Below the pieces are notes generated by a model that was given only the letters and a program-made list of their open reading frames with translations, was not told the origin of the DNA and did not search any database. Shown here piece after piece: positions 1 through 61,144 of a stretch of DNA of 61,144 nt; positions within the stretch are counted from its first letter, which is position 1, and the number at the start of each line of letters is the position of its first letter. Origin of the DNA: Caldithrix abyssi (GTDB lineage: Bacteria; Calditrichota; Calditrichia; Calditrichales; Calditrichaceae); NCBI GenBank assembly GCA_011369465.1, contig DRQG01000024.1, forward strand, positions 1 to 61,144, read 5' to 3'. A program made the position numbers and the translations under genes.

Positions 1-657
1 AATAAACTGTTAAAAATAATGTGCGCTATCGCGCGTACACAAAACTATTTTGTGGATAACTATGTGCATATCCACTCGAAATTCGCTTGATTTTAGCACT
101 TGACAAAGTCATAGAAATCAGGGTACGGAGGCTGAGCATTTCGGCAGGCTCAATACAACGCCTGTCGAAGCCGAGAGTTCTTTTTGTCCCCGACAAGTCG
201 GGACAGGTAGATATTAGGGTGACAACATAGCGTCATAGTGAGCTACGTCGAACTATGACGCGGTAATTTGTAAAATCCAATCACTTTACCCTTCGATCCC
301 GACAAGCCGGAGCAGGCCCCGATAAATCGGGAGAGGCAAAACTCACCCTTCGACAGGACTTCGTTCCGCCCGGGCGGAATCAATCGAACGCTCAAGGTTC
401 GTAGGCTGAGCCTGCCGAAATCATGAATTTTCGCCGTCCCCATCAACAGGCTCAGGGCAAGTAGCTGACAGCCGATAGCCGAAAGACCTGATTTTCGAAT
501 GGTGATTAACGATTTACGACATATGAACGGAAAACGCTGGCAACCCAATAACTTAACAACTCAATAACTGACAACTGATAACTGACAACTGACAACTAAA
601 AACTAATAGCCAATAGCCAACTTAATAATTTAGTGACTCGGAACCAATATCCGATAA
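1..657. repeat. Gene-free repeat-rich intergenic region at the left edge
   Basis: No credible gene is visible here. The stretch is a mosaic of short palindromes and recurring words: CCCGACAAGTCGGG at 189-202, CCCGATAAATCGGG at 318-331, the perfect palindrome TTCCGCCCGGGCGGAA at 364-379, several variants of a CTTCGACAGGCTCAG-like word between 125 and 465, and an iterated AACTGATAACTGACAAC / TAGCCAATAGCC tract from about 545 to 635. The open frame across 243-548 on the minus strand is made of these repeats and has no protein-like composition. Confidence 0.7.
51..59 (-). promoter_or_regulatory. Consensus DnaA-box-like 9-mer
   Basis: The minus strand reads TTATCCACA, an exact match to the classical DnaA box. 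A weaker 7/9 copy (ATATCCACT) lies at about 69-77 on the plus strand. A single perfect 9-mer can occur by chance, and dnaA/dnaN are not in the window, so this is only a hint that an origin or a DnaA-responsive site could lie to the left. Confidence 0.3.
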
Positions 658-1653
658 CTACTTTTCCACCAACTGTTTTCTTATTTCTTCCAGAATACGG
701 GGCAGAATTTCTTTTTTATTGCCCTCGATTCGGCAACCCGCAGCCCGGGAATGCCCTCCGCCGTCAAAAGCCTTAGCCACTGCGTTTACATCCACTTTGC
801 CTCGAGAACGGAAACTCACTTTATGGAAACCGGGTTTGATTTCGCGGATAAACAAGCCCACTTCTCCGCCCCGAATGGCCACACTGTAATTGGCCAGTTC
901 TTCAATTTCGCTCTGATCATTTTTACTCATATCATTCGCATCAAGATAGATAACATTTACCGCGCCGTCCAGATAATTTTCCAAAGAAGCGAGGCCTTTA
1001 CCGATGGTTTTTAGCGCTGTAAAACTGTTTTCAAAAAAGACGCGGTTGGTAATCTCAGAGGGTTTTACGCCAATGTCCACCATTTGTGCGGCAATATAAT
1101 AATCTCTGGCGGTTGTATTGGAAAAAGAGAAACGGCCGGTGTCGTACACAATACCCGTAAACACCGCTTTGGCCAAATCTAAATCAATCTCCATAGCGGA
1201 TTGATCCAGAATTTCAAATATCATTGCCGTAGTGGAGGACGCCTCTTCATCCACCCAGTCGATATGCCCCAGCACATCTTCGCATGGATGGTGATCCACC
1301 TTTACAACCCGCTGCGCAGGCGGCAACAGCCGGGCCACATTACCGAGCCGTTTATATCCGGGAACATCCAGTATTATGGCGCTTTCTATTTTTTTATCAA
1401 ATCCCTTCTCGGGATCGTAATTAACGATGCGGTTGAAATTACGCAGATAATCAAAACGATGATCCAGTTTTTTATCGCTAAAGATGGCATAGGCGGTTTT
1501 GCCCATCTTTTCCAGAAACATCTGCATGGCCAGCACCGCGGCAATAGCGTCGCCGTCGGCATTGATATGCCCGCTCAGCATAAAATGATCGTGTTTCTCG
1601 ATAAAATTCAGAATTTTTCGGGCGTATTTGATGTGTTGTTCCTGTGGTTTCAA
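658..1653 (-). CDS. DHH/DHHA1 phosphoesterase, NrnA-like (oligoribonuclease / pAp phosphatase)
   Basis: 331 aa, the usual length for cytoplasmic NrnA/pAp-phosphatase proteins. Visible motifs are HxNxDGD (H29, D33, D35), LDVPG near 95-99, the signature VDHH at 119-122 and the C-terminal DHHA1 motif GGGH at 298-301. NrnA relatives degrade 2-5 nt RNA and dephosphorylate 3'-phosphoadenosine 5'-phosphate using two metal ions. I cannot tell from sequence which activity dominates, or exclude a c-di-AMP/pApA hydrolase. It stands alone on the minus strand, divergent from the TetR gene, and its 3' side is the repeat region 1-657. Confidence 0.85.
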   Translation of the reverse strand: MKPQEQHIKYARKILNFIEKHDHFMLSGHINADGDAIAAVLAMQMFLEKMGKTAYAIFSDKKLDHRFDYLRNFNRIVNYDPEKGFDKKIESAIILDVPGYKRLGNVARLLPPAQRVVKVDHHPCEDVLGHIDWVDEEASSTTAMIFEILDQSAMEIDLDLAKAVFTGIVYDTGRFSFSNTTARDYYIAAQMVDIGVKPSEITNRVFFENSFTALKTIGKGLASLENYLDGAVNVIYLDANDMSKNDQSEIEELANYSVAIRGGEVGLFIREIKPGFHKVSFRSRGKVDVNAVAKAFDGGGHSRAAGCRIEGNKKEILPRILEEIRKQLVEK

Positions 1654-1770
1654 ATCATACTCCTAAAAAAAAGAAGGTAAATTTAGGGAAAGAGAAACTA
1701 AAAACAAATTTTTTTATGGCAATTGGACGATATAGGACACAAGAAGAATATTCTGAACTTGCGTTCACAT

Positions 1771-1799
1771 TTGACAGACTCAAATTCTTTTTTTATATT
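1771..1799 (+). promoter_or_regulatory. Sigma-70-type promoter of the TetR gene
   Basis: TTGACA at 1771-1776 and TATATT at 1794-1799 are separated by exactly 17 nt. The -35 is perfect and the -10 matches 5 of 6 positions. The position fits transcription of the TetR gene starting at 1833 with a short leader. Confidence 0.65.
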
Positions 1800-1814
1800 G
1801 ACTAAGTAGTCAAT
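1797..1814. promoter_or_regulatory. Palindromic operator, probable TetR autoregulatory site
   Basis: ATTGACTAAGTAGTCAAT is a perfect inverted repeat: two 8-nt arms around an AG spacer. It overlaps the end of the -10 box and the expected transcription start, and lies 19 nt before the TetR start codon. TGACT-n4-AGTCA-like palindromes are typical operators of TetR-family repressors, so self-repression, probably also covering the downstream methyltransferase, is the natural reading. Binding itself is inferred. Confidence 0.6.
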
Positions 1815-1832
1815 CAATAAAAGGAAGTGCCT

Positions 1833-2453
1833 ATGTCACCGCGTACCCCGGCACAATTTGAGAAACTTCGCACCCGGCGCAGGGAACAAATCTTGAAGGT
1901 AGCGGCAGAGATTTTTATTCAGAAAGGATATCATGCGGCAAATGTTTCGGATGTTGCCCAAAAAGCGGGAGTGAGTCAGGGAACCATTTATCACTACTTT
2001 CCCGATAAAGAAAATTTATTTCTTGCTGTTTACGAATCCTGGGAAATTCGAAATCTGCAAAGCGAGCTTCGGGATGCGCTTGAAAATGCCGCTACCCCAA
2101 CCGAGCAACTTGGTTTGCTGGCACAAATGGTTGCTAAGCGTATGGAACAGGCAAAAGATATTTTACCGGCTTATACCGAGTTTTGGAGTCATATTCATCG
2201 CAATAAAGCCATAAAAATCGGATTTCAAAATATGTTTAAAGATATGCGCGGCATACTTGCCCGGATCATTCGAAACGGTATCGACAAAAATGAATTTGTG
2301 AACACAGAGCCAATGACTATGGCAGCCATTTTAATCGCTGTTTTTGATGGTTTGATTTTACAATGGATAGCCGATCCGAAACAAGTTAAATGGGAAAATA
2401 TTGCAGACACACTCACGCAGGTTATTCTGACCGGATTATCTGCAAATAAATAG
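1833..2453 (+). CDS. TetR/AcrR family transcriptional regulator
   Basis: 206 aa from the ATG at 1833. I prefer this start to the in-frame GTG at 1827 because AAGGAA at 1821-1826 sits 6 nt before the ATG but directly abuts the GTG. The N-terminal TetR helix-turn-helix spans about residues 14-60 (AAEIFIQKGYHAANVSD...GVSQGTIYHYFPDKENLF). The rest is the all-helical ligand-binding domain typical of the family, with a hydrophobic segment near the C-terminus. The ligand is unknown. A clear promoter and an 18-bp palindrome precede it, and a methyltransferase gene follows 36 nt downstream in the same direction, so the two probably form one unit under its control. Confidence 0.9.
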   Translation: MSPRTPAQFEKLRTRRREQILKVAAEIFIQKGYHAANVSDVAQKAGVSQGTIYHYFPDKENLFLAVYESWEIRNLQSELRDALENAATPTEQLGLLAQMVAKRMEQAKDILPAYTEFWSHIHRNKAIKIGFQNMFKDMRGILARIIRNGIDKNEFVNTEPMTMAAILIAVFDGLILQWIADPKQVKWENIADTLTQVILTGLSANK

Positions 2454-2489
2454 TGATCCATTAAAAAAATTACGAGAGAGGTTCTATAT

Positions 2490-3155
2490 ATGATAAAATA
2501 TGAAATATTACCCAGATCATTTTCTGTCCGGACAACTACGGCGCATTATGCGGCCGTAGCCTGGTTTTATAATTTGTGGGCTTACCTGACTGAGAATAAG
2601 GCCATCAAACGGGCTTTGGCTTTGTCCGAAATTGAGGATGGAATGGATATTCTCGAAGTCGCTGTTGGTACGGGAAGGCTGTTTGCACAAATTGTACAAC
2701 AAAACCCCAAGGGACGCAATGAGGGCGTGGATATTTCGCCGGATATGATTTCCTATGCACAGAAACGTCTGACAAAAGTATCCCCGGTATCATATAAGCT
2801 ACAACAGGCATCCGCCTACCGCTTGCCGTTCGAGGATAATTCTTTTGATCGTGTATTTAACACCTATATGTTAGACCTTTTACCGGAAAAGGATTTTTCG
2901 AAGATTCTGGAAGAGTTCAGGCGTGTGCTAAAACCCGCCGGACGACTGATTCTAATCACTTTTGGTTTTGGGGAATTTCGAATTAACCGTTTCTGGTATT
3001 GGCTTGCCAAGAATTTTCCTGCTTTGCTGACCAATTGCCGACCTGTGCGGGTGGATTCTTATATGGATTCCGCCGGTTTACGGATTCAACATTCAGAATC
3101 CATTAGCCAGAATACTTTTCCTTCGGACATTACGGTTGCAATTCCTTCGGTTTAA
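2490..3155 (+). CDS. Class I SAM-dependent methyltransferase (UbiE/Methyltransf_11-like)
   Basis: 221 aa. The SAM-binding glycine-rich motif I is ILEVAVGTGRLF at about residues 53-65, followed by an acidic DISPDM (motif post-I), the NSFDRVFNTYMLDLLP segment and a VLKPAGRLILITFG segment, the order seen in UbiE/Methyltransf_11 enzymes. The substrate cannot be deduced. Small lipid-like or quinone-like acceptors are common for this subgroup. It follows the TetR gene and is probably co-transcribed. Its last 26 nt overlap the 3' end of the convergent PAP2 gene. Confidence 0.8.
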   Translation: MIKYEILPRSFSVRTTTAHYAAVAWFYNLWAYLTENKAIKRALALSEIEDGMDILEVAVGTGRLFAQIVQQNPKGRNEGVDISPDMISYAQKRLTKVSPVSYKLQQASAYRLPFEDNSFDRVFNTYMLDLLPEKDFSKILEEFRRVLKPAGRLILITFGFGEFRINRFWYWLAKNFPALLTNCRPVRVDSYMDSAGLRIQHSESISQNTFPSDITVAIPSV

Positions 3156-3690
3156 ACCATTTTTGGAATACATATATCCAAAACCAGCCAAATAGCACCC
3201 CGGCAGCGGCACCGGCCAGAATATCGAAAGGATAATGCACACCCACAGCTACCCGCGAATAGGCCACCAGCGCCGCTAAAAACCAGTAGAGCGTTTTATA
3301 TCGTCCGTAATAATAGGCAAACACCGTAGCAACGGCAAAAAAATTGGTCGCATGCGAAGAGGGCATGGAAAAGGAGTGCTTTTTCCCGATCAGCAGATGC
3401 GCGCCTTCCACGGCAATGCACGGCCGAATGCGCCCGAAAAAAGGCTTTAATAATTGATTGACGATCTGATCGGCTGTAATCACCGTTAATATGGCCACCA
3501 ACGCAACCCAGCGCCCTTTGCTACCGCCTTTCCACAGCAGTCCCACAAACAGCGCCAGCCATACCGGATACCAGGTATATTTACTGGTAATTACCGGCAT
3601 AACCATATCAAACACAGGATTGGCCAATTGTACATTGAAGAAAAGAAAGAGCCAGGTGTCCAGGTTTTGCAGTAGTTCAAGCATAGGCAA
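3130..3690 (-). CDS. PAP2-family membrane phosphatase
   Basis: 186 aa integral membrane protein with about five hydrophobic segments. All three PAP2 signature blocks are present: K-x6-RP (KPFFGRIRP), PSSH (SMPSSHATN) and SR-x5-H-x3-D (SRVAVGVHYPFD), so the catalytic histidines are intact. Relatives dephosphorylate undecaprenyl pyrophosphate, phosphatidate or PGP. BacA/PgpB-like undecaprenyl-PP recycling is plausible but unproven. It is distinct from the longer AUR1-like PAP2 protein at 20639-21595. The gene converges with, and overlaps the end of, the methyltransferase. Confidence 0.85.
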   Translation of the reverse strand: MPMLELLQNLDTWLFLFFNVQLANPVFDMVMPVITSKYTWYPVWLALFVGLLWKGGSKGRWVALVAILTVITADQIVNQLLKPFFGRIRPCIAVEGAHLLIGKKHSFSMPSSHATNFFAVATVFAYYYGRYKTLYWFLAALVAYSRVAVGVHYPFDILAGAAAGVLFGWFWIYVFQKWFKPKELQP

Positions 3691-3760
3691 ATCAGGTGAT
3701 TAATTGAGTAAACAGGTCTTTGGATTGGTGAATTGATAAATTATTGAATTATTGATTTGA

Positions 3761-3914
3761 GTGATGGAGTGTTGGAGTAATGGAGTGGTGGAGTATTGGA
3801 AAATGGGAGTGGTGCTTATAAAAACTTAAAACGGTTCGTATTTACGTTATTCCATCACTCCAACATTCCAATACTCCAATACTCCATTACTCCTTGTTAC
3901 TCCATCAATCCAAC
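3761..3914. repeat. Palindromic TGGAG-word intergenic element, copy 1
   Basis: The left half (3761-3800) is a run of TGGAG/TGATGGAG/TATTGGA words. The right half (3851-3914) is their reverse complement (ACTCCA/ATTCCA/ACTCC words), so the whole can fold into a long imperfect hairpin around a loop of about 45-50 nt. Related copies lie at 10971-11062, 49261-49360 and 54961-55093. Confidence 0.6.
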
Positions 3915-3926
3915 AATTTACAAACC

Positions 3927-3956
3927 AAAAAGCGCCCTGCTTTTACAGAGCGCTTT
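3927..3956 (-). terminator. Rho-independent terminator after tRNA-Leu/secG
   Basis: On the minus strand a 7-bp stem AAAGCGC/GCGCTTT with a 14-nt loop is followed by further T residues. It lies just past the tRNA-Leu 3' end and would end the tpiA-secG-tRNA transcript. Confidence 0.65.
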
Positions 3957-3962
3957 GCTTTG

Positions 3963-4048
3963 TGCTGGAGGCGGGACTTGAACCCGCACGGGCATCTCAC
4001 CCACTACCCCCTCAAGATAGCGTGTCTACCAAATTCCACCACTCCAGC
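3963..4048 (-). tRNA. tRNA-Leu (anticodon GAG)
   Basis: 86 nt with acceptor stem GCTGGAG/CTCCAGC, a D-loop containing GGTAGACAC, anticodon stem CTATC/GGTAG around loop TTGAGGG (anticodon GAG), a long class-II variable arm and T-arm GCGGGTTCAAGTCCCGC. The discriminator is A73; a full CCA is not encoded. It sits directly downstream of secG. The same secG/tRNA-Leu(GAG) neighbourhood exists in E. coli (leuU). Confidence 0.95.
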
Positions 4049-4056
4049 GATCCAAC

Positions 4057-4431
4057 TTATTGTTGATTTTGCTGATTTTGTTGGTTTTGCGTCGGCTGGT
4101 TTTGTTCGATGGGCGCCAAAGGCACATTGGTTTCCGGCAGCGTATTCTGTTGTTCTTGCACACGCTGCTGGATGAGGCTCTGTTGCGCTTCCTGGGCTTC
4201 GTTTTTATAGAGGACACCTATCAAAACAGCCAGGGCCATATAAAGGGCAGCCAGCCAGGTTGTTGCTTTGCTCAGAAAGTCCGCCGCGCCCCGACCGCCA
4301 AATATAGAGGTCCCGGCAGCGCCGCCGCCAATGGCGCCGGCCAATCCCTGCCCTTTGCCGGCCTGTAAAAGAATTACAACCACCATGGCAAAACTTATCA
4401 GAATAAATAAAATAATTAAAAATGTGTACAT
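4057..4431 (-). CDS. secG: Preprotein translocase subunit SecG
   Basis: 124 aa. The first half is the typical SecG fold: transmembrane segment 1 (about residues 3-22), the conserved loop LLQAGKGQGLAGAIGGGAAGTSIFGGRGAADFL and transmembrane segment 2 (about 55-75). SecG assists SecYE in protein export. The C-terminal third is a charged, Gln/Asn-rich tail ending in NQQNQQNQQ-like repeats, a common low-complexity extension in this family. It lies between tpiA (60 nt upstream) and tRNA-Leu (8 nt downstream) and is probably transcribed with both. Confidence 0.92.
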   Translation of the reverse strand: MYTFLIILFILISFAMVVVILLQAGKGQGLAGAIGGGAAGTSIFGGRGAADFLSKATTWLAALYMALAVLIGVLYKNEAQEAQQSLIQQRVQEQQNTLPETNVPLAPIEQNQPTQNQQNQQNQQ

Positions 4432-4490
4432 TGTATTTTGTACTCCTAAATTTTACAGAGCAAGTAATTTAAGGATTCATTAATCCTCTA

Positions 4491-5273
4491 TCAAGTTTTT
4501 TTGCTTACGCTTAACTGTTCCGCAGTTTGAAAAATTCCGGCAAAAGAATCTGCTTTTAAGCTGGCGCCTCCCACCAACGCCCCGTCGATATTCGGTTGAG
4601 AAAGCAGTTCCCTGGCATTTTCCGGCTTAACGCTGCCTCCGTATTGAATAATCACCTGTTCGGCCACTTCCTGCCCGAACATTTCGGTAAGTACGGTACG
4701 GATTTGCCCATGCACTTCTTCGGCTTGTTGCGGGGTGGCTGTTTTTCCGGTGCCTATAGCCCAAATGGGCTCGTAGGCCACAATAATATGCTGCATATCG
4801 GCTGGCTTTAATCCGTCCAAGGCGCCTTTAATCTGCCGGGTAACCACCTCCCGGGTGATATTTTCTTCGCGCTGCTGCAAGGATTCGCCCACGCAGACAA
4901 TAGGATTCAAGCCGTTTTCCAGAGCGGCCTTTATTTTTTTATTTACCGTTTCATCGGTCTCGCCAAAATACTGCCGCCGCTCCGAGTGGCCTATAATTAC
5001 ATATCCGGCGCCGGCGCTTTTAATCATACCGGCGCTTATCTCTCCGGTAAAGGCGCCTTCCTTTTCCCAAAACATATTTTGGGCGCCCAGCCCTATGCCG
5101 GTATCTTTGATTGTTTCGTACACAGCCGCGAGGGCTGTAAACGGCGGACAAAGGATAATCCCGGCCTGGCGGATATCGGTGGCCTTCATTTTAATTTGGT
5201 TAGCCAGTTGTCTTGCTTCGGCATTGGTTTTATGCATCTTCCAGTTACCGGCAATGATGATTTTTCGTGCCAT
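4491..5273 (-). CDS. tpiA: Triosephosphate isomerase
   Basis: 260 aa, normal for the family. It interconverts dihydroxyacetone phosphate and glyceraldehyde 3-phosphate in the cytoplasm. AGNWKMHK near the N-terminus carries the substrate-binding Asn/Lys, VIIGHSERR the electrophilic His, VAYEPIWAIGTG the catalytic Glu, and the phosphate-binding QYGGSVKPEN and GALVGGASLK loops are intact. It is the third glycolytic gene of the gap-pgk-tpiA series, but it is separated from pgk by about 400 nt of repeats and so may have its own promoter. secG follows. Confidence 0.97.
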   Translation of the reverse strand: MARKIIIAGNWKMHKTNAEARQLANQIKMKATDIRQAGIILCPPFTALAAVYETIKDTGIGLGAQNMFWEKEGAFTGEISAGMIKSAGAGYVIIGHSERRQYFGETDETVNKKIKAALENGLNPIVCVGESLQQREENITREVVTRQIKGALDGLKPADMQHIIVAYEPIWAIGTGKTATPQQAEEVHGQIRTVLTEMFGQEVAEQVIIQYGGSVKPENARELLSQPNIDGALVGGASLKADSFAGIFQTAEQLSVSKKT

Positions 5274-5675
5274 AGTTTTATTCCCGTGTTTGTTTATTGT
5301 TTGGGTTGGAAATTAGTTTTTAGTTGTCAGCTATCAGCTTTCGGCCATCGGCTATCGGCTTTTAGTTTTTAGTTGCCTGCCCTGAGCGCAGTCGAAGGGT
5401 CAGTTATCAGTTCCTAAATCTTAAATCGTTAATCGTAAATCGGCATTCGAAAATCCGGTCTTTTGGCTGTGTTACTTTGTGCTTTTCCGCCCTCTGCCTT
5501 TGTCATCAGGCGCAAAATAAATCTTTCGTTACTTTGTGCCTTTGTCCCTTTGCCCCTATGTGCCTGTTTATCCGTAATTAATTCCCAGTTCCCAGTTTCT
5601 AATTACAAATTTCTTATTTCTAAATTACACGTCACTTCCTACTTTATACTAAGTACTAAACACTATGTACTTCTC
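5274..5675. repeat. Iterated-word intergenic element between pgk and tpiA
   Basis: About 400 nt without a gene. It consists of runs of short near-repeated words: TTAGTTTTTAGTTG, CAGCTATCAGC and CGGCTATCGGC (5310-5375), TTAAATCGTTAATCGTAAATC (5415-5445), TTACTTTGTGCCTTTGTCCC-like words (5465-5570), AATTCCCAGTTCCCAGTTTC (5580-5600) and TACTAAGTACTAAACACTATGTAC (5640-5670). The right part is the reverse complement of the element at 17396-17510. Confidence 0.65.
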
Positions 5676-6872
5676 TCACGCTTCCGTCAATGCGGCTATA
5701 CCGGGCAGTTCCTTTCCTTCCAGAAATTCCAGAGAGGCCCCGCCGCCGGTGGAAATATGCGAGAAACGATCATCCATACCGAATTTACTCACCGCTGCAG
5801 CCGAGTCTCCGCCGCCAATTACGCTTATGGCGCCTTTTTCGGTAGCCCGGGCAATGGCTTCGGCAATCTTTCGGGTCCCTTCGGCAAAGTTGGGCATCTC
5901 GAACACGCCCAGCGGGCCGTTCCATACAATCGTCTTGGCCGATTCAATTTTTTCGCTGAATAATTTGATCGTTTCCGGACCAATATCCAGGCCCATAAAA
6001 CCGGCCGGGATTTTTTCGCGGGAGACAAAATCCGTATTGGCGTCGTTGTCGAATCGATCGGCAATTTTAATATCCACCGGTAAAAGGAAATCCACGGCTT
6101 TATCTTTGGCCGTTTTCAATATCTCACCGGCCAAAGCCACTTTGTCCTCTTCCAGTAAGGAATCACCTATTTCGTAGCCCATAGCCTTAAAAAAAGTATA
6201 GGCCATACCGCCGCCGATAATCAGGGCGTCAACCTTATCAAACAGGTTTTTAATCACATCAATTTTCCCTGAGATTTTTGCGCCGCCCAAAACAGCAACC
6301 ATGGGCCGCCGGGGGTTTTCGATGGCCTGTCCCAAATATTTTAGCTCCTTCTCAATCAGATAGCCGGCAGCGCATTGATCAAAATAGTCGGTAACCCCTA
6401 CGGTGGAGGCGTGCGCCCGGTGAGCCGTACCGAAGGCGTCATTTACAAAAACATCGGCCCCGGAAGCCAATTCCCGGGCAAATTCCGGATCATTTTCCGT
6501 CTCTTCTTTATGAAATCGTAGATTTTCCAGCAGCAGGATATGCCCGGGTGGTAAAGCATTTTTGGCCTCCTGCACCTCGGGTCCAACGCAATCTTTGGCC
6601 ATAACAACCTGCTGTGCCAGCAACTCCTGCAAGCGGTCAGCCACCGGCGATAAGCGCATTTCTTCTTTCACCTGCCCTTTGGGACGACCCAGGTGGCTGC
6701 ATAAAATGGCGCTGCCGCCATCCTTGATGATTTTTTTTATGGTCGGCAAAGCGGCTACGATGCGACGGTCATCCGTAATGCGGCGGTTCTCGTCCAACGG
6801 GACATTAAAATCACAACGAACCAGAGCCTTTTTATTTTTAAAATCGATCTGATCAATGGTCAATTTGGCCAT
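5676..6872 (-). CDS. pgk: Phosphoglycerate kinase
   Basis: 398 aa from the ATG at 6872, preceded by GGAG 8 nt upstream. The alternative GTG nine bases further up sits on that ribosome site and is less likely. It transfers phosphate from 1,3-bisphosphoglycerate to ADP. Signature blocks are KKALVRCDFNVPLD, CSHLGRPKG, the hinge-region VLGGAKISGK, and the nucleotide-site GNGPLGVFE-like motif (here WNGPLGVFE) with GGGDSAAAV near the end. It is encoded downstream of gap, with an intrinsic terminator in between, so its expression may be partly uncoupled from gap. Confidence 0.97.
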   Translation of the reverse strand: MAKLTIDQIDFKNKKALVRCDFNVPLDENRRITDDRRIVAALPTIKKIIKDGGSAILCSHLGRPKGQVKEEMRLSPVADRLQELLAQQVVMAKDCVGPEVQEAKNALPPGHILLLENLRFHKEETENDPEFARELASGADVFVNDAFGTAHRAHASTVGVTDYFDQCAAGYLIEKELKYLGQAIENPRRPMVAVLGGAKISGKIDVIKNLFDKVDALIIGGGMAYTFFKAMGYEIGDSLLEEDKVALAGEILKTAKDKAVDFLLPVDIKIADRFDNDANTDFVSREKIPAGFMGLDIGPETIKLFSEKIESAKTIVWNGPLGVFEMPNFAEGTRKIAEAIARATEKGAISVIGGGDSAAAVSKFGMDDRFSHISTGGGASLEFLEGKELPGIAALTEA

Positions 6873-6905
6873 AGTGCACACTCCGTTTTCATTCCGAATG
6901 ATACG

Positions 6906-6928
6906 AAAAAGGGCTGCCGATGCAGCCC
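6906..6928 (-). terminator. Terminator/attenuator between gap and pgk
   Basis: The minus strand reads GGGCTGC-ATCG-GCAGCCC-TTTTT: a perfect 7-bp GC-rich stem, a 4-nt loop and a T run. It lies after the gap stop codon and before the pgk start, so gap transcripts should end or be attenuated here. Confidence 0.75.
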
Positions 6929-6941
6929 GTATTAACAGCGT

Positions 6942-8277
<1,336 letters not shown>

Positions 8278-9591
8278 ATGACGCAGCGAATTCTGATTAA
8301 AAATGGTCTGGTCGTCACGATGAACCGGCGCCTGGAAGTTGTACAGGCGGATATTCTGATCGACGGCAGACATATCAAGAAAATAGCACCTGATATAGAA
8401 GAATCGGCCGCTGAGGTCTTTGACGCTACCGGATATATCATTACTCCCGGTTTTATTCAGACCCATGTGCATCTTTGCCAGGCACTGTTTCGGAATCTGG
8501 CCGATGATTTATCTCTGCTGGACTGGCTTGAGAAAAAAATCTGGCCTTACGAAGGAAGGCATACGCCGGAAACCCTGCGCCTGAGCGCCCGGCTCGGTTT
8601 AGCCGAACTGATCAGGTCGGGTACAACCACCATTATGGATATGGGCACGGTGCATCATCAGCAGGTCATCTTTGAGGAATTGGCCGCCAGCGGCATCCGG
8701 GCTTTTGCCGGTAAGACAATGATGGATTACGGGGAGCTTCCCACCTCATTGAAAGAGAACACGCGGGAGAGCCTGGATACCAGCGTAATGCTGCTAAAAG
8801 AATGGCATAACTATGATGAGGGACGGCTGCGTTATGCATTTGCACCCCGTTTTGCCCTGTCCTGCAGCGACGATTTGCTGGTGGAAACCGGCTGGCTGGC
8901 CAGAGAATACGATACGGTATATCACACCCACGCTTCCGAGAACAAGGATGAAGTGGAACTGGTTCGACAGCGGTTTGGTGTAAACAATGTTATGTTGTTC
9001 GAAAAACTGGGGCTGGCCGGTTCGAATCTTTGTCTGGCCCACTGCATCTGGACGGATGAAGAAGAACGCGCATTACTGAAAGAAAAAAATATTAAAGTGT
9101 TGCATTGCCCTTCGGCAAATTTAAAATTGGGGTCCGGCGTTGCGCCGGTTCCGGACTATCTGCAAAGAGGTATTACCGTTTCGCTGGGAGCAGACGGAGC
9201 ACCCTGCAACAACCATCTGGACGCCTTTAACGAAATGCGTTTGGCTGCGCTCATACAGAAACCGCTGCACGGCCCGCAAAGCATGACCGCAGAGCAGGTT
9301 TTTAACATGGCCACCCTGGGCGGCGCTGCGACACTGGGCATCGAAAACGAAACCGGCAGCCTGGAAGAAAACAAGCTGGCCGATATGATATTTATTAAAG
9401 ATTATCAAGTTCACTCGATTCCTTACGAAAATGTATTTTCTAAGCTGGTTTATTCGGCGCATTCCGGCGATGTACAGCATGTAATGGTAAACGGACGTTG
9501 GCTGATGCGCGACCGGCAGATTCTGTTTTTGGATGAGCAAAAGCTTGTCCATGAGGTCCAAAAGACAATCCCGGAGATTTTGAATACTTAG
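8278..9591 (+). CDS. Amidohydrolase of the MTA/SAH or 5'-deoxyadenosine deaminase family
   Basis: 437 aa, cytoplasmic, single TIM-barrel amidohydrolase (metal-dependent hydrolase superfamily). Metal ligands are visible as HVHLCQ (residues ~64-69), HTHASE, LAHCIW and the late Asp in LGADGAP; LHCPSANLKLGSG is diagnostic for the MtaD/SsnA-like deaminase branch. Likely substrates are 5'-methylthioadenosine, S-adenosylhomocysteine or 5'-deoxyadenosine, converted to the inosine analogue with ammonia release. A chlorohydrolase-like role is a less likely alternative. It is followed 9 nt later by a lipoprotein gene, then by a DUF84 NTPase and adenosine deaminase, so purine nucleoside salvage is the shared theme. 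Confidence 0.88.
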   Translation: MTQRILIKNGLVVTMNRRLEVVQADILIDGRHIKKIAPDIEESAAEVFDATGYIITPGFIQTHVHLCQALFRNLADDLSLLDWLEKKIWPYEGRHTPETLRLSARLGLAELIRSGTTTIMDMGTVHHQQVIFEELAASGIRAFAGKTMMDYGELPTSLKENTRESLDTSVMLLKEWHNYDEGRLRYAFAPRFALSCSDDLLVETGWLAREYDTVYHTHASENKDEVELVRQRFGVNNVMLFEKLGLAGSNLCLAHCIWTDEEERALLKEKNIKVLHCPSANLKLGSGVAPVPDYLQRGITVSLGADGAPCNNHLDAFNEMRLAALIQKPLHGPQSMTAEQVFNMATLGGAATLGIENETGSLEENKLADMIFIKDYQVHSIPYENVFSKLVYSAHSGDVQHVMVNGRWLMRDRQILFLDEQKLVHEVQKTIPEILNT

Positions 9592-9600
9592 GAGAACGTT

Positions 9601-10395
9601 ATGCGATATGTTACGCTTATCGGTATGATCTCTTTAGCCTTTCTGATAATGGCCTGCGGTTCCAGTAAAAAAGCGCAGGATATGGAAGGTGTTACCGCTG
9701 AAGACTTGTATGCCAAAGGAAGCAGCGAGCTGACCGGCGGTAAATATGAAGAGGCCGTGAAAACTTTCAATTTGCTGCTGGATCGTTTCCCGGCAACGGA
9801 TTTGCATATCGATGTTCAGCTTAAACTGGCGGAAGCGCAGGGTAAACTGGATAACTTTGAGGAACAAATGGATATTTTGCTGCGTCTGTTGCGCGAAAAC
9901 ATTATCCCTGAGCGTGTGCCGCAAATCTACAATCAGTTGGGAAAATTTTACGAACGGGCCGCACAATTTAACCCCGGTACGGTTACCAACGATACAATGG
10001 ATTATAAGAAAGCCATTGAATACTACAATAAAGCTTACAACTATAAAGACAGCGACGACCAAAACGCCAAGGCCGAAGCGCTTTACCGCAGGGCGATTAC
10101 CGAGGCCAAACTCGGCCAGGTTAACAAAGCGATTGAAGATTACCGAACGGTAACCGTTAAATTCCCGGATAACACCTTCGGGTTGCTGGCGCGTATTAAA
10201 CTGCAAAATCCGGAAGACACATCCGAACTGGCCGTGGATGAGGCTTCTCTGGAAGGATACCGGCAGCAGCTCGGACTGGTGCCGGCCGGCGAACAGGAAT
10301 CTATGGAGTCGCCTGCGGAAGAGGCCGCAGAACCGGCTGACACGCTCGATGAGTCGTTTGAACCCGTACCGGCGGATACGAGTAATCAGGAATGA
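9601..10395 (+). CDS. TPR-containing lipoprotein
   Basis: 264 aa. A signal peptide ends in the lipobox LIMAC with the acceptor Cys at about residue 19, followed by GSSKKAQ. The mature part contains several tetratricopeptide-like helical repeats (AEDLYAKGSSELTGGKYEEAVKTFNLLLDRFP is typical, then a second set around residues 130-190). The C-terminus is acidic and Pro-rich. It resembles the BamD/YbgF type of envelope TPR lipoproteins in layout but is not recognisable as either. It sits between the amidohydrolase and the DUF84 NTPase and overlaps the latter by 4 nt, so the three are almost surely one operon. Confidence 0.75.
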   Translation: MRYVTLIGMISLAFLIMACGSSKKAQDMEGVTAEDLYAKGSSELTGGKYEEAVKTFNLLLDRFPATDLHIDVQLKLAEAQGKLDNFEEQMDILLRLLRENIIPERVPQIYNQLGKFYERAAQFNPGTVTNDTMDYKKAIEYYNKAYNYKDSDDQNAKAEALYRRAITEAKLGQVNKAIEDYRTVTVKFPDNTFGLLARIKLQNPEDTSELAVDEASLEGYRQQLGLVPAGEQESMESPAEEAAEPADTLDESFEPVPADTSNQE

Positions 10396-10955
10396 TGCGT
10401 ATCGGTATCGGTTCCACCAATAAGACCAAAGTAGCCGCCTGTGAACAGGCTGTTGCGGCATTATTGGAGGCATTCCCCGAAAAACATATCGATAAAGCGG
10501 TATTTGAAGCTATACCCTCGCAAACGGGAATATCGGAGATGCCGCTGTCGCAACAGGAAATGATGAAGGGAGCTCTGCAAAGAGCTCTTTTTGTATATAA
10601 AAACCTGAACGATGTTAGTTTTGCCATTGGACTGGAAGGCGGGGTTTTTGTGCAAACAATCGAAGGAAGCGTTCCCGCCGCCTATCTGCAAAACTGGGTG
10701 TATGTGTTTGATGGTAAACGGGGATTTTACGGCAGCTCGCCGGCCCTTGCCCTTCCGGACAGTATCCGGAAGGCTTTGTACGAAGAGGGGCGTGAACTGG
10801 CCGAAGTGATGGATACCCTGAGCGGGCGAAACGATGTGCGCTCAAAAAACGGGGCTTTCGGAACGCTTACTCACGATCTGATTACGCGGACGGATTCGTT
10901 TAAATGGGCGGTGATCAGCGCTATGACCCCGTTTTTTAACAAAAAATATTATTGA
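10392..10955 (+). CDS. DUF84-family inosine/xanthosine triphosphatase
   Basis: 187 aa. The N-terminus IGIGSTNKTKVAACEQAV is the nucleotide-binding start of the DUF84 (YjjX-like) NTPases, followed by the conserved FAIGLEGGV segment and SGRNDVRSKNGAFGTLT, which closes the active site. These enzymes hydrolyse non-canonical ITP/XTP and so keep deaminated purines out of nucleic acids. The start overlaps the lipoprotein stop (ATGA), indicating translational coupling; a second ATG three bases on is equally possible. The placement with two adenosine-type deaminases makes sense because deamination generates inosine derivatives. Confidence 0.85.
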   Translation: MMRIGIGSTNKTKVAACEQAVAALLEAFPEKHIDKAVFEAIPSQTGISEMPLSQQEMMKGALQRALFVYKNLNDVSFAIGLEGGVFVQTIEGSVPAAYLQNWVYVFDGKRGFYGSSPALALPDSIRKALYEEGRELAEVMDTLSGRNDVRSKNGAFGTLTHDLITRTDSFKWAVISAMTPFFNKKYY

Positions 10956-10970
10956 AAATTTAATAAAAGA

Positions 10971-11062
10971 GAGATGGAGTAGCGGAATAGTGAAGTAATG
11001 AGACATAAAATACATGCGTTTTATGTCTCATTACTTCAATAACTTTTAATCCGCTGCTTCAC
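10971..11062. repeat. Palindromic TGGAG-word element, copy 2, with a perfect 20-bp hairpin
   Basis: The core is a perfect inverted repeat: arms 10991-11010 and 11019-11038 (20 bp) around an 8-nt loop. Flanking words (GATGGAGTAGCGGA on the left, TCCGCTGCTTCAC on the right) extend the pairing imperfectly. There is no T run, so it is not a classical terminator. It lies between the NTPase and adenosine deaminase genes. Confidence 0.75.
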
Positions 11063-11089
11063 AAGGTTACATTTTTGCAGGACTGACTT

Positions 11090-12118
11090 ATGGATATAGA
11101 CACAAAAATCATTAAACAAATGCCCAAAACCGATCTGCATTGCCATCTGGACGGCAGCGTACGTATTGATACCGTGATCGATCTGGCCAAAAAGCAGAAT
11201 GTTGAATTGCCCACCTTCAACCGCAAAGAACTGCGCAAGCTGCTGGTTCCCGGTTTGAAATGTAAAAGTCTGGTGGAATATCTGCGCCCCTTTGATATCA
11301 CACTCTCGGTGATGCAGGACGCCGAGGCGCTCTACCGCACCGCTTTTGAGCTGGCCGAGGACGCCGCCAAAGAAAACATCTGGTATCTGGAAGTACGCTA
11401 CTCGCCGGTGCTGCATACCAAAAAAGGCATGAAGCTGACCGAAATCGTTGATGCGGTTTTGGCCGGGCTGCGGGCTGCCGAAAAAAAATACCATATTAAA
11501 ACCGGCGTGATCATCTGCGGGATGCGCAATATCAATCCGGAAACGTCGCTGATTTTAGCCGAACTGGCTATGGCCTATAAGAACCAGGGTGTGGTGGCTT
11601 TCGATCTGGCCGGCGCCGAAGAAAATTATCCTGCCAAACATCACCGCGAGGCCTTTTACCTGATTTTGAACAACAATATTAACTGTACAGCGCATGCTGG
11701 CGAAGCCTACGGTCCGGAAAGCATTCATCAGGCGCTGCACTATTGCGGAGCGCATCGCATCGGGCACGGCACCCGGCTGAAGGAAGACGGTGATTTGCTC
11801 AACTACGTTAACGATCACCGTATCCCGCTGGAAATCTGCTTAACCAGTAATATTCAAACCAAAGCGGCCAGCTCGTATGAAACCCACCCGCTCAAATTTT
11901 ATTATGATTACGGTCTGCGTGTTACCATCAACACCGATAACCGGCTGATTTCCAATACCACAATAACCAAAGAACTTCATCTGGCCGCAAAATATGCGGA
12001 ATGGAATATGACCGATTTAAAAAATGTGATTGTGGCGGGATTCAAAAGCGCTTTTCTGCCTATGCGCGAAAAGGCTATATTGCTGAATATGGTCAATGCG
12101 GAACTGGAAAAATACTAA
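11090..12118 (+). CDS. add: Adenosine deaminase
   Basis: 342 aa, the usual size. It deaminates (deoxy)adenosine to inosine using zinc. The zinc ligands and catalytic residues are in place: HCHLDGS near residues 17-23, HAGEAYGP, the RIGHGTRL motif, LTSNIQT and TINTDNRL(I). The last motif usually reads TDDP in adenosine deaminases; here TDNR is a small deviation that may affect the second Asp. Adenine deaminase (Ade-type add-like) is an alternative substrate class. It is downstream of the amidohydrolase-lipoprotein-NTPase operon but separated by a hairpin element, so it may have its own promoter. Confidence 0.88.
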   Translation: MDIDTKIIKQMPKTDLHCHLDGSVRIDTVIDLAKKQNVELPTFNRKELRKLLVPGLKCKSLVEYLRPFDITLSVMQDAEALYRTAFELAEDAAKENIWYLEVRYSPVLHTKKGMKLTEIVDAVLAGLRAAEKKYHIKTGVIICGMRNINPETSLILAELAMAYKNQGVVAFDLAGAEENYPAKHHREAFYLILNNNINCTAHAGEAYGPESIHQALHYCGAHRIGHGTRLKEDGDLLNYVNDHRIPLEICLTSNIQTKAASSYETHPLKFYYDYGLRVTINTDNRLISNTTITKELHLAAKYAEWNMTDLKNVIVAGFKSAFLPMREKAILLNMVNAELEKY

Positions 12119-12131
12119 GCGGAGTATGTAA

Positions 12132-12371
12132 TTATACGGTTTTGCGCAATCCGAGACGGGTGCGTATCTTCTCCATCCATCCTTTTTTGAACAGAGCGAT
12201 GGCCAGTAAAATGAGCAGTAATCCGGGTATTACCGGAACAATTATTCCGGTAATACCGACCAGTACAAGTATAACGGCCAGAGTTACTTTATTCTTATTG
12301 AATTTTAAAATATCTTTCCAAAGCGGTTGACGGTGTGTCTTGTCTTCTCTATTTGAGGATGCTGCTCTCAT
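12132..12371 (-). CDS. Small PGPGW-like membrane protein
   Basis: 79 aa. A charged N-terminus (about residues 1-27) is followed by one long or two tightly packed hydrophobic segments, VTLAVILVLVGITGIIVPVIPG and LLLILLAIALFKKGW, then a basic tail. The P(V)IPG turn and the terminal KKGW resemble the PGPGW family of small bacterial membrane proteins, whose function is unknown. It ends 13 nt from the convergent adenosine deaminase stop. Confidence 0.6.
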   Translation of the reverse strand: MRAASSNREDKTHRQPLWKDILKFNKNKVTLAVILVLVGITGIIVPVIPGLLLILLAIALFKKGWMEKIRTRLGLRKTV

Positions 12372-12546
12372 GATGCGGCTCTCAAGTTATCCTGTCTGCT
12401 CTTTAATAGAACTTACCCCTATTTACGCAGATTGTATTGTTTCGTTGCATTTTTTTCTGAATAGAGTTCAGGACCAAGTCTGCCATACTGTTTTCGTCAG
12501 AAATAAGACCGGGCTTTAGTCCAATCAGGTTTAAAGCAGGGATCGT

Positions 12547-14145
12547 TCAGGATAAATAGAATATCCGGTGGGAAAAATCGTCAGGGTCTATCTTCTTTCC
12601 GATTTCCTTAACCCAATCTAAGCCATATTTGTTTAAAAAGTAAAGCGGGGCAATGATCCTTTCCTGCTTTTTGCCCTGCGGATAAAAATGTTCCCGGATA
12701 CGCTGCAGTTGGGTTGTTTTTTGCCGTTCCTTTTCTTCCAGACGTTTAAGCGCTTTGGCTTCCAAAGCATTCAGACTCTTTTCGATCTGAAAGAATGTTT
12801 TCTGTGCTGCGGGCGCCAATGTAGGATCCACTTCTTTCAGGATTGGTGATAAATGTTCCTGTTCCGTTCGCATTTTGGTGCGCAAAGACCGAAACGATTC
12901 TGTCAAACCGGTTTGATCCGTTTGTTTAAGCTGTTCCCGAACAAAGTTCTGCGCATCCGGGGTTACGGCTGCAGGATCGATATTCAATTTTTCCAGGAGT
13001 CGTTGGATAGCCGGTTCCACAAGGGTAAACGAAGCCCGGGGCTGCAGGTGGGGCATATACAAATTCAGACGTTCAAATGCTTTTTTGAGCATAGCCCAAT
13101 AGGCAATTTCCGCCGGGCCGGCCACATAGCTGATTACCGGCAGCATCCAGCTTTGCCAGAGCGGCCGGGTAAGCACGGTGGAAGAAAACCACTCCGGGTG
13201 CAGCCGGGCATAATCGACCAATTCGTTTTGCTTCCAACGTTTTTTTCGGTCTGCGCGAATGAACCCGGCTTCGTTATCGCGATATATATGCTGCCGCGCC
13301 CCGCCCCCGTCCGAAAGGTAGATATAGGCCAGCGACTTGCGCAGATGAACCTGCAAGGCGTAGCCCCCGGCATCGATATTTTCCGCCTGAGCGGAAAAAG
13401 CCGCCAAAACCGCTTCGTTATCCTGTATAAGCTGTTCAAAAAACGGAACGGAGGCTGATTTTATCTGAGGATCGCCGGGCAGGAAAAGTAAAAGTCCTGT
13501 ACCGTAAAATATATGACGGATCAAACAGGCAAAAGCTTCGGCCCAGTTTCGCTGCGGTTGATAACACGATTGCAGAACTGAGAACAACTCCCTGCTGAAG
13601 TCGGTTAGCGGTAAAGCCGCTTTCAGTTCATCCAACAAAACATTAACCGAGGCCGGTAAGCGACGCCTGCCCATAGAAAAGCCCTTCTCCTTTTCCTGTT
13701 CCGCTAAAAAAAAGGATTGCAGCCGTCCTTCTTTTGTCCACACCCACAACGAGGCCACTTCTTTATAATCGTGATCTTCCCCTTCAATCCAAAAAAGAGG
13801 ACACACGTTATAATCCGGTAAACGACGTTGCAATGACCGGGCTAAATGTATTGCGCTTAGCGTTTTGTAGATCGTGTACATTGGCGAGACAAACAAACCG
13901 GTTTGTTGTCCGGTTACCACAAAAAGGGGCGGTTTCTCGTTCAGGCTTTTTAAAACGCGATGTACGGCAGGGTCTTCGGTATGTTTATTTTGCTCATAAA
14001 GAAGTTGTACAAAATCCCGGTGGCGCTGTTCACCTGCAATGTTCCGGGCGGCGCTCAGCCAATCCGGTTTAAGGGGCAGGTTAAAGAAAGAAGCTGCCGC
14101 CGGGTGTTGACCGACATAATCGTCGAAAATTGATTTTTTTTTCAT
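12547..14145 (-). CDS. bshC: BshC, putative cysteine-adding enzyme of bacillithiol synthesis
   Basis: 532 aa, matching BshC. Recognisable blocks are the N-terminal FVVTGQQTGLFVSPMYTIYKTLSAI, PLFWIEGEDHDYKEVASLWVW, and the later WMLPVISYVAGPAEIAYWAMLK, followed by a long charged coiled-coil region (about residues 420-490: SLNALEAKALKRLEEKERQKTTQLQRIREHFYPQGKKQER). BshC adds cysteine to GlcN-malate, the last step to bacillithiol. bshA is elsewhere in the window (45822-46943); bshB is not visible. The gene precedes a methyltransferase/SDR pair on the same strand but is separated from it by about 60 nt. Confidence 0.9.
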   Translation of the reverse strand: MKKKSIFDDYVGQHPAAASFFNLPLKPDWLSAARNIAGEQRHRDFVQLLYEQNKHTEDPAVHRVLKSLNEKPPLFVVTGQQTGLFVSPMYTIYKTLSAIHLARSLQRRLPDYNVCPLFWIEGEDHDYKEVASLWVWTKEGRLQSFFLAEQEKEKGFSMGRRRLPASVNVLLDELKAALPLTDFSRELFSVLQSCYQPQRNWAEAFACLIRHIFYGTGLLLFLPGDPQIKSASVPFFEQLIQDNEAVLAAFSAQAENIDAGGYALQVHLRKSLAYIYLSDGGGARQHIYRDNEAGFIRADRKKRWKQNELVDYARLHPEWFSSTVLTRPLWQSWMLPVISYVAGPAEIAYWAMLKKAFERLNLYMPHLQPRASFTLVEPAIQRLLEKLNIDPAAVTPDAQNFVREQLKQTDQTGLTESFRSLRTKMRTEQEHLSPILKEVDPTLAPAAQKTFFQIEKSLNALEAKALKRLEEKERQKTTQLQRIREHFYPQGKKQERIIAPLYFLNKYGLDWVKEIGKKIDPDDFSHRIFYLS

Positions 14146-14208
14146 GCGGTTTCCGCTGCTTTTCTATGTAAAGGACATCCGCTTTTTCTAACCTCTGCTC
14201 ACCCGGTA

Positions 14209-14958
14209 TTATTTCTTTCGGCAAAAAAGGATCATCCGTTCCGAATCGGTTGTGTATGTTTCGCCTTTATAATTTCCGTAAGAGGCCTGAACGCTAAAAC
14301 CGGCACGCAGCAACATGCGGCCCATCTCTTCAAAAGAGTACAAACGTACGGATTCGTGGAAGGATTTCTTCCTGTCGTTTTGATCCAGCGTAATTTCCTT
14401 GTGTACGCGCTGATTTTCTATATAACGTTTTTCTTTTATCCGGATACTGCCGGAATGACGAACGCTTTCTTCAATAAGATGCTCTTTGACAAACGGCGGA
14501 TTGAGATAATCGAGAAAGTAAATGCCTCCGGTTAGTATTACCCGGGCTATTTCCTGCAGCACCAGAGCATTTTCCGCATCCTTTGCAAAATAGCCGAAAG
14601 AGGTAAACAGCGATAGGGCGCCGTCAAATTTTGTTTTAACCGGAAGCGCGCGCATATCGGCGCGAATATACAATAAGTCCGAATGCTGCGGCGTATTCCG
14701 CTGTGCGTGACGCAGCAAGGGTGCAGAGAGATCGATACCGGTTACACGCAACCCATATCGGTTTAATATGCGGGCATGCCGCCCGTTGCCGCAGGCCACA
14801 TCCAAAAACCGCTGTCCGGGAACGGGCTTAACCGTACGCAGAAACAATTGAATAAGCTCGGCTGCGTCGTTTTCGTCCCTGTGCCGGTACACCTGTAGAT
14901 ATTCCGTTCCAAACCACTGTCGGTACCAATGGGTGTCATAGCCATTTGTTTTGCACAT
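14209..14958 (-). CDS. Class I SAM-dependent methyltransferase
   Basis: 249 aa. Motif I is RFLDVACGNGRHARIL (about residues 48-63), followed by VTGIDLSAPLL (acidic post-I), an aspartate-rich LLYIRADMRALPV and FDGALSLFTSFGYF, all typical of Methyltransf_25/11 enzymes. The substrate is unknown. Its start overlaps the 3' end of the upstream SDR gene by 23 nt, so the two are translationally coupled. Because that SDR flanks the sphingolipid-type genes, modification of a lipid or glycolipid is an attractive but unproven idea. Confidence 0.8.
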   Translation of the reverse strand: MCKTNGYDTHWYRQWFGTEYLQVYRHRDENDAAELIQLFLRTVKPVPGQRFLDVACGNGRHARILNRYGLRVTGIDLSAPLLRHAQRNTPQHSDLLYIRADMRALPVKTKFDGALSLFTSFGYFAKDAENALVLQEIARVILTGGIYFLDYLNPPFVKEHLIEESVRHSGSIRIKEKRYIENQRVHKEITLDQNDRKKSFHESVRLYSFEEMGRMLLRAGFSVQASYGNYKGETYTTDSERMILFCRKK

Positions 14959-15916
14959 ACCATTCTACCGTTTCCCGGATGCCTTCTTCCAGGGTAAAGC
15001 GGGTTTTGAATCCGAAATCCCTTTCTGCCCGGCGGGGGCTGCACACCCAAAAATTCTGTTTCATTTCGGTAATTTTATTGCGGTTTACCACAGCCGGTTT
15101 ATGCCTCAATCTGGATATGGCTTCGCTGAGCGTTGCCGCGCCTTTAAGCAGCATTTCGGGGATGTATATTCGGACGCCTCTTTTCCCCATTGTTTTGAGA
15201 ATGGTTTTGGCCACTTCTTCCCAGGAATAAGGTCGGTTGTTGGCTAAAAAATAGGTGCGCCCAAGCGTTTTTTTCAAACCGGCGGCGCGGATCATACCGT
15301 CAACCAAATCCTGTACGTGGATCAGGCTGAGATATTTTTCCCTTAATCCAACCTGAGGGATCACACCCCAGCGTACGGTACGGAAGAATTGCAGAATATC
15401 GCTGTCGCGGGGGCCATATACCGAGGCCGGCCTGATGATGGTTACCGGAAATTCTTTCTTTATTTCATTCAAAAAATTTTCAGCGGCCAATTTGCTTTTA
15501 CCGTAATCGGAAATAGGCTGCGGCGGATGGTTTTCGTCGATCGGTTCGATAGTCGGACTGGGGCCGGCGGCCGATTGAGAGCTTACATATACAAACCGTT
15601 TGAGATGGCTTCCCGATTTTATCAACGTGTCAACCAGATTGCGCGTACCCCGGTAATTGACTTCGTAAAAATCCTTTCCGTTATACGCTTTGGTGATGCC
15701 GCCCAGATGATAGACATATTCCGCTTCCCGAAGAACATTTTTAAGAGGTTCGGTATTGCGTAAATCGCCAAAAACACACTTCACATCCAAATCTGCAATC
15801 CACTGCAAGGGGTCCTTACTCATAACCAGAGCCTGAACCTTGTGTCCTTGTTCAACAAGCTTCTGCGTTAAAAAACTACCAATAAAGCCGGACGCCCCGG
15901 TAACAAAAACATTCAT
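14936..15916 (-). CDS. Extended SDR NAD(P)-dependent epimerase/dehydratase
   Basis: 326 aa. The N-terminal dinucleotide motif is VTGASGFIGSFL, the catalytic Tyr-Lys pair is YGKSK, with SSQSAAG supplying the active-site Ser, and VRPASVYGPRD (here IIRPASVYGPRD) is the usual later block. Such proteins act on nucleotide sugars, 3-hydroxysteroid-like or 3-keto lipid substrates. It is divergent from the serine-palmitoyltransferase-like gene (259-nt gap) and coupled to the methyltransferase. Together with the second SDR at 18926-19918 it is a candidate for the reductase step in sphingolipid synthesis; I favour the other copy for that. Confidence 0.8.
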   Translation of the reverse strand: MNVFVTGASGFIGSFLTQKLVEQGHKVQALVMSKDPLQWIADLDVKCVFGDLRNTEPLKNVLREAEYVYHLGGITKAYNGKDFYEVNYRGTRNLVDTLIKSGSHLKRFVYVSSQSAAGPSPTIEPIDENHPPQPISDYGKSKLAAENFLNEIKKEFPVTIIRPASVYGPRDSDILQFFRTVRWGVIPQVGLREKYLSLIHVQDLVDGMIRAAGLKKTLGRTYFLANNRPYSWEEVAKTILKTMGKRGVRIYIPEMLLKGAATLSEAISRLRHKPAVVNRNKITEMKQNFWVCSPRRAERDFGFKTRFTLEEGIRETVEWYVQNKWL

Positions 15917-16175
15917 TCTAATTCTTTCATTTTTAAAGAGTTAGAGTTTGTTTTAGCATAAATTTAAGTAGCATATTTTAAAAAAGTTTAGTATATTTCG
16001 CAAACCTTTTTAAATACCGGTTTAACTTTTATGCCCTTTGGGCAGGCACGATCTTCTTTTTTAGGAAAAAGACCAGCTTTTTCTTAAGCTTGCATTCGTT
16101 GCCACAATGACCTGACTCAACGTTGCAAAAGCCGGTACCTGTTTAATCCGGATGTGATAACCGTTTGGAGGCCTG

Positions 16176-17363
16176 TTGGATATTTTTGATAAATGCTTCA
16201 ACTTTACCCGCGCACGTGAAACCAGAGAAGCGGGCATTTACCCTTATTTTACACCCTTAAGTGGCAATGACGGCCCCCGGGTTCGTATTGACGGCCGCGA
16301 AATCATTATGATCGGTTCCAATAATTATCTGGGGCTCACCCACGATCCCCGCGTTGTGGAAGCCGCCATCGAGGCCACAAAACGTTACGGCACCAGCTGC
16401 TCCGGCTCACGGTTTTTGAACGGTACGCTCGATCTGCACGTAGAACTGGAAAAACGGATAGCCCAATTTATGCAGCGTGAAGCGGCCCTGGTTTTCAGCA
16501 CCGGTTATATGACCAATTTGGGAGCCCTGTCCACTCTGGCCGGCAGTAACGATATCATTATTATGGATAAGGCCGACCACGCTTCGATTTATGCCGGCAC
16601 CATCGCCGCATTACGTGCTACCATAAAACGTTACAACCACAACGATATGGACAGCCTGGAATCACTGCTCCGTTCCCTTCCCGAAGACAAAGGAAAAATC
16701 ATCGTCAGCGACGGCGTTTTCAGTATGGAAGGCGATATCGTCAAGCTGGACAGGCTGGTCGAACTGGCGCAAAAGTACCGGGCGCGTATTTACATCGACG
16801 AAGCGCACGGCGTCGGCGTTTTGGGAAAAAACGGAAGAGGCAGCTGCGAACTTTTGGGACTGGAAGACAAAGTTGATTTGATCATGAGCACCTTCAGCAA
16901 ATCTTTGGCCTCCCTGGGCGGATTTATCGCCGGCCCGGAAGCGGTAATCGATTACATAAAACACAAAGCCAGTCCGCTCATTTTCAGTGCCGCTCCCACC
17001 CCGGCAGCCACTGCAGCAGCTACAAAATCATTGGAAATTATTCAGGAAGAACCGGAGCGCATTACGCGCCTGCAATACATTGCCGATTATATGCTTAAAG
17101 AATTCAAAGCCCTGGGTTTTGATACAGGCGTTAGCAACGGCACGCCGATCATTCCGCTTTACGTGCGTAATGATGAACGCACCTTTATTTTCTGGCACCG
17201 TTTGTTTGACGAAGGCATATATGCCAATGCGGTGATCAGCCCCGCGGTACCCAGCGACGAAGCCCTGATCCGCACCAGTTTTATGTCCACTCACACGGAC
17301 GATGATCTGAACCGGGTGCTGGATATTATGCACAAAGTGGCTAAAGAAGTGGGGATTATTTAA
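16176..17363 (+). CDS. Serine palmitoyltransferase-like alpha-oxoamine synthase
   Basis: 395 aa PLP enzyme of the alpha-oxoamine synthase family (SPT, KBL, BioF, HemA). The PLP lysine is K242 in STFSKSLASLGGF; the stacking His (H135) is in DKADHASIYAG; DEAHGVGVLG binds PLP. The GSRFLNGTLDLHVELE block and the ending (IPLYVRNDERTF..., AVISPAVP, IRTSFMSTHT) are the pattern I associate with Bacteroidetes serine palmitoyltransferases rather than BioF or KBL. It would condense serine and an acyl-CoA/ACP to 3-ketosphinganine. The start is a TTG at 16176, with GGAGG 4 nt upstream. It is followed by the GNAT-like protein and flanked by SDRs, as expected for a ceramide locus. Confidence 0.8.
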   Translation: MDIFDKCFNFTRARETREAGIYPYFTPLSGNDGPRVRIDGREIIMIGSNNYLGLTHDPRVVEAAIEATKRYGTSCSGSRFLNGTLDLHVELEKRIAQFMQREAALVFSTGYMTNLGALSTLAGSNDIIIMDKADHASIYAGTIAALRATIKRYNHNDMDSLESLLRSLPEDKGKIIVSDGVFSMEGDIVKLDRLVELAQKYRARIYIDEAHGVGVLGKNGRGSCELLGLEDKVDLIMSTFSKSLASLGGFIAGPEAVIDYIKHKASPLIFSAAPTPAATAAATKSLEIIQEEPERITRLQYIADYMLKEFKALGFDTGVSNGTPIIPLYVRNDERTFIFWHRLFDEGIYANAVISPAVPSDEALIRTSFMSTHTDDDLNRVLDIMHKVAKEVGII

Positions 17364-17375
17364 TTACGAATGTAA

Positions 17376-17393
17376 CGCAAGATTTATCTTGCG
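17376..17393. repeat. 18-bp palindrome CGCAAGATTTATCTTGCG
   Basis: Perfect 8+2+8 inverted repeat just after the SPT-like stop. A near-identical copy (CGCAAGATTCATCTTGCG) is at 54028-54045. It belongs to a class of palindromes built around ATAAAT/ATTTAT cores. Confidence 0.7.
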
Positions 17394-17395
17394 GG

Positions 17396-17640
17396 AAGTA
17401 CATAGTACATAGTACATAGTATTTAGTATTTAGTACAAAGTAGGAAGTGACGGGTAAACGGGTAATTAGAAAATAGAAATTGGAAATTGGGAACTGGGAA
17501 TTAATTACGAATCATTTAATTACGAATTACGAATTAAAAGCTAACAGCCAATAGCCAACAGCTAAAAGCCCAATAACTTAATAACTCAATAACTTAGTAA
17601 CTAAAAACTGATAACTGACAACTAAAAAACTATAAAATAA
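17396..17640. repeat. Iterated-word intergenic element
   Basis: Runs of tandemly degenerate words: TACATAGTACATAGTACATAG (17401 on), TTTAGTATTTAGTA, GGAAATTGGGAACTGGG, AATTACGAATTACGAATTA, GCCAATAGCCAACAGC, AACTTAATAACTCAATAACT and CTGATAACTGACAACT. The part to about 17510 is the reverse complement of the element at 5580-5670. The gap between the SPT-like and GNAT-like genes contains nothing else. Confidence 0.65.
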
Positions 17641-17654
17641 TTCGAGGCACAGCC

Positions 17655-18782
17655 ATGTCCGTTCAAATTAAAACCGTCCGTTCATCCAGGGAGAAAAACC
17701 TGTTTATAGACCTGGAATGGCGTATGAATAAAAACACGCCGAACTGGGTGAGTCCCTTGCGTATGGAGCGCAAGAAAATACTGGACACGAAGAAAAATCC
17801 TTTTTACAAACACGCCGAAATCGAACTGTTCATTGCTTATAAAGACGGTGTGCCCGCCGGACGGATCGCGGCCATTACCAATGAGAACCATAATGCATTT
17901 CATAATGATAAAGCCGGATTTTGGGGATTTTTCGAGTGCATTGACGATCAGGAAACGGCCAATGCCCTGTTTGAAGCGGCGGCAGACTGGCTTAGAGCGA
18001 AAGACCGGGATCATATGCTTGGCCCGATGAATCCTTCTACCAATGACGAATGCGGTTTGTTGATCGACGGATACGATACCCCGCCCTTCATTATGATGAC
18101 CCACAACCCGACCTATTATCCCACTCTGGTGGAAGGATTTGGAAACACCAAAGCCAAAGATTTATTTGCCTGGTACAGCCCCACCAAGGATGCGGTGGAA
18201 CAGATTACCGAGAAGATGCGACGCGTAGCCGGAAAGATTCTAAAGAAATACAACATCACGGTACGCAATATCAATATTAAAAAACTGGATGAAGAGATCA
18301 AATTGATCAAAGAGGTCTATAACGACGCCTGGAGCAATAATTACGCCTTTGTTCCCTTTACCGAGGAAGAGATCGACGCCGTGGCTGCCGACCTGAAACC
18401 ATTGGCCGACGAAAACCTGATTTATATTGCCGAACGGGAAGGCAGACCTGTAGCCTTTAGCGTAACTATCCCCAACATCAACGAAATCCTGGCCAAAATT
18501 CCCAATGGCCGGCTCTTTCCTACCGGTATTTTTAAGCTGTTAACGGGCATGAAAAAAATAAAAACCGTGCGGGTTATCATTTTGGGGGTTATTAAAGAAC
18601 TGCAATTCAGCGGGCTCGGCTCTGTTTTCTATGTACGAACTATCGAAAATGCCTATAAAGCCGGCTACATCGGCGGCGAGATGTCCTGGATACTGGAAGA
18701 CAACCACACTATGAACCGGGCTATTGCATCGTTCGGGTCAAAAAAGTATAAGACATACCGTTTGTATAGTTACCCCTTATAA
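17655..18782 (+). CDS. GNAT-superfamily acyltransferase, candidate bacterial ceramide synthase
   Basis: 375 aa, no signal peptide. The N-terminus (NTPNWVSPLRMERKKILDTKKNPFYKHAEIELFIA, GRIAAITNENHNAFHNDKAGFWGFFECIDDQETANALFEAAADWLR) and the DHMLGPMNPSTNDECGLLIDGYDTPP block define a large two-domain YghO-like branch of GNAT proteins. Bacterial ceramide synthase (bCerS) of Caulobacter was reported to be a GNAT-like acyltransferase encoded near SPT; I infer the same role here, N-acylation of the sphingoid base, mainly from context. GAGG lies 7 nt before the ATG. An intrinsic terminator follows at 18818. A generic N-acetyltransferase cannot be excluded. Confidence 0.65.
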   Translation: MSVQIKTVRSSREKNLFIDLEWRMNKNTPNWVSPLRMERKKILDTKKNPFYKHAEIELFIAYKDGVPAGRIAAITNENHNAFHNDKAGFWGFFECIDDQETANALFEAAADWLRAKDRDHMLGPMNPSTNDECGLLIDGYDTPPFIMMTHNPTYYPTLVEGFGNTKAKDLFAWYSPTKDAVEQITEKMRRVAGKILKKYNITVRNINIKKLDEEIKLIKEVYNDAWSNNYAFVPFTEEEIDAVAADLKPLADENLIYIAEREGRPVAFSVTIPNINEILAKIPNGRLFPTGIFKLLTGMKKIKTVRVIILGVIKELQFSGLGSVFYVRTIENAYKAGYIGGEMSWILEDNHTMNRAIASFGSKKYKTYRLYSYPL

Positions 18783-18817
18783 CCGCATAACCACAGTTAA
18801 GTTATACATCTAAAAAT

Positions 18818-18858
18818 CGCCGGAAAGAATAAAGAGTTTGATGTTCTCTTTTCCGGCG
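18818..18858. terminator. Hairpin terminator, probably bidirectional
   Basis: CGCCGGAAAG pairs with CTTTTCCGGCG (one bulge) around a loop of about 20 nt. It is followed by TTAAATTTTT on the plus strand and by ATTTTTA on the minus strand, so it can end both the GNAT-like gene and the opposing SDR transcript. Confidence 0.65.
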
Positions 18859-18907
18859 TTAAATTTTTAATTACGAGTCCTTTTTCTTTTGTCTTTCTTG
18901 ACGATTT

Positions 18908-18925
18908 CACGACATAAATGTCGTG
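18908..18925. repeat. 18-bp palindrome CACGACATAAATGTCGTG, copy 1
   Basis: Perfect 8+2+8 inverted repeat that abuts the stop codon of the minus-strand SDR gene. An identical copy lies at 23073-23090 just beyond the proS stop. Confidence 0.8.
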
Positions 18926-19918
18926 TTACTTCTCATTGCGTTGTTTATACCACTGCACCGTGCGTTTTACGGCCTCCTCTAAGGGGATACGCGGCTCGTA
19001 GCCCAATATCCTGCGGGCTTTTTCGATGGAGAAATAATAATCCCGCCCGCCGTTCATAATGCGGTAGCGGGTGAGCAAAGGCGGGGTTTGGATAAGGAAT
19101 AATTTGTAGAACATTTCCATCAGCCAGGCCAGAGCATAAACCAATCCGTAAGGCACGGAAAGCTTGGGGCGTTTTAGCCCCATTGCATCGGCCAGAGCGT
19201 CGGTAAACTGTTTCCAGGTAATATCCAGCCCGTCGGTGATGATGAACGGTTCATTCTTGGCCCGCTCATGAAAGCAAGCCAGCAGAATGCCCTCCACCAG
19301 ATTTTCGATATAGACCGGGCAGGTTTTGTGCCGGCCGCCGTCGATGTAGGCAATTTTACCCTGTTCCAGCGCTTCCAGATATTTATCGATAAAGGTGTGA
19401 TCGCGCGGACCGTACACATTGCCCGGACGTACGGCGGTGACTTCCATTGCGGTTTGTTCGGCAAATTCAAACAGCCATTTTTCGGCTTCTTTTTTGCTTT
19501 CGTTATAAGGAAAGATCGTATCGGCCATAGGGAAATCTTCATCCACAGCTTGCTTGTGGCCGAAGCCGTGCAATGCCACGGTGCTGATATGCACAAATCG
19601 TCTAACGCCTACCTCAGCGGCGGCGCGGGCAATATTCTGTGTGCCTTGCACATTGATGCGCCGGAAGCGTTCATACGGCCCCCAGTCCGAGGCCAGCCCG
19701 GCCACATGAACAACGATATCCACCCCTTCTAACGGCTGCCGCAAGGTCTCCGGGGCGGTGATATCGCCGTAAAACAGTTGGATATCAAGTCCTTCAATCA
19801 ACGACAGATCGGATGTTTTGCGCACCAGTCCGCGCACTTTGTGGCCTTCTTTTCGCAGCCGTTCGGCTACATGGCTGCCGATAAAACCGTTAACGCCGGT
19901 AATTAGAATAGTTTTCAT
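18926..19918 (-). CDS. Extended SDR NAD(P)-dependent reductase, candidate ceramide reductase
   Basis: 330 aa. N-terminal LITGVNGFIGSHVAERL binds the dinucleotide; HISTVALHGFG supplies the Ser/Thr and YNESKKEAEKW the catalytic Tyr-Lys pair; AVRPGNVYGPRDHTF is the next family block. A hydrophobic stretch near 255-275 (YGLVYALAWLMEMFYKLFLIQTPPLL) resembles the membrane-associated C-terminal part of 3-beta-HSD-like reductases. In Caulobacter, CerR, which reduces the 3-keto group, is an SDR of this extended type. It lies downstream of the CPBP gene by 4 nt and converges on the GNAT-like gene, so a lipid role is likely. Nucleotide-sugar epimerisation remains possible. Confidence 0.75.
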   Translation of the reverse strand: MKTILITGVNGFIGSHVAERLRKEGHKVRGLVRKTSDLSLIEGLDIQLFYGDITAPETLRQPLEGVDIVVHVAGLASDWGPYERFRRINVQGTQNIARAAAEVGVRRFVHISTVALHGFGHKQAVDEDFPMADTIFPYNESKKEAEKWLFEFAEQTAMEVTAVRPGNVYGPRDHTFIDKYLEALEQGKIAYIDGGRHKTCPVYIENLVEGILLACFHERAKNEPFIITDGLDITWKQFTDALADAMGLKRPKLSVPYGLVYALAWLMEMFYKLFLIQTPPLLTRYRIMNGGRDYYFSIEKARRILGYEPRIPLEEAVKRTVQWYKQRNEK

Positions 19919-19922
19919 AAAA

Positions 19923-20651
19923 TTACCTCAACATCACAAACACATCCGTTAATACCCCGATGGCGGCATGCAGGATAAACACATACCATATCGAACGGGT
20001 GCGCAAAGCAATGGCGCCAAACAGGATGCCGATGACGATAGAACCTAAAATTTCGCCGTCCGGTTTGCCCAAATGAATCAGGCAGGACGAGATGGTCTGG
20101 ATTAATACGGCTGGCATGGCGCCCCAGTATTTTTTTATGCCAAAGAGCAGAAAACCGCGGAAGAAAAATTCCCAGGCGATGTAATAAAAAACCACATAGG
20201 CCAATTCATACCAGAGTACCCATTCCCGGTGTTGATACAACGCTTTGGATAAAGGATATTCCGCCCGAATGTCCGGCATTCCCGCGGCGATATAAATCAG
20301 CGGGGCAACGATGAGCGGCACGGCAATTAACACAAACAGGAAACCGTAACGTTTGTCCCCCATTTGCAAACCATATTCCGCCGGGCTTTCTCTGCGGATA
20401 AATTTTATATATACCAGCGGCAAAAGAAAAGTGAGTAAAAAGAAGGAAGCAAACTGCATGATATGCGCATAAATATCTCCGGCCGCGTTATTTTGAAAAG
20501 CGGGCACAATTTTTAATAGAAAGCGGGCATTGCCGTAATACCAATACAATGTGAGCAGCAGCGGTGCGCTAATTAATAAAACATATAGATGCATATCCCG
20601 TTTCTTATATTCGAGAGCGTCCAATAAAGATTTCATGTTTACCTCGTCCAA
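19923..20651 (-). CDS. CPBP-family (Abi) intramembrane protein with a variant active-site motif
   Basis: 242 aa, about six to seven hydrophobic segments. The CPBP hallmark appears as AWEFFFRGFLLFG: the canonical EExxxR is here W-E-F-F-F-R, so the first Glu is replaced by Trp. The second motif is present as SSCLIHLGKPDGE (F/L-x2-x-H type) and the third as GILFGAIALRTRSIWYVFILHAAIG. Family members are intramembrane glutamic proteases (Rce1, MrtA-like), but many have scaffold or unknown roles. It overlaps the upstream AUR1-like gene by 13 nt and precedes the SDR by 4 nt, so all three form one operon. Confidence 0.8.
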   Translation of the reverse strand: MDEVNMKSLLDALEYKKRDMHLYVLLISAPLLLTLYWYYGNARFLLKIVPAFQNNAAGDIYAHIMQFASFFLLTFLLPLVYIKFIRRESPAEYGLQMGDKRYGFLFVLIAVPLIVAPLIYIAAGMPDIRAEYPLSKALYQHREWVLWYELAYVVFYYIAWEFFFRGFLLFGIKKYWGAMPAVLIQTISSCLIHLGKPDGEILGSIVIGILFGAIALRTRSIWYVFILHAAIGVLTDVFVMLR

Positions 20652-21595
20652 AAATGGAAATCGAATCTTTCATGGTATTTTTCGTACAGGCGGTTGCCAA
20701 ATATCCAGCTCAGTAAAGCCAGTAAAGCGCCTGCCAGCACATCAATTACATAATGATAACGTAAATAGACCAGCGATATGAGAATCCCAATCGCTACCGG
20801 TATAAAAATGAGATACATTTTTCGATGGTACTTGCGGGCAATGAGCATGGTTAGCAGTAAAATGGCCGTATGAAGGCTGGGAAAAGCATCCAGCTTGTTG
20901 GGTTCCAGGAAATTAATGGTGTTCCGGATGGGTTCCGCGAGTAAATATCCGTTTAGAGGAATGGATTGAAGATCGGCCATATAAAAACGCGGTCCCTGCG
21001 CAGGCACCAAAAAATAAATAATATATGCGCTATAATAACAAAGCATCAACACAAAAATAGCTTGTTCCACTTCTCTGTACTTCTGTTTTTTTAACATCCA
21101 CCCTATAACAATAAGCGGCATGGGAAAATAGAAGGCATATAAAACATATAAAACTTCCGTAAGCAAGGGATGAATCCAGCGTTCAAACCAAACTGTCGGA
21201 TGAACGCCTAATAAATCATAATCGATACTACTCAATAAAGCGTCGTAACGAGCGGAGCTAAAAAAAGGAATGAGCATAAAAAAAGATTCAAACATAATGA
21301 GCAAAAAAAGCACCAGTATAACCAACATAGTGATACGCTGCCAGGGCTCGTGGTTAAATCGATTGCGTAAATAAACCGAAAGCCATACCAATGACGCCAA
21401 AGCCAGATAGACCGCCAATAATTCTATACGGTATGGCGTGCGGTAGAATGCAGCGGTATACAATAGGACGACAATACCGAGAAACAGCAGATTCGTAAAA
21501 TCGAGTATGCTTAGTCTTTTTATGTAGTTTGGCATCCGTTTACCGTGTTTCGTTATCGCATGGTTAATTTTTGAAAATTCGGACGAATTTAGCAT
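20639..21595 (-). CDS. AUR1-like PAP2 (PAP2_3) membrane protein
   Basis: Up to 318 aa with about six transmembrane segments. The PAP2_3 signature is clear: PAQGPRFYMADLQ before the core, FPSLHTAILLLTML with the catalytic His, and YLRYHYVIDVLAGALLALLSW with the second His/Asp pair. PAP2_3 includes fungal AUR1 and bacterial inositol-phosphorylceramide-synthase-like proteins, which move a phospho-head group onto ceramide. The start is uncertain: the ATG at 21595 has no clear ribosome site, and an in-frame ATG at 21535 (MPNYIKRLS) is an alternative. It heads an operon with the CPBP and SDR genes beside the SPT-like gene. Dephosphorylation of a sphingoid or isoprenoid phosphate is the alternative function. 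Confidence 0.75.
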   Translation of the reverse strand: MLNSSEFSKINHAITKHGKRMPNYIKRLSILDFTNLLFLGIVVLLYTAAFYRTPYRIELLAVYLALASLVWLSVYLRNRFNHEPWQRITMLVILVLFLLIMFESFFMLIPFFSSARYDALLSSIDYDLLGVHPTVWFERWIHPLLTEVLYVLYAFYFPMPLIVIGWMLKKQKYREVEQAIFVLMLCYYSAYIIYFLVPAQGPRFYMADLQSIPLNGYLLAEPIRNTINFLEPNKLDAFPSLHTAILLLTMLIARKYHRKMYLIFIPVAIGILISLVYLRYHYVIDVLAGALLALLSWIFGNRLYEKYHERFDFHFWTR

Positions 21596-21765
21596 AAATG
21601 TAAAATCAGAGCAAACTTCTCTGCCCGCTTCGGGAGCATGATTTGCGATTCGACGAATTTAAATAACCATTTTATACCGGTTGGAGGCTATCTTGATAAA
21701 AACATGGAAGAGGAATTTAGTGATAAAAGGTCAGTTCATGATTTATGCCGTACACTTACAATAAA

Positions 21766-21797
21766 AAAATTCCATAGATTTACATCTATGGAATTTT
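21766..21797 (-). terminator. Terminator after the Cys-rich gene
   Basis: A perfect 14-bp stem (AAAATTCCATAGAT / ATCTATGGAATTTT) with a 4-nt loop. On the minus strand it runs into seven consecutive T residues. It lies about 60 nt past the stop of the Cys-rich gene at 21857. Confidence 0.75.
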
Positions 21798-21856
21798 CTC
21801 TAAATATTTCCCTGTCTTAAACAGGCAATCAATGAAAACCTGTATTAGAATGAATA

Positions 21857-22093
21857 TTAGTACTCATCCTCATTGTAATAATCTTCGTTCGTTGTAAATG
21901 CGGTAGAGTTATATTTCTTTTCCTTTTTGCAGAAATCGAAAAACTCACAATCCTGGCATTCGAAATCATCACAGGTAACCATATCCTCGCAAGTGCCGTT
22001 TAAATCGAGGGTAATGGATTCCCTATAGCATAGGGTATCGTGGTTATAATGACAATCTTCACAGCCGCATGTAAGGTTTTCAAAGTAACTCAT
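21857..22093 (-). CDS. Cys-rich small protein, DUF1540-like
   Basis: 78 aa with nine cysteines, arranged CGCEDCHYNHDTLC, GTCEDMVTC, FECQDCEFFDFC, and a strongly acidic Tyr/Asp/Glu-rich tail. The CxCxxCxYNxxxxC...C spacing resembles DUF1540 metal-binding modules, known mostly from spore formers and of unknown function. A zinc or other metal site is inferred. GGGAGG lies 7 nt before the ATG, so it should be well translated. It follows the rhomboid gene by 30 nt in the same direction and is probably in its operon. Confidence 0.7.
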   Translation of the reverse strand: MSYFENLTCGCEDCHYNHDTLCYRESITLDLNGTCEDMVTCDDFECQDCEFFDFCKKEKKYNSTAFTTNEDYYNEDEY

Positions 22094-22123
22094 ATAAAGG
22101 CCTCCCTCGAAAAACCTATTGAT

Positions 22124-22954
22124 TTAATTTAAATTTTCATCGTCATGTTCACGCAAATAGCGCGAACCTTCTTCCAGCATTTGCTTCTCTTCTTCGGTTA
22201 AATTCAAATAACCTACTTTATTAATTTTGTCCAGCAAATCATCCACAACTTTGCGGTAATACTCGGTTTTCTTATCCCCACCTTTAGTATAATGCATGTG
22301 GGAGCCGCTTTTAGTACTTGTAAATAATCCGGACAGCTGGCTTTTAATTTTATAACTCAAATGTCCATATTTCAGATATACATAACCAACCACCGCTCCA
22401 CCCAGGTGAGCTACGTGCGAAATGGTACTGGCCGTAGACCCTACAAACATCAGGAACTGAAAACCAACCAGGAAGATCATAAAATATTTGATCTTTACCG
22501 GAAATAAAAAATAGATATAAATCATACGATCCGGATAGCGCAGAGCGTAGGCTACCATTACTCCGTAAATAGCGCCCGAAGCGCCGATGGTTGGGTATGG
22601 GGAAAGAAGCGCAATAAAAAGTCCGGCTCCGATGCCCGAAATAAAATAAAACTTAAGAAATTCCCGCGTTCCCCACTCATATTCCAGTTCCGTACCGAAC
22701 ATCCACAGTATAAACATATTGAACAGAATATGCATAAAACCGCCGTGGACAAACAAATAGGTTACCAGCTGCCATATTTTGAAGCTGGAAAACACCTGAG
22801 CCGGTACCAAAGCGAAGTTCTGGCGAATAAAGAAATCCAGCCCCGGGTTAAGGAGCTGCATTAAAAACACGACCCCGTTAATAAACAGTAAGTTTTTTAT
22901 GGCCGGCGGTATTGCCCCGCCCGGTCCGAAGCCGTATGATCGATTCTGATACAT
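22124..22954 (-). CDS. Rhomboid-family intramembrane serine protease
   Basis: 276 aa. Six transmembrane segments; the catalytic Ser is in GASGAIYG, the catalytic His in HVAHLGGAVVGY, and HGGFMHILFNMFILWMFG is the conserved TM2/L1 block. The C-terminal about 65 residues are cytoplasmic and end in DLLDKINKVGYLNLTEEEKQMLEEGSRYLRE, the small helical extension common to FCB-group rhomboids (DUF6576-like). Substrates are unknown; such proteases cleave single-pass membrane proteins. It is followed by the Cys-rich mini-protein gene. Confidence 0.9.
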   Translation of the reverse strand: MYQNRSYGFGPGGAIPPAIKNLLFINGVVFLMQLLNPGLDFFIRQNFALVPAQVFSSFKIWQLVTYLFVHGGFMHILFNMFILWMFGTELEYEWGTREFLKFYFISGIGAGLFIALLSPYPTIGASGAIYGVMVAYALRYPDRMIYIYFLFPVKIKYFMIFLVGFQFLMFVGSTASTISHVAHLGGAVVGYVYLKYGHLSYKIKSQLSGLFTSTKSGSHMHYTKGGDKKTEYYRKVVDDLLDKINKVGYLNLTEEEKQMLEEGSRYLREHDDENLN

Positions 22955-23072
22955 TAGTCGCTTCTTATATTAATTTGTTTGAGTTTTTAAATTTCAGACA
23001 GAACATAATAATGTTCATTTTTAATTTCAGGCCATTTAGGTTCTTTTGAGCAAATTATATTGAAAATATATG

Positions 23073-23090
23073 CACGACATAAATGTCGTG
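23073..23090. repeat. 18-bp palindrome CACGACATAAATGTCGTG, copy 2
   Basis: Identical to the palindrome at 18908-18925. It lies 8 nt beyond the proS stop codon, again at the 3' end of a minus-strand gene. Confidence 0.8.
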
Positions 23091-23098
23091 ATACATCT

Positions 23099-24529
23099 TT
23101 AGTACGCTTTGGCAAAAACCACTCTTCCCTGAGATTCTTTCCCGCAAACAATGCACTTACCGCTTTCTTTCTTGCGCTCAAAAGGAATGTTGCGGATAGT
23201 CGCTTTCGTTTCCTCTTTCACCCGTGTTTCACAAGCGGCGTCGCCGCACCAGTGGCTCTCAATAAATCCACCCTCACCTTCCACAATCTTCCTGAATTCC
23301 GCGTAGTCGTCCACCTGAAATGTGTTTTCTTCACGGAATTTGAGTGCGCGCTGCAGCATATCTTTCTGCATGTGCTGTAACTCATCGGTTACGGTTTGCA
23401 GGATGCCTTTACGTGCCACAAACTGCTTTTCCATGGTATCGCGCCGCACCAGAACCAGCGCATCTTTTTCCACATCGCGCGGGCCTATTTCCAAACGAAT
23501 GGGAATACCCTGCAATTCCCAATCGGCAAATTTAAAACCGGGTTTGTATTGTTCCCTATCGTCTAAAATAACTCGGTATTGTCCCTTTAGTTCCTCAAAA
23601 ACGCTTTCGGCATATTTTAGAACAGCCGTTTTTTCTTCGGCGCTGCGCCAGATAGGCACAATAACCACCGGCCGTTGAGCCAGACGAGGCGGCAAAACCA
23701 AACCGCGGTCATCACTGTGGGCCATAATAAGCGCGCCGATCAGACGGGTACTGACGCCCCAGGAGGTGGCGTACACATATTGCAGGTTGCCGTCCTGATC
23801 CTGAAATTGTACGTCAAAAGCTTTGGCAAAATTTTGCCCCAGATTATGCGACGTACCGGCCTGAAGCGCTTTACGGTCCTGCATCATGGCCTCAATGGAA
23901 TAGGTGTGTTCGGCGCCGGCAAATTTTTCCGCATCTGTTTTGCGGCCCACAATCACCGGTAAGGCCAGGTATTCCTCGGCCATCTTTTTATAAATATCCA
24001 GTATTTTCAGTGTTTCTTCTTCGGCTTCTTCATAGGTGGCATGAGCGGTGTGCCCCTCCTGCCACAGGAATTCCGAGGTGCGCAGGAACAGGCGGGTGCG
24101 CATTTCCCAGCGCAGTACGTTGGCCCACTGATTAATAAGAATGGGCAGATCCCGATAACTCATAATCCATTTCTTGTACATAGCCCAGATAATCGTCTCG
24201 GAAGTGGGCCGGATGTAAAGCGGTTCCTCCAGTTTCTGTCCGCCGCCGATGGTAACGATAGCGCATTCGGGCGAAAACCCCTCCACGTGCTCGGCTTCTT
24301 TTTGCATAAAACTTTCCGGTATAAGCAACGGAAAATAGGCATTCACATGGCCGCTTTCCTTAAACATACGATCCAGATTCTCGCGGATCATTTCCCAAAT
24401 GGCATAACCGTTGGGCCGGATTACCATCGCACCTTTAACCGGAGAATAATCGGCCAGTTTGGCCTGTAAAACAATATCTGTGTACCAGCGGGAGTAGTCG
24501 ACATGCCGGGGAGTGATCTTTTCAGCCAT
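23099..24529 (-). CDS. proS: Prolyl-tRNA synthetase, archaeal/eukaryotic-type
   Basis: 476 aa class II synthetase that charges tRNA-Pro. Motif 2 is seen around [30 protein letters not shown] and motif 3 in the [15 protein letters not shown] block; there is no bacterial editing insertion. The C-terminus carries the archaeal/eukaryotic-type zinc-binding extension (CGDAACE...[18 protein letters not shown]). The short form of ProS without an editing domain occurs in many FCB and other bacteria. It is divergent in context, with tRNA-Arg on the same strand upstream and the rhomboid gene downstream. Confidence 0.96.
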
Positions 24530-24581
24530 TTCAACCTCAATTTGTCTCAGTAAGCGGTGTAGCGTCCTTCATAAATTAAAA

Positions 24582-24610
24582 AGCCGCATCATTCATCGAT
24601 TTTAGCGGCT
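24582..24610 (-). terminator. Terminator between tRNA-Arg and proS
   Basis: On the minus strand AGCCGC pairs with GCGGCT around a loop of about 17 nt and is followed by TTTTTAATTT. It can end the tRNA-Arg transcript before proS. Confidence 0.55.
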
Positions 24611-24758
24611 CAATTGTTTGTAACCAAGAGAAAAACCCAATATTCAAATCCCAAATAACAAATAAATATCAATTTTGAAATGACCAATTCACTTAACTTA
24701 TATTCTGGATTTCGATATTATTTGGAATTTGTTGTATTGTTATTTGTTATTTCCCCAT

Positions 24759-24835
24759 TGGTACGCCTGGAGGGAATCGAACCCCCAACCTTTGGAACCG
24801 GAATCCAACGCTCTATCCAATTGAGCTACAGGCGC
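24759..24835 (-). tRNA. tRNA-Arg (anticodon CCG)
   Basis: 77 nt including an encoded CCA. Acceptor GCGCCTG/CAGGCGT (one G-U pair), D-arm TAGCTCAATTGGATAGAGC, anticodon stem TTGGA/TCCAA around loop TTCCGGT (anticodon CCG), and T-arm GGGGGTTCGATTCCCTC. It is preceded by AT-rich sequence and followed by the hairpin at 24582-24610. Confidence 0.95.
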
Positions 24836-25030
24836 AGTTTAAACCCAATTAAAACGGACGCAAATATATGCTTTACACAACATAATGTCAAGTGATTTCG
24901 GTTGATAAACGGTAATTCTGTGAAAAAATCATTTTGCACAATGAAAAATTTTTTTGTAATTTTAAATTTTGATCACCCATATCTGAGTTAATACCTATTC
25001 ATACTCCAATAAATGTCAAAAGGAGGTCTT

Positions 25031-25987
25031 ATGAGAAAAAGTTACCTTCCTGTGTGGCTGGGCGTTTTATTGCTTGCCATTTCCGCACCGGCAGGCACCC
25101 CTGTAATCGATGGTTCCTTTGACGGAGAGAGTGTATGGGGTACACCGGTAGCTACGGCCGATGGCGTGGCCGGATGGAGCAGCGTGAATGTGGACAAAAT
25201 CTATGTAACCTATAACGAAACCTATGCCTATTTTGCCGCGGTATTCGTTACGGACGGTTATCCGGCTGGCTGGATGCGGGTCGCTTTTGCCATAAACGTA
25301 CGTGCCGACGGCGGGTGGAACGACCCCTGGGGGCAGGCCGTGAGTTATGTTTACACACCCGACGATCAAAAGCCGGATTTTGTTCCCATTGGGCGGCTGC
25401 AGGATAACTGGGCTGAACTCAGAGAGTGGAACGGTAGTGAATGGCTGGGCGCCGGCACCAATATATTTGACACGGAAATGGAATGGGCAACAGATTACAG
25501 TTATGTGGAATGCCGTGTTTCCCGGGCCACTCTGGGCAACCCGCAAACCTGCGATGTTCAGTTTTATGTAAGCGGAGATAATGATACCGAACACGGCGTA
25601 TTCGATGCCTGTCCGGATGATCAGGTGATGCAAAGCTGGAACGACCCAACAGAACTGGATAATTACGCTCTGGATGTTCAGATAGGTTCTGTGTCTGCAA
25701 TAGATAACAACGAGCCTGTTCCGGAAAAACCTTTTTTGGCTCAGAACTATCCCAACCCGTTTAATCCTACGACAACAATCAGCTACAAGTTAACTACCGC
25801 AAGCCGCGTTAAACTAATCATGTACGATATTTTGGGGCGTACGGTAAAAACCCTTGTGGACAAGCCCCAAGCGGCCGGCCTATATAAGGTAAAGGTTGAC
25901 GCCGCCGACCTGCCCAGTGGTGTGTATTTTTACCATTTGCAAGCGGGGGCTTTTTCGTCCATGCGAAAAATGGTATTAACGCGCTAA
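25031..25987 (+). CDS. Secreted protein with type IX-type C-terminal sorting domain
   Basis: 318 aa from the ATG at 25031, chosen because AGGAGG at 25021-25026 sits 4 nt upstream (an earlier in-frame ATG at 25013 lacks one). A signal peptide (MRKSYLPVWLGVLLLAISAPAG) precedes a beta-rich domain starting PVIDGSFDG, reminiscent of CBM9/DOMON-type sugar or heme-binding modules. The C-terminal about 85 residues are the FlgD-Ig/sorting domain NYPNPFNPTTTISYKL...SGVYFYHLQAG...MRKMVLTR. It is upstream of the alpha-amylase by 24 nt and likely shares its operon. The ligand is unknown; a starch-related binding role is inferred from context. Confidence 0.8.
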   Translation: MRKSYLPVWLGVLLLAISAPAGTPVIDGSFDGESVWGTPVATADGVAGWSSVNVDKIYVTYNETYAYFAAVFVTDGYPAGWMRVAFAINVRADGGWNDPWGQAVSYVYTPDDQKPDFVPIGRLQDNWAELREWNGSEWLGAGTNIFDTEMEWATDYSYVECRVSRATLGNPQTCDVQFYVSGDNDTEHGVFDACPDDQVMQSWNDPTELDNYALDVQIGSVSAIDNNEPVPEKPFLAQNYPNPFNPTTTISYKLTTASRVKLIMYDILGRTVKTLVDKPQAAGLYKVKVDAADLPSGVYFYHLQAGAFSSMRKMVLTR

Positions 25988-26011
25988 GGCCTGAACGCTT
26001 CGAAAGTAATT

Positions 26012-28375
26012 ATGATTTGTAAAATGCGCAAAGCAACCGTCTTTTTTAGTATTGTTCTGTTTTTGATCAGCGCCGCATTTGCCAATCCGTGGAACGGCAA
26101 AGTGGTTTTGCAAGGATTTTGGTGGGATTACTGGAACGATAATTATCCCAATAACTGGGCAACATATTTAGCCATGCTGGCGCCCCGTTTGCGTGATATG
26201 GGTATCGACGCCGTTTGGATACCACCCGCCGTCAAAAACCACACTACCGATTCCAACGGATACGCTCCTTTTGACCATTACGATCTGGGCGATAAATATC
26301 AAAAATTTAACCTGCGTACCCGCGTAGGTGATAAAGATGAGTATCTTCGTTTGGTTGCGGTTTTGCATGCCAACGGAATTGAGGTTATTCAGGATGTGGT
26401 TTGGAATCATCTGGCCAATGCCGGCACATCCAACGGTGAAGGCGGTGAAGATCCGGAGGCCTGGTCAAACAAATTCAAGAATTTCCGTTATGTGTGCTAT
26501 AAGACCCCGGCCTATTCTTCCAGTGCGGAAAACTACCTGGCCCGAGAGGGTCGTTTTCCAAAAAACTGGCAGAATTTTCATCCGAATCCAGATCATAATA
26601 CAGAAAGCGACGACTGGACCAGGGGCGACTGGGGGCCGGACATCTGCTATTATCAAAACGCTTACGGGCAAAGCAGCAACGCCACATACAATCCCACGCA
26701 GTCAGCCGACTATATGCGCAACGGGATGCGTACCTGGAATATCTGGATGAGAAAGCAGACCGGCATAGACGGTTACCGCATTGATGCGGCTAAGCATTTT
26801 CCGTACTGGGCTACCAAAGATTTCTTATGGAATTTGGCTTACGATGCCGGTTGGGCTTCGGGCGGTGAAACGATGTTTGCCGCCGGTGAATATGTGGGCA
26901 GTAAAGAAGAAATGGATCAGTGGGTAGATGACGTAAACAACAGCGACGGATTTACCGATGTTGTTGGCACATTCGACTTCAGTCTTCGCCAGGCTATTCA
27001 CGATATGGTGTACGGTTTTGACGCTTATGATTTGGGAAGCATTCCGGGCGCTCAGCAAAATCGCCGTAACCGTACGGTGCCCTTTGTAAACAGCCACGAT
27101 ACCTTCCGCCCCATTCTGGACGCCGATGGAAATTACAGCGATTGGGACACCGGCAATGAGATCGGCGGGCACGTGGACCCGCGCGAGCCCCGGATTGAAG
27201 CGGCTTACGCCATTGCTTTTGCCGTGGATGGTTCGCCGTCCGTCTTTTTTGAGGATCTGTTCGACATCGGCACAAACGGCAACCGCTGGAACCATAATCC
27301 GGAAGATGAAACCGAACTACCGGCGCGTGATTTTTTGGTTAATCTGATCTGGTGTCATCAAAAACTCAACTTTAAAGACGGCGCCTATTTGGTGCGCTGG
27401 CAGGCACAGGACTTGCTGGTCATCGAACGCAGCGGCAAAGCGCTCATCGGGATCAACGATAACTGGTCGACAGCGCAAACCGCCACTGTCCAAACCGATT
27501 TTGGGCCCAATGTACGGCTAACGGATTATTCCGGAGCCAACAGCGACGATATCTGGACGGACTCCCAGGGACGGGCAACCATTTGGGTTCCGCCCTGCGA
27601 CGGCAGCAATATTCGGCGCGGCTATGCTGTTTGGGGACCTGCCGGTATCAGCGGCGGATTTAATCCGGCCAAACGCACAACCACGCAGGAATGGGAAATG
27701 GCCGACGATTTGGGCGACCGGCATCCGAATTCACTAAAGCAGGGCGGGCAGCTTCCTGCCAACAGTACCGACCTGCGTACGGTATGTAAAATCTGGGGCG
27801 CTCCGTTTGAACCCATACGGATCGAGACCTATCCGGAAAAAGAGAATGAAGCGTACACGGTAGAGTTATATTCAAACGATGGGACATTTCTGGTGGATCA
27901 CACAGTCAGCGGCGCATCCAGCCTTGAGTTTACGCCCAACAATCAAAACTGGCTGGTCATCAAAGTACGCAATACGGATACCACTGCCAGCGGTCAAAAG
28001 CTATGGGTTAAAGTTACCTATACCGGCCCGCAAACGCTGGTACTGGATGACCCGCCGCTTGGTTTGGGAAGGAATAGTCAAAATTTTAGGCCGGAATCTT
28101 TTCGCTTGTATGGGAATTTTCCCAACCCGTTCAATCCGGCAACAACCATCTATTTTAATCTGCCCGGCGCGGGTAAAGTCCGCCTTAAAATTTTTACCAT
28201 TAACGGGCAAAAGGTTTTTGAAGATCAAAAATATTTTCATTCCGGCGGAAAAAAATCCTGGCCGATCCGTTTGCAAGGGGCTGCCTTGTCAGCGGCCAGC
28301 GGGATGTACATCTACCGTATAGAACAAACCCCTGGGGGAAAATCGGTGTCCGGCAAGATGGTCTATATTCGATAA
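26012..28375 (+). CDS. Secreted alpha-amylase (GH13) with C-terminal sorting domain
   Basis: 787 aa; a second ATG at 26024 (MRKATVFF) is an equally good start. After a signal peptide (ends near FANP) comes a GH13 barrel: DAVWIPPAVKN, VIQDVVWNH (region I), GYRIDAAKHF (region II, catalytic Asp), FAAGEYVG (region III, catalytic Glu) and FVNSHDT (region IV). A beta domain and an extra Ig-like part follow, ending in the sorting domain NFPNPFNPATTIYFNLPGAGKVRLKIFTI...SGMYIYRIEQ. It hydrolyses alpha-1,4-glucans outside the cell. Type IX-like secretion is inferred from the C-terminus. Flanked by two other sorted proteins. Confidence 0.93.
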   Translation: MICKMRKATVFFSIVLFLISAAFANPWNGKVVLQGFWWDYWNDNYPNNWATYLAMLAPRLRDMGIDAVWIPPAVKNHTTDSNGYAPFDHYDLGDKYQKFNLRTRVGDKDEYLRLVAVLHANGIEVIQDVVWNHLANAGTSNGEGGEDPEAWSNKFKNFRYVCYKTPAYSSSAENYLAREGRFPKNWQNFHPNPDHNTESDDWTRGDWGPDICYYQNAYGQSSNATYNPTQSADYMRNGMRTWNIWMRKQTGIDGYRIDAAKHFPYWATKDFLWNLAYDAGWASGGETMFAAGEYVGSKEEMDQWVDDVNNSDGFTDVVGTFDFSLRQAIHDMVYGFDAYDLGSIPGAQQNRRNRTVPFVNSHDTFRPILDADGNYSDWDTGNEIGGHVDPREPRIEAAYAIAFAVDGSPSVFFEDLFDIGTNGNRWNHNPEDETELPARDFLVNLIWCHQKLNFKDGAYLVRWQAQDLLVIERSGKALIGINDNWSTAQTATVQTDFGPNVRLTDYSGANSDDIWTDSQGRATIWVPPCDGSNIRRGYAVWGPAGISGGFNPAKRTTTQEWEMADDLGDRHPNSLKQGGQLPANSTDLRTVCKIWGAPFEPIRIETYPEKENEAYTVELYSNDGTFLVDHTVSGASSLEFTPNNQNWLVIKVRNTDTTASGQKLWVKVTYTGPQTLVLDDPPLGLGRNSQNFRPESFRLYGNFPNPFNPATTIYFNLPGAGKVRLKIFTINGQKVFEDQKYFHSGGKKSWPIRLQGAALSAASGMYIYRIEQTPGGKSVSGKMVYIR

Positions 28376-28565
28376 ATTCCGGTGCATGCCGTAAAAGCGA
28401 TAAACAGAGTCTGAATTACTAAAACCTGTGCTGAGCGATTGTTTTCGTTTGTCTATTGGGGAAGCGACCTCACAGCAGATCGCCATACCTCCGGTACCAT
28501 TCGCAATGACGTTAAAAAAATCGCTCCGGTTAGGTAAAAGGAATAACCAAAATAAAGGAGGATGT

Positions 28566-29990
28566 ATGCGTAAAGCCGTTACCATTCTGTTCTTGAGTCT
28601 GTTTTGTTCAACAGCCCTGCTACAGGCGCAGATTACAGTCGATGGAGATTTAAGCGAGTCCGCGTATAAGACTATCGGGACGAAACAAAACAGCAACGCC
28701 GGATTCGGTTCTTCCATTGACGTAAGCCGTATTGTTTACTACGCGGATAACACGAATAACGCGCTGTACATCGGCGTTGTCGGCAAACTGAATACAGCTA
28801 ATGACGACGGGATCGGAATCTGGTTGAATATTACCAGTCAAACAGGAGCGGCAGCCGGAACCGTTTTGGGAATCGCGGGCGGCGGTCACTATATTGACGG
28901 TGACAACGGAACCAATCTGAACTATAAGGCTGATTTCGAAGTGGATTATCAGTTTGCCTTCAATCCCGGCTCTACATCGAACACGGTATATTTTGATGCC
29001 GCTGAGAATATCGGCACTCCTTCCACCCAGTATTTCGGGCAGACCGATCAGAGCGGCACCAGCGCCACAGTTCCTTCGGCCGACGGCATCTTTACCGCCA
29101 ATTCCATTACCTGGGCTTTTAATAACGGCGGGGGCACAAACACGGGTGTGGAAATCCGTATTCCCTATTCCGAGCTGGGAGCCAGCAGTTCCGATTTTAT
29201 TGAGGTTTTCGCCTTTGTGGTTAGCAACACCGCCTGGTTCTCCGACGTCACCGTTCCGGGAAATATTACAACCGGCAACCCCGGACAAAACGTTGATTTT
29301 GGAGCTTTGAGCGGAGGCCCCTATCACACCACGCTGGCCGATGGTTCGCTTCCGGTTGAACTGGTTTCTTTTTCGGCAGAAGCCGGCAACGAAAAGGTTA
29401 CGCTTACCTGGCAAACGGCTTCGGAATTGAACAACCAGGGATTTGTACTTTTACGGTCCACCCAAAAGGAAGGCCCCTTTGAAGAAATTGATTCTTACGA
29501 ATACAATGCTCAACTTCGCGGCGCGGGGACCACATCGAACACTACCGACTACGCGTACACGGATCGATATCTGGTTAACGGTACTACCTACTGGTATAAA
29601 TTGGTGGATGTTGATGTGAATGGCCGTCGAACCGGCAGCGGGATGGTTTCGGCCACACCGCAGGCGGACAATCTGGAAATTATTACCGACCGGTTCCCGG
29701 CCCGTTTTCGTCTGGAACAGAACTACCCCAATCCTTTTAATCCATCCACGCGCATCGGATTTGATATTGCCGGAAAGAGCGGAGACGCCATTGCCGTGAA
29801 CCTGTCGGTTTACAATACGCAAGGCGTTAAAATTAAAACTTTATACAATGGTCTGCTCGCTCCCGGTGAATATACTTTGGAATGGGATGGCATAAATGAA
29901 AGCGGGCAAATTATGTCTTCCGGCGTATATTTTTACAGGTTAAGCACGCCCCGCTTTACCACTTCCAAAAAAATGATTTTAATGCGATAG
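28566..29990 (+). CDS. Secreted multi-domain protein with sorting domain
   Basis: 474 aa from ATG 28566, which follows AAAGGAGG by 4 nt; the longer frame starting at 28428 lies in repeat-like sequence. A signal peptide (MRKAVTILFLSLFCSTALLQAQ) is followed by a beta domain beginning ITVDGDLSESAYK (same DG-type opening as the 25031 protein), then a fibronectin-III-like part (PVELVSFSAEAGNEKVTLTWQTASELNNQGF) and the sorting/FlgD domain NYPNPFNPSTRIGFDI...SGVYFYRLSTP. The pairing with the alpha-amylase suggests carbohydrate capture, but the ligand is unknown. A bidirectional terminator follows. Confidence 0.78.
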   Translation: MRKAVTILFLSLFCSTALLQAQITVDGDLSESAYKTIGTKQNSNAGFGSSIDVSRIVYYADNTNNALYIGVVGKLNTANDDGIGIWLNITSQTGAAAGTVLGIAGGGHYIDGDNGTNLNYKADFEVDYQFAFNPGSTSNTVYFDAAENIGTPSTQYFGQTDQSGTSATVPSADGIFTANSITWAFNNGGGTNTGVEIRIPYSELGASSSDFIEVFAFVVSNTAWFSDVTVPGNITTGNPGQNVDFGALSGGPYHTTLADGSLPVELVSFSAEAGNEKVTLTWQTASELNNQGFVLLRSTQKEGPFEEIDSYEYNAQLRGAGTTSNTTDYAYTDRYLVNGTTYWYKLVDVDVNGRRTGSGMVSATPQADNLEIITDRFPARFRLEQNYPNPFNPSTRIGFDIAGKSGDAIAVNLSVYNTQGVKIKTLYNGLLAPGEYTLEWDGINESGQIMSSGVYFYRLSTPRFTTSKKMILMR

Positions 29991-30021
29991 TACCAAATGA
30001 CCTAAACTTACGCTAAACAAT

Positions 30022-30058
30022 AAAAGGCTCCTCTTTTTTACACAAGGGAGCCTTTTTT
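30022..30058. terminator. Bidirectional terminator
   Basis: A 10-bp stem AAAAGGCTCC / GGAGCCTTTT around a 15-nt loop, with T runs on the 3' side for the plus strand and for the minus strand. It separates the secreted-protein gene (plus) from the TrkA gene (minus). Confidence 0.9.
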
Positions 30059-30076
30059 CATTATCATTGAAAATTG

Positions 30077-30742
30077 TTATTCCAGTTTGCTTATCTTTTT
30101 CAAATCTTCCTCACTCCCGATAACCAGCAGCACATCCCCTTCTTTGAGAACCGTATCCGCAGAAGGATTGCTGTTTACCGCTGTATCGCCTTCCACATTA
30201 CCGGAATAAATAGCGATCAGGTTCAAACCGTATTTGGCCCGCAAGGCAATTTCCTGCAACGATTTGCCCACAAATGGTTTAGGCACCGCCAACCGGGCTG
30301 TGGCGATATCTTTACCGATAAAGGTTATATCCATTAACCCCTTATGTACCAGTTTAAAAGCCAGCCTTTTTGCCGCTTCAATTTCCGGCTCAATGATCAT
30401 ATCCACCTTCATGGCCTGTAAAATACGGCGCTGCGTATGATTGGACGCGCGGGCAATAACTTTTTTTACGCCCAACTGGATCAAATTTACCGCAGCCAGC
30501 AAATTGGACTGGAAATCTTCACCGATGCAAACGGCCGCCAAATCTATATCTTCCAGCCCCAGGCTCGATAAGGCGTGTTCATCGGTGGCGTCCAGCCGTA
30601 CGGCATAATCCACTTTATCCTGAATGGCTTCCACCAGTTCCATATCGTCATCAATGGCAATGACTTCGGCGCCGCGGTGGGCCAAGTCCTCCGCCAGTTC
30701 GCGTCCGAATACGCCAAGACCGACAACCATACATTTTTTCAT
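30077..30742 (-). CDS. Potassium uptake regulatory subunit, TrkA/KtrA-like
   Basis: 221 aa: an RCK_N Rossmann domain (VVGLGVFGRELAEDLAHRGAEVIAIDDD, residues ~6-33) and an RCK_C domain in the last 80 residues (ending EGDVLLVIGSEEDLKKISKLE). This single-unit size matches KtrA rather than the double-length E. coli TrkA. It gates the TrkH channel in response to NAD(H)/ATP-type nucleotides. Its start lies 9 nt after the TrkH gene stop, so the two are one operon. Confidence 0.92.
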   Translation of the reverse strand: MKKCMVVGLGVFGRELAEDLAHRGAEVIAIDDDMELVEAIQDKVDYAVRLDATDEHALSSLGLEDIDLAAVCIGEDFQSNLLAAVNLIQLGVKKVIARASNHTQRRILQAMKVDMIIEPEIEAAKRLAFKLVHKGLMDITFIGKDIATARLAVPKPFVGKSLQEIALRAKYGLNLIAIYSGNVEGDTAVNSNPSADTVLKEGDVLLVIGSEEDLKKISKLE

Positions 30743-30751
30743 TACGACTCC

Positions 30752-32503
30752 TTATCCTACCATTATGTTTTTAACTTCAGGGTATTCCACCCTCAGCTTC
30801 TTTTTGGGCGCCGTAACCGCCAGAGCCACGGTAAGTGGGCCCAAACGACCGATAAACATGGAAACGATAATAATTATTTTGCCCCACGCACTCAATGTTG
30901 GCGTCAACCCTCTGCTCAAACCCACCGTGGCAAAAGCGGACACCTCTTCAAAAAGAATATCCGTCAAAGGCGCCGATTCCGTAATGCTTAATAAGATCGT
31001 TGCCACGGCAATTACCGAAACGGAAAAAGCAAAGATCACAAGTGCGCGATTCAAAATAGTATAAGAGATGCTTTTATGATATAGTTCGATACGGGTACGC
31101 CCTTTTATAATGGAAACCAGACTGGCAAAAAGTACGCCCAGCGTGGTGGTTTTAATACCGCCTCCGGTGGAACCGGGCGAGGCGCCTATAAACATGAGCA
31201 AAATGACCAATAAGGTAACAGGCAGGCTCAGCGCGGCCATATCCACCGTATTGAACCCCGCTGTTCTGGCCGTAACGGATGTAAAGAAGGCTTGCAAAGC
31301 ATGCCCGGAATAATTTCCCTGCGCGGGTTCGATAAAAAAAATGAATACCGTGCCCCCTGCCAGCAATATGGCAGAGATGCCGAGCACCAGACGGGTGTGC
31401 ACCGTCCATTGTCTGTTAAAATTTTCTTCCTTCTTGCGGTATAAAATTTTTGCGCCGCCCAATTCCATAAGTACGATAAAACCCAAACCGCCCATAATGA
31501 TCAGTGCGGTTACCGTGAGCAGCGCAGCCGGGTTATTCTGCCAACCGATAAGGGAATCGGAAAACAGCGAAAAACCGGCATTGCAAAAGGCCGAGATGGA
31601 ATGAAAGACGGCCTGATAGATCGTTTCTTCCAAAGGCCGGGCCGGTTTATACAGGAACACAAACAACAAAGCCGCGCCGACAATTTCCATCAGAAAAGTA
31701 ATGGTTACCACACTTTTAAGCGTTTTCTTGATCATACCCAACTGATCCACGTTCATCATTTCCAGCATCAACACCCGCTCTTTTATGCCGAGGCCGCGCC
31801 CGAAAAAGAGCGCCAGAAAGCTGGCCAGGGTCATAATACCCAAGCCGCCAATTTGTATAAGCGCCAAAATAATCAGTTGCCCCAACTGAGAGAAGTATGT
31901 GCCCGTGTCCACAACGATAAGTCCGGTAACGCAGGTGGCGCTGGTAGCCGTGAACAGGGCGTCCAGAGGAGACAGAACATTGCCGGGTTTTATCGCTTTG
32001 GGCAAAAGCAGTAACATAGTGCCTATAATGATTACAAACAGGAAACTCAAAATAAGCGTTTGGGCCGGATGGAATTTAAGCAGGGCAATCCGCCGGTTCA
32101 GGCGTACCGCTTTGCTGATGATGGAAAGAACAATGAGGACTTGCGCTCCCACAATGGAGAGTTTGGTTAACGCGCCTACCTGGTTAACGGAAAAAACCTG
32201 CCGCAATACGGATAGGCCAGAAGAATGGATGAGTCCGACCAGATGGGAGAGAATAATGACCACGAGCGCCGTTTCGAACCAATGTTTCTTAATGTAGTCT
32301 TTCCGGTTATCCAGCAAAGCTGTCTTAAGAATAAACTGCACCGCATAGTAGAGGATAATCGCAACGTCAGCGTGTTCAAGGACGGTTTCCCATTGGGGAT
32401 CAATATAAAAACCGTATTGAGCCACCAGACTGGCTAAAGCAAGTACGCTGGCAAAGAGAAAGGAGTAATCGATCCAGCGCAGTATTTTCTGTTTGAGTGT
32501 CAT
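30752..32503 (-). CDS. TrkH/KtrB-family potassium transporter
   Basis: 583 aa from the ATG at 32503 (MTLKQKILRWIDYSFL); an upstream TTG at 32551, which overlaps the Omp85 stop (TTGA), is an alternative start. About 10-12 hydrophobic segments. Filter-like blocks TSATCVTGLIVVDTGTYFS, SISAFCNAGFSLFSDS, TSVTARTAGFNTVDMA and VSAFATVGLSRGLTP correspond to the four pore loops of TrkH/KtrB channels. The N-terminal about 150 residues form an additional voltage-sensor-like hydrophobic part (FILKTALLDNRKDY... region) that is longer than in KtrB. It works with the TrkA gene downstream. Confidence 0.93.
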   Translation of the reverse strand: MTLKQKILRWIDYSFLFASVLALASLVAQYGFYIDPQWETVLEHADVAIILYYAVQFILKTALLDNRKDYIKKHWFETALVVIILSHLVGLIHSSGLSVLRQVFSVNQVGALTKLSIVGAQVLIVLSIISKAVRLNRRIALLKFHPAQTLILSFLFVIIIGTMLLLLPKAIKPGNVLSPLDALFTATSATCVTGLIVVDTGTYFSQLGQLIILALIQIGGLGIMTLASFLALFFGRGLGIKERVLMLEMMNVDQLGMIKKTLKSVVTITFLMEIVGAALLFVFLYKPARPLEETIYQAVFHSISAFCNAGFSLFSDSLIGWQNNPAALLTVTALIIMGGLGFIVLMELGGAKILYRKKEENFNRQWTVHTRLVLGISAILLAGGTVFIFFIEPAQGNYSGHALQAFFTSVTARTAGFNTVDMAALSLPVTLLVILLMFIGASPGSTGGGIKTTTLGVLFASLVSIIKGRTRIELYHKSISYTILNRALVIFAFSVSVIAVATILLSITESAPLTDILFEEVSAFATVGLSRGLTPTLSAWGKIIIIVSMFIGRLGPLTVALAVTAPKKKLRVEYPEVKNIMVG

Positions 32504-32547
32504 CAATCTATTACTATCCTTACGGTCTTCATTCCTTTGTCGGATTC

Positions 32548-34359
32548 TCAAAACCTGTTGATAATTCCGAAATGGATTTTCCCCTGACTGAAGGTATCGT
32601 TTTTACCCAGTCCGTAATCGACACCCAGCACGCCCAAAGGCGTATCGAATCGAACGCCGGCGCCGTAGCCCATCAATATTTCGCCGGTGTTTTCGGTATT
32701 GGCCGGGTTACGATAAAATCCCCAGTCGTTAAACAAAAATATACGGGAATTGCGGGATAAAACAAACCGATATTCCAGGCTGGCCCAGGCCGTGATATCC
32801 CCTGAAAACTGCTTTTCCCTGTAGCCCCGAACGCTACGTGCGCCGCCCAGCCAAAAATAATCGGTTATCTGTAAATTGTTTCCTTTTATCTGCCGTCCGT
32901 TTAAACGAAGAGCAAATACCTGGTTAGACCAAACATTGTAGTACCATTCGAACCAGAGTTTCAATGTTTGTATGTTTTCCTTCTTCTCTATTTTATCTTC
33001 CGTTAAAATATACGAAGGGCCGTAATTGGTTTTTAAACCGAAACTGTAGGTGTTTTTAAAATACAATCCCCCAAGCGGGTTCAGGCTGTTTTCCCGCGTA
33101 TCATATTCGATACCCAATTCTCCGTTTATCACGCGGTTGCGTAACAAACGTTGTTCCCGGCTGGCAACGGAATCGGGGAAAGAATTGACCTGATTCATAC
33201 TAAAGAGAAAATTAAGTTCGTCAAAAATATGCAGACTGGCGCCCAGGCGATATTCCCACTGGATGTAAGTTGTGTCGCGTACAATTCGTTCCAACCGCAG
33301 CCCCAAATCCATTGGGATGCGGAACACCCAGGGTTCCCGGTATTCCAGGCGGAATTCTTCCGAAAGACGGTCGAGTTTTTCCCAGTTTACATAAAACCCC
33401 CGCCCGGTTCCGAACAGATTATTAAAAGACAGATGGAGCAAACCGGTAAAATAGCCTTCGGGATCGCCGGCCCTGCCTCCACCTGGAATATATCCGATTA
33501 CGCCGTCAAAATTGGTGGAGTTGCCTTCTTCCACCTCAATCTGTACCAGAACGCTGTCTTCTCCGGCCGATAGGATCAGGGGTTCCTTCACCTCTTTAAA
33601 AATATTGAGGCGGTACAATTTTTTCCGGGCTGCGTTCAGGGCGCTTTGCCGGAACGGCTGGCCCGGCCGTACATCCAGTTCCCTTAAAATAACGTATGGT
33701 TTTGTATATGTGTTACCCCTGAGTACAATATTTTTAATATACACCGGGGGCCCTTGCTCCATCCGGATGTACACATCGGCTACGGTTTGGTCTTCCGCTT
33801 TACGAAAGCGAACGTCGGTTACCTCCGCCCGGGCAAAGGGATGGCCGCGCTCGGCCGCCGCACGCAATAGTTGATGGATACCCTCCTCAATGCGTCTATC
33901 CGAATACGGCTGATCTTTCAGCATTTGTAAATTGGACGCATAATCCGGGCTCTGCAACGAATCGCCGTTAATATACAGTTCACCTGTTTTAACCGGTTGT
34001 CCGCTATGCCCGTAAACATTTAACGTAACCGAAGCGTGCAAGCTGTCTGTATAAATCACAACGGAGTCGATGCGGGCAAACAGAAAACCGTGGGCGTTTA
34101 ACTGACGTTGTAACCGAACCAATGCGGCAGAGACGGAATCATCGATAAATACCGTACCCGGCTGCAAACGCATGCTTCGGCTCAGTTCTTTATCGGATAG
34201 ACCGAAATCTCCATGAAATTCAATATTTTGAACAACCGGACGGGAATTTTGTCCCCAGCTAAAGATAACGGAAGAGAAAATACTGAGCAGAATTACCAGT
34301 AATATGGGATATGGGAAATAGCGCACCGGAAAACTCGGCCTTTCCTGTCTGAAATACAT
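32548..34359 (-). CDS. Omp85-family outer-membrane protein (BamA/TamA-like)
   Basis: 603 aa. A hydrophobic N-terminal signal is followed by POTRA-like repeats (VVQNIEFHGDFGLSDKELSRSMRLQPGTVF; GELYINGDSL; VYIKNIVLRGNTYTKPYVILRELDVRPGQPF) and a 16-strand barrel. The GGARSVRGYRE motif and the C-terminal FGIINRF, with terminal Phe, are diagnostic. Such proteins insert or translocate outer-membrane proteins; this one could be a second, specialised Omp85 rather than the essential BamA. It lies directly upstream of trkH; coupling is by overlap or a few nt. Confidence 0.88.
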   Translation of the reverse strand: MYFRQERPSFPVRYFPYPILLVILLSIFSSVIFSWGQNSRPVVQNIEFHGDFGLSDKELSRSMRLQPGTVFIDDSVSAALVRLQRQLNAHGFLFARIDSVVIYTDSLHASVTLNVYGHSGQPVKTGELYINGDSLQSPDYASNLQMLKDQPYSDRRIEEGIHQLLRAAAERGHPFARAEVTDVRFRKAEDQTVADVYIRMEQGPPVYIKNIVLRGNTYTKPYVILRELDVRPGQPFRQSALNAARKKLYRLNIFKEVKEPLILSAGEDSVLVQIEVEEGNSTNFDGVIGYIPGGGRAGDPEGYFTGLLHLSFNNLFGTGRGFYVNWEKLDRLSEEFRLEYREPWVFRIPMDLGLRLERIVRDTTYIQWEYRLGASLHIFDELNFLFSMNQVNSFPDSVASREQRLLRNRVINGELGIEYDTRENSLNPLGGLYFKNTYSFGLKTNYGPSYILTEDKIEKKENIQTLKLWFEWYYNVWSNQVFALRLNGRQIKGNNLQITDYFWLGGARSVRGYREKQFSGDITAWASLEYRFVLSRNSRIFLFNDWGFYRNPANTENTGEILMGYGAGVRFDTPLGVLGVDYGLGKNDTFSQGKIHFGIINRF

Positions 34360-34448
34360 ATCATTTAGTTTGCCTGAAAGTAGAATTTAAAAAAAATCGC
34401 CACAGGAAACACATTTTGTTTTCGGTGCAGGCTAAATGAGGTATTTAT

Positions 34449-36638
34449 CTATACTTGAGGTACCTTATCGAACCATTTTTTGATAACTTGCTGAATTTCC
34501 GATCCCTGGATCGGTTTGCTGATATAATCATCCATTCCGGAAGCCAGAAATTTTTCGCGGTCGCCCTGGATGGCGTTGGCTGTTAAAGCGATAATTCGCG
34601 GCCGTTCGGCTTCATCATAAAGACGATTGATCTCTTTTGTCGCCTCCACACCATCCATTTCCGGCATTTGTATATCCATAAAGATAAGATCGTATGTCTG
34701 CCTTTCCAGGGCCTGCAGCACTTCCAGGCCGTTGGCTGCGATATCTGCCTGATAACCTAACTTGGAAAGCAATCTGAGCATTAATTTTTGATTAATGTTA
34801 TTGTCTTCCGCTACCAGAATACGCAACGGATATTTTTGTGCCAGCGCGTTATCTAAAATCTTGTCGTTTTTTTGTTGGGGTTTTTGCACTTCTCTTAAAA
34901 CATCACGCAAAGTATTGAACAACAGACTTTGTTTGACCGGTTTATTCAGATAGTGATTAAAAAGATGGTTTTTGCTTTGAACTTGAACTTCCAACCCAAT
35001 CGAACTTAACAGAATGAGCGGCAGCTTTTTATAGCCTTCCATTTGACGGATTTGCCTGGCCAGCTGCATGCCATCCATTTCGGGCATTTGCATATCCAGA
35101 ATTGCTACGTCAAATTTCATTTGTTTTTCCAGCCATTGTATCGCCTCCCTGCCGGAGGCAACAGCATAAGGATTCATTCCCCAGCGGGAACATTGCTCGG
35201 TGAGTATGCGGCGATTGGTGGCGTTGTCGTCAACAACCAATACCGTAATGCCGCGCAAATCGGCCAGATTGGACGGTGTAGCGCTGCCTTCCTTTAAATG
35301 ACCGGCACGCGTCGTTATGGTAAAATGAAATTCCGAACCTTTTCCGGGTTCACTTTCAACCCAAATATCGCCGCCCATTAGTCCCACAAGTCGTTTACAA
35401 ATTGCCAACCCCAATCCGGTTCCTCCATAACGCCGGTTGCTGGACGAATCCACTTGAGAAAAGGCCGAGAACAAATTTTTCAGATGTTTTTTAGGAATCC
35501 CGATGCCTGTATCACGAACAGAAAAATGCAGTGTCAGTTCTCCATTCACTTCCTTTTGAACTTTTACTCTGGTGACTATTTCGCCTTTTTCGGTAAATTT
35601 AACGGCATTTCCGTTCAGGTTAACAAGAATCTGTCTTAAACGAGTCACATCGCCTACAATGATAGAAGGGACCTCCGGTTCAATCTGATAAAGAATATCC
35701 ACATCCTTCTTTTTCAGTCCGATAGAAACCAGTTCCAGAACTTCTTCAATACACTGCCTCAACCGGAAGGGCTGTTCCTCCAATTCCATCTTTCCCGATT
35801 CGATTTTGGAAAAATCCAGGATATCGTTTATAATGGTTAAAAGGGACTCGCTGCTCATGCGGATTGTCTCTACATATTCGCGCTGTTCTTCCGTTAAGTC
35901 GGTACTCAAAAGCAATCCGGTCATTCCGATTACACCGTTCATCGGTGTACGGATTTCGTGACTCATTGAAGCTAAAAACTCCGATTTGGCCCGGTTGGCG
36001 CTTTTCGCTTCTTCCATGGCTGCTTTATAGGCTTGTTCGGTTTTCTTACGCTCACTGATGTCGCGTAAATGCAGTAGTAGGGCTTGTTTATCCATGTAGT
36101 GAATGCGGCGCATTACCACTTCTACAGGTATAACCATATTATCAGAGGTTAGGATATCTCCCTGGCAATATCCTTCATCCTGAACACGAAACCCCAAACG
36201 CTCTTTGGCCTTCTCCTTATATTCATGGGGAACAAATTCGATGGTGTTTTTACCTATTATTTCCTTAGGGCTGCGTTTATACAATTTACAAGCGGCGGGA
36301 TTCACATCTATTATAGTACCATGCAAGTCCTCTACAACAACAGCATCGGGTGAATTATCAAACAGCGCTTTAAAACGTTGCTCGCTTTTTTGTAACGCGG
36401 CTTTATCTTTCCTCAGTTCATCGCTTTTTAGTTCCAGTTTTTTTTGAGCCCGGCGCAATTCCTGTGTCCGCTCATCCACCTTGGCTTCCATCCGGGAAAA
36501 TATTTCATAATACTCTTTGGATAGTGACTCATACTCCTGCCGGGTTAGATTTAGTTCATTCGTAAGATGTTTTATCTTTGTTTCCAGCACTTCAATATGT
36601 TCACGTAAATCTTTTGTTTTAAACGTATTCTGACTCAT
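34449..36638 (-). CDS. Hybrid sensor histidine kinase with two receiver domains
   Basis: 729 aa, no transmembrane segment, so cytoplasmic. Order: an N-terminal coiled coil (residues ~1-95), a PAS domain (~96-200, FDNSPDAVVVEDLHGTIIDVNPAACKLYK), HisKA with the phospho-His in ASMSHEIRTPMNGVIGM (~ 222-235), HATPase (N box VNLNGNAVKFTE, G boxes DTGIGIPKKH and GTGLGLAICKRL), and two receivers (VLVVDDNATNRRIL; ILVAEDNNINQKLML...FMDIQMPEMDG). The second receiver keeps the full acidic pocket. This BarA/LuxQ-type layout needs a separate phosphotransfer protein, not visible here. A HDOD protein gene lies just upstream on the same strand. Confidence 0.93.
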   Translation of the reverse strand: MSQNTFKTKDLREHIEVLETKIKHLTNELNLTRQEYESLSKEYYEIFSRMEAKVDERTQELRRAQKKLELKSDELRKDKAALQKSEQRFKALFDNSPDAVVVEDLHGTIIDVNPAACKLYKRSPKEIIGKNTIEFVPHEYKEKAKERLGFRVQDEGYCQGDILTSDNMVIPVEVVMRRIHYMDKQALLLHLRDISERKKTEQAYKAAMEEAKSANRAKSEFLASMSHEIRTPMNGVIGMTGLLLSTDLTEEQREYVETIRMSSESLLTIINDILDFSKIESGKMELEEQPFRLRQCIEEVLELVSIGLKKKDVDILYQIEPEVPSIIVGDVTRLRQILVNLNGNAVKFTEKGEIVTRVKVQKEVNGELTLHFSVRDTGIGIPKKHLKNLFSAFSQVDSSSNRRYGGTGLGLAICKRLVGLMGGDIWVESEPGKGSEFHFTITTRAGHLKEGSATPSNLADLRGITVLVVDDNATNRRILTEQCSRWGMNPYAVASGREAIQWLEKQMKFDVAILDMQMPEMDGMQLARQIRQMEGYKKLPLILLSSIGLEVQVQSKNHLFNHYLNKPVKQSLLFNTLRDVLREVQKPQQKNDKILDNALAQKYPLRILVAEDNNINQKLMLRLLSKLGYQADIAANGLEVLQALERQTYDLIFMDIQMPEMDGVEATKEINRLYDEAERPRIIALTANAIQGDREKFLASGMDDYISKPIQGSEIQQVIKKWFDKVPQV

Positions 36639-36695
36639 CCACCTGTTCCGGATATTTCTATTATGTTAGTATTGTTCACCTTTTTCAAACGGGTT

Positions 36696-37574
36696 TTATA
36701 ATAACCCCATACCTTCTAATTTCTTAATCTCTTCCATTACTTCCTCCCGAATTGCGTTAAGCGCATGATCTTTGACTCTCAAATGATCCACGCACTGTCG
36801 ATAAAGTGTCTCGTCCCACTGCGGTGAATCGCAGTAGCCGATTTCGTTATTCTGGATTACCGTATCGGCGACATAGAGGCTGAAAACCGCTTTCTGGTGT
36901 TCCGCGGGCGCATTCAGTGGATGGTGATGAAAAGCGATTACAGTTTGCAAATCTTCAGGAAGATTCCAGTGCCGGCTGATTTGATTCCCCAAATAAGCAT
37001 GATCAAATCCCAAGAGCTGCGTTTCTACTTCGTCCAGACTTTTGGCAAATTCCTGTACCTGCTGCTGAACACGGACAAAATCCGAATGAATTATCTGGTT
37101 TTCTGCTATTATTCCGATATCATGCAATAAACCGGCGGTATAAATATTTTCCCCTCTCAAGCCAAATTCACGACGGTAGAGATATTTTGCGAATAAAGCC
37201 ACAGCCACGCTATGCTTCCATAAGTCTTTCCCGCTAAATCCGGGTGTTTCATTGGCCTGATCAAACACCTGACTGGCCTTTTGGCTGAGAGCAATTTCGC
37301 GTAAAACCTCAAAGCCTAACCAGACAATAGCCTTGTCGATTTCTTCGATAGGTTGTTTCGGGGCATAGTAAGCGGAATTGGTAAACCGTAGAATTTTTGC
37401 CGTTAGCGGCGGGTCCAGCTCTATGATCTCTCTTAAGTCCTTCGCCGTGGATCTTGGATCGTTAATTACCCGCATGATACCCGAAATAACGCTGCCGATA
37501 GAGGCAATGTCCGAATCATCGATTGCCTTTAAGATTCGTTCAGGACTGGGCTTGGTTATTATAACTTCATCCAT
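36696..37574 (-). CDS. HDOD-domain signalling protein
   Basis: 292 aa. The HDOD core spans about residues 15-215 (PPLTAKILRFTNSAYYAPKQPIEEIDKAIVWLGFEVLREIAL...LWKHSVAVALFAKYLYR...GLLHDIGIIAENQ...LGFDHAYLGNQISRHWNLPEDLQTVIAFHHHP). HDOD proteins resemble HD phosphohydrolases and act as signalling modules. The HD pair (LLHDIG) is retained here, so metal binding is possible. It is 57 nt upstream of the hybrid kinase gene in the same direction and may be co-expressed with it. Confidence 0.88.
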   Translation of the reverse strand: MDEVIITKPSPERILKAIDDSDIASIGSVISGIMRVINDPRSTAKDLREIIELDPPLTAKILRFTNSAYYAPKQPIEEIDKAIVWLGFEVLREIALSQKASQVFDQANETPGFSGKDLWKHSVAVALFAKYLYRREFGLRGENIYTAGLLHDIGIIAENQIIHSDFVRVQQQVQEFAKSLDEVETQLLGFDHAYLGNQISRHWNLPEDLQTVIAFHHHPLNAPAEHQKAVFSLYVADTVIQNNEIGYCDSPQWDETLYRQCVDHLRVKDHALNAIREEVMEEIKKLEGMGLL

Positions 37575-37840
37575 AAATTACTTTTTCTCCGGATTGCATA
37601 AACGCAATTAACGTGTCTGATCCATGATCTTTTCGATTAAACAGAGGAATCGGAAATCGAGAAACGGGAAAATCCATCCGCTCTGCTGTGTTCAATCCCG
37701 CTGGAGATATTTTTTCAGGATTTCAGCCGGATTTATCTTTTTACCTGTATTAATTAAGAATTCGACTTGTTTTTGTTTCTCTTTAGAGGGGTTTCTTTGA
37801 TGGAAAGAATAAGTGCGAGAATTAGTGTGTCAGGTAGTAA
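37575..37840. other. Intergenic leader of the HDOD gene
   Basis: About 265 nt with no gene upstream of the minus-strand HDOD gene and downstream of the TPR gene. It probably holds the HDOD/kinase promoter; I find no clear -35/-10 pair, palindrome or conserved RNA fold. Confidence 0.4.
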
Positions 37841-37877
37841 AAAGCCGGATTTATAATATTTTCTTTATAAACCCGGC
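37841..37877 (-). terminator. Terminator after the TPR gene
   Basis: On the minus strand GCCGGGTTTATAA pairs with TTATAAATCCGGC (13 positions, one G-T) around an 8-nt loop and is followed by TTTTT. It lies 24 nt past the TPR gene stop. Confidence 0.8.
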
Positions 37878-37900
37878 CTGTTCAACAGAGTAGTCCCGAA

Positions 37901-38800
37901 TTAGAGATTAGCCAAGGCTTTCTTTGCTCTGGCAGCAAAGGGCGTTTTGGCAAAATTGGAAACAATAAACTGATAGTCCTCTTTTGCTTTGGAAGTTTCG
38001 CCCATTTTCTGAAAGACCTGGGCGCGTTTGAAACGAGCCGGGAAAAAATCTTTGTTCTTTTCCAGCGCCATATCGTACATCTTTACGGCCTCCTCGTTCT
38101 GACCAACAGCCGCCAGATAATCGCCTTTGGAAGCATAAGCGGCGGGATTATCCGGCTGCAATTCCATAAAGCGCTCAAAAAGCTTACCGGCTTTTTCTGT
38201 ATTGTTGCTTTCCAAAAAATACATGCCGGCTTTCTGCTGAATCTCCGGATCATCTTTACCGACTTCTGCAGCTTGCTCAAAAGCACGGCCGGCTTCATCA
38301 ATCTTATTGAGTTTGCTGTAATAAATGGCTTCCGCCAGATGCCCGCGCGCGGTATTGAGATTTTTAATCTCATCTACCAATTGTTTGGCTTTGGTTTCAT
38401 CCCCGCCTGCTACAGAGGGAGCAAATAAATACAGGATGTACAAACCTTCTCTGGCAATAAGAGAATCTCCATTAAGCGCCAGAGCTTTCTCGAATGTCTT
38501 TTTCACTTTTGGCAGAAGCATTGCACCCTTCACGGCTCCGGATTGCCGGGCCTTAAACCCAAGGGCCTGCCCTAATACCTCGTAGGCACGGGCATCCGTT
38601 TCGTTTACTTTTACGGCTTTGTTTAAATAATCAATCGCCTCATCATATTCGTCGCGTTTAAAATGAATGTAGCCCAGATAATATAGCGCCTCGTAGTTCT
38701 TCTTGTTATCGTCCAAAATAGCACGGAATTTTTGTTCCGCTTCTGTCAGTAATCCTTTTTCAAATAGCTCAACCGCATCATCGAATAGAGCTTTATCCAT
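37901..38800 (-). CDS. TPR-repeat protein
   Basis: 299 aa, no signal peptide, made of about seven tetratricopeptide repeats (for example ALYYLGYIHFKRDEYDEAIDYLNKAVKVNE, ASKGDYLAAVGQNEEAVKMYDMALEKNKDFF, ARFKRAQVFQKMGETSKAKEDYQFIV). TPRs provide protein-protein contact surfaces; the partner is not visible. AGGAGG lies 5-6 nt before the ATG. It follows the mtgA gene by 33 nt on the same strand, so the two are probably co-transcribed. Confidence 0.8.
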   Translation of the reverse strand: MDKALFDDAVELFEKGLLTEAEQKFRAILDDNKKNYEALYYLGYIHFKRDEYDEAIDYLNKAVKVNETDARAYEVLGQALGFKARQSGAVKGAMLLPKVKKTFEKALALNGDSLIAREGLYILYLFAPSVAGGDETKAKQLVDEIKNLNTARGHLAEAIYYSKLNKIDEAGRAFEQAAEVGKDDPEIQQKAGMYFLESNNTEKAGKLFERFMELQPDNPAAYASKGDYLAAVGQNEEAVKMYDMALEKNKDFFPARFKRAQVFQKMGETSKAKEDYQFIVSNFAKTPFAARAKKALANL

Positions 38801-38833
38801 CCTGCCTCCTGAATTTGGTTAATTGAATTATTT

Positions 38834-39601
38834 TTATTCGAATTCATCTATGGTCTCATCATACTGCTCCTGATTTATATAACCGTATTTGAGCAGTTTA
38901 TGCAAAATCCAGCGGGCTTTCCAGCGTAACCAGCGGCTGTTGCCGTTGGCCCGAACTTTAAGCGGTTTGGGAATCACGGCCGCAATACGCACCATTTCAC
39001 CGAGCGTCAAATCTTCCACATTTTTACCAAAATAATACCGTGAGGCTGCCTGCACGCCAAAAACACCCGGCCCCAATTCAATAATATTCAGGTACAAATG
39101 GAAGATACGATACTTGGATAAGGTTGCTTCCAATCTTTTGGCAATAAAATATTCTTTTATTTTTCGCAGATAACTGCGTTCGGTACTTAAATACAGATTT
39201 TTTGCCAGTTGTTGGGTAATGGTGCTGCCTCCGCGGGTAATTTCACCTTTTTCCCAGTTTTTTTTAAATGATTCTTTTAACTCGGTATAATCAACGCCTT
39301 CATGGAGGTAAAATGAAGCGTCCTCGCTGACGCGTACAGCCTGCCGTAACAGCTTCGGGATTCTTTTAAACCGTACCCAGCGCTGGTTAATGCGCAGTTT
39401 TTTGCCCTGTTGTTTCGCTTCTTGTATTCGCTGCTGAATGAGCGCCGTTGTTTTCGGATTTTTCTTTACCAGTGCGCTTACATCCGGCAAAGATATGTAA
39501 ATCATCAGCAACCACAGCAGAAACAGCAAAAAAAGAACAAGAAGAGAACCGGGCAGCAGATACCGAATTTTCAGATACGGACGCAGTCGATCCAAATCCA
39601 T
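38834..39601 (-). CDS. mtgA: Monofunctional peptidoglycan glycosyltransferase
   Basis: 255 aa. An N-terminal membrane anchor (residues ~14-35) is followed by a GT51 domain: ASFYLHEGVDYTE (catalytic Glu-type ED(x)xF...HxG block), RGGSTITQQLAKNLYLSTERS and KIKEYFIAKRLEATLSKYRIFHLYLNIIELG. It polymerises lipid II into glycan strands in the periplasm. No transpeptidase domain is present, so it is monofunctional. It is upstream of the TPR gene. Confidence 0.92.
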   Translation of the reverse strand: MDLDRLRPYLKIRYLLPGSLLVLFLLFLLWLLMIYISLPDVSALVKKNPKTTALIQQRIQEAKQQGKKLRINQRWVRFKRIPKLLRQAVRVSEDASFYLHEGVDYTELKESFKKNWEKGEITRGGSTITQQLAKNLYLSTERSYLRKIKEYFIAKRLEATLSKYRIFHLYLNIIELGPGVFGVQAASRYYFGKNVEDLTLGEMVRIAAVIPKPLKVRANGNSRWLRWKARWILHKLLKYGYINQEQYDETIDEFE

Positions 39602-39730
39602 TTTAAAGCCGCCGGTTAATTATACGATATGATCAAAATAGTTAATTGTGATAAAGAAAACAGATTATTAAAATATTCCGACAAATTGATGGTAACATTC
39701 CCGATGCATCATTCCGCAACATACAGATCA

Positions 39731-40720
39731 TTAAAAGATACCCCTATCCCCTTCCAATAACATATCTGCATGGGGGAACAAACCGAACACACCGCCGGTG
39801 TGAATAAAAAGGATGTCTTTACCCGGAAGCTGTTTTTCCTCCGCCAAATGGATTAAGCCGCGCAGGGCTTTGGCACCATAGACGGGGTCGATCAGCAATC
39901 CTTCCTCGCGGGCAAAGTCACGGATCAGGTTTTGTTCTTCCCGGCCTATTTTACCGTATCCGGCGCCGGTAAATCCATCAACAATGCGGATATCTTTCGG
40001 TTTCAGGTTCAGTTTGTATTTGTACTTATTTGTAAAAGAACTAAATATATCCTTTATTTTGTTTTCAAAAAAAGGAGCATCATCACAAACGTTTACGGAG
40101 AGCACCTGCGGGCCGCCGCCGCTGAGCAGCCTGCCCAACAGTAACCCGGCATGGGTACCGCCGCTGCCGGTGGCTGTTACAACGGTATCGTAATTTTGTC
40201 CGGATTGACGGCTTTGTGCCAGAATTTCCTCATAGCATTTAACATAGCCCCACACGCCGGTTTCATTGGAACCGCCTTCGGGGATGGTGTAACAAGGTTC
40301 CGATGCCTGCTCTGCTATATGTTCCATGATGGTTTCGGCGTTTTTGTATTCTTCTTCATTTACAAAACGGATATCCGCACCGGCCAGACGATTTAAAAAA
40401 TAATTGCCGGTTGGCGCTTCTTCCGCATTGCCCCGAAGCACAAGGCTTATTTTTAATCCGAGCTGTGCTGCCATAAAAACGGCAGTCCGGCAATGATTGG
40501 ATTGGACACCGCCGCAGGTAATAATACGTCCGGCTCCTCTATCCAACGCCTCCTGTAACAGGAATTCCAGTTTGCGTACTTTATTTCCGCTCAGCTCAAG
40601 GCCGCTCAGATCGTCTCTTTTGATCCAGAAATTATAATCGGAATATTTATTGAAAAAGCGGCGAGCCGGTACAATGGGGGTGGGCAGACGGCTCATTTGC
40701 AGATGTGCAGGATATTTCAT
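39731..40720 (-). CDS. PLP-dependent D-cysteine desulfhydrase / ACC-deaminase-like enzyme
   Basis: 329 aa, fold-type II PLP enzyme. The Schiff-base lysine lies in LELSGNKVRKLEFLL, with CGGVQSNHCR after it, and the glycine-rich phosphate loop is ATGSGGTHAGLLLG. It also has the FWIKRDDL opening typical of D-cysteine desulfhydrase/ACC deaminase proteins. D-cysteine or related D-amino acids as substrates are most likely; ACC deaminase is possible. Start MKYPAHLQMSRL: a second Met at residue 9 is an alternative. It is divergent from the GH106-like gene at 40899. Confidence 0.88.
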   Translation of the reverse strand: MKYPAHLQMSRLPTPIVPARRFFNKYSDYNFWIKRDDLSGLELSGNKVRKLEFLLQEALDRGAGRIITCGGVQSNHCRTAVFMAAQLGLKISLVLRGNAEEAPTGNYFLNRLAGADIRFVNEEEYKNAETIMEHIAEQASEPCYTIPEGGSNETGVWGYVKCYEEILAQSRQSGQNYDTVVTATGSGGTHAGLLLGRLLSGGGPQVLSVNVCDDAPFFENKIKDIFSSFTNKYKYKLNLKPKDIRIVDGFTGAGYGKIGREEQNLIRDFAREEGLLIDPVYGAKALRGLIHLAEEKQLPGKDILFIHTGGVFGLFPHADMLLEGDRGIF

Positions 40721-40898
40721 TTCAATTCATCCAGAATTTTCTTGACATGGAAAAAGAATATTACCAATTTTAGTTTATATTTACAAATCTGCGCCGATAT
40801 AACGATTTACCCCCTAAACGGATTTTCTAACAACCATTCAGGATGACTTGTAAATAAATAACCCGGGCACATGCAGGGCTTGCAGCGGGAGAGGAACC

Positions 40899-43661
40899 AT
40901 GAGCAAATCAACAGAACCGAATCCGCATATTCCGTCCAAATTCTATCTGAAACATTTTAAAACCCTACGGGTTCAATCGGCTGTTTCCGTACGCGTTCGC
41001 CTGGGTGAAGTTATCTCGTCTGCCGGATGGCAGCGTCTGTTCCGGCTTTTTAAGGCCTGGTATATTTCTGATCTTTTTCTGGAAGATCCACCGGAGCAAC
41101 TGCCCGGCCTGGTCAAATGGCAGGAGAAACAAGAGCAGCGGCAGGAAGAACCCGATGCTCTTCATTTTCGATTCACTTTTAATCCCTTCGAATTTCTGAA
41201 TAATTATCACGAAGAACCGGAAAGAGCTCTACAGCAACTCTTATTTTGTAACCGTTCTTTTTCCCGTCGCCAAACCGGCTGGGAAACCGATGTTTTCAAT
41301 TTTTACCGGAACAATCCGGAAATTATTACAGATACCTTAAAAAAGAAGACTAAACGTTTGCATATAAACGATCCGCAAACGGTTCTGGCTGTTTATCTGC
41401 TTAACACCGATGAAGAACCGGATGCAGCCGGAGAAACGCTGCAGGATATTACGGAGTTGTTAAACGAAAATACCGGCTGGCTGCGCATTACCGGAAAACC
41501 GGGAACAATTTTTAAGGTTATCATCCTGCGGCGCGCTTTTTTGCATCAAAAAGAAAACATACAAATATTTCCCGATCTTTTTAATGAAGAGATATTAAAA
41601 AAGCTAATAAAATCCAATACAAAAGCGATCAAAACATTTTCCGGATTGAATCCGGCTCTGTATTTCGATTTTAACCGGATAATGCCGGTTACCGATGATG
41701 AATGGTCTTTTTATTTGTCCGGCGCGCTGTTGGATAAGCTTCCTCAGAAACAAAAGGATAGTTTTATACGTCGCCTGGCCGCTGCCTGGCTTCTGGAACC
41801 ACAAAAGCGTAAAAAGGCAATTCAATCTCTGCGCATACTTTTGGGCTACCTTTTCAGTAATACTCTGGACGTAATTGAGAAAAATAGCCCCGGTCCTGTT
41901 TTCTTTTTTGTCGATCCGGCCAGTCCCTTCCTCCCTTTGCCGGTATCCGGCGGCCGATTCATCTATGAGTTGAAGGCGGCCCGCATGCTGCCCCATTCAC
42001 CTTATTTTACGGATAGTATGATCAAGATTAAATGCGCGCTTTCTTCCCGCCGTGAAAACGAGCCGATTTGGGTATCCTTGTTCGATCTGTTTAACACACA
42101 ATTCAATTTTACAGACAAAAAGTTAATAATCGACTGGATGTTCGTTTCGGGTGTGAATGGTTTCCAGTTTGAACTGAAAGGCCATGATTTTAAGCACCTG
42201 GCCGGATACTTAGATGAAGATTCGATCGACGATGCAACAGAACAGAGTTATGCCCATTGGTTTGCTTATATCCACGAATTGGGACATTTTTTAAATAAAG
42301 GAAAGAATCGGTCGGAAGTTTTGGTAATGTATCCGTTGTACGATATAAATACGGACACATTGTCGGATGCATATCAGCAGCTCATTCTTAGCGGGGTAAA
42401 TTTCGATCTGATTTCTCCGCCTAATTTCTCGGATAATAACAATTGTACGGTAAACGACGGATATATCCATTTTAACCACGGTCGGTATAAGATTCTTGTT
42501 TTACCGGGGATTACCCATATCTCATTGGCTGCTCTCAAAAAAATTGAAACCTTTTACCAACAGGGTGGTATCGTCATTGCCACGGACAGCTTACCGCAAA
42601 CAAGCATCAATCCGAAAAACAATAACCGGCTCCTGGCCCTGAGGAGAAAACTTTGGGTGGAAGAACTTCCGTTAAGCAGTCCTATGTTTACACAGAATGA
42701 TGCCGGCGGAGTGAGCTACTATTTACCGACAGCGGGCCACCTTCCGGCTGCCATGCAGGACCTGAAAGATTATTTGGCGGTGCAGTTTCTGACAGACAAC
42801 GAGCAGCATGGAATTACATATACGTTGCGTGAAGAGGGCGATATGGTTTACCTGTTTTTCCTGAACACAAATTCCCGGAAAGAAGCGAAGTGTACGGTTA
42901 AAACCCGGTTTGCCGGCAGGCCGTATCGCTGGGATTCCGACATCAGTGAATCCAGACCGTATGCCGATTGGAGTGTTCTGAACAATAATCTGTATTTAAA
43001 ATTAAACTTGAACCCCGCCGAAAGCGTTTTGTTCGTTATCGATCGCAAGAAAAATGTACGCATCTGGCAGCTTTTGGAATCGGATCTGGACGGCTGCCGG
43101 ATTGAGAAACAGGACCGCGACCGTATTGAACTTACCGGCTGGAAACGCGAAGAGGGTAAATCCCGCATACTGGTAGGCAAAGGAAAGCTGCAGGAATATT
43201 TGGACTATGAAGTGAAAACCAAACTGCCTGTTCTTGCCGTAAGCTCGCAGGCCTGGCATTTTGAAAGCGCCGAATATACGGGTAAAATAAATTTAGGCAA
43301 CCTGAGTAATCGGTTTCCTTCTCTGGTGCAATCGGTTACATACAGTAAAATAATCATTCTTAAAAAGCCGTATAGCAGCGGGCATAAACTTATTTTGCAT
43401 CTGGGGCAGGTATATCACTGGTGTACGCTTTTTGTAAACGATCACTTTGTAGCCCAAAAGCTTACCCCGCCCTGGCAATTCGATATCACGGAGTTTCTAC
43501 GGGAAGGTGAAAATAAAATCAGCATTCAGGTGATGAACAATTTTTCCAACGCCCTTGCTCAACAGGCCTCGGATCATGATTTTCGTTATCCCTTGCAAAA
43601 ATTCGGTCTGTTCGGACCGGTAAAACTGATTCCCTACACATTGTTCCGTTTCAGCATCTGA
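40899..43661 (+). CDS. Large GH106-like glycoside hydrolase-related protein, cytoplasmic
   Basis: 920 aa with no signal peptide. The middle has a segment resembling GH106-type alpha-L-rhamnosidases: YAHWFAYIHELGHFLNKGKNRSEVLVMYPLYDINTDT followed by HGRYKILVLPGITHISLAALKKIETFYQQGGIVI. The C-terminal about 150 residues resemble a galactose-binding-like (GH2 sugar-binding) domain: HLGQVYHWCTLFVNDHFVAQKLTPPWQFDITEFLREGENKISIQV. The N-terminal third is unrecognised. The start has AGAGGA 4 nt before the ATG. The catalytic residues cannot be identified with confidence, so activity is uncertain. Confidence 0.5.
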   Translation: MSKSTEPNPHIPSKFYLKHFKTLRVQSAVSVRVRLGEVISSAGWQRLFRLFKAWYISDLFLEDPPEQLPGLVKWQEKQEQRQEEPDALHFRFTFNPFEFLNNYHEEPERALQQLLFCNRSFSRRQTGWETDVFNFYRNNPEIITDTLKKKTKRLHINDPQTVLAVYLLNTDEEPDAAGETLQDITELLNENTGWLRITGKPGTIFKVIILRRAFLHQKENIQIFPDLFNEEILKKLIKSNTKAIKTFSGLNPALYFDFNRIMPVTDDEWSFYLSGALLDKLPQKQKDSFIRRLAAAWLLEPQKRKKAIQSLRILLGYLFSNTLDVIEKNSPGPVFFFVDPASPFLPLPVSGGRFIYELKAARMLPHSPYFTDSMIKIKCALSSRRENEPIWVSLFDLFNTQFNFTDKKLIIDWMFVSGVNGFQFELKGHDFKHLAGYLDEDSIDDATEQSYAHWFAYIHELGHFLNKGKNRSEVLVMYPLYDINTDTLSDAYQQLILSGVNFDLISPPNFSDNNNCTVNDGYIHFNHGRYKILVLPGITHISLAALKKIETFYQQGGIVIATDSLPQTSINPKNNNRLLALRRKLWVEELPLSSPMFTQNDAGGVSYYLPTAGHLPAAMQDLKDYLAVQFLTDNEQHGITYTLREEGDMVYLFFLNTNSRKEAKCTVKTRFAGRPYRWDSDISESRPYADWSVLNNNLYLKLNLNPAESVLFVIDRKKNVRIWQLLESDLDGCRIEKQDRDRIELTGWKREEGKSRILVGKGKLQEYLDYEVKTKLPVLAVSSQAWHFESAEYTGKINLGNLSNRFPSLVQSVTYSKIIILKKPYSSGHKLILHLGQVYHWCTLFVNDHFVAQKLTPPWQFDITEFLREGENKISIQVMNNFSNALAQQASDHDFRYPLQKFGLFGPVKLIPYTLFRFSI

Positions 43662-43665
43662 ATTA

Positions 43666-44109
43666 TCATTCCGGTGCGCCTTCCTTTATCCATTGTTTAA
43701 TGCCGTTCAACTGGTTATCGTTGAGCGGCGTACGGCCCAAAGGAGGCATGCGGTCATCCGAAGTGGGGTATCCTTCCAGTAAAATCAGATATAAGGGCGC
43801 CAGCTCGGGATTTTGTTGATGCAGCGCCAAATCCACCAGCACTTCACCCGTTGGCAGGCGGTGATTGATCACCCCGATACGAGAAACCAGTTCGGAGTAG
43901 GAAAAACGGATTTCGGTGTTCCCCGGCGAATGACAGCCCGATTCCACCCCGCATTTGGCCTCGAACATGGGTTGAACATGTTCGATGAAGCTGATGTTTT
44001 TATCCGGGAAAACAAAATCCAGCTCATCCGGAGGCGTTCCGGAATCGGAGCAGGCAGCAGCCATCAACCCCAAAAGAGCAAGAATTATTATACCTGTGAT
44101 CTTGTTCAT
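43666..44109 (-). CDS. Lipoprotein with cytochrome c-like domain, unusual heme motif
   Basis: 147 aa. Signal peptide and lipobox LMAAAC (acceptor Cys at residue 20). The mature part contains FIEHVQPMFEAKCGVESGCHSPG, then DRMPPLGRTPLNDNQLNGIKQWIKEGAPE, which supplies the distal Met and the C-terminal helix of a class-I cytochrome c-like domain, as found in planctomycete-type membrane proteins. The heme site reads C-x5-CH rather than CxxCH, so heme attachment is uncertain. It ends 4 nt from the stop of the convergent GH106-like gene. Confidence 0.7.
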   Translation of the reverse strand: MNKITGIIILALLGLMAAACSDSGTPPDELDFVFPDKNISFIEHVQPMFEAKCGVESGCHSPGNTEIRFSYSELVSRIGVINHRLPTGEVLVDLALHQQNPELAPLYLILLEGYPTSDDRMPPLGRTPLNDNQLNGIKQWIKEGAPE

Positions 44110-44308
44110 TCTGTTTCCTCTTATTTTTAAATCACTTATGTATTTAACTCTTTTGTCGAAAATAACCGGAAAAATAAGATTCCGTAAGTTAATCTGGGAA
44201 TGAGTTTTGTATTAAATATAATTTCTGCCTATTTTTATTTATCCGATTGAGAATCAACGTTCCGGATTAATGTAGGCTAAGTTACCATTTTAAACCGGTT
44301 AAGGCAAT

Positions 44309-45817
44309 ATGCAACGAAAGCAGAAAATTCTGATTGTTGAAGATCACAAGGATATGCTCAATATCATCACCCGGTATTTAGCGGAACAGGGATTTGAAGC
44401 CATTGGAACGGAAACAGCAGAAGTCGGTCTGCAACGTTTTGAAGAAGAAAAGCCCGATATGGTCTTAATGGATATCATGCTGCCCGGAATGTCCGGTTTG
44501 GAAGCTATGAGCCGCCTTAAAGAGCAATTTACTGCGGATAATTACGTACCCATCATTCTCATCACAGCAAAAAACACCATTAGCGACATCGTTTTGGGCC
44601 TGGAAAGCGGCGCGGATGACTACATCGTAAAGCCCTTTAATTTTGAGGAACTTCTGGCCCGCGTCCGTACGGCTCTTCGGCTGAAGGAACTCAATGAAAC
44701 CCTGGTACGGCAAACCAAAGAGCTGGCCGAAGCCAACGACAAAATAAACCAGCTCAACCGAAGTTTGATGAGTAAAAACAAAGAATTACGGCGTAATATT
44801 TTTAACTTGCGTAACCTGTTCGAGGTTTCACTGGAACTGAATTCCATACTCGATCTCAAACGGCTCATTAATTCGGTATTGTTAACGTTGGTTGGACAAT
44901 TTTCCTGTAAGAATGCTTTGTTTTTTTACACTCAACGCCAGAATAAAGGCCGGATGGAAGTCCTTAATTCCAAAGGATTTTATCAGGATGAAATTGAAAA
45001 TCTACAGCTTACCAAAAGCGATCCCTTATTCGATTATTTAACCGAACACACCCGGCCAGACCGGTTGGAAACCATCTACGAACAGGTACGTAAATCCGAA
45101 GCGCTTAGCCGCCTGTTGGCCCTTAAAATGGATATTCTCTCTCCCATCGTCATAAAAAAGAAGGTGGAAGGTCTTATCTGCCTTGGCCCAAGAGTTAAAA
45201 AAGGCAGCCACAGTGAACGCGACCTGGAACATATTTCCATCCTTACAAATATCATTGCCATTGCCGTGCACAACGCCTATCTGTATGAACAGGTAGAGGA
45301 GTTGTCCTACACCGATGGAATGACGGCGCTGCATAACTACCGCTACTTTGAGCTGCGTCTGAAAGAGGAGATTCTGCGTCATAAACGTACCCAAAGCGGT
45401 TTGAGTCTGCTTATTCTGGATGTGGATTATTTCAAAAATTACAACGATCAAATGGGACATCCGGCCGGCGATCGGGTGCTGCGCAAAATTGCTGCCGTTC
45501 TAAAAGAGACCGTGCGGGAAAACGATATCGTAGCCCGTTACGGCGGCGAGGAATTCGCTGTGATTATGCCCGGCGAAGACAAAAAGGGCGCCTTTGTACT
45601 GGCCGATCGTATTCGTGACGCTGTGGAAAAAACGTACTTTGAACACGAAGAAGTGCAACCAAACGGTAAAATTACCGTAAGTATCGGCTGCGCGGCGCTG
45701 CCGGAGGATGCAGACGATGCCAACGACCTGATCCACAAAGCCGATACAGCTTTATATGCGGCTAAAAAGGCCGGGAGAAATCAGGTAAAAATTTTCACAC
45801 CCGAAATGGTACAATAA
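44309..45817 (+). CDS. Response regulator with GAF and GGDEF domains (diguanylate cyclase)
   Basis: 502 aa. Receiver domain (ILIVEDHKDML, phospho-Asp in LMDIMLPGMSG, KPFNFEELLARV, residues ~5-125), a coiled-coil linker, a GAF-like domain (~170-320) and a GGDEF domain with YGGEEFAVIMPGED, so cyclic di-GMP synthesis should be intact. The cognate kinase is not next to it. Its stop is 4 nt before the bshA start, so the two may be co-transcribed although their functions look unrelated. Confidence 0.92.
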   Translation: MQRKQKILIVEDHKDMLNIITRYLAEQGFEAIGTETAEVGLQRFEEEKPDMVLMDIMLPGMSGLEAMSRLKEQFTADNYVPIILITAKNTISDIVLGLESGADDYIVKPFNFEELLARVRTALRLKELNETLVRQTKELAEANDKINQLNRSLMSKNKELRRNIFNLRNLFEVSLELNSILDLKRLINSVLLTLVGQFSCKNALFFYTQRQNKGRMEVLNSKGFYQDEIENLQLTKSDPLFDYLTEHTRPDRLETIYEQVRKSEALSRLLALKMDILSPIVIKKKVEGLICLGPRVKKGSHSERDLEHISILTNIIAIAVHNAYLYEQVEELSYTDGMTALHNYRYFELRLKEEILRHKRTQSGLSLLILDVDYFKNYNDQMGHPAGDRVLRKIAAVLKETVRENDIVARYGGEEFAVIMPGEDKKGAFVLADRIRDAVEKTYFEHEEVQPNGKITVSIGCAALPEDADDANDLIHKADTALYAAKKAGRNQVKIFTPEMVQ

Positions 45818-45821
45818 AACT

Positions 45822-46943
45822 ATGCGCATAGGAATAACCTGCTATCCCACTTACGGCGGAAGCGGGGTTGTGGCTACGGAACTGGGGAAAAAATTGGCCG
45901 CCCTGGGGCATAAGGTGCATTTTGTATCGTACGCCCTGCCTTACCGCCTGAACAGTTTTAATCCCAATCTCTTCTTTCACGAAGTGGATGTGGTTAAATA
46001 TCCTTTGTTCGAATATCCCCCTTACTCTCTTTCGCTGGCATCCAAAATGGTGGAGGTCATCGAATACGAAAAGCTGGATATTATGCATGTGCATTACGCC
46101 ATTCCCCATGCCACCAGCGCGTACCTGGCCAGGGAAATCAGTCACCAAAAAAACCTGAAAGTGATCACAACCCTTCACGGCACCGATATTACCCTGATCG
46201 GACAGCACCCGTCCTTCCGCAGTGTCGTGCGCTTTTCCATCGAGCAGAGCGACGGTATAACGGCTGTTTCCGAATTTCTACGCGAAGAAACCTGCCGGAC
46301 TTTTGATATACAAAAAGAAATCAAAGTCATCCCTAATTTCGTGCCGGATGATTTTCTGGGACCCCATCACACGGAGCAGGTAAAATCCTGCTTTAAGATC
46401 GAAGACGAATTCATCATCACCCATATTTCCAATTTCAGGCCGCTCAAACGGACGCAGGACATCATTGAAATGATGCGCCATCTGGTTAAAAAACACACCG
46501 TTAAACTGTTGATGGTGGGCGACGGACCGGATCGCTCGGTAGTGGAAGCCCGCTGCCACGAGCTGGGATTATGCGGGCAGATTCTGTTCCTGGGCAAGCA
46601 GGATAATGTGGCGGATATTCTGTGTGCCAGCGACGTGTTTTTATTACCCAGTGAGCATGAAAGTTTTGGCCTGGCCGCCCTCGAAGCCATGGCCTGCGGA
46701 GTGCCCTGCGTAACCAGCAATGCCGGCGGTCTAACCGATTTGAATAAACACGGGAAAACCGGCTTTGTAGCGCCGGTTGGCGATATAGCCGCCTTTGTTA
46801 AAGCCATAGAACGCTTGATAGAAGACGGTGATTTGCGTAAAAGCATGGGAGAAAACGCCCGGCGTTATGCGTTAAACAATTTCAGCGCCGACGCCATTGT
46901 GCAGCAGTTTTTGAATTTTTACGAAGAAGTATTAGCCCGCTAA
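45822..46943 (+). CDS. bshA: BshA, N-acetyl-alpha-D-glucosaminyl L-malate synthase
   Basis: 373 aa GT4-family glycosyltransferase. MRIGITCYPTYGGSGVVATELGKKLAALGHKVHFVSYALPYRL at the N-terminus, DIMHVHYAIPHATSAYLAREI and SEHESFGLAALEAMACGVPCVTSNAGGLTDL are the BshA pattern. It forms GlcNAc-malate, the first step to bacillithiol. bshC is present at 12547-14145 and bshB is not in the window. The closest upstream gene is the GGDEF regulator, 4 nt away. Confidence 0.93.
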   Translation: MRIGITCYPTYGGSGVVATELGKKLAALGHKVHFVSYALPYRLNSFNPNLFFHEVDVVKYPLFEYPPYSLSLASKMVEVIEYEKLDIMHVHYAIPHATSAYLAREISHQKNLKVITTLHGTDITLIGQHPSFRSVVRFSIEQSDGITAVSEFLREETCRTFDIQKEIKVIPNFVPDDFLGPHHTEQVKSCFKIEDEFIITHISNFRPLKRTQDIIEMMRHLVKKHTVKLLMVGDGPDRSVVEARCHELGLCGQILFLGKQDNVADILCASDVFLLPSEHESFGLAALEAMACGVPCVTSNAGGLTDLNKHGKTGFVAPVGDIAAFVKAIERLIEDGDLRKSMGENARRYALNNFSADAIVQQFLNFYEEVLAR

Positions 46944-47018
46944 AAACCGGCCGGAAGCGAATGTAAGAATCACCTTATCAAATAAGATTCGTAAAGCAAA
47001 CATTATCAGCAATAAATT

Positions 47019-47471
47019 TTATTTACGTAATCTGGAATCAAAATAAAATTTCTTTTGGCTTAGAATTTTCACTCTCTTAAAATCTTTATGTTTACAATTA
47101 AGAATAATATTATTTGCCGTATGTATAATACTACTTGGCACCTTTAGTGCGAGCGTTTTGCCTTCATCTATCCACATTTGTCCTATTTCAGATAAAATAG
47201 TCGGGGCCGGATATTGGTACCAGTTCGGCGGTAAGTCTTCCGGTGTGAGTACAGTTATGGGGCCATTGGGAATATCAATGGTCAAAATATCCAACTCCGG
47301 CGACATCATTGGCGGAATGTGAACGATATATTCGAGAAGGGCTATCTCTTTACTTTCTCCAGTATATAAAACTGGGGTTCCCTTTTTATTCCATCTTCCG
47401 GGAAAAATAGACGCACCGTATCCACTAATGTCTGAAGCTCTTTTCCTTTTGGCTATCCTGAATACAATCAT
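47019..47471 (-). CDS. RES-domain toxin (NAD+-degrading type)
   Basis: 150 aa. The RES core is visible: FRIAKRKRASDISGYGASIFPGRWNKKGTPVLYTGESKEIALLEYIVH carries the Arg and Glu, and the later HTANNIILNCKHKDFKR carries the region near the conserved Ser. RES toxins deplete NAD+ as phosphorylases or hydrolases. It starts 6 nt after the antitoxin stop, so the order is antitoxin then toxin. The locus is AT-rich relative to its neighbours, suggesting acquisition. Confidence 0.88.
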   Translation of the reverse strand: MIVFRIAKRKRASDISGYGASIFPGRWNKKGTPVLYTGESKEIALLEYIVHIPPMMSPELDILTIDIPNGPITVLTPEDLPPNWYQYPAPTILSEIGQMWIDEGKTLALKVPSSIIHTANNIILNCKHKDFKRVKILSQKKFYFDSRLRK

Positions 47472-47477
47472 AAACGA

Positions 47478-47939
47478 TTAGCTATAAACACCATATTCTA
47501 TTCTTCCTAACAAGTCTTTTACTTTAGATATCCCCCCTGGCATTTCTAACAATTCTTTTGGCTTTAGCCCCCCGAGAGCGGTATTAGGTAACTCAATCCA
47601 TTTGAAGAAATTTTCCTTGTTTTCAAAGACCTCATAACCATAAAGAAACAAGTCCGCTAATTCAAAAAGTTGTATCGAGTAATTTCTTGCTAACTTTTTA
47701 TTTACACGTATCCATCGGTAAATGGTCGGTTCGGAAATATTTAATAATTCGGCGGTAAACTTACGAGGAATATTAAAATACTTTCTAAAATTAATAATAG
47801 CTTCAGCATTTATTCCTCTATTAGCAATCGTTATAAAATCATAGGGGCTTTCGATTGATGACTTAATATATTTTTTTCCAAAAATGCGCATAAGCCTTTC
47901 ATAATGTTCTGTTGTTGTTTTCATTTTTTCTTTTATCAT
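47478..47939 (-). CDS. Xre/MbcA/ParS-family antitoxin (DUF2384)
   Basis: 153 aa. An N-terminal helix-turn-helix (FRKYFNIPRKFTAELLNISEPTIYRWIRVNKK, ~48-80) is followed by the DUF2384 toxin-binding part FFKWIELPNTALGGLKPKELLEMPGGISKVKDLLGRIEYGVYS. It neutralises the RES toxin immediately downstream and should repress the operon. The start is ambiguous: MIKEKMKTTTEHYERL gives Met1 and Met6. Confidence 0.9.
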   Translation of the reverse strand: MIKEKMKTTTEHYERLMRIFGKKYIKSSIESPYDFITIANRGINAEAIINFRKYFNIPRKFTAELLNISEPTIYRWIRVNKKLARNYSIQLFELADLFLYGYEVFENKENFFKWIELPNTALGGLKPKELLEMPGGISKVKDLLGRIEYGVYS

Positions 47940-48180
47940 CCGGCAGACCTTTCTATCATTTAATAAATAATATTGTCATTTAAAAGTAAATAAATTTTTT
48001 TGCATATACAAATTAATTTTTACCAGTACGTGTGTAACAAGGGTTTTTTGAGAATAAATAAATGTACATATCTGAAAAACGGGAGGTTGAGAATGAATTT
48101 TTTCTCTATAAAATATATCCACACTAAAAATGAAAAATGGTTGCAGAACTTATTACATTCCACCCCGGCAGGATTGAAAT

Positions 48181-48403
48181 CCCGGCTTTGGTTGCTTGGA
48201 TGTTGAAACGAGCCTGTCTCGGCGTCAGGCCATGGTTCAACATAACAGGTCACGTCATTCCGAACTTGATTCGGAATCCCGTCTTAACTTAATTCGGAAT
48301 TCCGGCCTCGGTTGTTTGGATATTGAAACAAGCCTGTCCTGGCGTCTGGCCAGGGTTCAACACGACTGGTTACGTCATTCCGAACTTGATTCGGAATCCC
48401 TTC
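48181..48403. repeat. Two tandem copies of a ~104-nt repeat, period 119
   Basis: Two similar units begin at about 48181 and 48300 (GGTTGCTTGGATGTTGAAAC vs GGTTGTTTGGATATTGAAAC, 119 nt apart), and both contain the identical word GTCATTCCGAACTTGATTCG at their ends, followed by GGAATCCC. The unit carries small inverted words (for example CGAACTTGATTCGG). Confidence 0.75.
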
Positions 48404-48482
48404 CCATAGAACAAGGGATGCTGAAACAAGTTCAGCACGACGGGTAAGAGAAGATAGAACCGTGCTGTTGGTAACCCGGCGG

Positions 48483-48566
48483 ACAACCCACCCCAACTCG
48501 TAAAAACCACACAGCCGTCACACTACGCCCTCCCTTCGCTGAAGGGAGAGGTTGGGGGTGGGTTGT
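48483..48566. repeat. Compound palindromic hairpin
   Basis: Outer arms 48483-48497 (ACAACCCACCCCAAC) and 48551-48566 pair with one bulge; an inner stem CTCCCTTC/GAAGGGAG with a 3-nt loop lies at 48530-48548. It resembles the element at 57683-57747 in its CCAAC/CCCTC-to-GAGGG/GTTGG layout. Confidence 0.55.
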
Positions 48567-48688
48567 GACCAGAGTTCAGGGTTTCATTTAATTCACCGGA
48601 CCCGTTTTAATTGGACTCAAAAATATAACAAGTCTGAGAATACTTCCAATTTGGTTTATCAGTTCTGTAAAATACCTTTTTAAGCGTT

Positions 48689-49219
48689 TTACAGATTTTC
48701 GGAGGTCTTCTCGAACACAGTGTAGGATTTTTCATCCCATAAACAAAAATGGACTTCTTTTACAGACTGAGCTTGCTCAAGGAACTCCTTTGCGGTGTTA
48801 AGCATGACTTTGGCGCAGCGATCGATGGGGTAGCCGAAAATACCTGTGCTGATTGCCGGAAAGGCGATACTGTGCAGTCCGTGTTCCTCGGCCAGTTTTA
48901 AGCTGTTGCGGGTGGCATTGGTAAGCTTTTCGTCTTCGTTGCCTTCGCCCATGCGCGGACCCACGGCATGAATTACATATCTGGCCGGTAAATTACCCGC
49001 TCCGGTAATTACCGCGCCGCCTACGTAAGTACCGCCAATTTTATGGCATTCTTCCTGTATTGTCGGGCCGCCTTTACGTCGGATAGCACCGGCCACACCG
49101 CCGCCCAATATAAGCTGCGCGTTGGCTGCATTGACGATGGCGTCCACTTTCATTTCGGTAATATCACCCTGCAAAATATGAATGACGCCGTTTCCGGTTT
49201 TAAGTGTTTTCTGTGGCAT
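48689..49219 (-). CDS. Macrodomain protein, O-acetyl-ADP-ribose deacetylase-like
   Basis: 176 aa, single macrodomain. GDITEMKVDAIVNAANAQLILGGGVAGAIRRKGG and FPAISTGIFGYPIDRCAKVML are the ADP-ribose-binding blocks, and the sequence matches the bacterial MacroD/YmdB branch, which hydrolyses O-acetyl-ADP-ribose or removes mono-ADP-ribose from proteins. Its proximity to a RES toxin, which consumes NAD+, could be a coincidence. No signal peptide. Confidence 0.9.
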   Translation of the reverse strand: MPQKTLKTGNGVIHILQGDITEMKVDAIVNAANAQLILGGGVAGAIRRKGGPTIQEECHKIGGTYVGGAVITGAGNLPARYVIHAVGPRMGEGNEDEKLTNATRNSLKLAEEHGLHSIAFPAISTGIFGYPIDRCAKVMLNTAKEFLEQAQSVKEVHFCLWDEKSYTVFEKTSENL

Positions 49220-49260
49220 GAGAATATGCTCCGAAATGTGTAATATATGTTCAGATAAAT

Positions 49261-49360
49261 TGGAGTGATGGAGTACCGGAGTTATGAGAATTGCCGAAGT
49301 ACTAAAATACAGTTCAATACTCCACTACTCCATCACTCCATTATCCCACTATTACAACTA
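49261..49360. repeat. Palindromic TGGAG-word element, copy 3
   Basis: Left part TGGAGTGATGGAGTACCGGAG, right part ACTCCACTACTCCATCACTCC: reverse-complementary words around a loop of about 40 nt. It lies between the macrodomain gene and hutI. Confidence 0.6.
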
Positions 49361-49375
49361 TTGTTAAGCAATATT

Positions 49376-50605
49376 TCAACAATCATTCCGTTTATAAACG
49401 ACTTTGCCTTTTTTTATCGTCGTCAAAACGTGATTTACGCCGTAATGATAAGGCAGGTAATTCAGATTGGGGATATCCAGTACAATCAAATCGGCCTGTT
49501 TGCCTTCTTCAACGGTCCCGATCTGTTCATCCAGATTCAATGATTTGGCAGCGGTAATGGTGGTTGCCCATAACAATTCGCCGGGCATCATTTTGAGCTT
49601 AAGCGCCCCGATAGTCCACATCAACTGCATATTTTGGGTGGTGGAACTGCCGGGATTGAAATCGGTGGAAACGGCCACCTCGCACCCGGCTTCGATCATT
49701 TCGCGCGCCCGGGCATAGTCGTTTTTACCCAAAAAGAAGGTGGTGCCCGGCAACAGAACGGGGATTACGCCCGCTTCGGCCATGGCGGCAATACCCCGAT
49801 CCGATGTCTGTACCAGATGATCCGCCGTAACCGCGCCGATTTCCGCGGCCATCTCGGCTCCCCCAAAAGGATGCAACTCGTCGGCGTGCACCCGCGCCCC
49901 CAGCCCGGCCTGCTGACCGGCCTGCAGGATTTCCCGGCTCTCTTCCACAGTAAACACGCCTTTTTCACAGAATACATCGCAGTAGCGGGCTAAACGATCT
50001 TCCGCCACCAGCGGTATCATTTCTTCCTTTAGCAGACGAATATAGGCCGCCCGATCCGACTGATATTCGTCCGGTACTTCGTGCGCGCCCAAAAAGGTGG
50101 GGATCAAATCCAGATCGAGTTCGCGGTTCAGCTCGTTAATAATTTCCAGCGATTTGATCTCGTCCTCTGTGGACAGACCATAACCGCTTTTGGCTTCTAT
50201 GGTGGTGGTACCGTACTCAAAAAAACGTTTCAGACGGCGGCGTGTTACTTCTTTGATTTCCTCTTTGCCGGCCTGACGAAACCGCCGGACGCTGTTGCGA
50301 ATGCCGCCGCCCGCCGCGGCAATTTCCTCGTAACTTTTGCCCTGCACACGCATAATGAATTCATCTTCGCGGGTCAGCCAAAAGACGGGATGGGTGTGGG
50401 CGTCCACAAAGCCGGGTAAAACAGTCTGCCCCCCAGCATCGATTATTTCTTCGGCAGTTGCAGATTTTTCGCCGGCCGGGATGATGCGGATTATCTTTCC
50501 GTCTTCAACAAGCAAACTGACATTTCTCCATTCTTTCACACTACCGTAAGATTTTTCCGTATCCGGAGAATAAATACGACCGATATTCGAGATTAAAAGG
50601 GACAT
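49376..50605 (-). CDS. hutI: Imidazolonepropionase (histidine degradation)
   Basis: 409 aa from the ATG at 50605, which has GAGGA 7 nt upstream; the extension to a TTG at 50629 is unlikely. Metal ligands are seen in VDAHTHPVF, ARVHADELHPFGGAEMA and VAVSTDFNPGSS; EAKSGYGLSTEDEIKSLEI is the HutI signature. It hydrolyses 4-imidazolone-5-propionate to N-formimino-L-glutamate. No other hut genes are nearby. The HIT gene lies 53 nt upstream in the same direction. Confidence 0.93.
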   Translation of the reverse strand: MSLLISNIGRIYSPDTEKSYGSVKEWRNVSLLVEDGKIIRIIPAGEKSATAEEIIDAGGQTVLPGFVDAHTHPVFWLTREDEFIMRVQGKSYEEIAAAGGGIRNSVRRFRQAGKEEIKEVTRRRLKRFFEYGTTTIEAKSGYGLSTEDEIKSLEIINELNRELDLDLIPTFLGAHEVPDEYQSDRAAYIRLLKEEMIPLVAEDRLARYCDVFCEKGVFTVEESREILQAGQQAGLGARVHADELHPFGGAEMAAEIGAVTADHLVQTSDRGIAAMAEAGVIPVLLPGTTFFLGKNDYARAREMIEAGCEVAVSTDFNPGSSTTQNMQLMWTIGALKLKMMPGELLWATTITAAKSLNLDEQIGTVEEGKQADLIVLDIPNLNYLPYHYGVNHVLTTIKKGKVVYKRNDC

Positions 50606-50658
50606 ACGTTTTTCCTCTTCGTGCGGCAAGGAATGCCTTATAACGGATTCATCTTTAA

Positions 50659-51168
50659 TTACTTATCTTTTTCTTCTCCATATAAACGTTTAAATTCGCC
50701 CTGCAGTTTTTTCCAGGTGGCGGCCAGGCTCTCGGAAACGATTTTCGTACCCGTAAGCACGGGCATAAAATTCGTGTCCCCGTCCCAGCGGGGCACAATA
50801 TGATAGTGCAAATGCGTGTCTATCCCGGCGCCGGCGCTGCGTCCCAAATTCATCCCGATATTCATGGCATGGGGATGCAGCACGTTGCGCAGCACCTGAA
50901 CGCTTTTGCGAATGGTACGCTGCAAATCCATCAGCACTTCATCGCTTAGCTCCAGCACATCGCCCGTATGCTGATAAGGCACCACCAACAGATGTCCGTT
51001 ATTGTATGGGAATTTATTGAGAATTACGAAAGAATGTTCCGCCCGGTAGGCAATCAGATATTTTTCATCGTTGTTTTCCTGCGGGAACCGGCAAAAAATA
51101 CAACCATCCGTTTTATCCAGTTCATTCAGAATGTATTCCATGCGCCAGGGCGCCCATAGATGCTTCAT
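50659..51168 (-). CDS. HIT-family nucleotide hydrolase/transferase
   Basis: 169 aa. The histidine triad is in DTHLHYHIVPRW (HxHxH), and the N-terminal CIFCRFPQENNDEKYLIAYRAEHSFVILNKFPYNNGHLLVVPYQHTGDV is the typical opening. GGAAGGAAAAC precedes the ATG. Family members cleave Ap4A-type dinucleotides or aminoacyl/sulfo-nucleotides, so an exact substrate cannot be named. It is between the EF-G-like gene and hutI. Confidence 0.9.
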   Translation of the reverse strand: MKHLWAPWRMEYILNELDKTDGCIFCRFPQENNDEKYLIAYRAEHSFVILNKFPYNNGHLLVVPYQHTGDVLELSDEVLMDLQRTIRKSVQVLRNVLHPHAMNIGMNLGRSAGAGIDTHLHYHIVPRWDGDTNFMPVLTGTKIVSESLAATWKKLQGEFKRLYGEEKDK

Positions 51169-51183
51169 AGTTTTCCTTCCTGC

Positions 51184-51219
51184 AAAAAAATGCCCAACAC
51201 CGGTTTAACGGCATTGGGC
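51184..51219 (-). terminator. Terminator after the EF-G-like gene
   Basis: On the minus strand GCCCAA pairs with TTGGGC around a loop of about 16 nt and is followed by ATTTTTTT. It separates the EF-G-like gene from HIT. Confidence 0.7.
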
Positions 51220-51285
51220 GGTTTTATGAATATATTATTTTGGGGACATGGGCTTATCCGTCCTGTTCCTCTGTTCGGTTATGGA

Positions 51286-53355
51286 TTATTCGTCCTCTTC
51301 CTTTTTAGCCTGTTCGATGATCTTCTGCATCTGATCGGACGGTACTTCTTCGTAGTGCGAGAACGAACGCTTATGAATGCCGCGGCCCTGGGTAATGGAA
51401 CGTAGCGTGGTTGAATAGCGGTACAGTTCGGCCAGGGGCACCTGGGCGTTGATCACCTGAAAACGGCCGTCGCTGTCCATACCCATAATTTTACCCCGGC
51501 GGCTGCTGATATCGCCCATTACGTCGCCCATGTACTCATCGGGTACGCGCACTTCGATATTGTAGATGGGTTCCAGCATAACCGGATTGGCCTGTTCAAA
51601 GGCTTTTTTGAAGGCCATGGATGCGGCCACTTTAAAAGCCATTTCGGATGAATCCACACTGTGGTAACTGCCGTCGAAGACGGTTACTTTCACATCCACG
51701 ACCGGATACCCGGCCAGTACGCCTTTTTCCATGGTTTCGATAACGCCTTTTTCCACAGCCGGGATAAACTTGCCGGGAATGACGCCGCCCACGATGGCGT
51801 CCACAAATTCGAATTTTTCACCGCGCGGCATGGGTTCCAGCCGCAAATGACAATCACCGTACTGGCCGCGTCCGCCGGATTGCTTTTTGAATTTTCCCTG
51901 TGCTTCGGCTTTTTTTCTGATCGTTTCGCGATAGGGGATGCGCGGTTCTTCTTCTTCCACTTCCACACCAAAACGTTGTTTTAAGCGCTGCAGAATAATG
52001 GCCAGATGCAACTCGCCCTGTCCCGATACGATGGTTTGACGCAGCTCGGAATCCTGTTTGTACACAAAGGTGGGGTCTTCTTCGTGCAGGGTATGCAAGC
52101 CGTTACTGATTTTGTCTTCGTCGCCTTTGGCTTTGGGTTTGATGGCCGTGCGGATAAGCGGTTCGGGGAAGTCAATCTTTGGATACACAATCGGATCGTT
52201 TTTAGCGCAAAGGGTGTCGCCCGTGTGCGTGCTTTTCAGTTTAACCACCGTACCAATATCCCCGGCCGTAAGATGATCCACATTTTTCTTGTTTTTTCCA
52301 TTGAGGATAAACATCTGGCCGATACGTTCCGTGCTTCCGGTAGTGGCGTTAACCACATCTTCGCCGGTTTTCATAACCCCCGATATGACTTTAAAATAGG
52401 ACAGTTCGCCCATGTGCATTTCCGACAATGTTTTAAAAACAAAGGCCGAAAGCGGCTGCGAGGCATCCACTTTGCGTGTTTTACCGTCTTCGCCCTTCAC
52501 TTCGCCGTGATCTGCCGGAGAGGGACAGAAGTTTACGATAACATCCAACAGACGTTTAACGCCCACGTTGGTGGTGGCGGAAGCGCAAAAGACGGGAAAA
52601 ATGGCGTCTTCGGCCACGGCTTTTCTGAATCCGCCGCGGAATTCCTCTTCGCTCAGTTCGCCGGCGTCAAAATATTTTTCCATTAACGAATCATCGCTCT
52701 CGGCAACGGCCTCGATCAATTTGAGATGAAGCTCGTCGGCTTTGTCTTTCAGGTCGGCGGGGATATCTTCTTCCGTAAAATTTCCGCTGCCGTCTTTGGC
52801 AAACTTCAACAGTTTCATACGGAACAAATCGATAATGGCGTCAAAGTTGGGGCCGGTTTCCACAGGAAACTGAGCCAGAACAACCTGATGCCCAAAACTT
52901 TCGACCAGCCCCTCGTAAACCTGGTCAAACTCAATATTTTCCCGATCAAGTTTATTTACCACAAAAAAGCGGGGCACCTGCAGCTTCTGAGCTTCATTCC
53001 ATACCTGTTCGGTACCCACTTCCACGCCGGAAGCGGCGGAGACAACAATGAATTCGGTATCGACCACCCGCATACTGCCGACCACTTCGCCAAAGAAGTC
53101 GGAATAGCCGGGAGTATCGATAATGTTTATTTTATGATCCCGCCACACGCCGTGCATCAGCGCAGTGTTCAGGGATATTTGCCGGTTGATTTCATCTTCA
53201 TTATAGTCGGATGTGGTGGTACCCTGTTCGATGGCGCCGATACGGGAAATTTCCTTCAAATTAAAAAGCAGCGCTTCCGAAAGCATGGTTTTTCCTGAAC
53301 TACCGTGTCCACCCAGGCCAATATTGCGAATTTGTGCCGTCTGGAAATCCTTCAC
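51286..53355 (-). CDS. Elongation factor G-like translational GTPase
   Basis: 689 aa, the EF-G layout: GTPase domain with P-loop GGHGSSGKT (residues 15-23), G3 DTPGYSDF and G4 NKLD, then domains II-V including GRGQYGDCHLRLEPM. The P-loop and the overall pattern match the EF-G-like paralogue branch (fusA2/EF-G2 type), not the canonical fusA (AHVDAGKTT). The role is uncertain; paralogues act in ribosome recycling, stress or starvation. It stands outside a ribosomal-protein cluster and is followed by a terminator. Confidence 0.88.
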   Translation of the reverse strand: MKDFQTAQIRNIGLGGHGSSGKTMLSEALLFNLKEISRIGAIEQGTTTSDYNEDEINRQISLNTALMHGVWRDHKINIIDTPGYSDFFGEVVGSMRVVDTEFIVVSAASGVEVGTEQVWNEAQKLQVPRFFVVNKLDRENIEFDQVYEGLVESFGHQVVLAQFPVETGPNFDAIIDLFRMKLLKFAKDGSGNFTEEDIPADLKDKADELHLKLIEAVAESDDSLMEKYFDAGELSEEEFRGGFRKAVAEDAIFPVFCASATTNVGVKRLLDVIVNFCPSPADHGEVKGEDGKTRKVDASQPLSAFVFKTLSEMHMGELSYFKVISGVMKTGEDVVNATTGSTERIGQMFILNGKNKKNVDHLTAGDIGTVVKLKSTHTGDTLCAKNDPIVYPKIDFPEPLIRTAIKPKAKGDEDKISNGLHTLHEEDPTFVYKQDSELRQTIVSGQGELHLAIILQRLKQRFGVEVEEEEPRIPYRETIRKKAEAQGKFKKQSGGRGQYGDCHLRLEPMPRGEKFEFVDAIVGGVIPGKFIPAVEKGVIETMEKGVLAGYPVVDVKVTVFDGSYHSVDSSEMAFKVAASMAFKKAFEQANPVMLEPIYNIEVRVPDEYMGDVMGDISSRRGKIMGMDSDGRFQVINAQVPLAELYRYSTTLRSITQGRGIHKRSFSHYEEVPSDQMQKIIEQAKKEEDE

Positions 53356-53510
53356 ATTCGCCTCCTTTTAAATAGCTAAGATATATATTTTATTGGATTA
53401 ATATGCCAAACTGAACCATTCAGAGCTTTTACATTTAAGTTGGAAAATTTACTAAAACCATATTTTGTTTGCAAGAAAATCGGGGAGTCATAAACGGGTC
53501 AAAATAAAAA

Positions 53511-53533
53511 ACCCCGATCACAATGACCGGGGT
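53511..53533 (-). terminator. Terminator after the cold-shock gene
   Basis: On the minus strand ACCCCGGTCA pairs with TGATCGGGGT (10 bp) around a 3-nt loop and continues into a run of T residues. It lies about 20 nt after the csp stop. Confidence 0.85.
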
Positions 53534-53553
53534 TAGACAGAAGGGTATTAAAG

Positions 53554-53754
53554 TCAGATTCTTTTCACTTTGTTGGCCTGCAAGCCTTTGGGGCCTTCCG
53601 CTACTTCAAATTCGACGCGATCGCCTTCTTCCAGCGTTCTGTAGCCTTCGCCCTCAATGGAACGGTAATGGACGAAAACGTCGTCGCCTTGTTCTCTGGA
53701 AATAAATCCATAGCCTTTGGAATTGTTAAACCACTTGACAGTTCCTGTTTCCAT
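53554..53754 (-). CDS. Cold-shock domain protein
   Basis: 66 aa from the ATG at 53754 ([10 protein letters not shown]), preferred over ATG 53763 because AGGA lies 8 nt upstream of it and the family begins here. Both RNP motifs are present: KGYGFISRE and DVFVHYRSI. It binds single-stranded nucleic acid and acts as an RNA chaperone. The length is standard. A leader of about 190 nt may precede it. Confidence 0.95.
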
Positions 53755-54192
53755 AATAAACATCCTTACATAAAAACGTGGGTGTTACGTACCGCGTGTT
53801 CTCCGCCTGCTGTAAACAAAAAAACGCTTTGAACAGCCATTTTTTGCACCATTCTCAGCGAGTTTCTTAAATCTACAGCTAATTGTTTTTAAAGCCTTCT
53901 ACTTAAAAAACTCAAGGCAAGAAAAACAGGTACAACTATTTGACAGACATATATTACATCTTTTCTTTTACGAAAGCAAGCAGAATTTTATTTTTTAGAT
54001 AGTCGGTGACGAAGAGGCACAAAGTACCGCAAGATTCATCTTGCGCCCTGACGACAAAGGTAAACAGGGGCAAAGGCACACAGGCACGGAAAATGAATTA
54101 AGAATTAAGAATGAAAAATTAAGAATAATAAACCTCTGTGTCCTCTGGGTGCTCTGTGGTTCAACAAAAAAAGCGGTCTCAAGGCCGCCTTG
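53755..54192. other. Intergenic region with possible csp leader and repeats
   Basis: About 440 nt without a gene. The part next to the cold-shock gene (to about 53960) may be a long 5' leader, as in cspA-type genes. The rest holds the palindrome at 54028-54045 and an iterated-word tract (AGGGGCAAAGGCACACAGGC; AATTAAGAATTAAGAATG; CTGTGTCCTCTGGGTGCTCTGTGG) to about 54165. Confidence 0.55.
54028..54045. repeat. 18-bp palindrome CGCAAGATTCATCTTGCG
   Basis: Near copy of the palindrome at 17376-17393; the two arms of 8 nt are perfect and the centre is TC instead of TT. Confidence 0.7.
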
Positions 54193-54945
54193 TTAATCCT
54201 GTTTTTTTCTCTGTCTCAGCGCTTCAAACAACACAATAGCGGTGGCCACGGAAGCATTAAGTGAATTGACCCGGCCAAATTGCGGGATGGCAATTCTACC
54301 GCTGCATTGCCTTTCTACATTCTTACGCAGTCCCCTACCCTCACTGCCGATCACCAGCGCCACGCCCTGCTTCAGCGGCGCATCATACATAAGCGTTTCC
54401 GCGCCCGGGGCCAGAGCCAGGGTTTGTATGCCGCGCTCATTGAGTTTATCCAGTATGGAAAGGATATGCGAGGCCTGATAAAATTTCTGATAAAAAACCG
54501 CGCCGGCCGATGTTTTTACCACCGTGGCGTTCAGTTTGGCGGTGCCTTTTTCGGCAAATGCAATCAGATCCGTACCGCTGATTTCCGCCGTGCGGATAAT
54601 GGCACCCAGATTATGCGGGTCCTGTATTTGATCCAGCACAAGAATAAGGGGATTCTTTTTTGCATTCAGGATCGCATCCACTTCAGCGTCAGCCAAAAAC
54701 TGCGGCGGAGGTACGGAGGCGGCCACACCCTGATGCACAACGGCGCCCACAAATTTTTGCAGTTGATTTTTATGCACCGTCTGAACGCGGATGCCCCGCC
54801 CTTCGGCCAGTTTTTTAATCGGCCCCACGCCCGAACCGGAAAGGCCCGCCGCCATCCACAGCTTGTACACGGGATGCCCGGAACGCAGCGCCTCGATAAC
54901 CGGCTGCCGGCCATAAATATACAGGGGTTCTGATTGTTCTTTCAT
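54193..54945 (-). CDS. rlmB: 23S rRNA (guanosine-2'-O)-methyltransferase RlmB (SpoU family)
   Basis: 250 aa. An N-terminal substrate-binding part (PLYIYGRQPVIEALRSG...) and a SPOUT domain with DQIQDPHNLGAIIRTAE (motif 1), LVIGSEGRGLR (motif 2) and SLNASVATAIVLFEA (motif 3). It methylates a conserved guanosine of 23S rRNA; tRNA (TrmH-like) activity is an alternative. It is preceded by a palindromic TGGAG element. Confidence 0.9.
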   Translation of the reverse strand: MKEQSEPLYIYGRQPVIEALRSGHPVYKLWMAAGLSGSGVGPIKKLAEGRGIRVQTVHKNQLQKFVGAVVHQGVAASVPPPQFLADAEVDAILNAKKNPLILVLDQIQDPHNLGAIIRTAEISGTDLIAFAEKGTAKLNATVVKTSAGAVFYQKFYQASHILSILDKLNERGIQTLALAPGAETLMYDAPLKQGVALVIGSEGRGLRKNVERQCSGRIAIPQFGRVNSLNASVATAIVLFEALRQRKKQD

Positions 54946-54960
54946 AAAAATACGCTTTGG

Positions 54961-55093
54961 GTTGATGGACAGCGGAATGATGGAGTGTTGGAGTATTGGA
55001 GTAATGGAATATATCTTTGCGCATTATCATTATGCCGGTATTCCAACACCGCACCACGCCATCAATCCATTAATTCATCAATTCAATATTCCC
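54961..55093. repeat. Palindromic TGGAG-word element, copy 4
   Basis: Left words TGATGGAGTGTTGGAGTATT, right words ATTCCAACACCGC...CCATCAATCCATTAATTC; imperfect inverted repeat around about 40 nt. It lies between DUF190 and rlmB. Confidence 0.55.
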
Positions 55094-55101
55094 TTTCTGC
55101 T

Positions 55102-55446
55102 TCACTTTCGATAGCGCAGGATTTCCACCTGTTCCAGTGTCATCAATACACCCGCATCCGTTTCATCAAAAATAGCTTCAAAGGCTTCTATGGCTTCCCG
55201 GATACGCTGCTCATTATCGGCAATTTCTATCAAGACAGGCATATCTTCGGAAAGACGCAGGATAGAAGCTTTATGAATCATGCGTGATGCGATGCCAAAC
55301 CCCTCTACACCGCGAATAACCGTACACCCGGCCAGCCCCATTTCTTTGGCCTTTTTAACAATTACATGGTGTAAAGCCTCCCCGTGGTAGCGGTCCTGTT
55401 CGCCGATGTAAATACGCAGCAGCTTTCCGATGCCTTCAATTTTCAT
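55102..55446 (-). CDS. DUF190 protein
   Basis: 114 aa. The small ferredoxin-like DUF190 fold is recognised by GKLLRIYIGEQDRYHGEALHHVIVKKAKEMGLAGCTVIRGVEGFGI. It usually occurs next to crcB; a PII-like regulatory role has been proposed for the family. It is downstream of crcB by 72 nt on the same strand. Confidence 0.88.
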   Translation of the reverse strand: MKIEGIGKLLRIYIGEQDRYHGEALHHVIVKKAKEMGLAGCTVIRGVEGFGIASRMIHKASILRLSEDMPVLIEIADNEQRIREAIEAFEAIFDETDAGVLMTLEQVEILRYRK

Positions 55447-55518
55447 GATGTATCCTTGTAAAATTGGATGCGATGACGGGATTCCTATTTATTTTTAAAA
55501 ATTTCATATTTTTTGAAA

Positions 55519-55890
55519 TCAAATCGATTTCGCCGCGATCATGCCTCCCCAGACCGCCAGCAACCCCAATCCAAAATTAAGCGCCACATTTAATACGGCC
55601 TGACGAAACAGGCTTTCCTGCAACAAGGCCAGTGTTTCGTATGAAAAAGTGGAAAATGTGGTAAAGGCGCCCAGTATGCCGATCGCCGCCAATTGACGGT
55701 ATTGCGGAGCAATCATCAGGCGGTATTCCCCCAGATACAGGAACAACCCAAGTATAAAACTGCCCAATACATTCACCGCCAGCGTCCCGTAGGGAAACTG
55801 CTCGCCGAACAGCTGATGCGCCCAACCGGAGACAAGATAACGCAGCACCGCGCCGATAAATCCGCCTATTCCGATGAGTAGTAGTTTCAT
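55519..55890 (-). CDS. crcB: Fluoride channel/exporter CrcB (Fluc)
   Basis: 123 aa with four transmembrane segments. IGIGGFIGAVLRYLVSGW, FPYGTLAVNVLGSFILGLF and the GILGAFTTFSTFSYET block contain the residues of the fluoride pore. It exports fluoride as a homodimer. No fluoride riboswitch is visible: only 12 nt separate it from the upstream OMP gene. Confidence 0.93.
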   Translation of the reverse strand: MKLLLIGIGGFIGAVLRYLVSGWAHQLFGEQFPYGTLAVNVLGSFILGLFLYLGEYRLMIAPQYRQLAAIGILGAFTTFSTFSYETLALLQESLFRQAVLNVALNFGLGLLAVWGGMIAAKSI

Positions 55891-55902
55891 TCCAAACCCG
55901 AA

Positions 55903-56352
55903 TTAAAAATAATAACGCATACCGATTGCGCCAGCCAGGGTAAATTTGGTAGCCGGAATCAATTCCAGACCGGGTACAATTTCAAAAAAAGCATCCAGCG
56001 GGGCTTTTGGAAATTCGTACGTAATACCCAGGGGGATGCGACCGCCCACCTGGCTTTGTGCCGCAAATTTGACCTTTATTCCGATACCGTAATAGAACAG
56101 CACGCCCTCGTGGGAAAGATTGTCCAATGAGCTGGTATGCAGAAGATAATCGGCATGCAGTCGCAAAGCCGCGTCGCCCACAAACGACCAGGCCGCAGCG
56201 CCGTCAATTGCGCTGTCCATAGTTAACCATTTTTTAAAGCTGATGCCCGTGGGTTCGCCTAAGATGATGCCCAACCCGAATGACGATGAAGAACTGGCGG
56301 CCGAAACCAGCATAGGAATCATCAATAGTACAATCAGTAGTTTTTTAATCAT
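55903..56352 (-). CDS. Small secreted outer-membrane beta-barrel-like protein
   Basis: 149 aa from the ATG at 56352, which has GGGGAG 4-5 nt upstream. Signal peptide MIKKLLIVLLMIPMLVSAA, then alternating hydrophobic strands and a C-terminal MRYYF aromatic end, as in small outer-membrane barrels. I do not recognise the family. The open frame extends upstream to 56784, but this is antisense to ychF and not real. Confidence 0.65.
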   Translation of the reverse strand: MIKKLLIVLLMIPMLVSAASSSSSFGLGIILGEPTGISFKKWLTMDSAIDGAAAWSFVGDAALRLHADYLLHTSSLDNLSHEGVLFYYGIGIKVKFAAQSQVGGRIPLGITYEFPKAPLDAFFEIVPGLELIPATKFTLAGAIGMRYYF

Positions 56353-56482
56353 TGCTCTCCCCTGTAGCTTCCATTCTGTAAAAATAATTGATTCGATAGC
56401 GGAATATATACTTTTATTCATTTTTTTGCCAATCATTATTTTCGTAAATTGACGGCAAATAAGATAATACAAAGGAGCGCCT

Positions 56483-57562
56483 ATGCAAATCGGAATTGTC
56501 GGACTGCCGTATGCGGGCAAGTCCACGATATTTTCTACTCTGTTAAAACACAAAAGCGCCGATTCGGCAGGCGGGCGGCAAACCGCTGAACGGGGTATTG
56601 TAAAAGTTCCGGATGAACGGCTGGATAAACTCACCGCCCTGTTTAATCCCAAAAAAACGGTACACGCCACCATCGAGTATGTAAAAGTGGCCGGACTGGA
56701 AGGCGAAAGCGCCGCACAGGGGCTGCCCGCCCAATTCTTAACCAATTTAAAAAACACCGACGCCCTTATGGTGGTCGTCCGCAATTTTGAAAACGAATTC
56801 TATCCCCATCCGCTCGACCGTATCGATCCGGCGGCGGATATCGCCTTTATTAACGGCGAATTTTTATTGAGCGATTTAATGATTGTGGAAAAGCGGGTCG
56901 AGAAGCTGGAAAAATTGGTTATGAAAACCAAAGACGAAAAAGAAAAACGCGAGCTGGACTTGCTCAAACGATTTAAAGATCAATTGGAAGCGGAAAAAGC
57001 CCTCCGCGAACTGGATTTAAGCGACAACGAGGCGGCGCTTATCAAAGGATACCAGTTCATCACCCTCAAACCCATATTGTTTGTTATCAATATCGGTGAA
57101 GACCGGATTGCCGAGGCCGCCGGGATTGAAAAAAGCCTTGAGGAGGCCGTTCCGCCCGGCTGCGCCATTACCTCCCTCAGCGCGGAAATCGAAAAGGAAA
57201 TTTCCGAATTGGGCGAAGAGGACGCCCGTATTTTTATGGACGATCTGGGCATCAAAGAACCGGCTCTGCACAAACTGATCCGCTCTTCTTATGAACTGCT
57301 GGGTTTGATTTCCTTTTTCACCGTGGGCGAAGACGAGTGCCGTTCGTGGACAATCCGCCGCGGCACCAACGCTCAAAAAGCGGCCGGCGTAATTCACTCG
57401 GATATGGAAAAAGGCTTTATCCGCGCCGAAACCGTACACTATGACGACCTGATGGCCGTAGGAAGCTGGAATGCCTGCAAGGAAAAAGGTCTGCTGCGTC
57501 TGGAGGGCAAGGAATATATTGTAAAGGACGGGGATATACTGAGTATTCGGTTTAATGTGTAG
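56483..57562 (+). CDS. ychF: Redox-regulated ATPase YchF (OLA1-like)
   Basis: 359 aa Obg-like P-loop NTPase. GIVGLPYAGKSTIF is the P-loop, and the C-terminal about 85 residues are a TGS domain (CRSWTIRRGTNAQKAAGVIHSDMEKGFIRAETVHYDDLMAVGSW...). The family prefers ATP over GTP. G4 is poorly conserved (FVINIGED), as in YchF. It is divergent from the OMP gene. Confidence 0.95.
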   Translation: MQIGIVGLPYAGKSTIFSTLLKHKSADSAGGRQTAERGIVKVPDERLDKLTALFNPKKTVHATIEYVKVAGLEGESAAQGLPAQFLTNLKNTDALMVVVRNFENEFYPHPLDRIDPAADIAFINGEFLLSDLMIVEKRVEKLEKLVMKTKDEKEKRELDLLKRFKDQLEAEKALRELDLSDNEAALIKGYQFITLKPILFVINIGEDRIAEAAGIEKSLEEAVPPGCAITSLSAEIEKEISELGEEDARIFMDDLGIKEPALHKLIRSSYELLGLISFFTVGEDECRSWTIRRGTNAQKAAGVIHSDMEKGFIRAETVHYDDLMAVGSWNACKEKGLLRLEGKEYIVKDGDILSIRFNV

Positions 57563-57682
57563 GGTAACTTATATTACAAGCATCCCCATTACTGTCCAAA
57601 ATAATTTATCTTGATAAAAATAGGCATTGTTTTATAAGGAGTTACAACAATAATTATTTTCATTTTCAAATCTGCCCATCCG

Positions 57683-57747
57683 CCAACTCTCCCCCTTGGT
57701 CCCCCTCTCTTTTCGAAAGAGAGGGGGAATTAAAGGGGGTGAGTTGG
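57683..57747. repeat. 65-nt palindromic hairpin
   Basis: CCAACTC at 57683-57689 pairs with GAGTTGG at 57741-57747, and CCCCCTCTCTTTT/AAAGAGAGGGGG forms the inner stem with a centre near TTCGAA. Bulges lie between. It sits upstream of phoH and resembles the compound hairpin at 48483-48566. Confidence 0.7.
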
Positions 57748-57895
57748 CATTTTCGGCAAGCAGGATAGTGTTTTAATTTCTATTTTGGACAAGTATGAAG
57801 TATCCCAACTCCTCAATGATGGAATCGCACTAACGGTTAACATCAAGTTTTCATCATTTATCTCGATAAATAAGATCAAACAACCGAGAATCTCA

Positions 57896-59299
57896 ATGGA
57901 AAAAATACTCAAACAAAAAGACAATCGTCATGTGTACGTGCTGGACACCAACGTCCTTTTGCATGATCCCTCTTCCATTTTCCGTTTTGAAGAACATATT
58001 GTGCTGATTCCCTTTTTGGTGATGGATGAAGTCGATAATATTAAAAAAGACCCTCAGATCGGCGTAAACGCCCGGGAAATTTCCCATAAGCTGGAGCAGC
58101 TCATCCTGCGCACGGAGGATATGTCTCAGGGGATTCTTATCCCCAACGGCAAAGACGGGCTGCTGTTTTTCTGTAAGGGTTACATTTCTTCCCATTTTCC
58201 TCCGGAACTTTCCATGAGCTACAAAGATAACGCCATACTGGCTCAGATTATGGGCTTGCAGGAGGCCTTCCCGCACCGCCGCTTTATTATGGTCAGCAAG
58301 GACCGCAATATGCGCATTAAAAGCAGCGCTCTGTATATTGAAAACCAGGACTATCTGCACGATAAAATTTCCGAAGAATATCTGGCCAGTTTTTTTCAGC
58401 CGCTAAAAGAGATCGCTCTGGAAGAAGAGGAAATCAACCAGCTTTTCGTATCGAAAAATTCGGTAAACTGGGAAGTGCCCTATCGTAAAAAATGGCGGCT
58501 GGGCGAAAACGAAGGCGTGGTTTTGCTCGATTCCGGCGGGAAGTTTTTCGGGTTGGGTATGCGAAAAGGCGATCGGCTGAAATACTTTGATTACTATTCG
58601 ACCAAAATTCTGGACATGCCGCCCAAAGTATTGGACGAAACCCAATACACATACAATTTCGAACAGGCGGTTTGTATGCAGCAGGCTCTGGATGACGATA
58701 TTAAAATCCAGATCATTATCGGCAAGGCCGGCACGGGGAAAACGCACATCGCCATGGCTGCCGCCCTGGAAAAAGTATTTAAAGAACGCAAATACGATTC
58801 CATAAAACTGATCAAACCGCTCATCACCAAAAGCCGTCTTGGCGAAGATATCGGCTTTTTGCCCGGCTCTCTCAAACGGAAACTTATACCCAAAATGCGT
58901 CCCTTCGTGGACAAACTGCGCCAGTTCACCACCGGTCTGGATTCGGAAGAGGGCTATAAAAAACTGTTGGATTCCGGAGTAATCGAACTGCTCAACCTGG
59001 CCGATATTCGCGGTACGGATATGGCCAATTCCTTTGTCATCTTCGATGAAGCGCAAAACGCCAACCCGTTCCAAATGCGCACGCTGGGCACCCGCCTGGG
59101 CGAGGATTCCAAACTGATTGTGCTGGGCGACCCCACGCAAATCGATTCCATCTATCTGGACAAGTACAGCAACGCCCTGATTAATTTGTACGAAAACGCC
59201 ATGCAGAACCCCACGCCGTTTACCGCGCAGATTTGCCTGGTGCAAATGGTCCGTTCCCACATGTCCGAGTGGTTTGAAAACACTATTCAAACGCGGTAG
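57896..59299 (+). CDS. PhoH-family ATPase with N-terminal PIN domain
   Basis: 467 aa from the ATG at 57896 (MEKILKQKDNRHVYVLDTNVLLHDP); the frame opens further upstream to 57785, but the PIN domain begins here. The N-terminal PIN nuclease domain has VLDTNVLLHDP and the later acidic residues; the PhoH ATPase has the Walker A GKAGTGKT and Walker B FVIFDEAQN. This PhoH2-type combination is linked to RNA helicase/RNase activity. Converges with yjbQ, 6 nt apart. Confidence 0.9.
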   Translation: MEKILKQKDNRHVYVLDTNVLLHDPSSIFRFEEHIVLIPFLVMDEVDNIKKDPQIGVNAREISHKLEQLILRTEDMSQGILIPNGKDGLLFFCKGYISSHFPPELSMSYKDNAILAQIMGLQEAFPHRRFIMVSKDRNMRIKSSALYIENQDYLHDKISEEYLASFFQPLKEIALEEEEINQLFVSKNSVNWEVPYRKKWRLGENEGVVLLDSGGKFFGLGMRKGDRLKYFDYYSTKILDMPPKVLDETQYTYNFEQAVCMQQALDDDIKIQIIIGKAGTGKTHIAMAAALEKVFKERKYDSIKLIKPLITKSRLGEDIGFLPGSLKRKLIPKMRPFVDKLRQFTTGLDSEEGYKKLLDSGVIELLNLADIRGTDMANSFVIFDEAQNANPFQMRTLGTRLGEDSKLIVLGDPTQIDSIYLDKYSNALINLYENAMQNPTPFTAQICLVQMVRSHMSEWFENTIQTR

Positions 59300-59305
59300 C
59301 ATCCC

Positions 59306-59743
59306 TCAAGATGAAGCGGTTTCTCCTACAAACTGCAAAAAGACGGAACGGTGGCGCGGGCTGTTATCGAAATCTATTAATATGATCTGCTGCCAGGTGC
59401 CGAGCACCAAACGGCCTTCGGCCACCGGTACGGTGAAGGATGGACCGATAAGCGTGGAACGCAAGTGGGCGTATCCGTTACCGTCGTGCCAGGTGTCGTC
59501 ATGGCGGTAACGCTGGTGCATTGGCGCTATTTTTTCCAGCATGGCCGGTAGGTCCTGCAGCAATCCCGGTTCATACTCGATGGTACTGATCGCTGCGGTA
59601 GAACCGTTTATAAACACCAAAAGCTGACCGTTCACCAGTTTTTCTTTTTCTACAAATTCCCGGACAAAGATAGTGATATCAATGATATCATTAAACCCTT
59701 TGCTTTGTACCGGGATCGTACCGTTGACTACTTTTACTGCCAT
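59306..59743 (-). CDS. YjbQ-family (UPF0047) protein
   Basis: 145 aa. VNGTIPVQSKGFNDIIDITIFV, FINGSTAAISTIEYEPGL and DDTWHDGNGYAHLRSTLIGPSFTVPV are the YjbQ signature, with the HDTWHDGNxxxH-like metal site. Members show weak thiamine-phosphate synthase activity; the physiological role is unclear. It converges on phoH. Confidence 0.9.
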   Translation of the reverse strand: MAVKVVNGTIPVQSKGFNDIIDITIFVREFVEKEKLVNGQLLVFINGSTAAISTIEYEPGLLQDLPAMLEKIAPMHQRYRHDDTWHDGNGYAHLRSTLIGPSFTVPVAEGRLVLGTWQQIILIDFDNSPRHRSVFLQFVGETASS

Positions 59744-59770
59744 TGTTCATACTCCGGGTGTTTCGGCAAT

Positions 59771-59795
59771 AAAAAAAGGGAGACGCGTCTCCCTT
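59771..59795 (-). terminator. Terminator after the response regulator gene
   Basis: The perfect 20-bp palindrome AAGGGAGACGCGTCTCCCTT is followed on the minus strand by a run of T residues. It ends the response-regulator transcript. Confidence 0.85.
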
Positions 59796-59822
59796 AAATA
59801 AATCCATTTTAATAATGCCTGG

Positions 59823-60302
59823 TTAATCAAAAAGCAGAGAGGCAAGGATAATCCCCAAAACCAACCATAAAGGTATGGAAATCAGCAATGCCCAAATGAT
59901 GCCGTTGGCCGTTTTTAGCGAGCTGGTCAAGCCTTTCTTTTCCAAAGCCCTATTGATCTTTAAGCGGACTTCTTCAATATGAAACGGTTTGGTAAGATAA
60001 TCGTAAGCGCCTTTTTTAATAGCTTCCACTGCGGTTTCGATCGTTGGATGGGCAGTAATCATTAAAAAGACGACCTTATTGTCCTGAGACTTCACCTTTT
60101 TCAATAATTCGATTCCGTCCATTTCCGGCATATATAAATCCGAAAGAACCACATCGATGGGCTGCTCTTTCAGTATTTCCAGAGCCTCGGCCCCGCTGGA
60201 AGCGGTATACGGGATGTAGTCCAGGCTTTTTAACACATTCCTTAGTGTTTCGCGTACTTCTTCCTCATCATCTACAACTAGAATATGTCTGGCGTTGCTC
60301 AT
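59823..60302 (-). CDS. Response regulator receiver with C-terminal membrane anchor
   Basis: 159 aa. The receiver domain (ILVVDDEEEVRETL, phospho-Asp in VLSDLYMPEMDG, KPFHIEEVRLKI) fills residues ~6-122 and is complete. A short linker follows, then one strongly hydrophobic segment, IIWALLISIPLWLVLGIILASLLF, at the C-terminus. No output DNA-binding domain is present. A single-domain receiver tethered to the membrane is unusual. It is adjacent to the AraC-type regulator gene, on the same strand, with about 100 nt between. Confidence 0.85.
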   Translation of the reverse strand: MSNARHILVVDDEEEVRETLRNVLKSLDYIPYTASSGAEALEILKEQPIDVVLSDLYMPEMDGIELLKKVKSQDNKVVFLMITAHPTIETAVEAIKKGAYDYLTKPFHIEEVRLKINRALEKKGLTSSLKTANGIIWALLISIPLWLVLGIILASLLFD

Positions 60303-60402
60303 ACGGTCTCCTTAAATTGACTACGCTTCATCATCGGTAAGATAGCACCAAATGTTTAGTAAAATATTTGGAATGTTTTGAAACAAATATAGGGGAGTTT
60401 TG

Positions 60403-61128
60403 TTACATTTTCACCATTTTTTTATATTTTGTTAAAGAAATTCCTTTTCTTTTTTTGAAGGAGCGGCTAAAGCTGGATAATTCGCTGTATCCTAGCATCT
60501 GAGATATTTGGTGAGCGGGTATATTTGCTTTTTTTAATATTAAATCTTCGTAATAAGCCAATACTTTTTGCATAAATGAACGGAACGGCTGTCCGGTTTC
60601 GCGTTTGAATTCCTGGCTAAAATACCCGGGACTGATGTTCAAATAATCGGCAATTCCTGTTATATTACATTTACCGATATCCGCCGTTTCCACAAATTTC
60701 AGCGCCTTCTGTATGCGCGGTGAAAGCTGTTCAAAACGGATTCCAAACTGATCGAAAGGAATTGTCCGCCAATAGTTTTTTTTCAGTTTTTCAACGGTTT
60801 CTTTTAATGTTTTTTGCCGGTTCTCGCCAACTACGAAATAAACGGATGATAAATAATTTAATTGATTTAAATTGGAAAGATTCAAAGAATGGTTGTAAAG
60901 AATGGTCGTGACATCCGGCATTGTTTTTTCCATTGAAGCAAGCAGAGTGAAGTTTTCCTGATCAATTTGAGTTAAGATAATGAAAAGTAAATTTTGCGCA
61001 TTCTCATTTAAATGAAATGAGCCTAACGCATTATAAGTATTAATCCGGATATCCCCGACCGCATCGATTATTTCACGACATTCTTTTAAAATGGTTGTAT
61101 CTTCACTAATGATAATTCCCTGGTACAT
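60403..61128 (-). CDS. AraC-family regulator with a degenerate receiver-like N-terminus
   Basis: 241 aa. The C-terminal about 100 residues contain two AraC helix-turn-helix motifs (ITGIADYLNISPGYFSQEFKRETGQPF; AHQISQMLGYSELSSFSRSFKKRKGISLTKY). The N-terminal about 120 residues begin IIISEDTTILKECREII and look like a receiver fold, but at the phospho-acceptor position the strand reads FIILTQID rather than carrying the conserved Asp, so phosphorylation is unlikely. The ORF lies close to the window edge. Confidence 0.82.
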   Translation of the reverse strand: MYQGIIISEDTTILKECREIIDAVGDIRINTYNALGSFHLNENAQNLLFIILTQIDQENFTLLASMEKTMPDVTTILYNHSLNLSNLNQLNYLSSVYFVVGENRQKTLKETVEKLKKNYWRTIPFDQFGIRFEQLSPRIQKALKFVETADIGKCNITGIADYLNISPGYFSQEFKRETGQPFRSFMQKVLAYYEDLILKKANIPAHQISQMLGYSELSSFSRSFKKRKGISLTKYKKMVKM

Positions 61129-61144
61129 TGACGCTCACAATCCA

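Follow-up and report, generated by a model that had tools for sequence, protein, structure and literature searches.

Known ceramide pathways in bacteria

Ceramide is a lipid core long regarded as typical of animals and fungi. In bacteria, Spt-like genes have already been reported from 38-40 phyla, and the locus presented here, from Caldithrix abyssi (Calditrichota), is thus a new example of an already known pathway type in a little-studied lineage. Caulobacter crescentus and Escherichia coli B carry clusters of aasR, cerR, acpR, spt and cerS, comprising an Spt of the Rhodobacteria group, a specialised ACP (AcpR) and an acyl-ACP synthetase (AasR), and E. coli B YghO is the ortholog of Caulobacter CC_1154 (PMC9386255). 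In Bacteroides, the ketosphinganine reductase is a classical SDR, BT_0972, whose gene is not clustered with spt (PMC9278070); the PI-dihydroceramide synthase is BT_1522. Myxococcus and Ignavibacteriota have spt, bCerS and cerR in one cluster.

A probable ceramide locus in Caldithrix abyssi

The window analysed here is the whole 61,144-nucleotide stretch of contig DRQG01000024.1. The original prediction had placed in it a probable whole ceramide pathway, possibly with a phospho-head-group step, made up of an SPT-like alpha-oxoamine synthase, a GNAT-like protein, two extended SDRs, an AUR1-like protein and a methyltransferase. All of these ORFs are present between positions 14209 and 21595, with Pfam and NCBIfam scores far above chance level for all but the GNAT-like protein, and among them lies an overlooked ORF for a 242-aa CPBP/Rce1-like membrane protein (Table 1). 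We infer all enzyme activities and the product from homology, phylogeny, synteny and predicted folds, and on these grounds put the probability that the window encodes de novo ceramide synthesis by Spt, bCerS and CerR at about 0.88. Of the pathway as first drawn, Spt, bCerS and one SDR stand, all three present and syntenic; the methyltransferase drops out, and the second SDR is not a CerR.

Table 1. Genes of the putative ceramide locus and its immediate surroundings.
Gene	Predicted product	Positions	Strand	Basis
bshC	Bacillithiol synthase; context gene	12547-14145	-	TIGR03998 444 bits, over cut-off
nmbA	N-methyl-bacillithiol synthase; outside ceramide pathway	14209-14958	-	PDB 9ri2 match; bshC neighbour
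cerR (SDR1)	Extended SDR; 3-oxo-ceramide or 3-oxosphinganine reductase	14936-15916	-	Score to E. coli B CerR; clade; linkage to spt (divergent)
spt	Serine palmitoyltransferase (PLP-dependent alpha-oxoamine synthase)	16176-17363	+	NF047600; 3a2b match; tree; active-site residues
bCerS	Bacterial ceramide synthase; tandem-GNAT N-acyltransferase, YghO family	17655-18782	+	YghO homology; AlphaFold model; linkage to spt
SDR2	Extended SDR, HpnA/OleD-like kind; accessory cassette gene	18926-19918	-	Own clade outside CerR-type SDRs
CPBP	CPBP/Rce1-like intramembrane protein; accessory	19923-20651	-	PF02517 6.6e-12; overlaps PAP2_3 gene
PAP2_3	Membrane protein; probably an AUR1-like synthase of phosphosphingolipids, adding the ceramide head group	20639-21595	-	PAP2_3 match; fold; motifs

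In the proposed pathway, Spt would form 3-oxosphinganine from L-serine and a fatty acyl thioester, bCerS would add the second acyl chain and CerR would reduce the 3-oxo group to yield dihydroceramide, the order of the last two steps being that proposed for Caulobacter. The PAP2_3 protein probably then moves a phospho-alcohol head group, which may be phosphoinositol, from a phospholipid to the ceramide by AUR1-like phosphotransfer through His242, His281 and Asp285, while SDR2 and CPBP would be accessory genes that travel with the PAP2_3 gene. A compact, well-supported locus of this kind in a deep bacterial lineage makes a definite prediction that lipidomics can follow up in cultured relatives.

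Identity of the three core enzymes

The spt gene begins with a TTG codon a short way downstream of GGAGG, and its product (Aminotran_1_2 in Pfam, E=1.5e-55) is assigned from its sequence as the enzyme of the first committed step. Of all alpha-oxoamine synthase models, the serine palmitoyltransferase model NF047600 gives the top score, 137 bits ahead of the next; at 526.8 bits against a curated cut-off of 640 for this CFB SPT model, the protein is an SPT by phylogeny and not an NF047600 equivalog by score. Its closest solved relative is the Sphingobacterium multivorum SPT 3a2b (E=3.8e-124, against 1e-67 for KBL and 4e-79 for BioF/KBL), and the catalytic residues H135, D208, H211, K242 and R366 are all kept. 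In the tree it groups with known SPTs, apart from E. coli KBL and BioF as well as the KBL/BioF-like proteins of its own lineage, and falls in the Bacteroidetes/myxobacterial group, where it forms its own clade with lineage relatives, and not in the Rhodobacteria group to which the Caulobacter and E. coli B enzymes belong. The Bacteroidetes enzymes represent the best-scoring SPT subfamily, from which the window Spt is set apart by its sub-threshold score and separate clade.

Two other identities for this enzyme would undo the ceramide reading. Were it a KBL or BioF among unrelated neighbours, the shared fold family and the 370 bits of the bioF model would be accounted for, but the lead of the SPT model, the conserved pairing of the gene with bCerS and the tree, in which an AU test rejects grouping with KBL/BioF (p=0.02), rule this out to a vanishingly small chance, and the SPT-like label of the original prediction is borne out. 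The enzyme might otherwise be SulA-like, using cysteate instead of serine, with bCerS and the SDR completing N-acyl-capnine in a sulfonolipid (capnine) locus; SulA is of the same fold family and its structure 7u7h matches the protein with E=3.5e-61, but the SPT structure is a far better match and Ala272 stands, as in Spt, at the position of SulA Lys281, the residue that tells SulA from Spt (PMC9304779), so that this diagnostic residue disfavours a sulfonolipid locus and makes it highly improbable. Serine palmitoyltransferase remains the preferred identity.

Neither Pfam nor NCBIfam has a model that matches the bCerS protein at 1e-3, nor does any NCBIfam model match E. coli YghO, and phmmer, run with bCerS against the PDB, returned chance haemagglutinin matches only. 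Its homology was therefore established by comparing it directly with proteins of E. coli B, the reference for all three core proteins: the 375-aa protein has 37% identity over 377 columns, its full length, to YghO of E. coli BL21 (E=2e-81), with 36% and 29% identity to the E. coli B proteins for Spt and CerR. The similarity to bCerS that the GNAT-like label had suggested is thus confirmed as homology, whilst the GNAT nature rests on a predicted model (AlphaFold, pLDDT 91) that matches the tandem-GNAT fold with E=4e-13; together, homology and model place the protein in the bCerS/YghO family of tandem GNATs. The gene adjoins spt in nearly all relatives of the class. A second bCerS-family copy lies elsewhere in this genome, at C148, and 27 of the 80 bCerS loci compared lack spt, the other 53 having it.

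Both SDRs match Epimerase in Pfam (1.9e-40 and 7.9e-35), and the original prediction had given both to the pathway. To E. coli B CerR, SDR1 scores 127 bits and SDR2 72, and E. coli CerR falls within the SDR1 clade (97 SH-aLRT), whereas SDR2 forms its own clade outside the CerR-type SDRs. Genes of the cerR type lie within 5 kb in 38 of 53 bCerS loci with spt and 2 of 27 without (p=4e-8), and occur in 31 of 33 relatives with spt as against one of six without (p=2e-4); one relative (G009) keeps a cerR-type gene while spt and bCerS are absent. SDR1, an extended SDR linked to spt, is accordingly assigned as CerR on sequence and synteny, and SDR2 is ruled out as CerR by its lower score, its separate clade and its occurrence: close relatives of SDR2 are found only with PAP2_3-CPBP. 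HpnA gives SDR2 189 bits, under the cut-off. CerR is periplasmic in Caulobacter; the SDR1 protein begins directly with the Rossmann motif.

Conservation and comparison with other systems

Most relatives within the order keep the genes spt, bCerS and cerR together, as do loci of several phyla, among them Ignavibacteriota, Myxococcota, Acidobacteriota, Gemmatimonadota and Zixiibacteriota. Within families f1, f2 and f4, cerR is divergent from spt-bCerS, and in f3 and f5 it is not beside spt. Ignavibacteriota share the divergent layout of the window, whereas the Myxococcus order is spt-bCerS-cerR, and neither cluster has bshC-nmbA behind cerR. Unlike in Caulobacter and E. coli B, there is no acpR or aasR ORF in the window, and hence not the acyl-ACP-dependent rhodobacterial arrangement of both genes beside spt; unlike in Bacteroides, an extended-SDR CerR lies beside spt. 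A CerR of the Caulobacter/E. coli kind, and not of the BT_0972 kind, is therefore found next to a Bacteroidetes/myxobacterial-type Spt across many phyla. A literature search for sphingolipids in Calditrichota found no report in the paper library covered, and the co-mentions did not look relevant by title and abstract. The view of the lineage as little described is only partly right, as Spt-like proteins were already known from MAGs of 38 phyla (PMC11334938).

A candidate for the head-group step

The PAP2_3 protein (Pfam PAP2_3, E=7.8e-22) provides a candidate for head-group addition. Its predicted model (pLDDT 90.8) has as top PDB folds 9vj4 and 9ivc (IPC synthase/Aur1), AUR1 is the best PDB match of its profile (E=1.4e-4), and it carries FPSLH and RYHYxxD motifs, sharing its fold and catalytic motifs with AUR1 inositol phosphorylceramide synthase and BT_1522. 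Modelled structure thus strengthens the suggested AUR1 likeness; the protein is probably an AUR1-like head-group synthase, and a phospho-head-group step is plausible.

A different function for this protein would leave the ceramide core untouched. It could be a lipid phosphatase of the PgpB, LpxE or undecaprenyl-diphosphate type whose cassette is a chance neighbour, a serious possibility though short of an even chance: the PAP2 superfamily consists mostly of phosphatases, LpxE and PgpB also match the protein, and the PAP2_3-CPBP-SDR2 cassette is found in only a few relatives and is missing beside spt in most, a PAP2_3 gene occurring in 14 of 53 loci with spt and 3 of 27 without (p=0.15), an enrichment that is not significant. 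Against this, structural and profile comparisons both match IPC synthase/Aur1 best, and along the whole protein, FPSLH is as in Aur1 (though PSGH occurs in its Acidobacteriota relatives), and PAP2_3 relatives sit inside Acidobacteriota spt operons; in Bryobacterales/Solibacter loci (L135, L161, L175, L183 and L186) they form one contiguous run with cerR, bCerS and spt. If the protein is an AUR1-like synthase, as we prefer, the group it adds could be phosphoinositol, as with BT_1522. The genome has a MIPS gene overlapping a PI-phosphate-synthase-like (PIPS) gene, and the AUR1-like protein is its only full-length PAP2_3-type match; yet one relative (G016) has the cassette and lacks MIPS, which weakens the case that MIPS makes for inositol as the head group, the MIPS neighbour in two others (G006 and G019) belongs to a different PAP2_3 subfamily, and the protein scores 28.6 bits against the NF052609 cut-off of 480, so that by score it is not a BT_1522 ortholog. 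With the non-significant enrichment, these points leave phosphoinositol possible but less likely than not. More speculatively still, the protein may define a bacterial subfamily, new among AUR1-like phosphosphingolipid synthases, that adds a head group other than inositol; it would be borne on a mobile PAP2_3-CPBP-SDR2 cassette and have relatives in the spt clusters of Acidobacteriota and other groups, with SDR2 and CPBP acting in making or exporting the lipid. In relatives that have the cassette, CPBP always lies between PAP2_3 and SDR2.

The neighbouring methyltransferase

The methyltransferase behind cerR (Methyltransf_25, E=3e-16) has as its best PDB match 9ri2, the NmbA of C. tepidum (E=2.7e-44, the next match being 8e-13), which rules it out as a ceramide enzyme and removes it from the locus as originally drawn, correcting a tempting over-reading of a neighbour gene. 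By sequence, it and the adjoining bshC are assigned to N-methyl-bacillithiol synthesis, outside the ceramide pathway and merely on the same strand behind cerR; bshA lies at 45822-46943 of the window and bshB elsewhere in the genome.

Predicted core ceramide genes

All of the open reading frames in the original prediction of a complete ceramide locus are present at the predicted positions, with family matches far from chance; one encoding a CPBP/Rce1-like membrane protein had been overlooked (see table).

Coordinates of ceramide-locus genes, their neighbours and related loci
Feature	Sequence	Coordinates	Strand
bshC	window	12547-14145	-
nmbA (methyltransferase)	window	14209-14958	-
bshC + nmbA, N-methyl-bacillithiol synthesis genes	window	12547-14958	-
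cerR (first SDR)	window	14936-15916	-
spt	window	16176-17363	+
spt-bCerS spacer	window	17364-17654	
bCerS	window	17655-18782	+
SDR2 (second SDR)	window	18926-19918	-
CPBP/Rce1-like protein	window	19923-20651	-
PAP2_3	window	20639-21595	-
Rhomboid protease	window	22124-22954	
bshA	window	45822-46943	
L088, second bCerS-family gene	G000:C148 (window's genome)	8142-9248	
L234, second AUR1-like PAP2_3 subfamily	relatives G006 + G019	5543-6517	
L235, same subfamily	relatives G006 + G019	3336-4289	
L247, cerR-type SDR	G009:C93 (relative)	7503-8591	
L248, E. coli-type ceramide cluster	G036:C241 (relative)	6408-14043	

Amongst all alpha-oxoamine synthase models, the CFB serine palmitoyltransferase (SPT) model NF047600 scored highest for the SPT-like protein (526.8 bits, under the model cut-off of 640), leading the next by 137 bits. 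Its top PDB match was the S. multivorum SPT (E=3.8e-124), with other matches to a Thermus-type BioF/KBL enzyme (4e-79) and, more weakly, to E. coli KBL, BioF and SulA. The claim that this protein is SPT-like was upheld by its placement: in a 94-row tree, its clade (SH-aLRT 96) included the SPTs of both E. coli B and S. multivorum, with the KBL and BioF of E. coli and the relatives' own KBL/BioF-like proteins all falling outside, and constraining its group with KBL/BioF was rejected (p-AU 0.02). The protein retains the PLP lysine Lys242, stacking His135, Asp208, His211 and Arg366, and has Ala272 at the position of SulA Lys281 (PMC9304779). An SPT from a Calditrichota MAG shares 59% identity. 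The gene starts with TTG, preceded by GGAGG, and is separated from bCerS by 291 bp of AT-rich sequence with degenerate short repeats (AGTACAT, TTAATTACGAAT, AATAACT), compared to some tens of bases in the closest relatives.

No Pfam or NCBIfam model matched the 375-aa bCerS protein; its proposed similarity to bCerS was borne out by full-length alignment to E. coli BL21 YghO (37% identity, E=2e-81). In BL21, yghO adjoins aasR-cerR-acpR-spt, and it is listed (ECD_02850) as the ortholog of CC_1154, a gene that Caulobacter needs for dihydroceramide (PMC9386255). The AlphaFold model (pLDDT 91) predicts a tandem GNAT protein. The second bCerS-family gene in the genome (33% identity) matches the GNAT Pfam PF00583 and adjoins no alpha-oxoamine synthase.

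Both SDRs had been tentatively assigned to the pathway; the role of CerR fits the first and not the second: compared with E. coli B CerR they scored 127 and 72 bits, respectively, and in the SDR tree E. coli CerR lies inside the clade of the first (support 97), whilst SDR2 forms its own clade outside it. GTDB genomes scanned with a bCerS profile yielded 80 loci, 53 with spt ≤4 kb from the match; a CerR-type SDR lay ≤5 kb away in 38 of these versus 2 of the 27 without spt (p=4e-8, indicative because the loci are phylogenetically non-independent). This linkage was seen in Ignavibacteriota, Myxococcota, Acidobacteriota, Gemmatimonadota, Zixiibacteriota and other groups. The CerR type occurred in 31/33 relatives with spt versus 1/6 without (39 in all); one relative lacking both spt and bCerS retains a cerR-type SDR of 40% identity (L247). 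As Spt-like proteins are reported in MAGs from 38 phyla, and bCerS and CerR lie close by in many of them (PMC11334938), the locus is of an already known type, and the AUR1-like cassette (PAP2_3, CPBP and SDR2) is its less known part.

The methyltransferase does not belong to ceramide synthesis. Its match to C. tepidum NmbA (PDB 9RI2, E=2.7e-44; next structure 8e-13), the adjoining bshC, and bshA and bshB in the same genome identify it as an N-methyl-bacillithiol synthase (PMC6282198, PMC12719100). The gene overlaps cerR, and a cerR-nmbA-bshC row recurs in many relatives; three (G003, G006, G008) keep cerR-spt-bCerS with nmbA and bshC gone from the locus.

The AUR1-like cassette and a possible head group

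The cassette also stands beside the ceramide locus in G007 and G016, and in the same position in G004, adjoining the rhomboid gene, where the contig ends; in G010 it adjoins a second bCerS-like gene. It is absent beside spt in most relatives, and across the surveyed bCerS loci PAP2_3 enrichment beside spt was not significant (p=0.15). In Bryobacterales and Solibacter, PAP2_3 relatives form one contiguous block with cerR, bCerS and spt. The closest folds to the PAP2_3 AlphaFold model (pLDDT 90.8) are IPC synthase (9vj4) and Aur1-Kei1 (9ivc), and the family profile matched AUR1 full-length in the PDB (E=1.4e-4). Within its FPSLH and RYHYxxD motifs the His and Asp are invariant across the family, and the FPSLH Leu is replaced by Gly in many relatives. 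The Bacteroides PI-dihydroceramide synthase BT_1522 was recognised through homology to AUR1 (PMC9246714), and the same logic is therefore applied here.

Inositol is a possible head group, since the genome encodes MIPS, its gene overlapping one that best matches Bacteroides PI-phosphate synthase (PIPS). However, G016 carries the cassette without MIPS, and in G006 and G019 it is a different PAP2_3 subfamily (about 32% identity to the window's) that adjoins the MIPS-PIPS operon; consequently, no head group is assigned to the window cassette. This second subfamily is a candidate IPC synthase of the lineage.

In most close relatives, the rhomboid protease, which shows weak similarity to rhombosortase, is encoded next to proS and the sphingolipid locus.

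Variant loci in relatives

G036, of the same class as the window genome, instead carries a Rhodobacteria/E. coli-type set of spt, acpR, cerR and aasR (53%, 58%, 43% and 46% identity to E. coli B) plus a bCerS, likely a replacement of the window's type by transfer. In family f4 (L065 and L066, from G026 and G022), spt is nested inside Ignavibacteriota SPTs and cerR groups with the window's family, a difference that suggests either that only spt was transferred or that the history is mixed.
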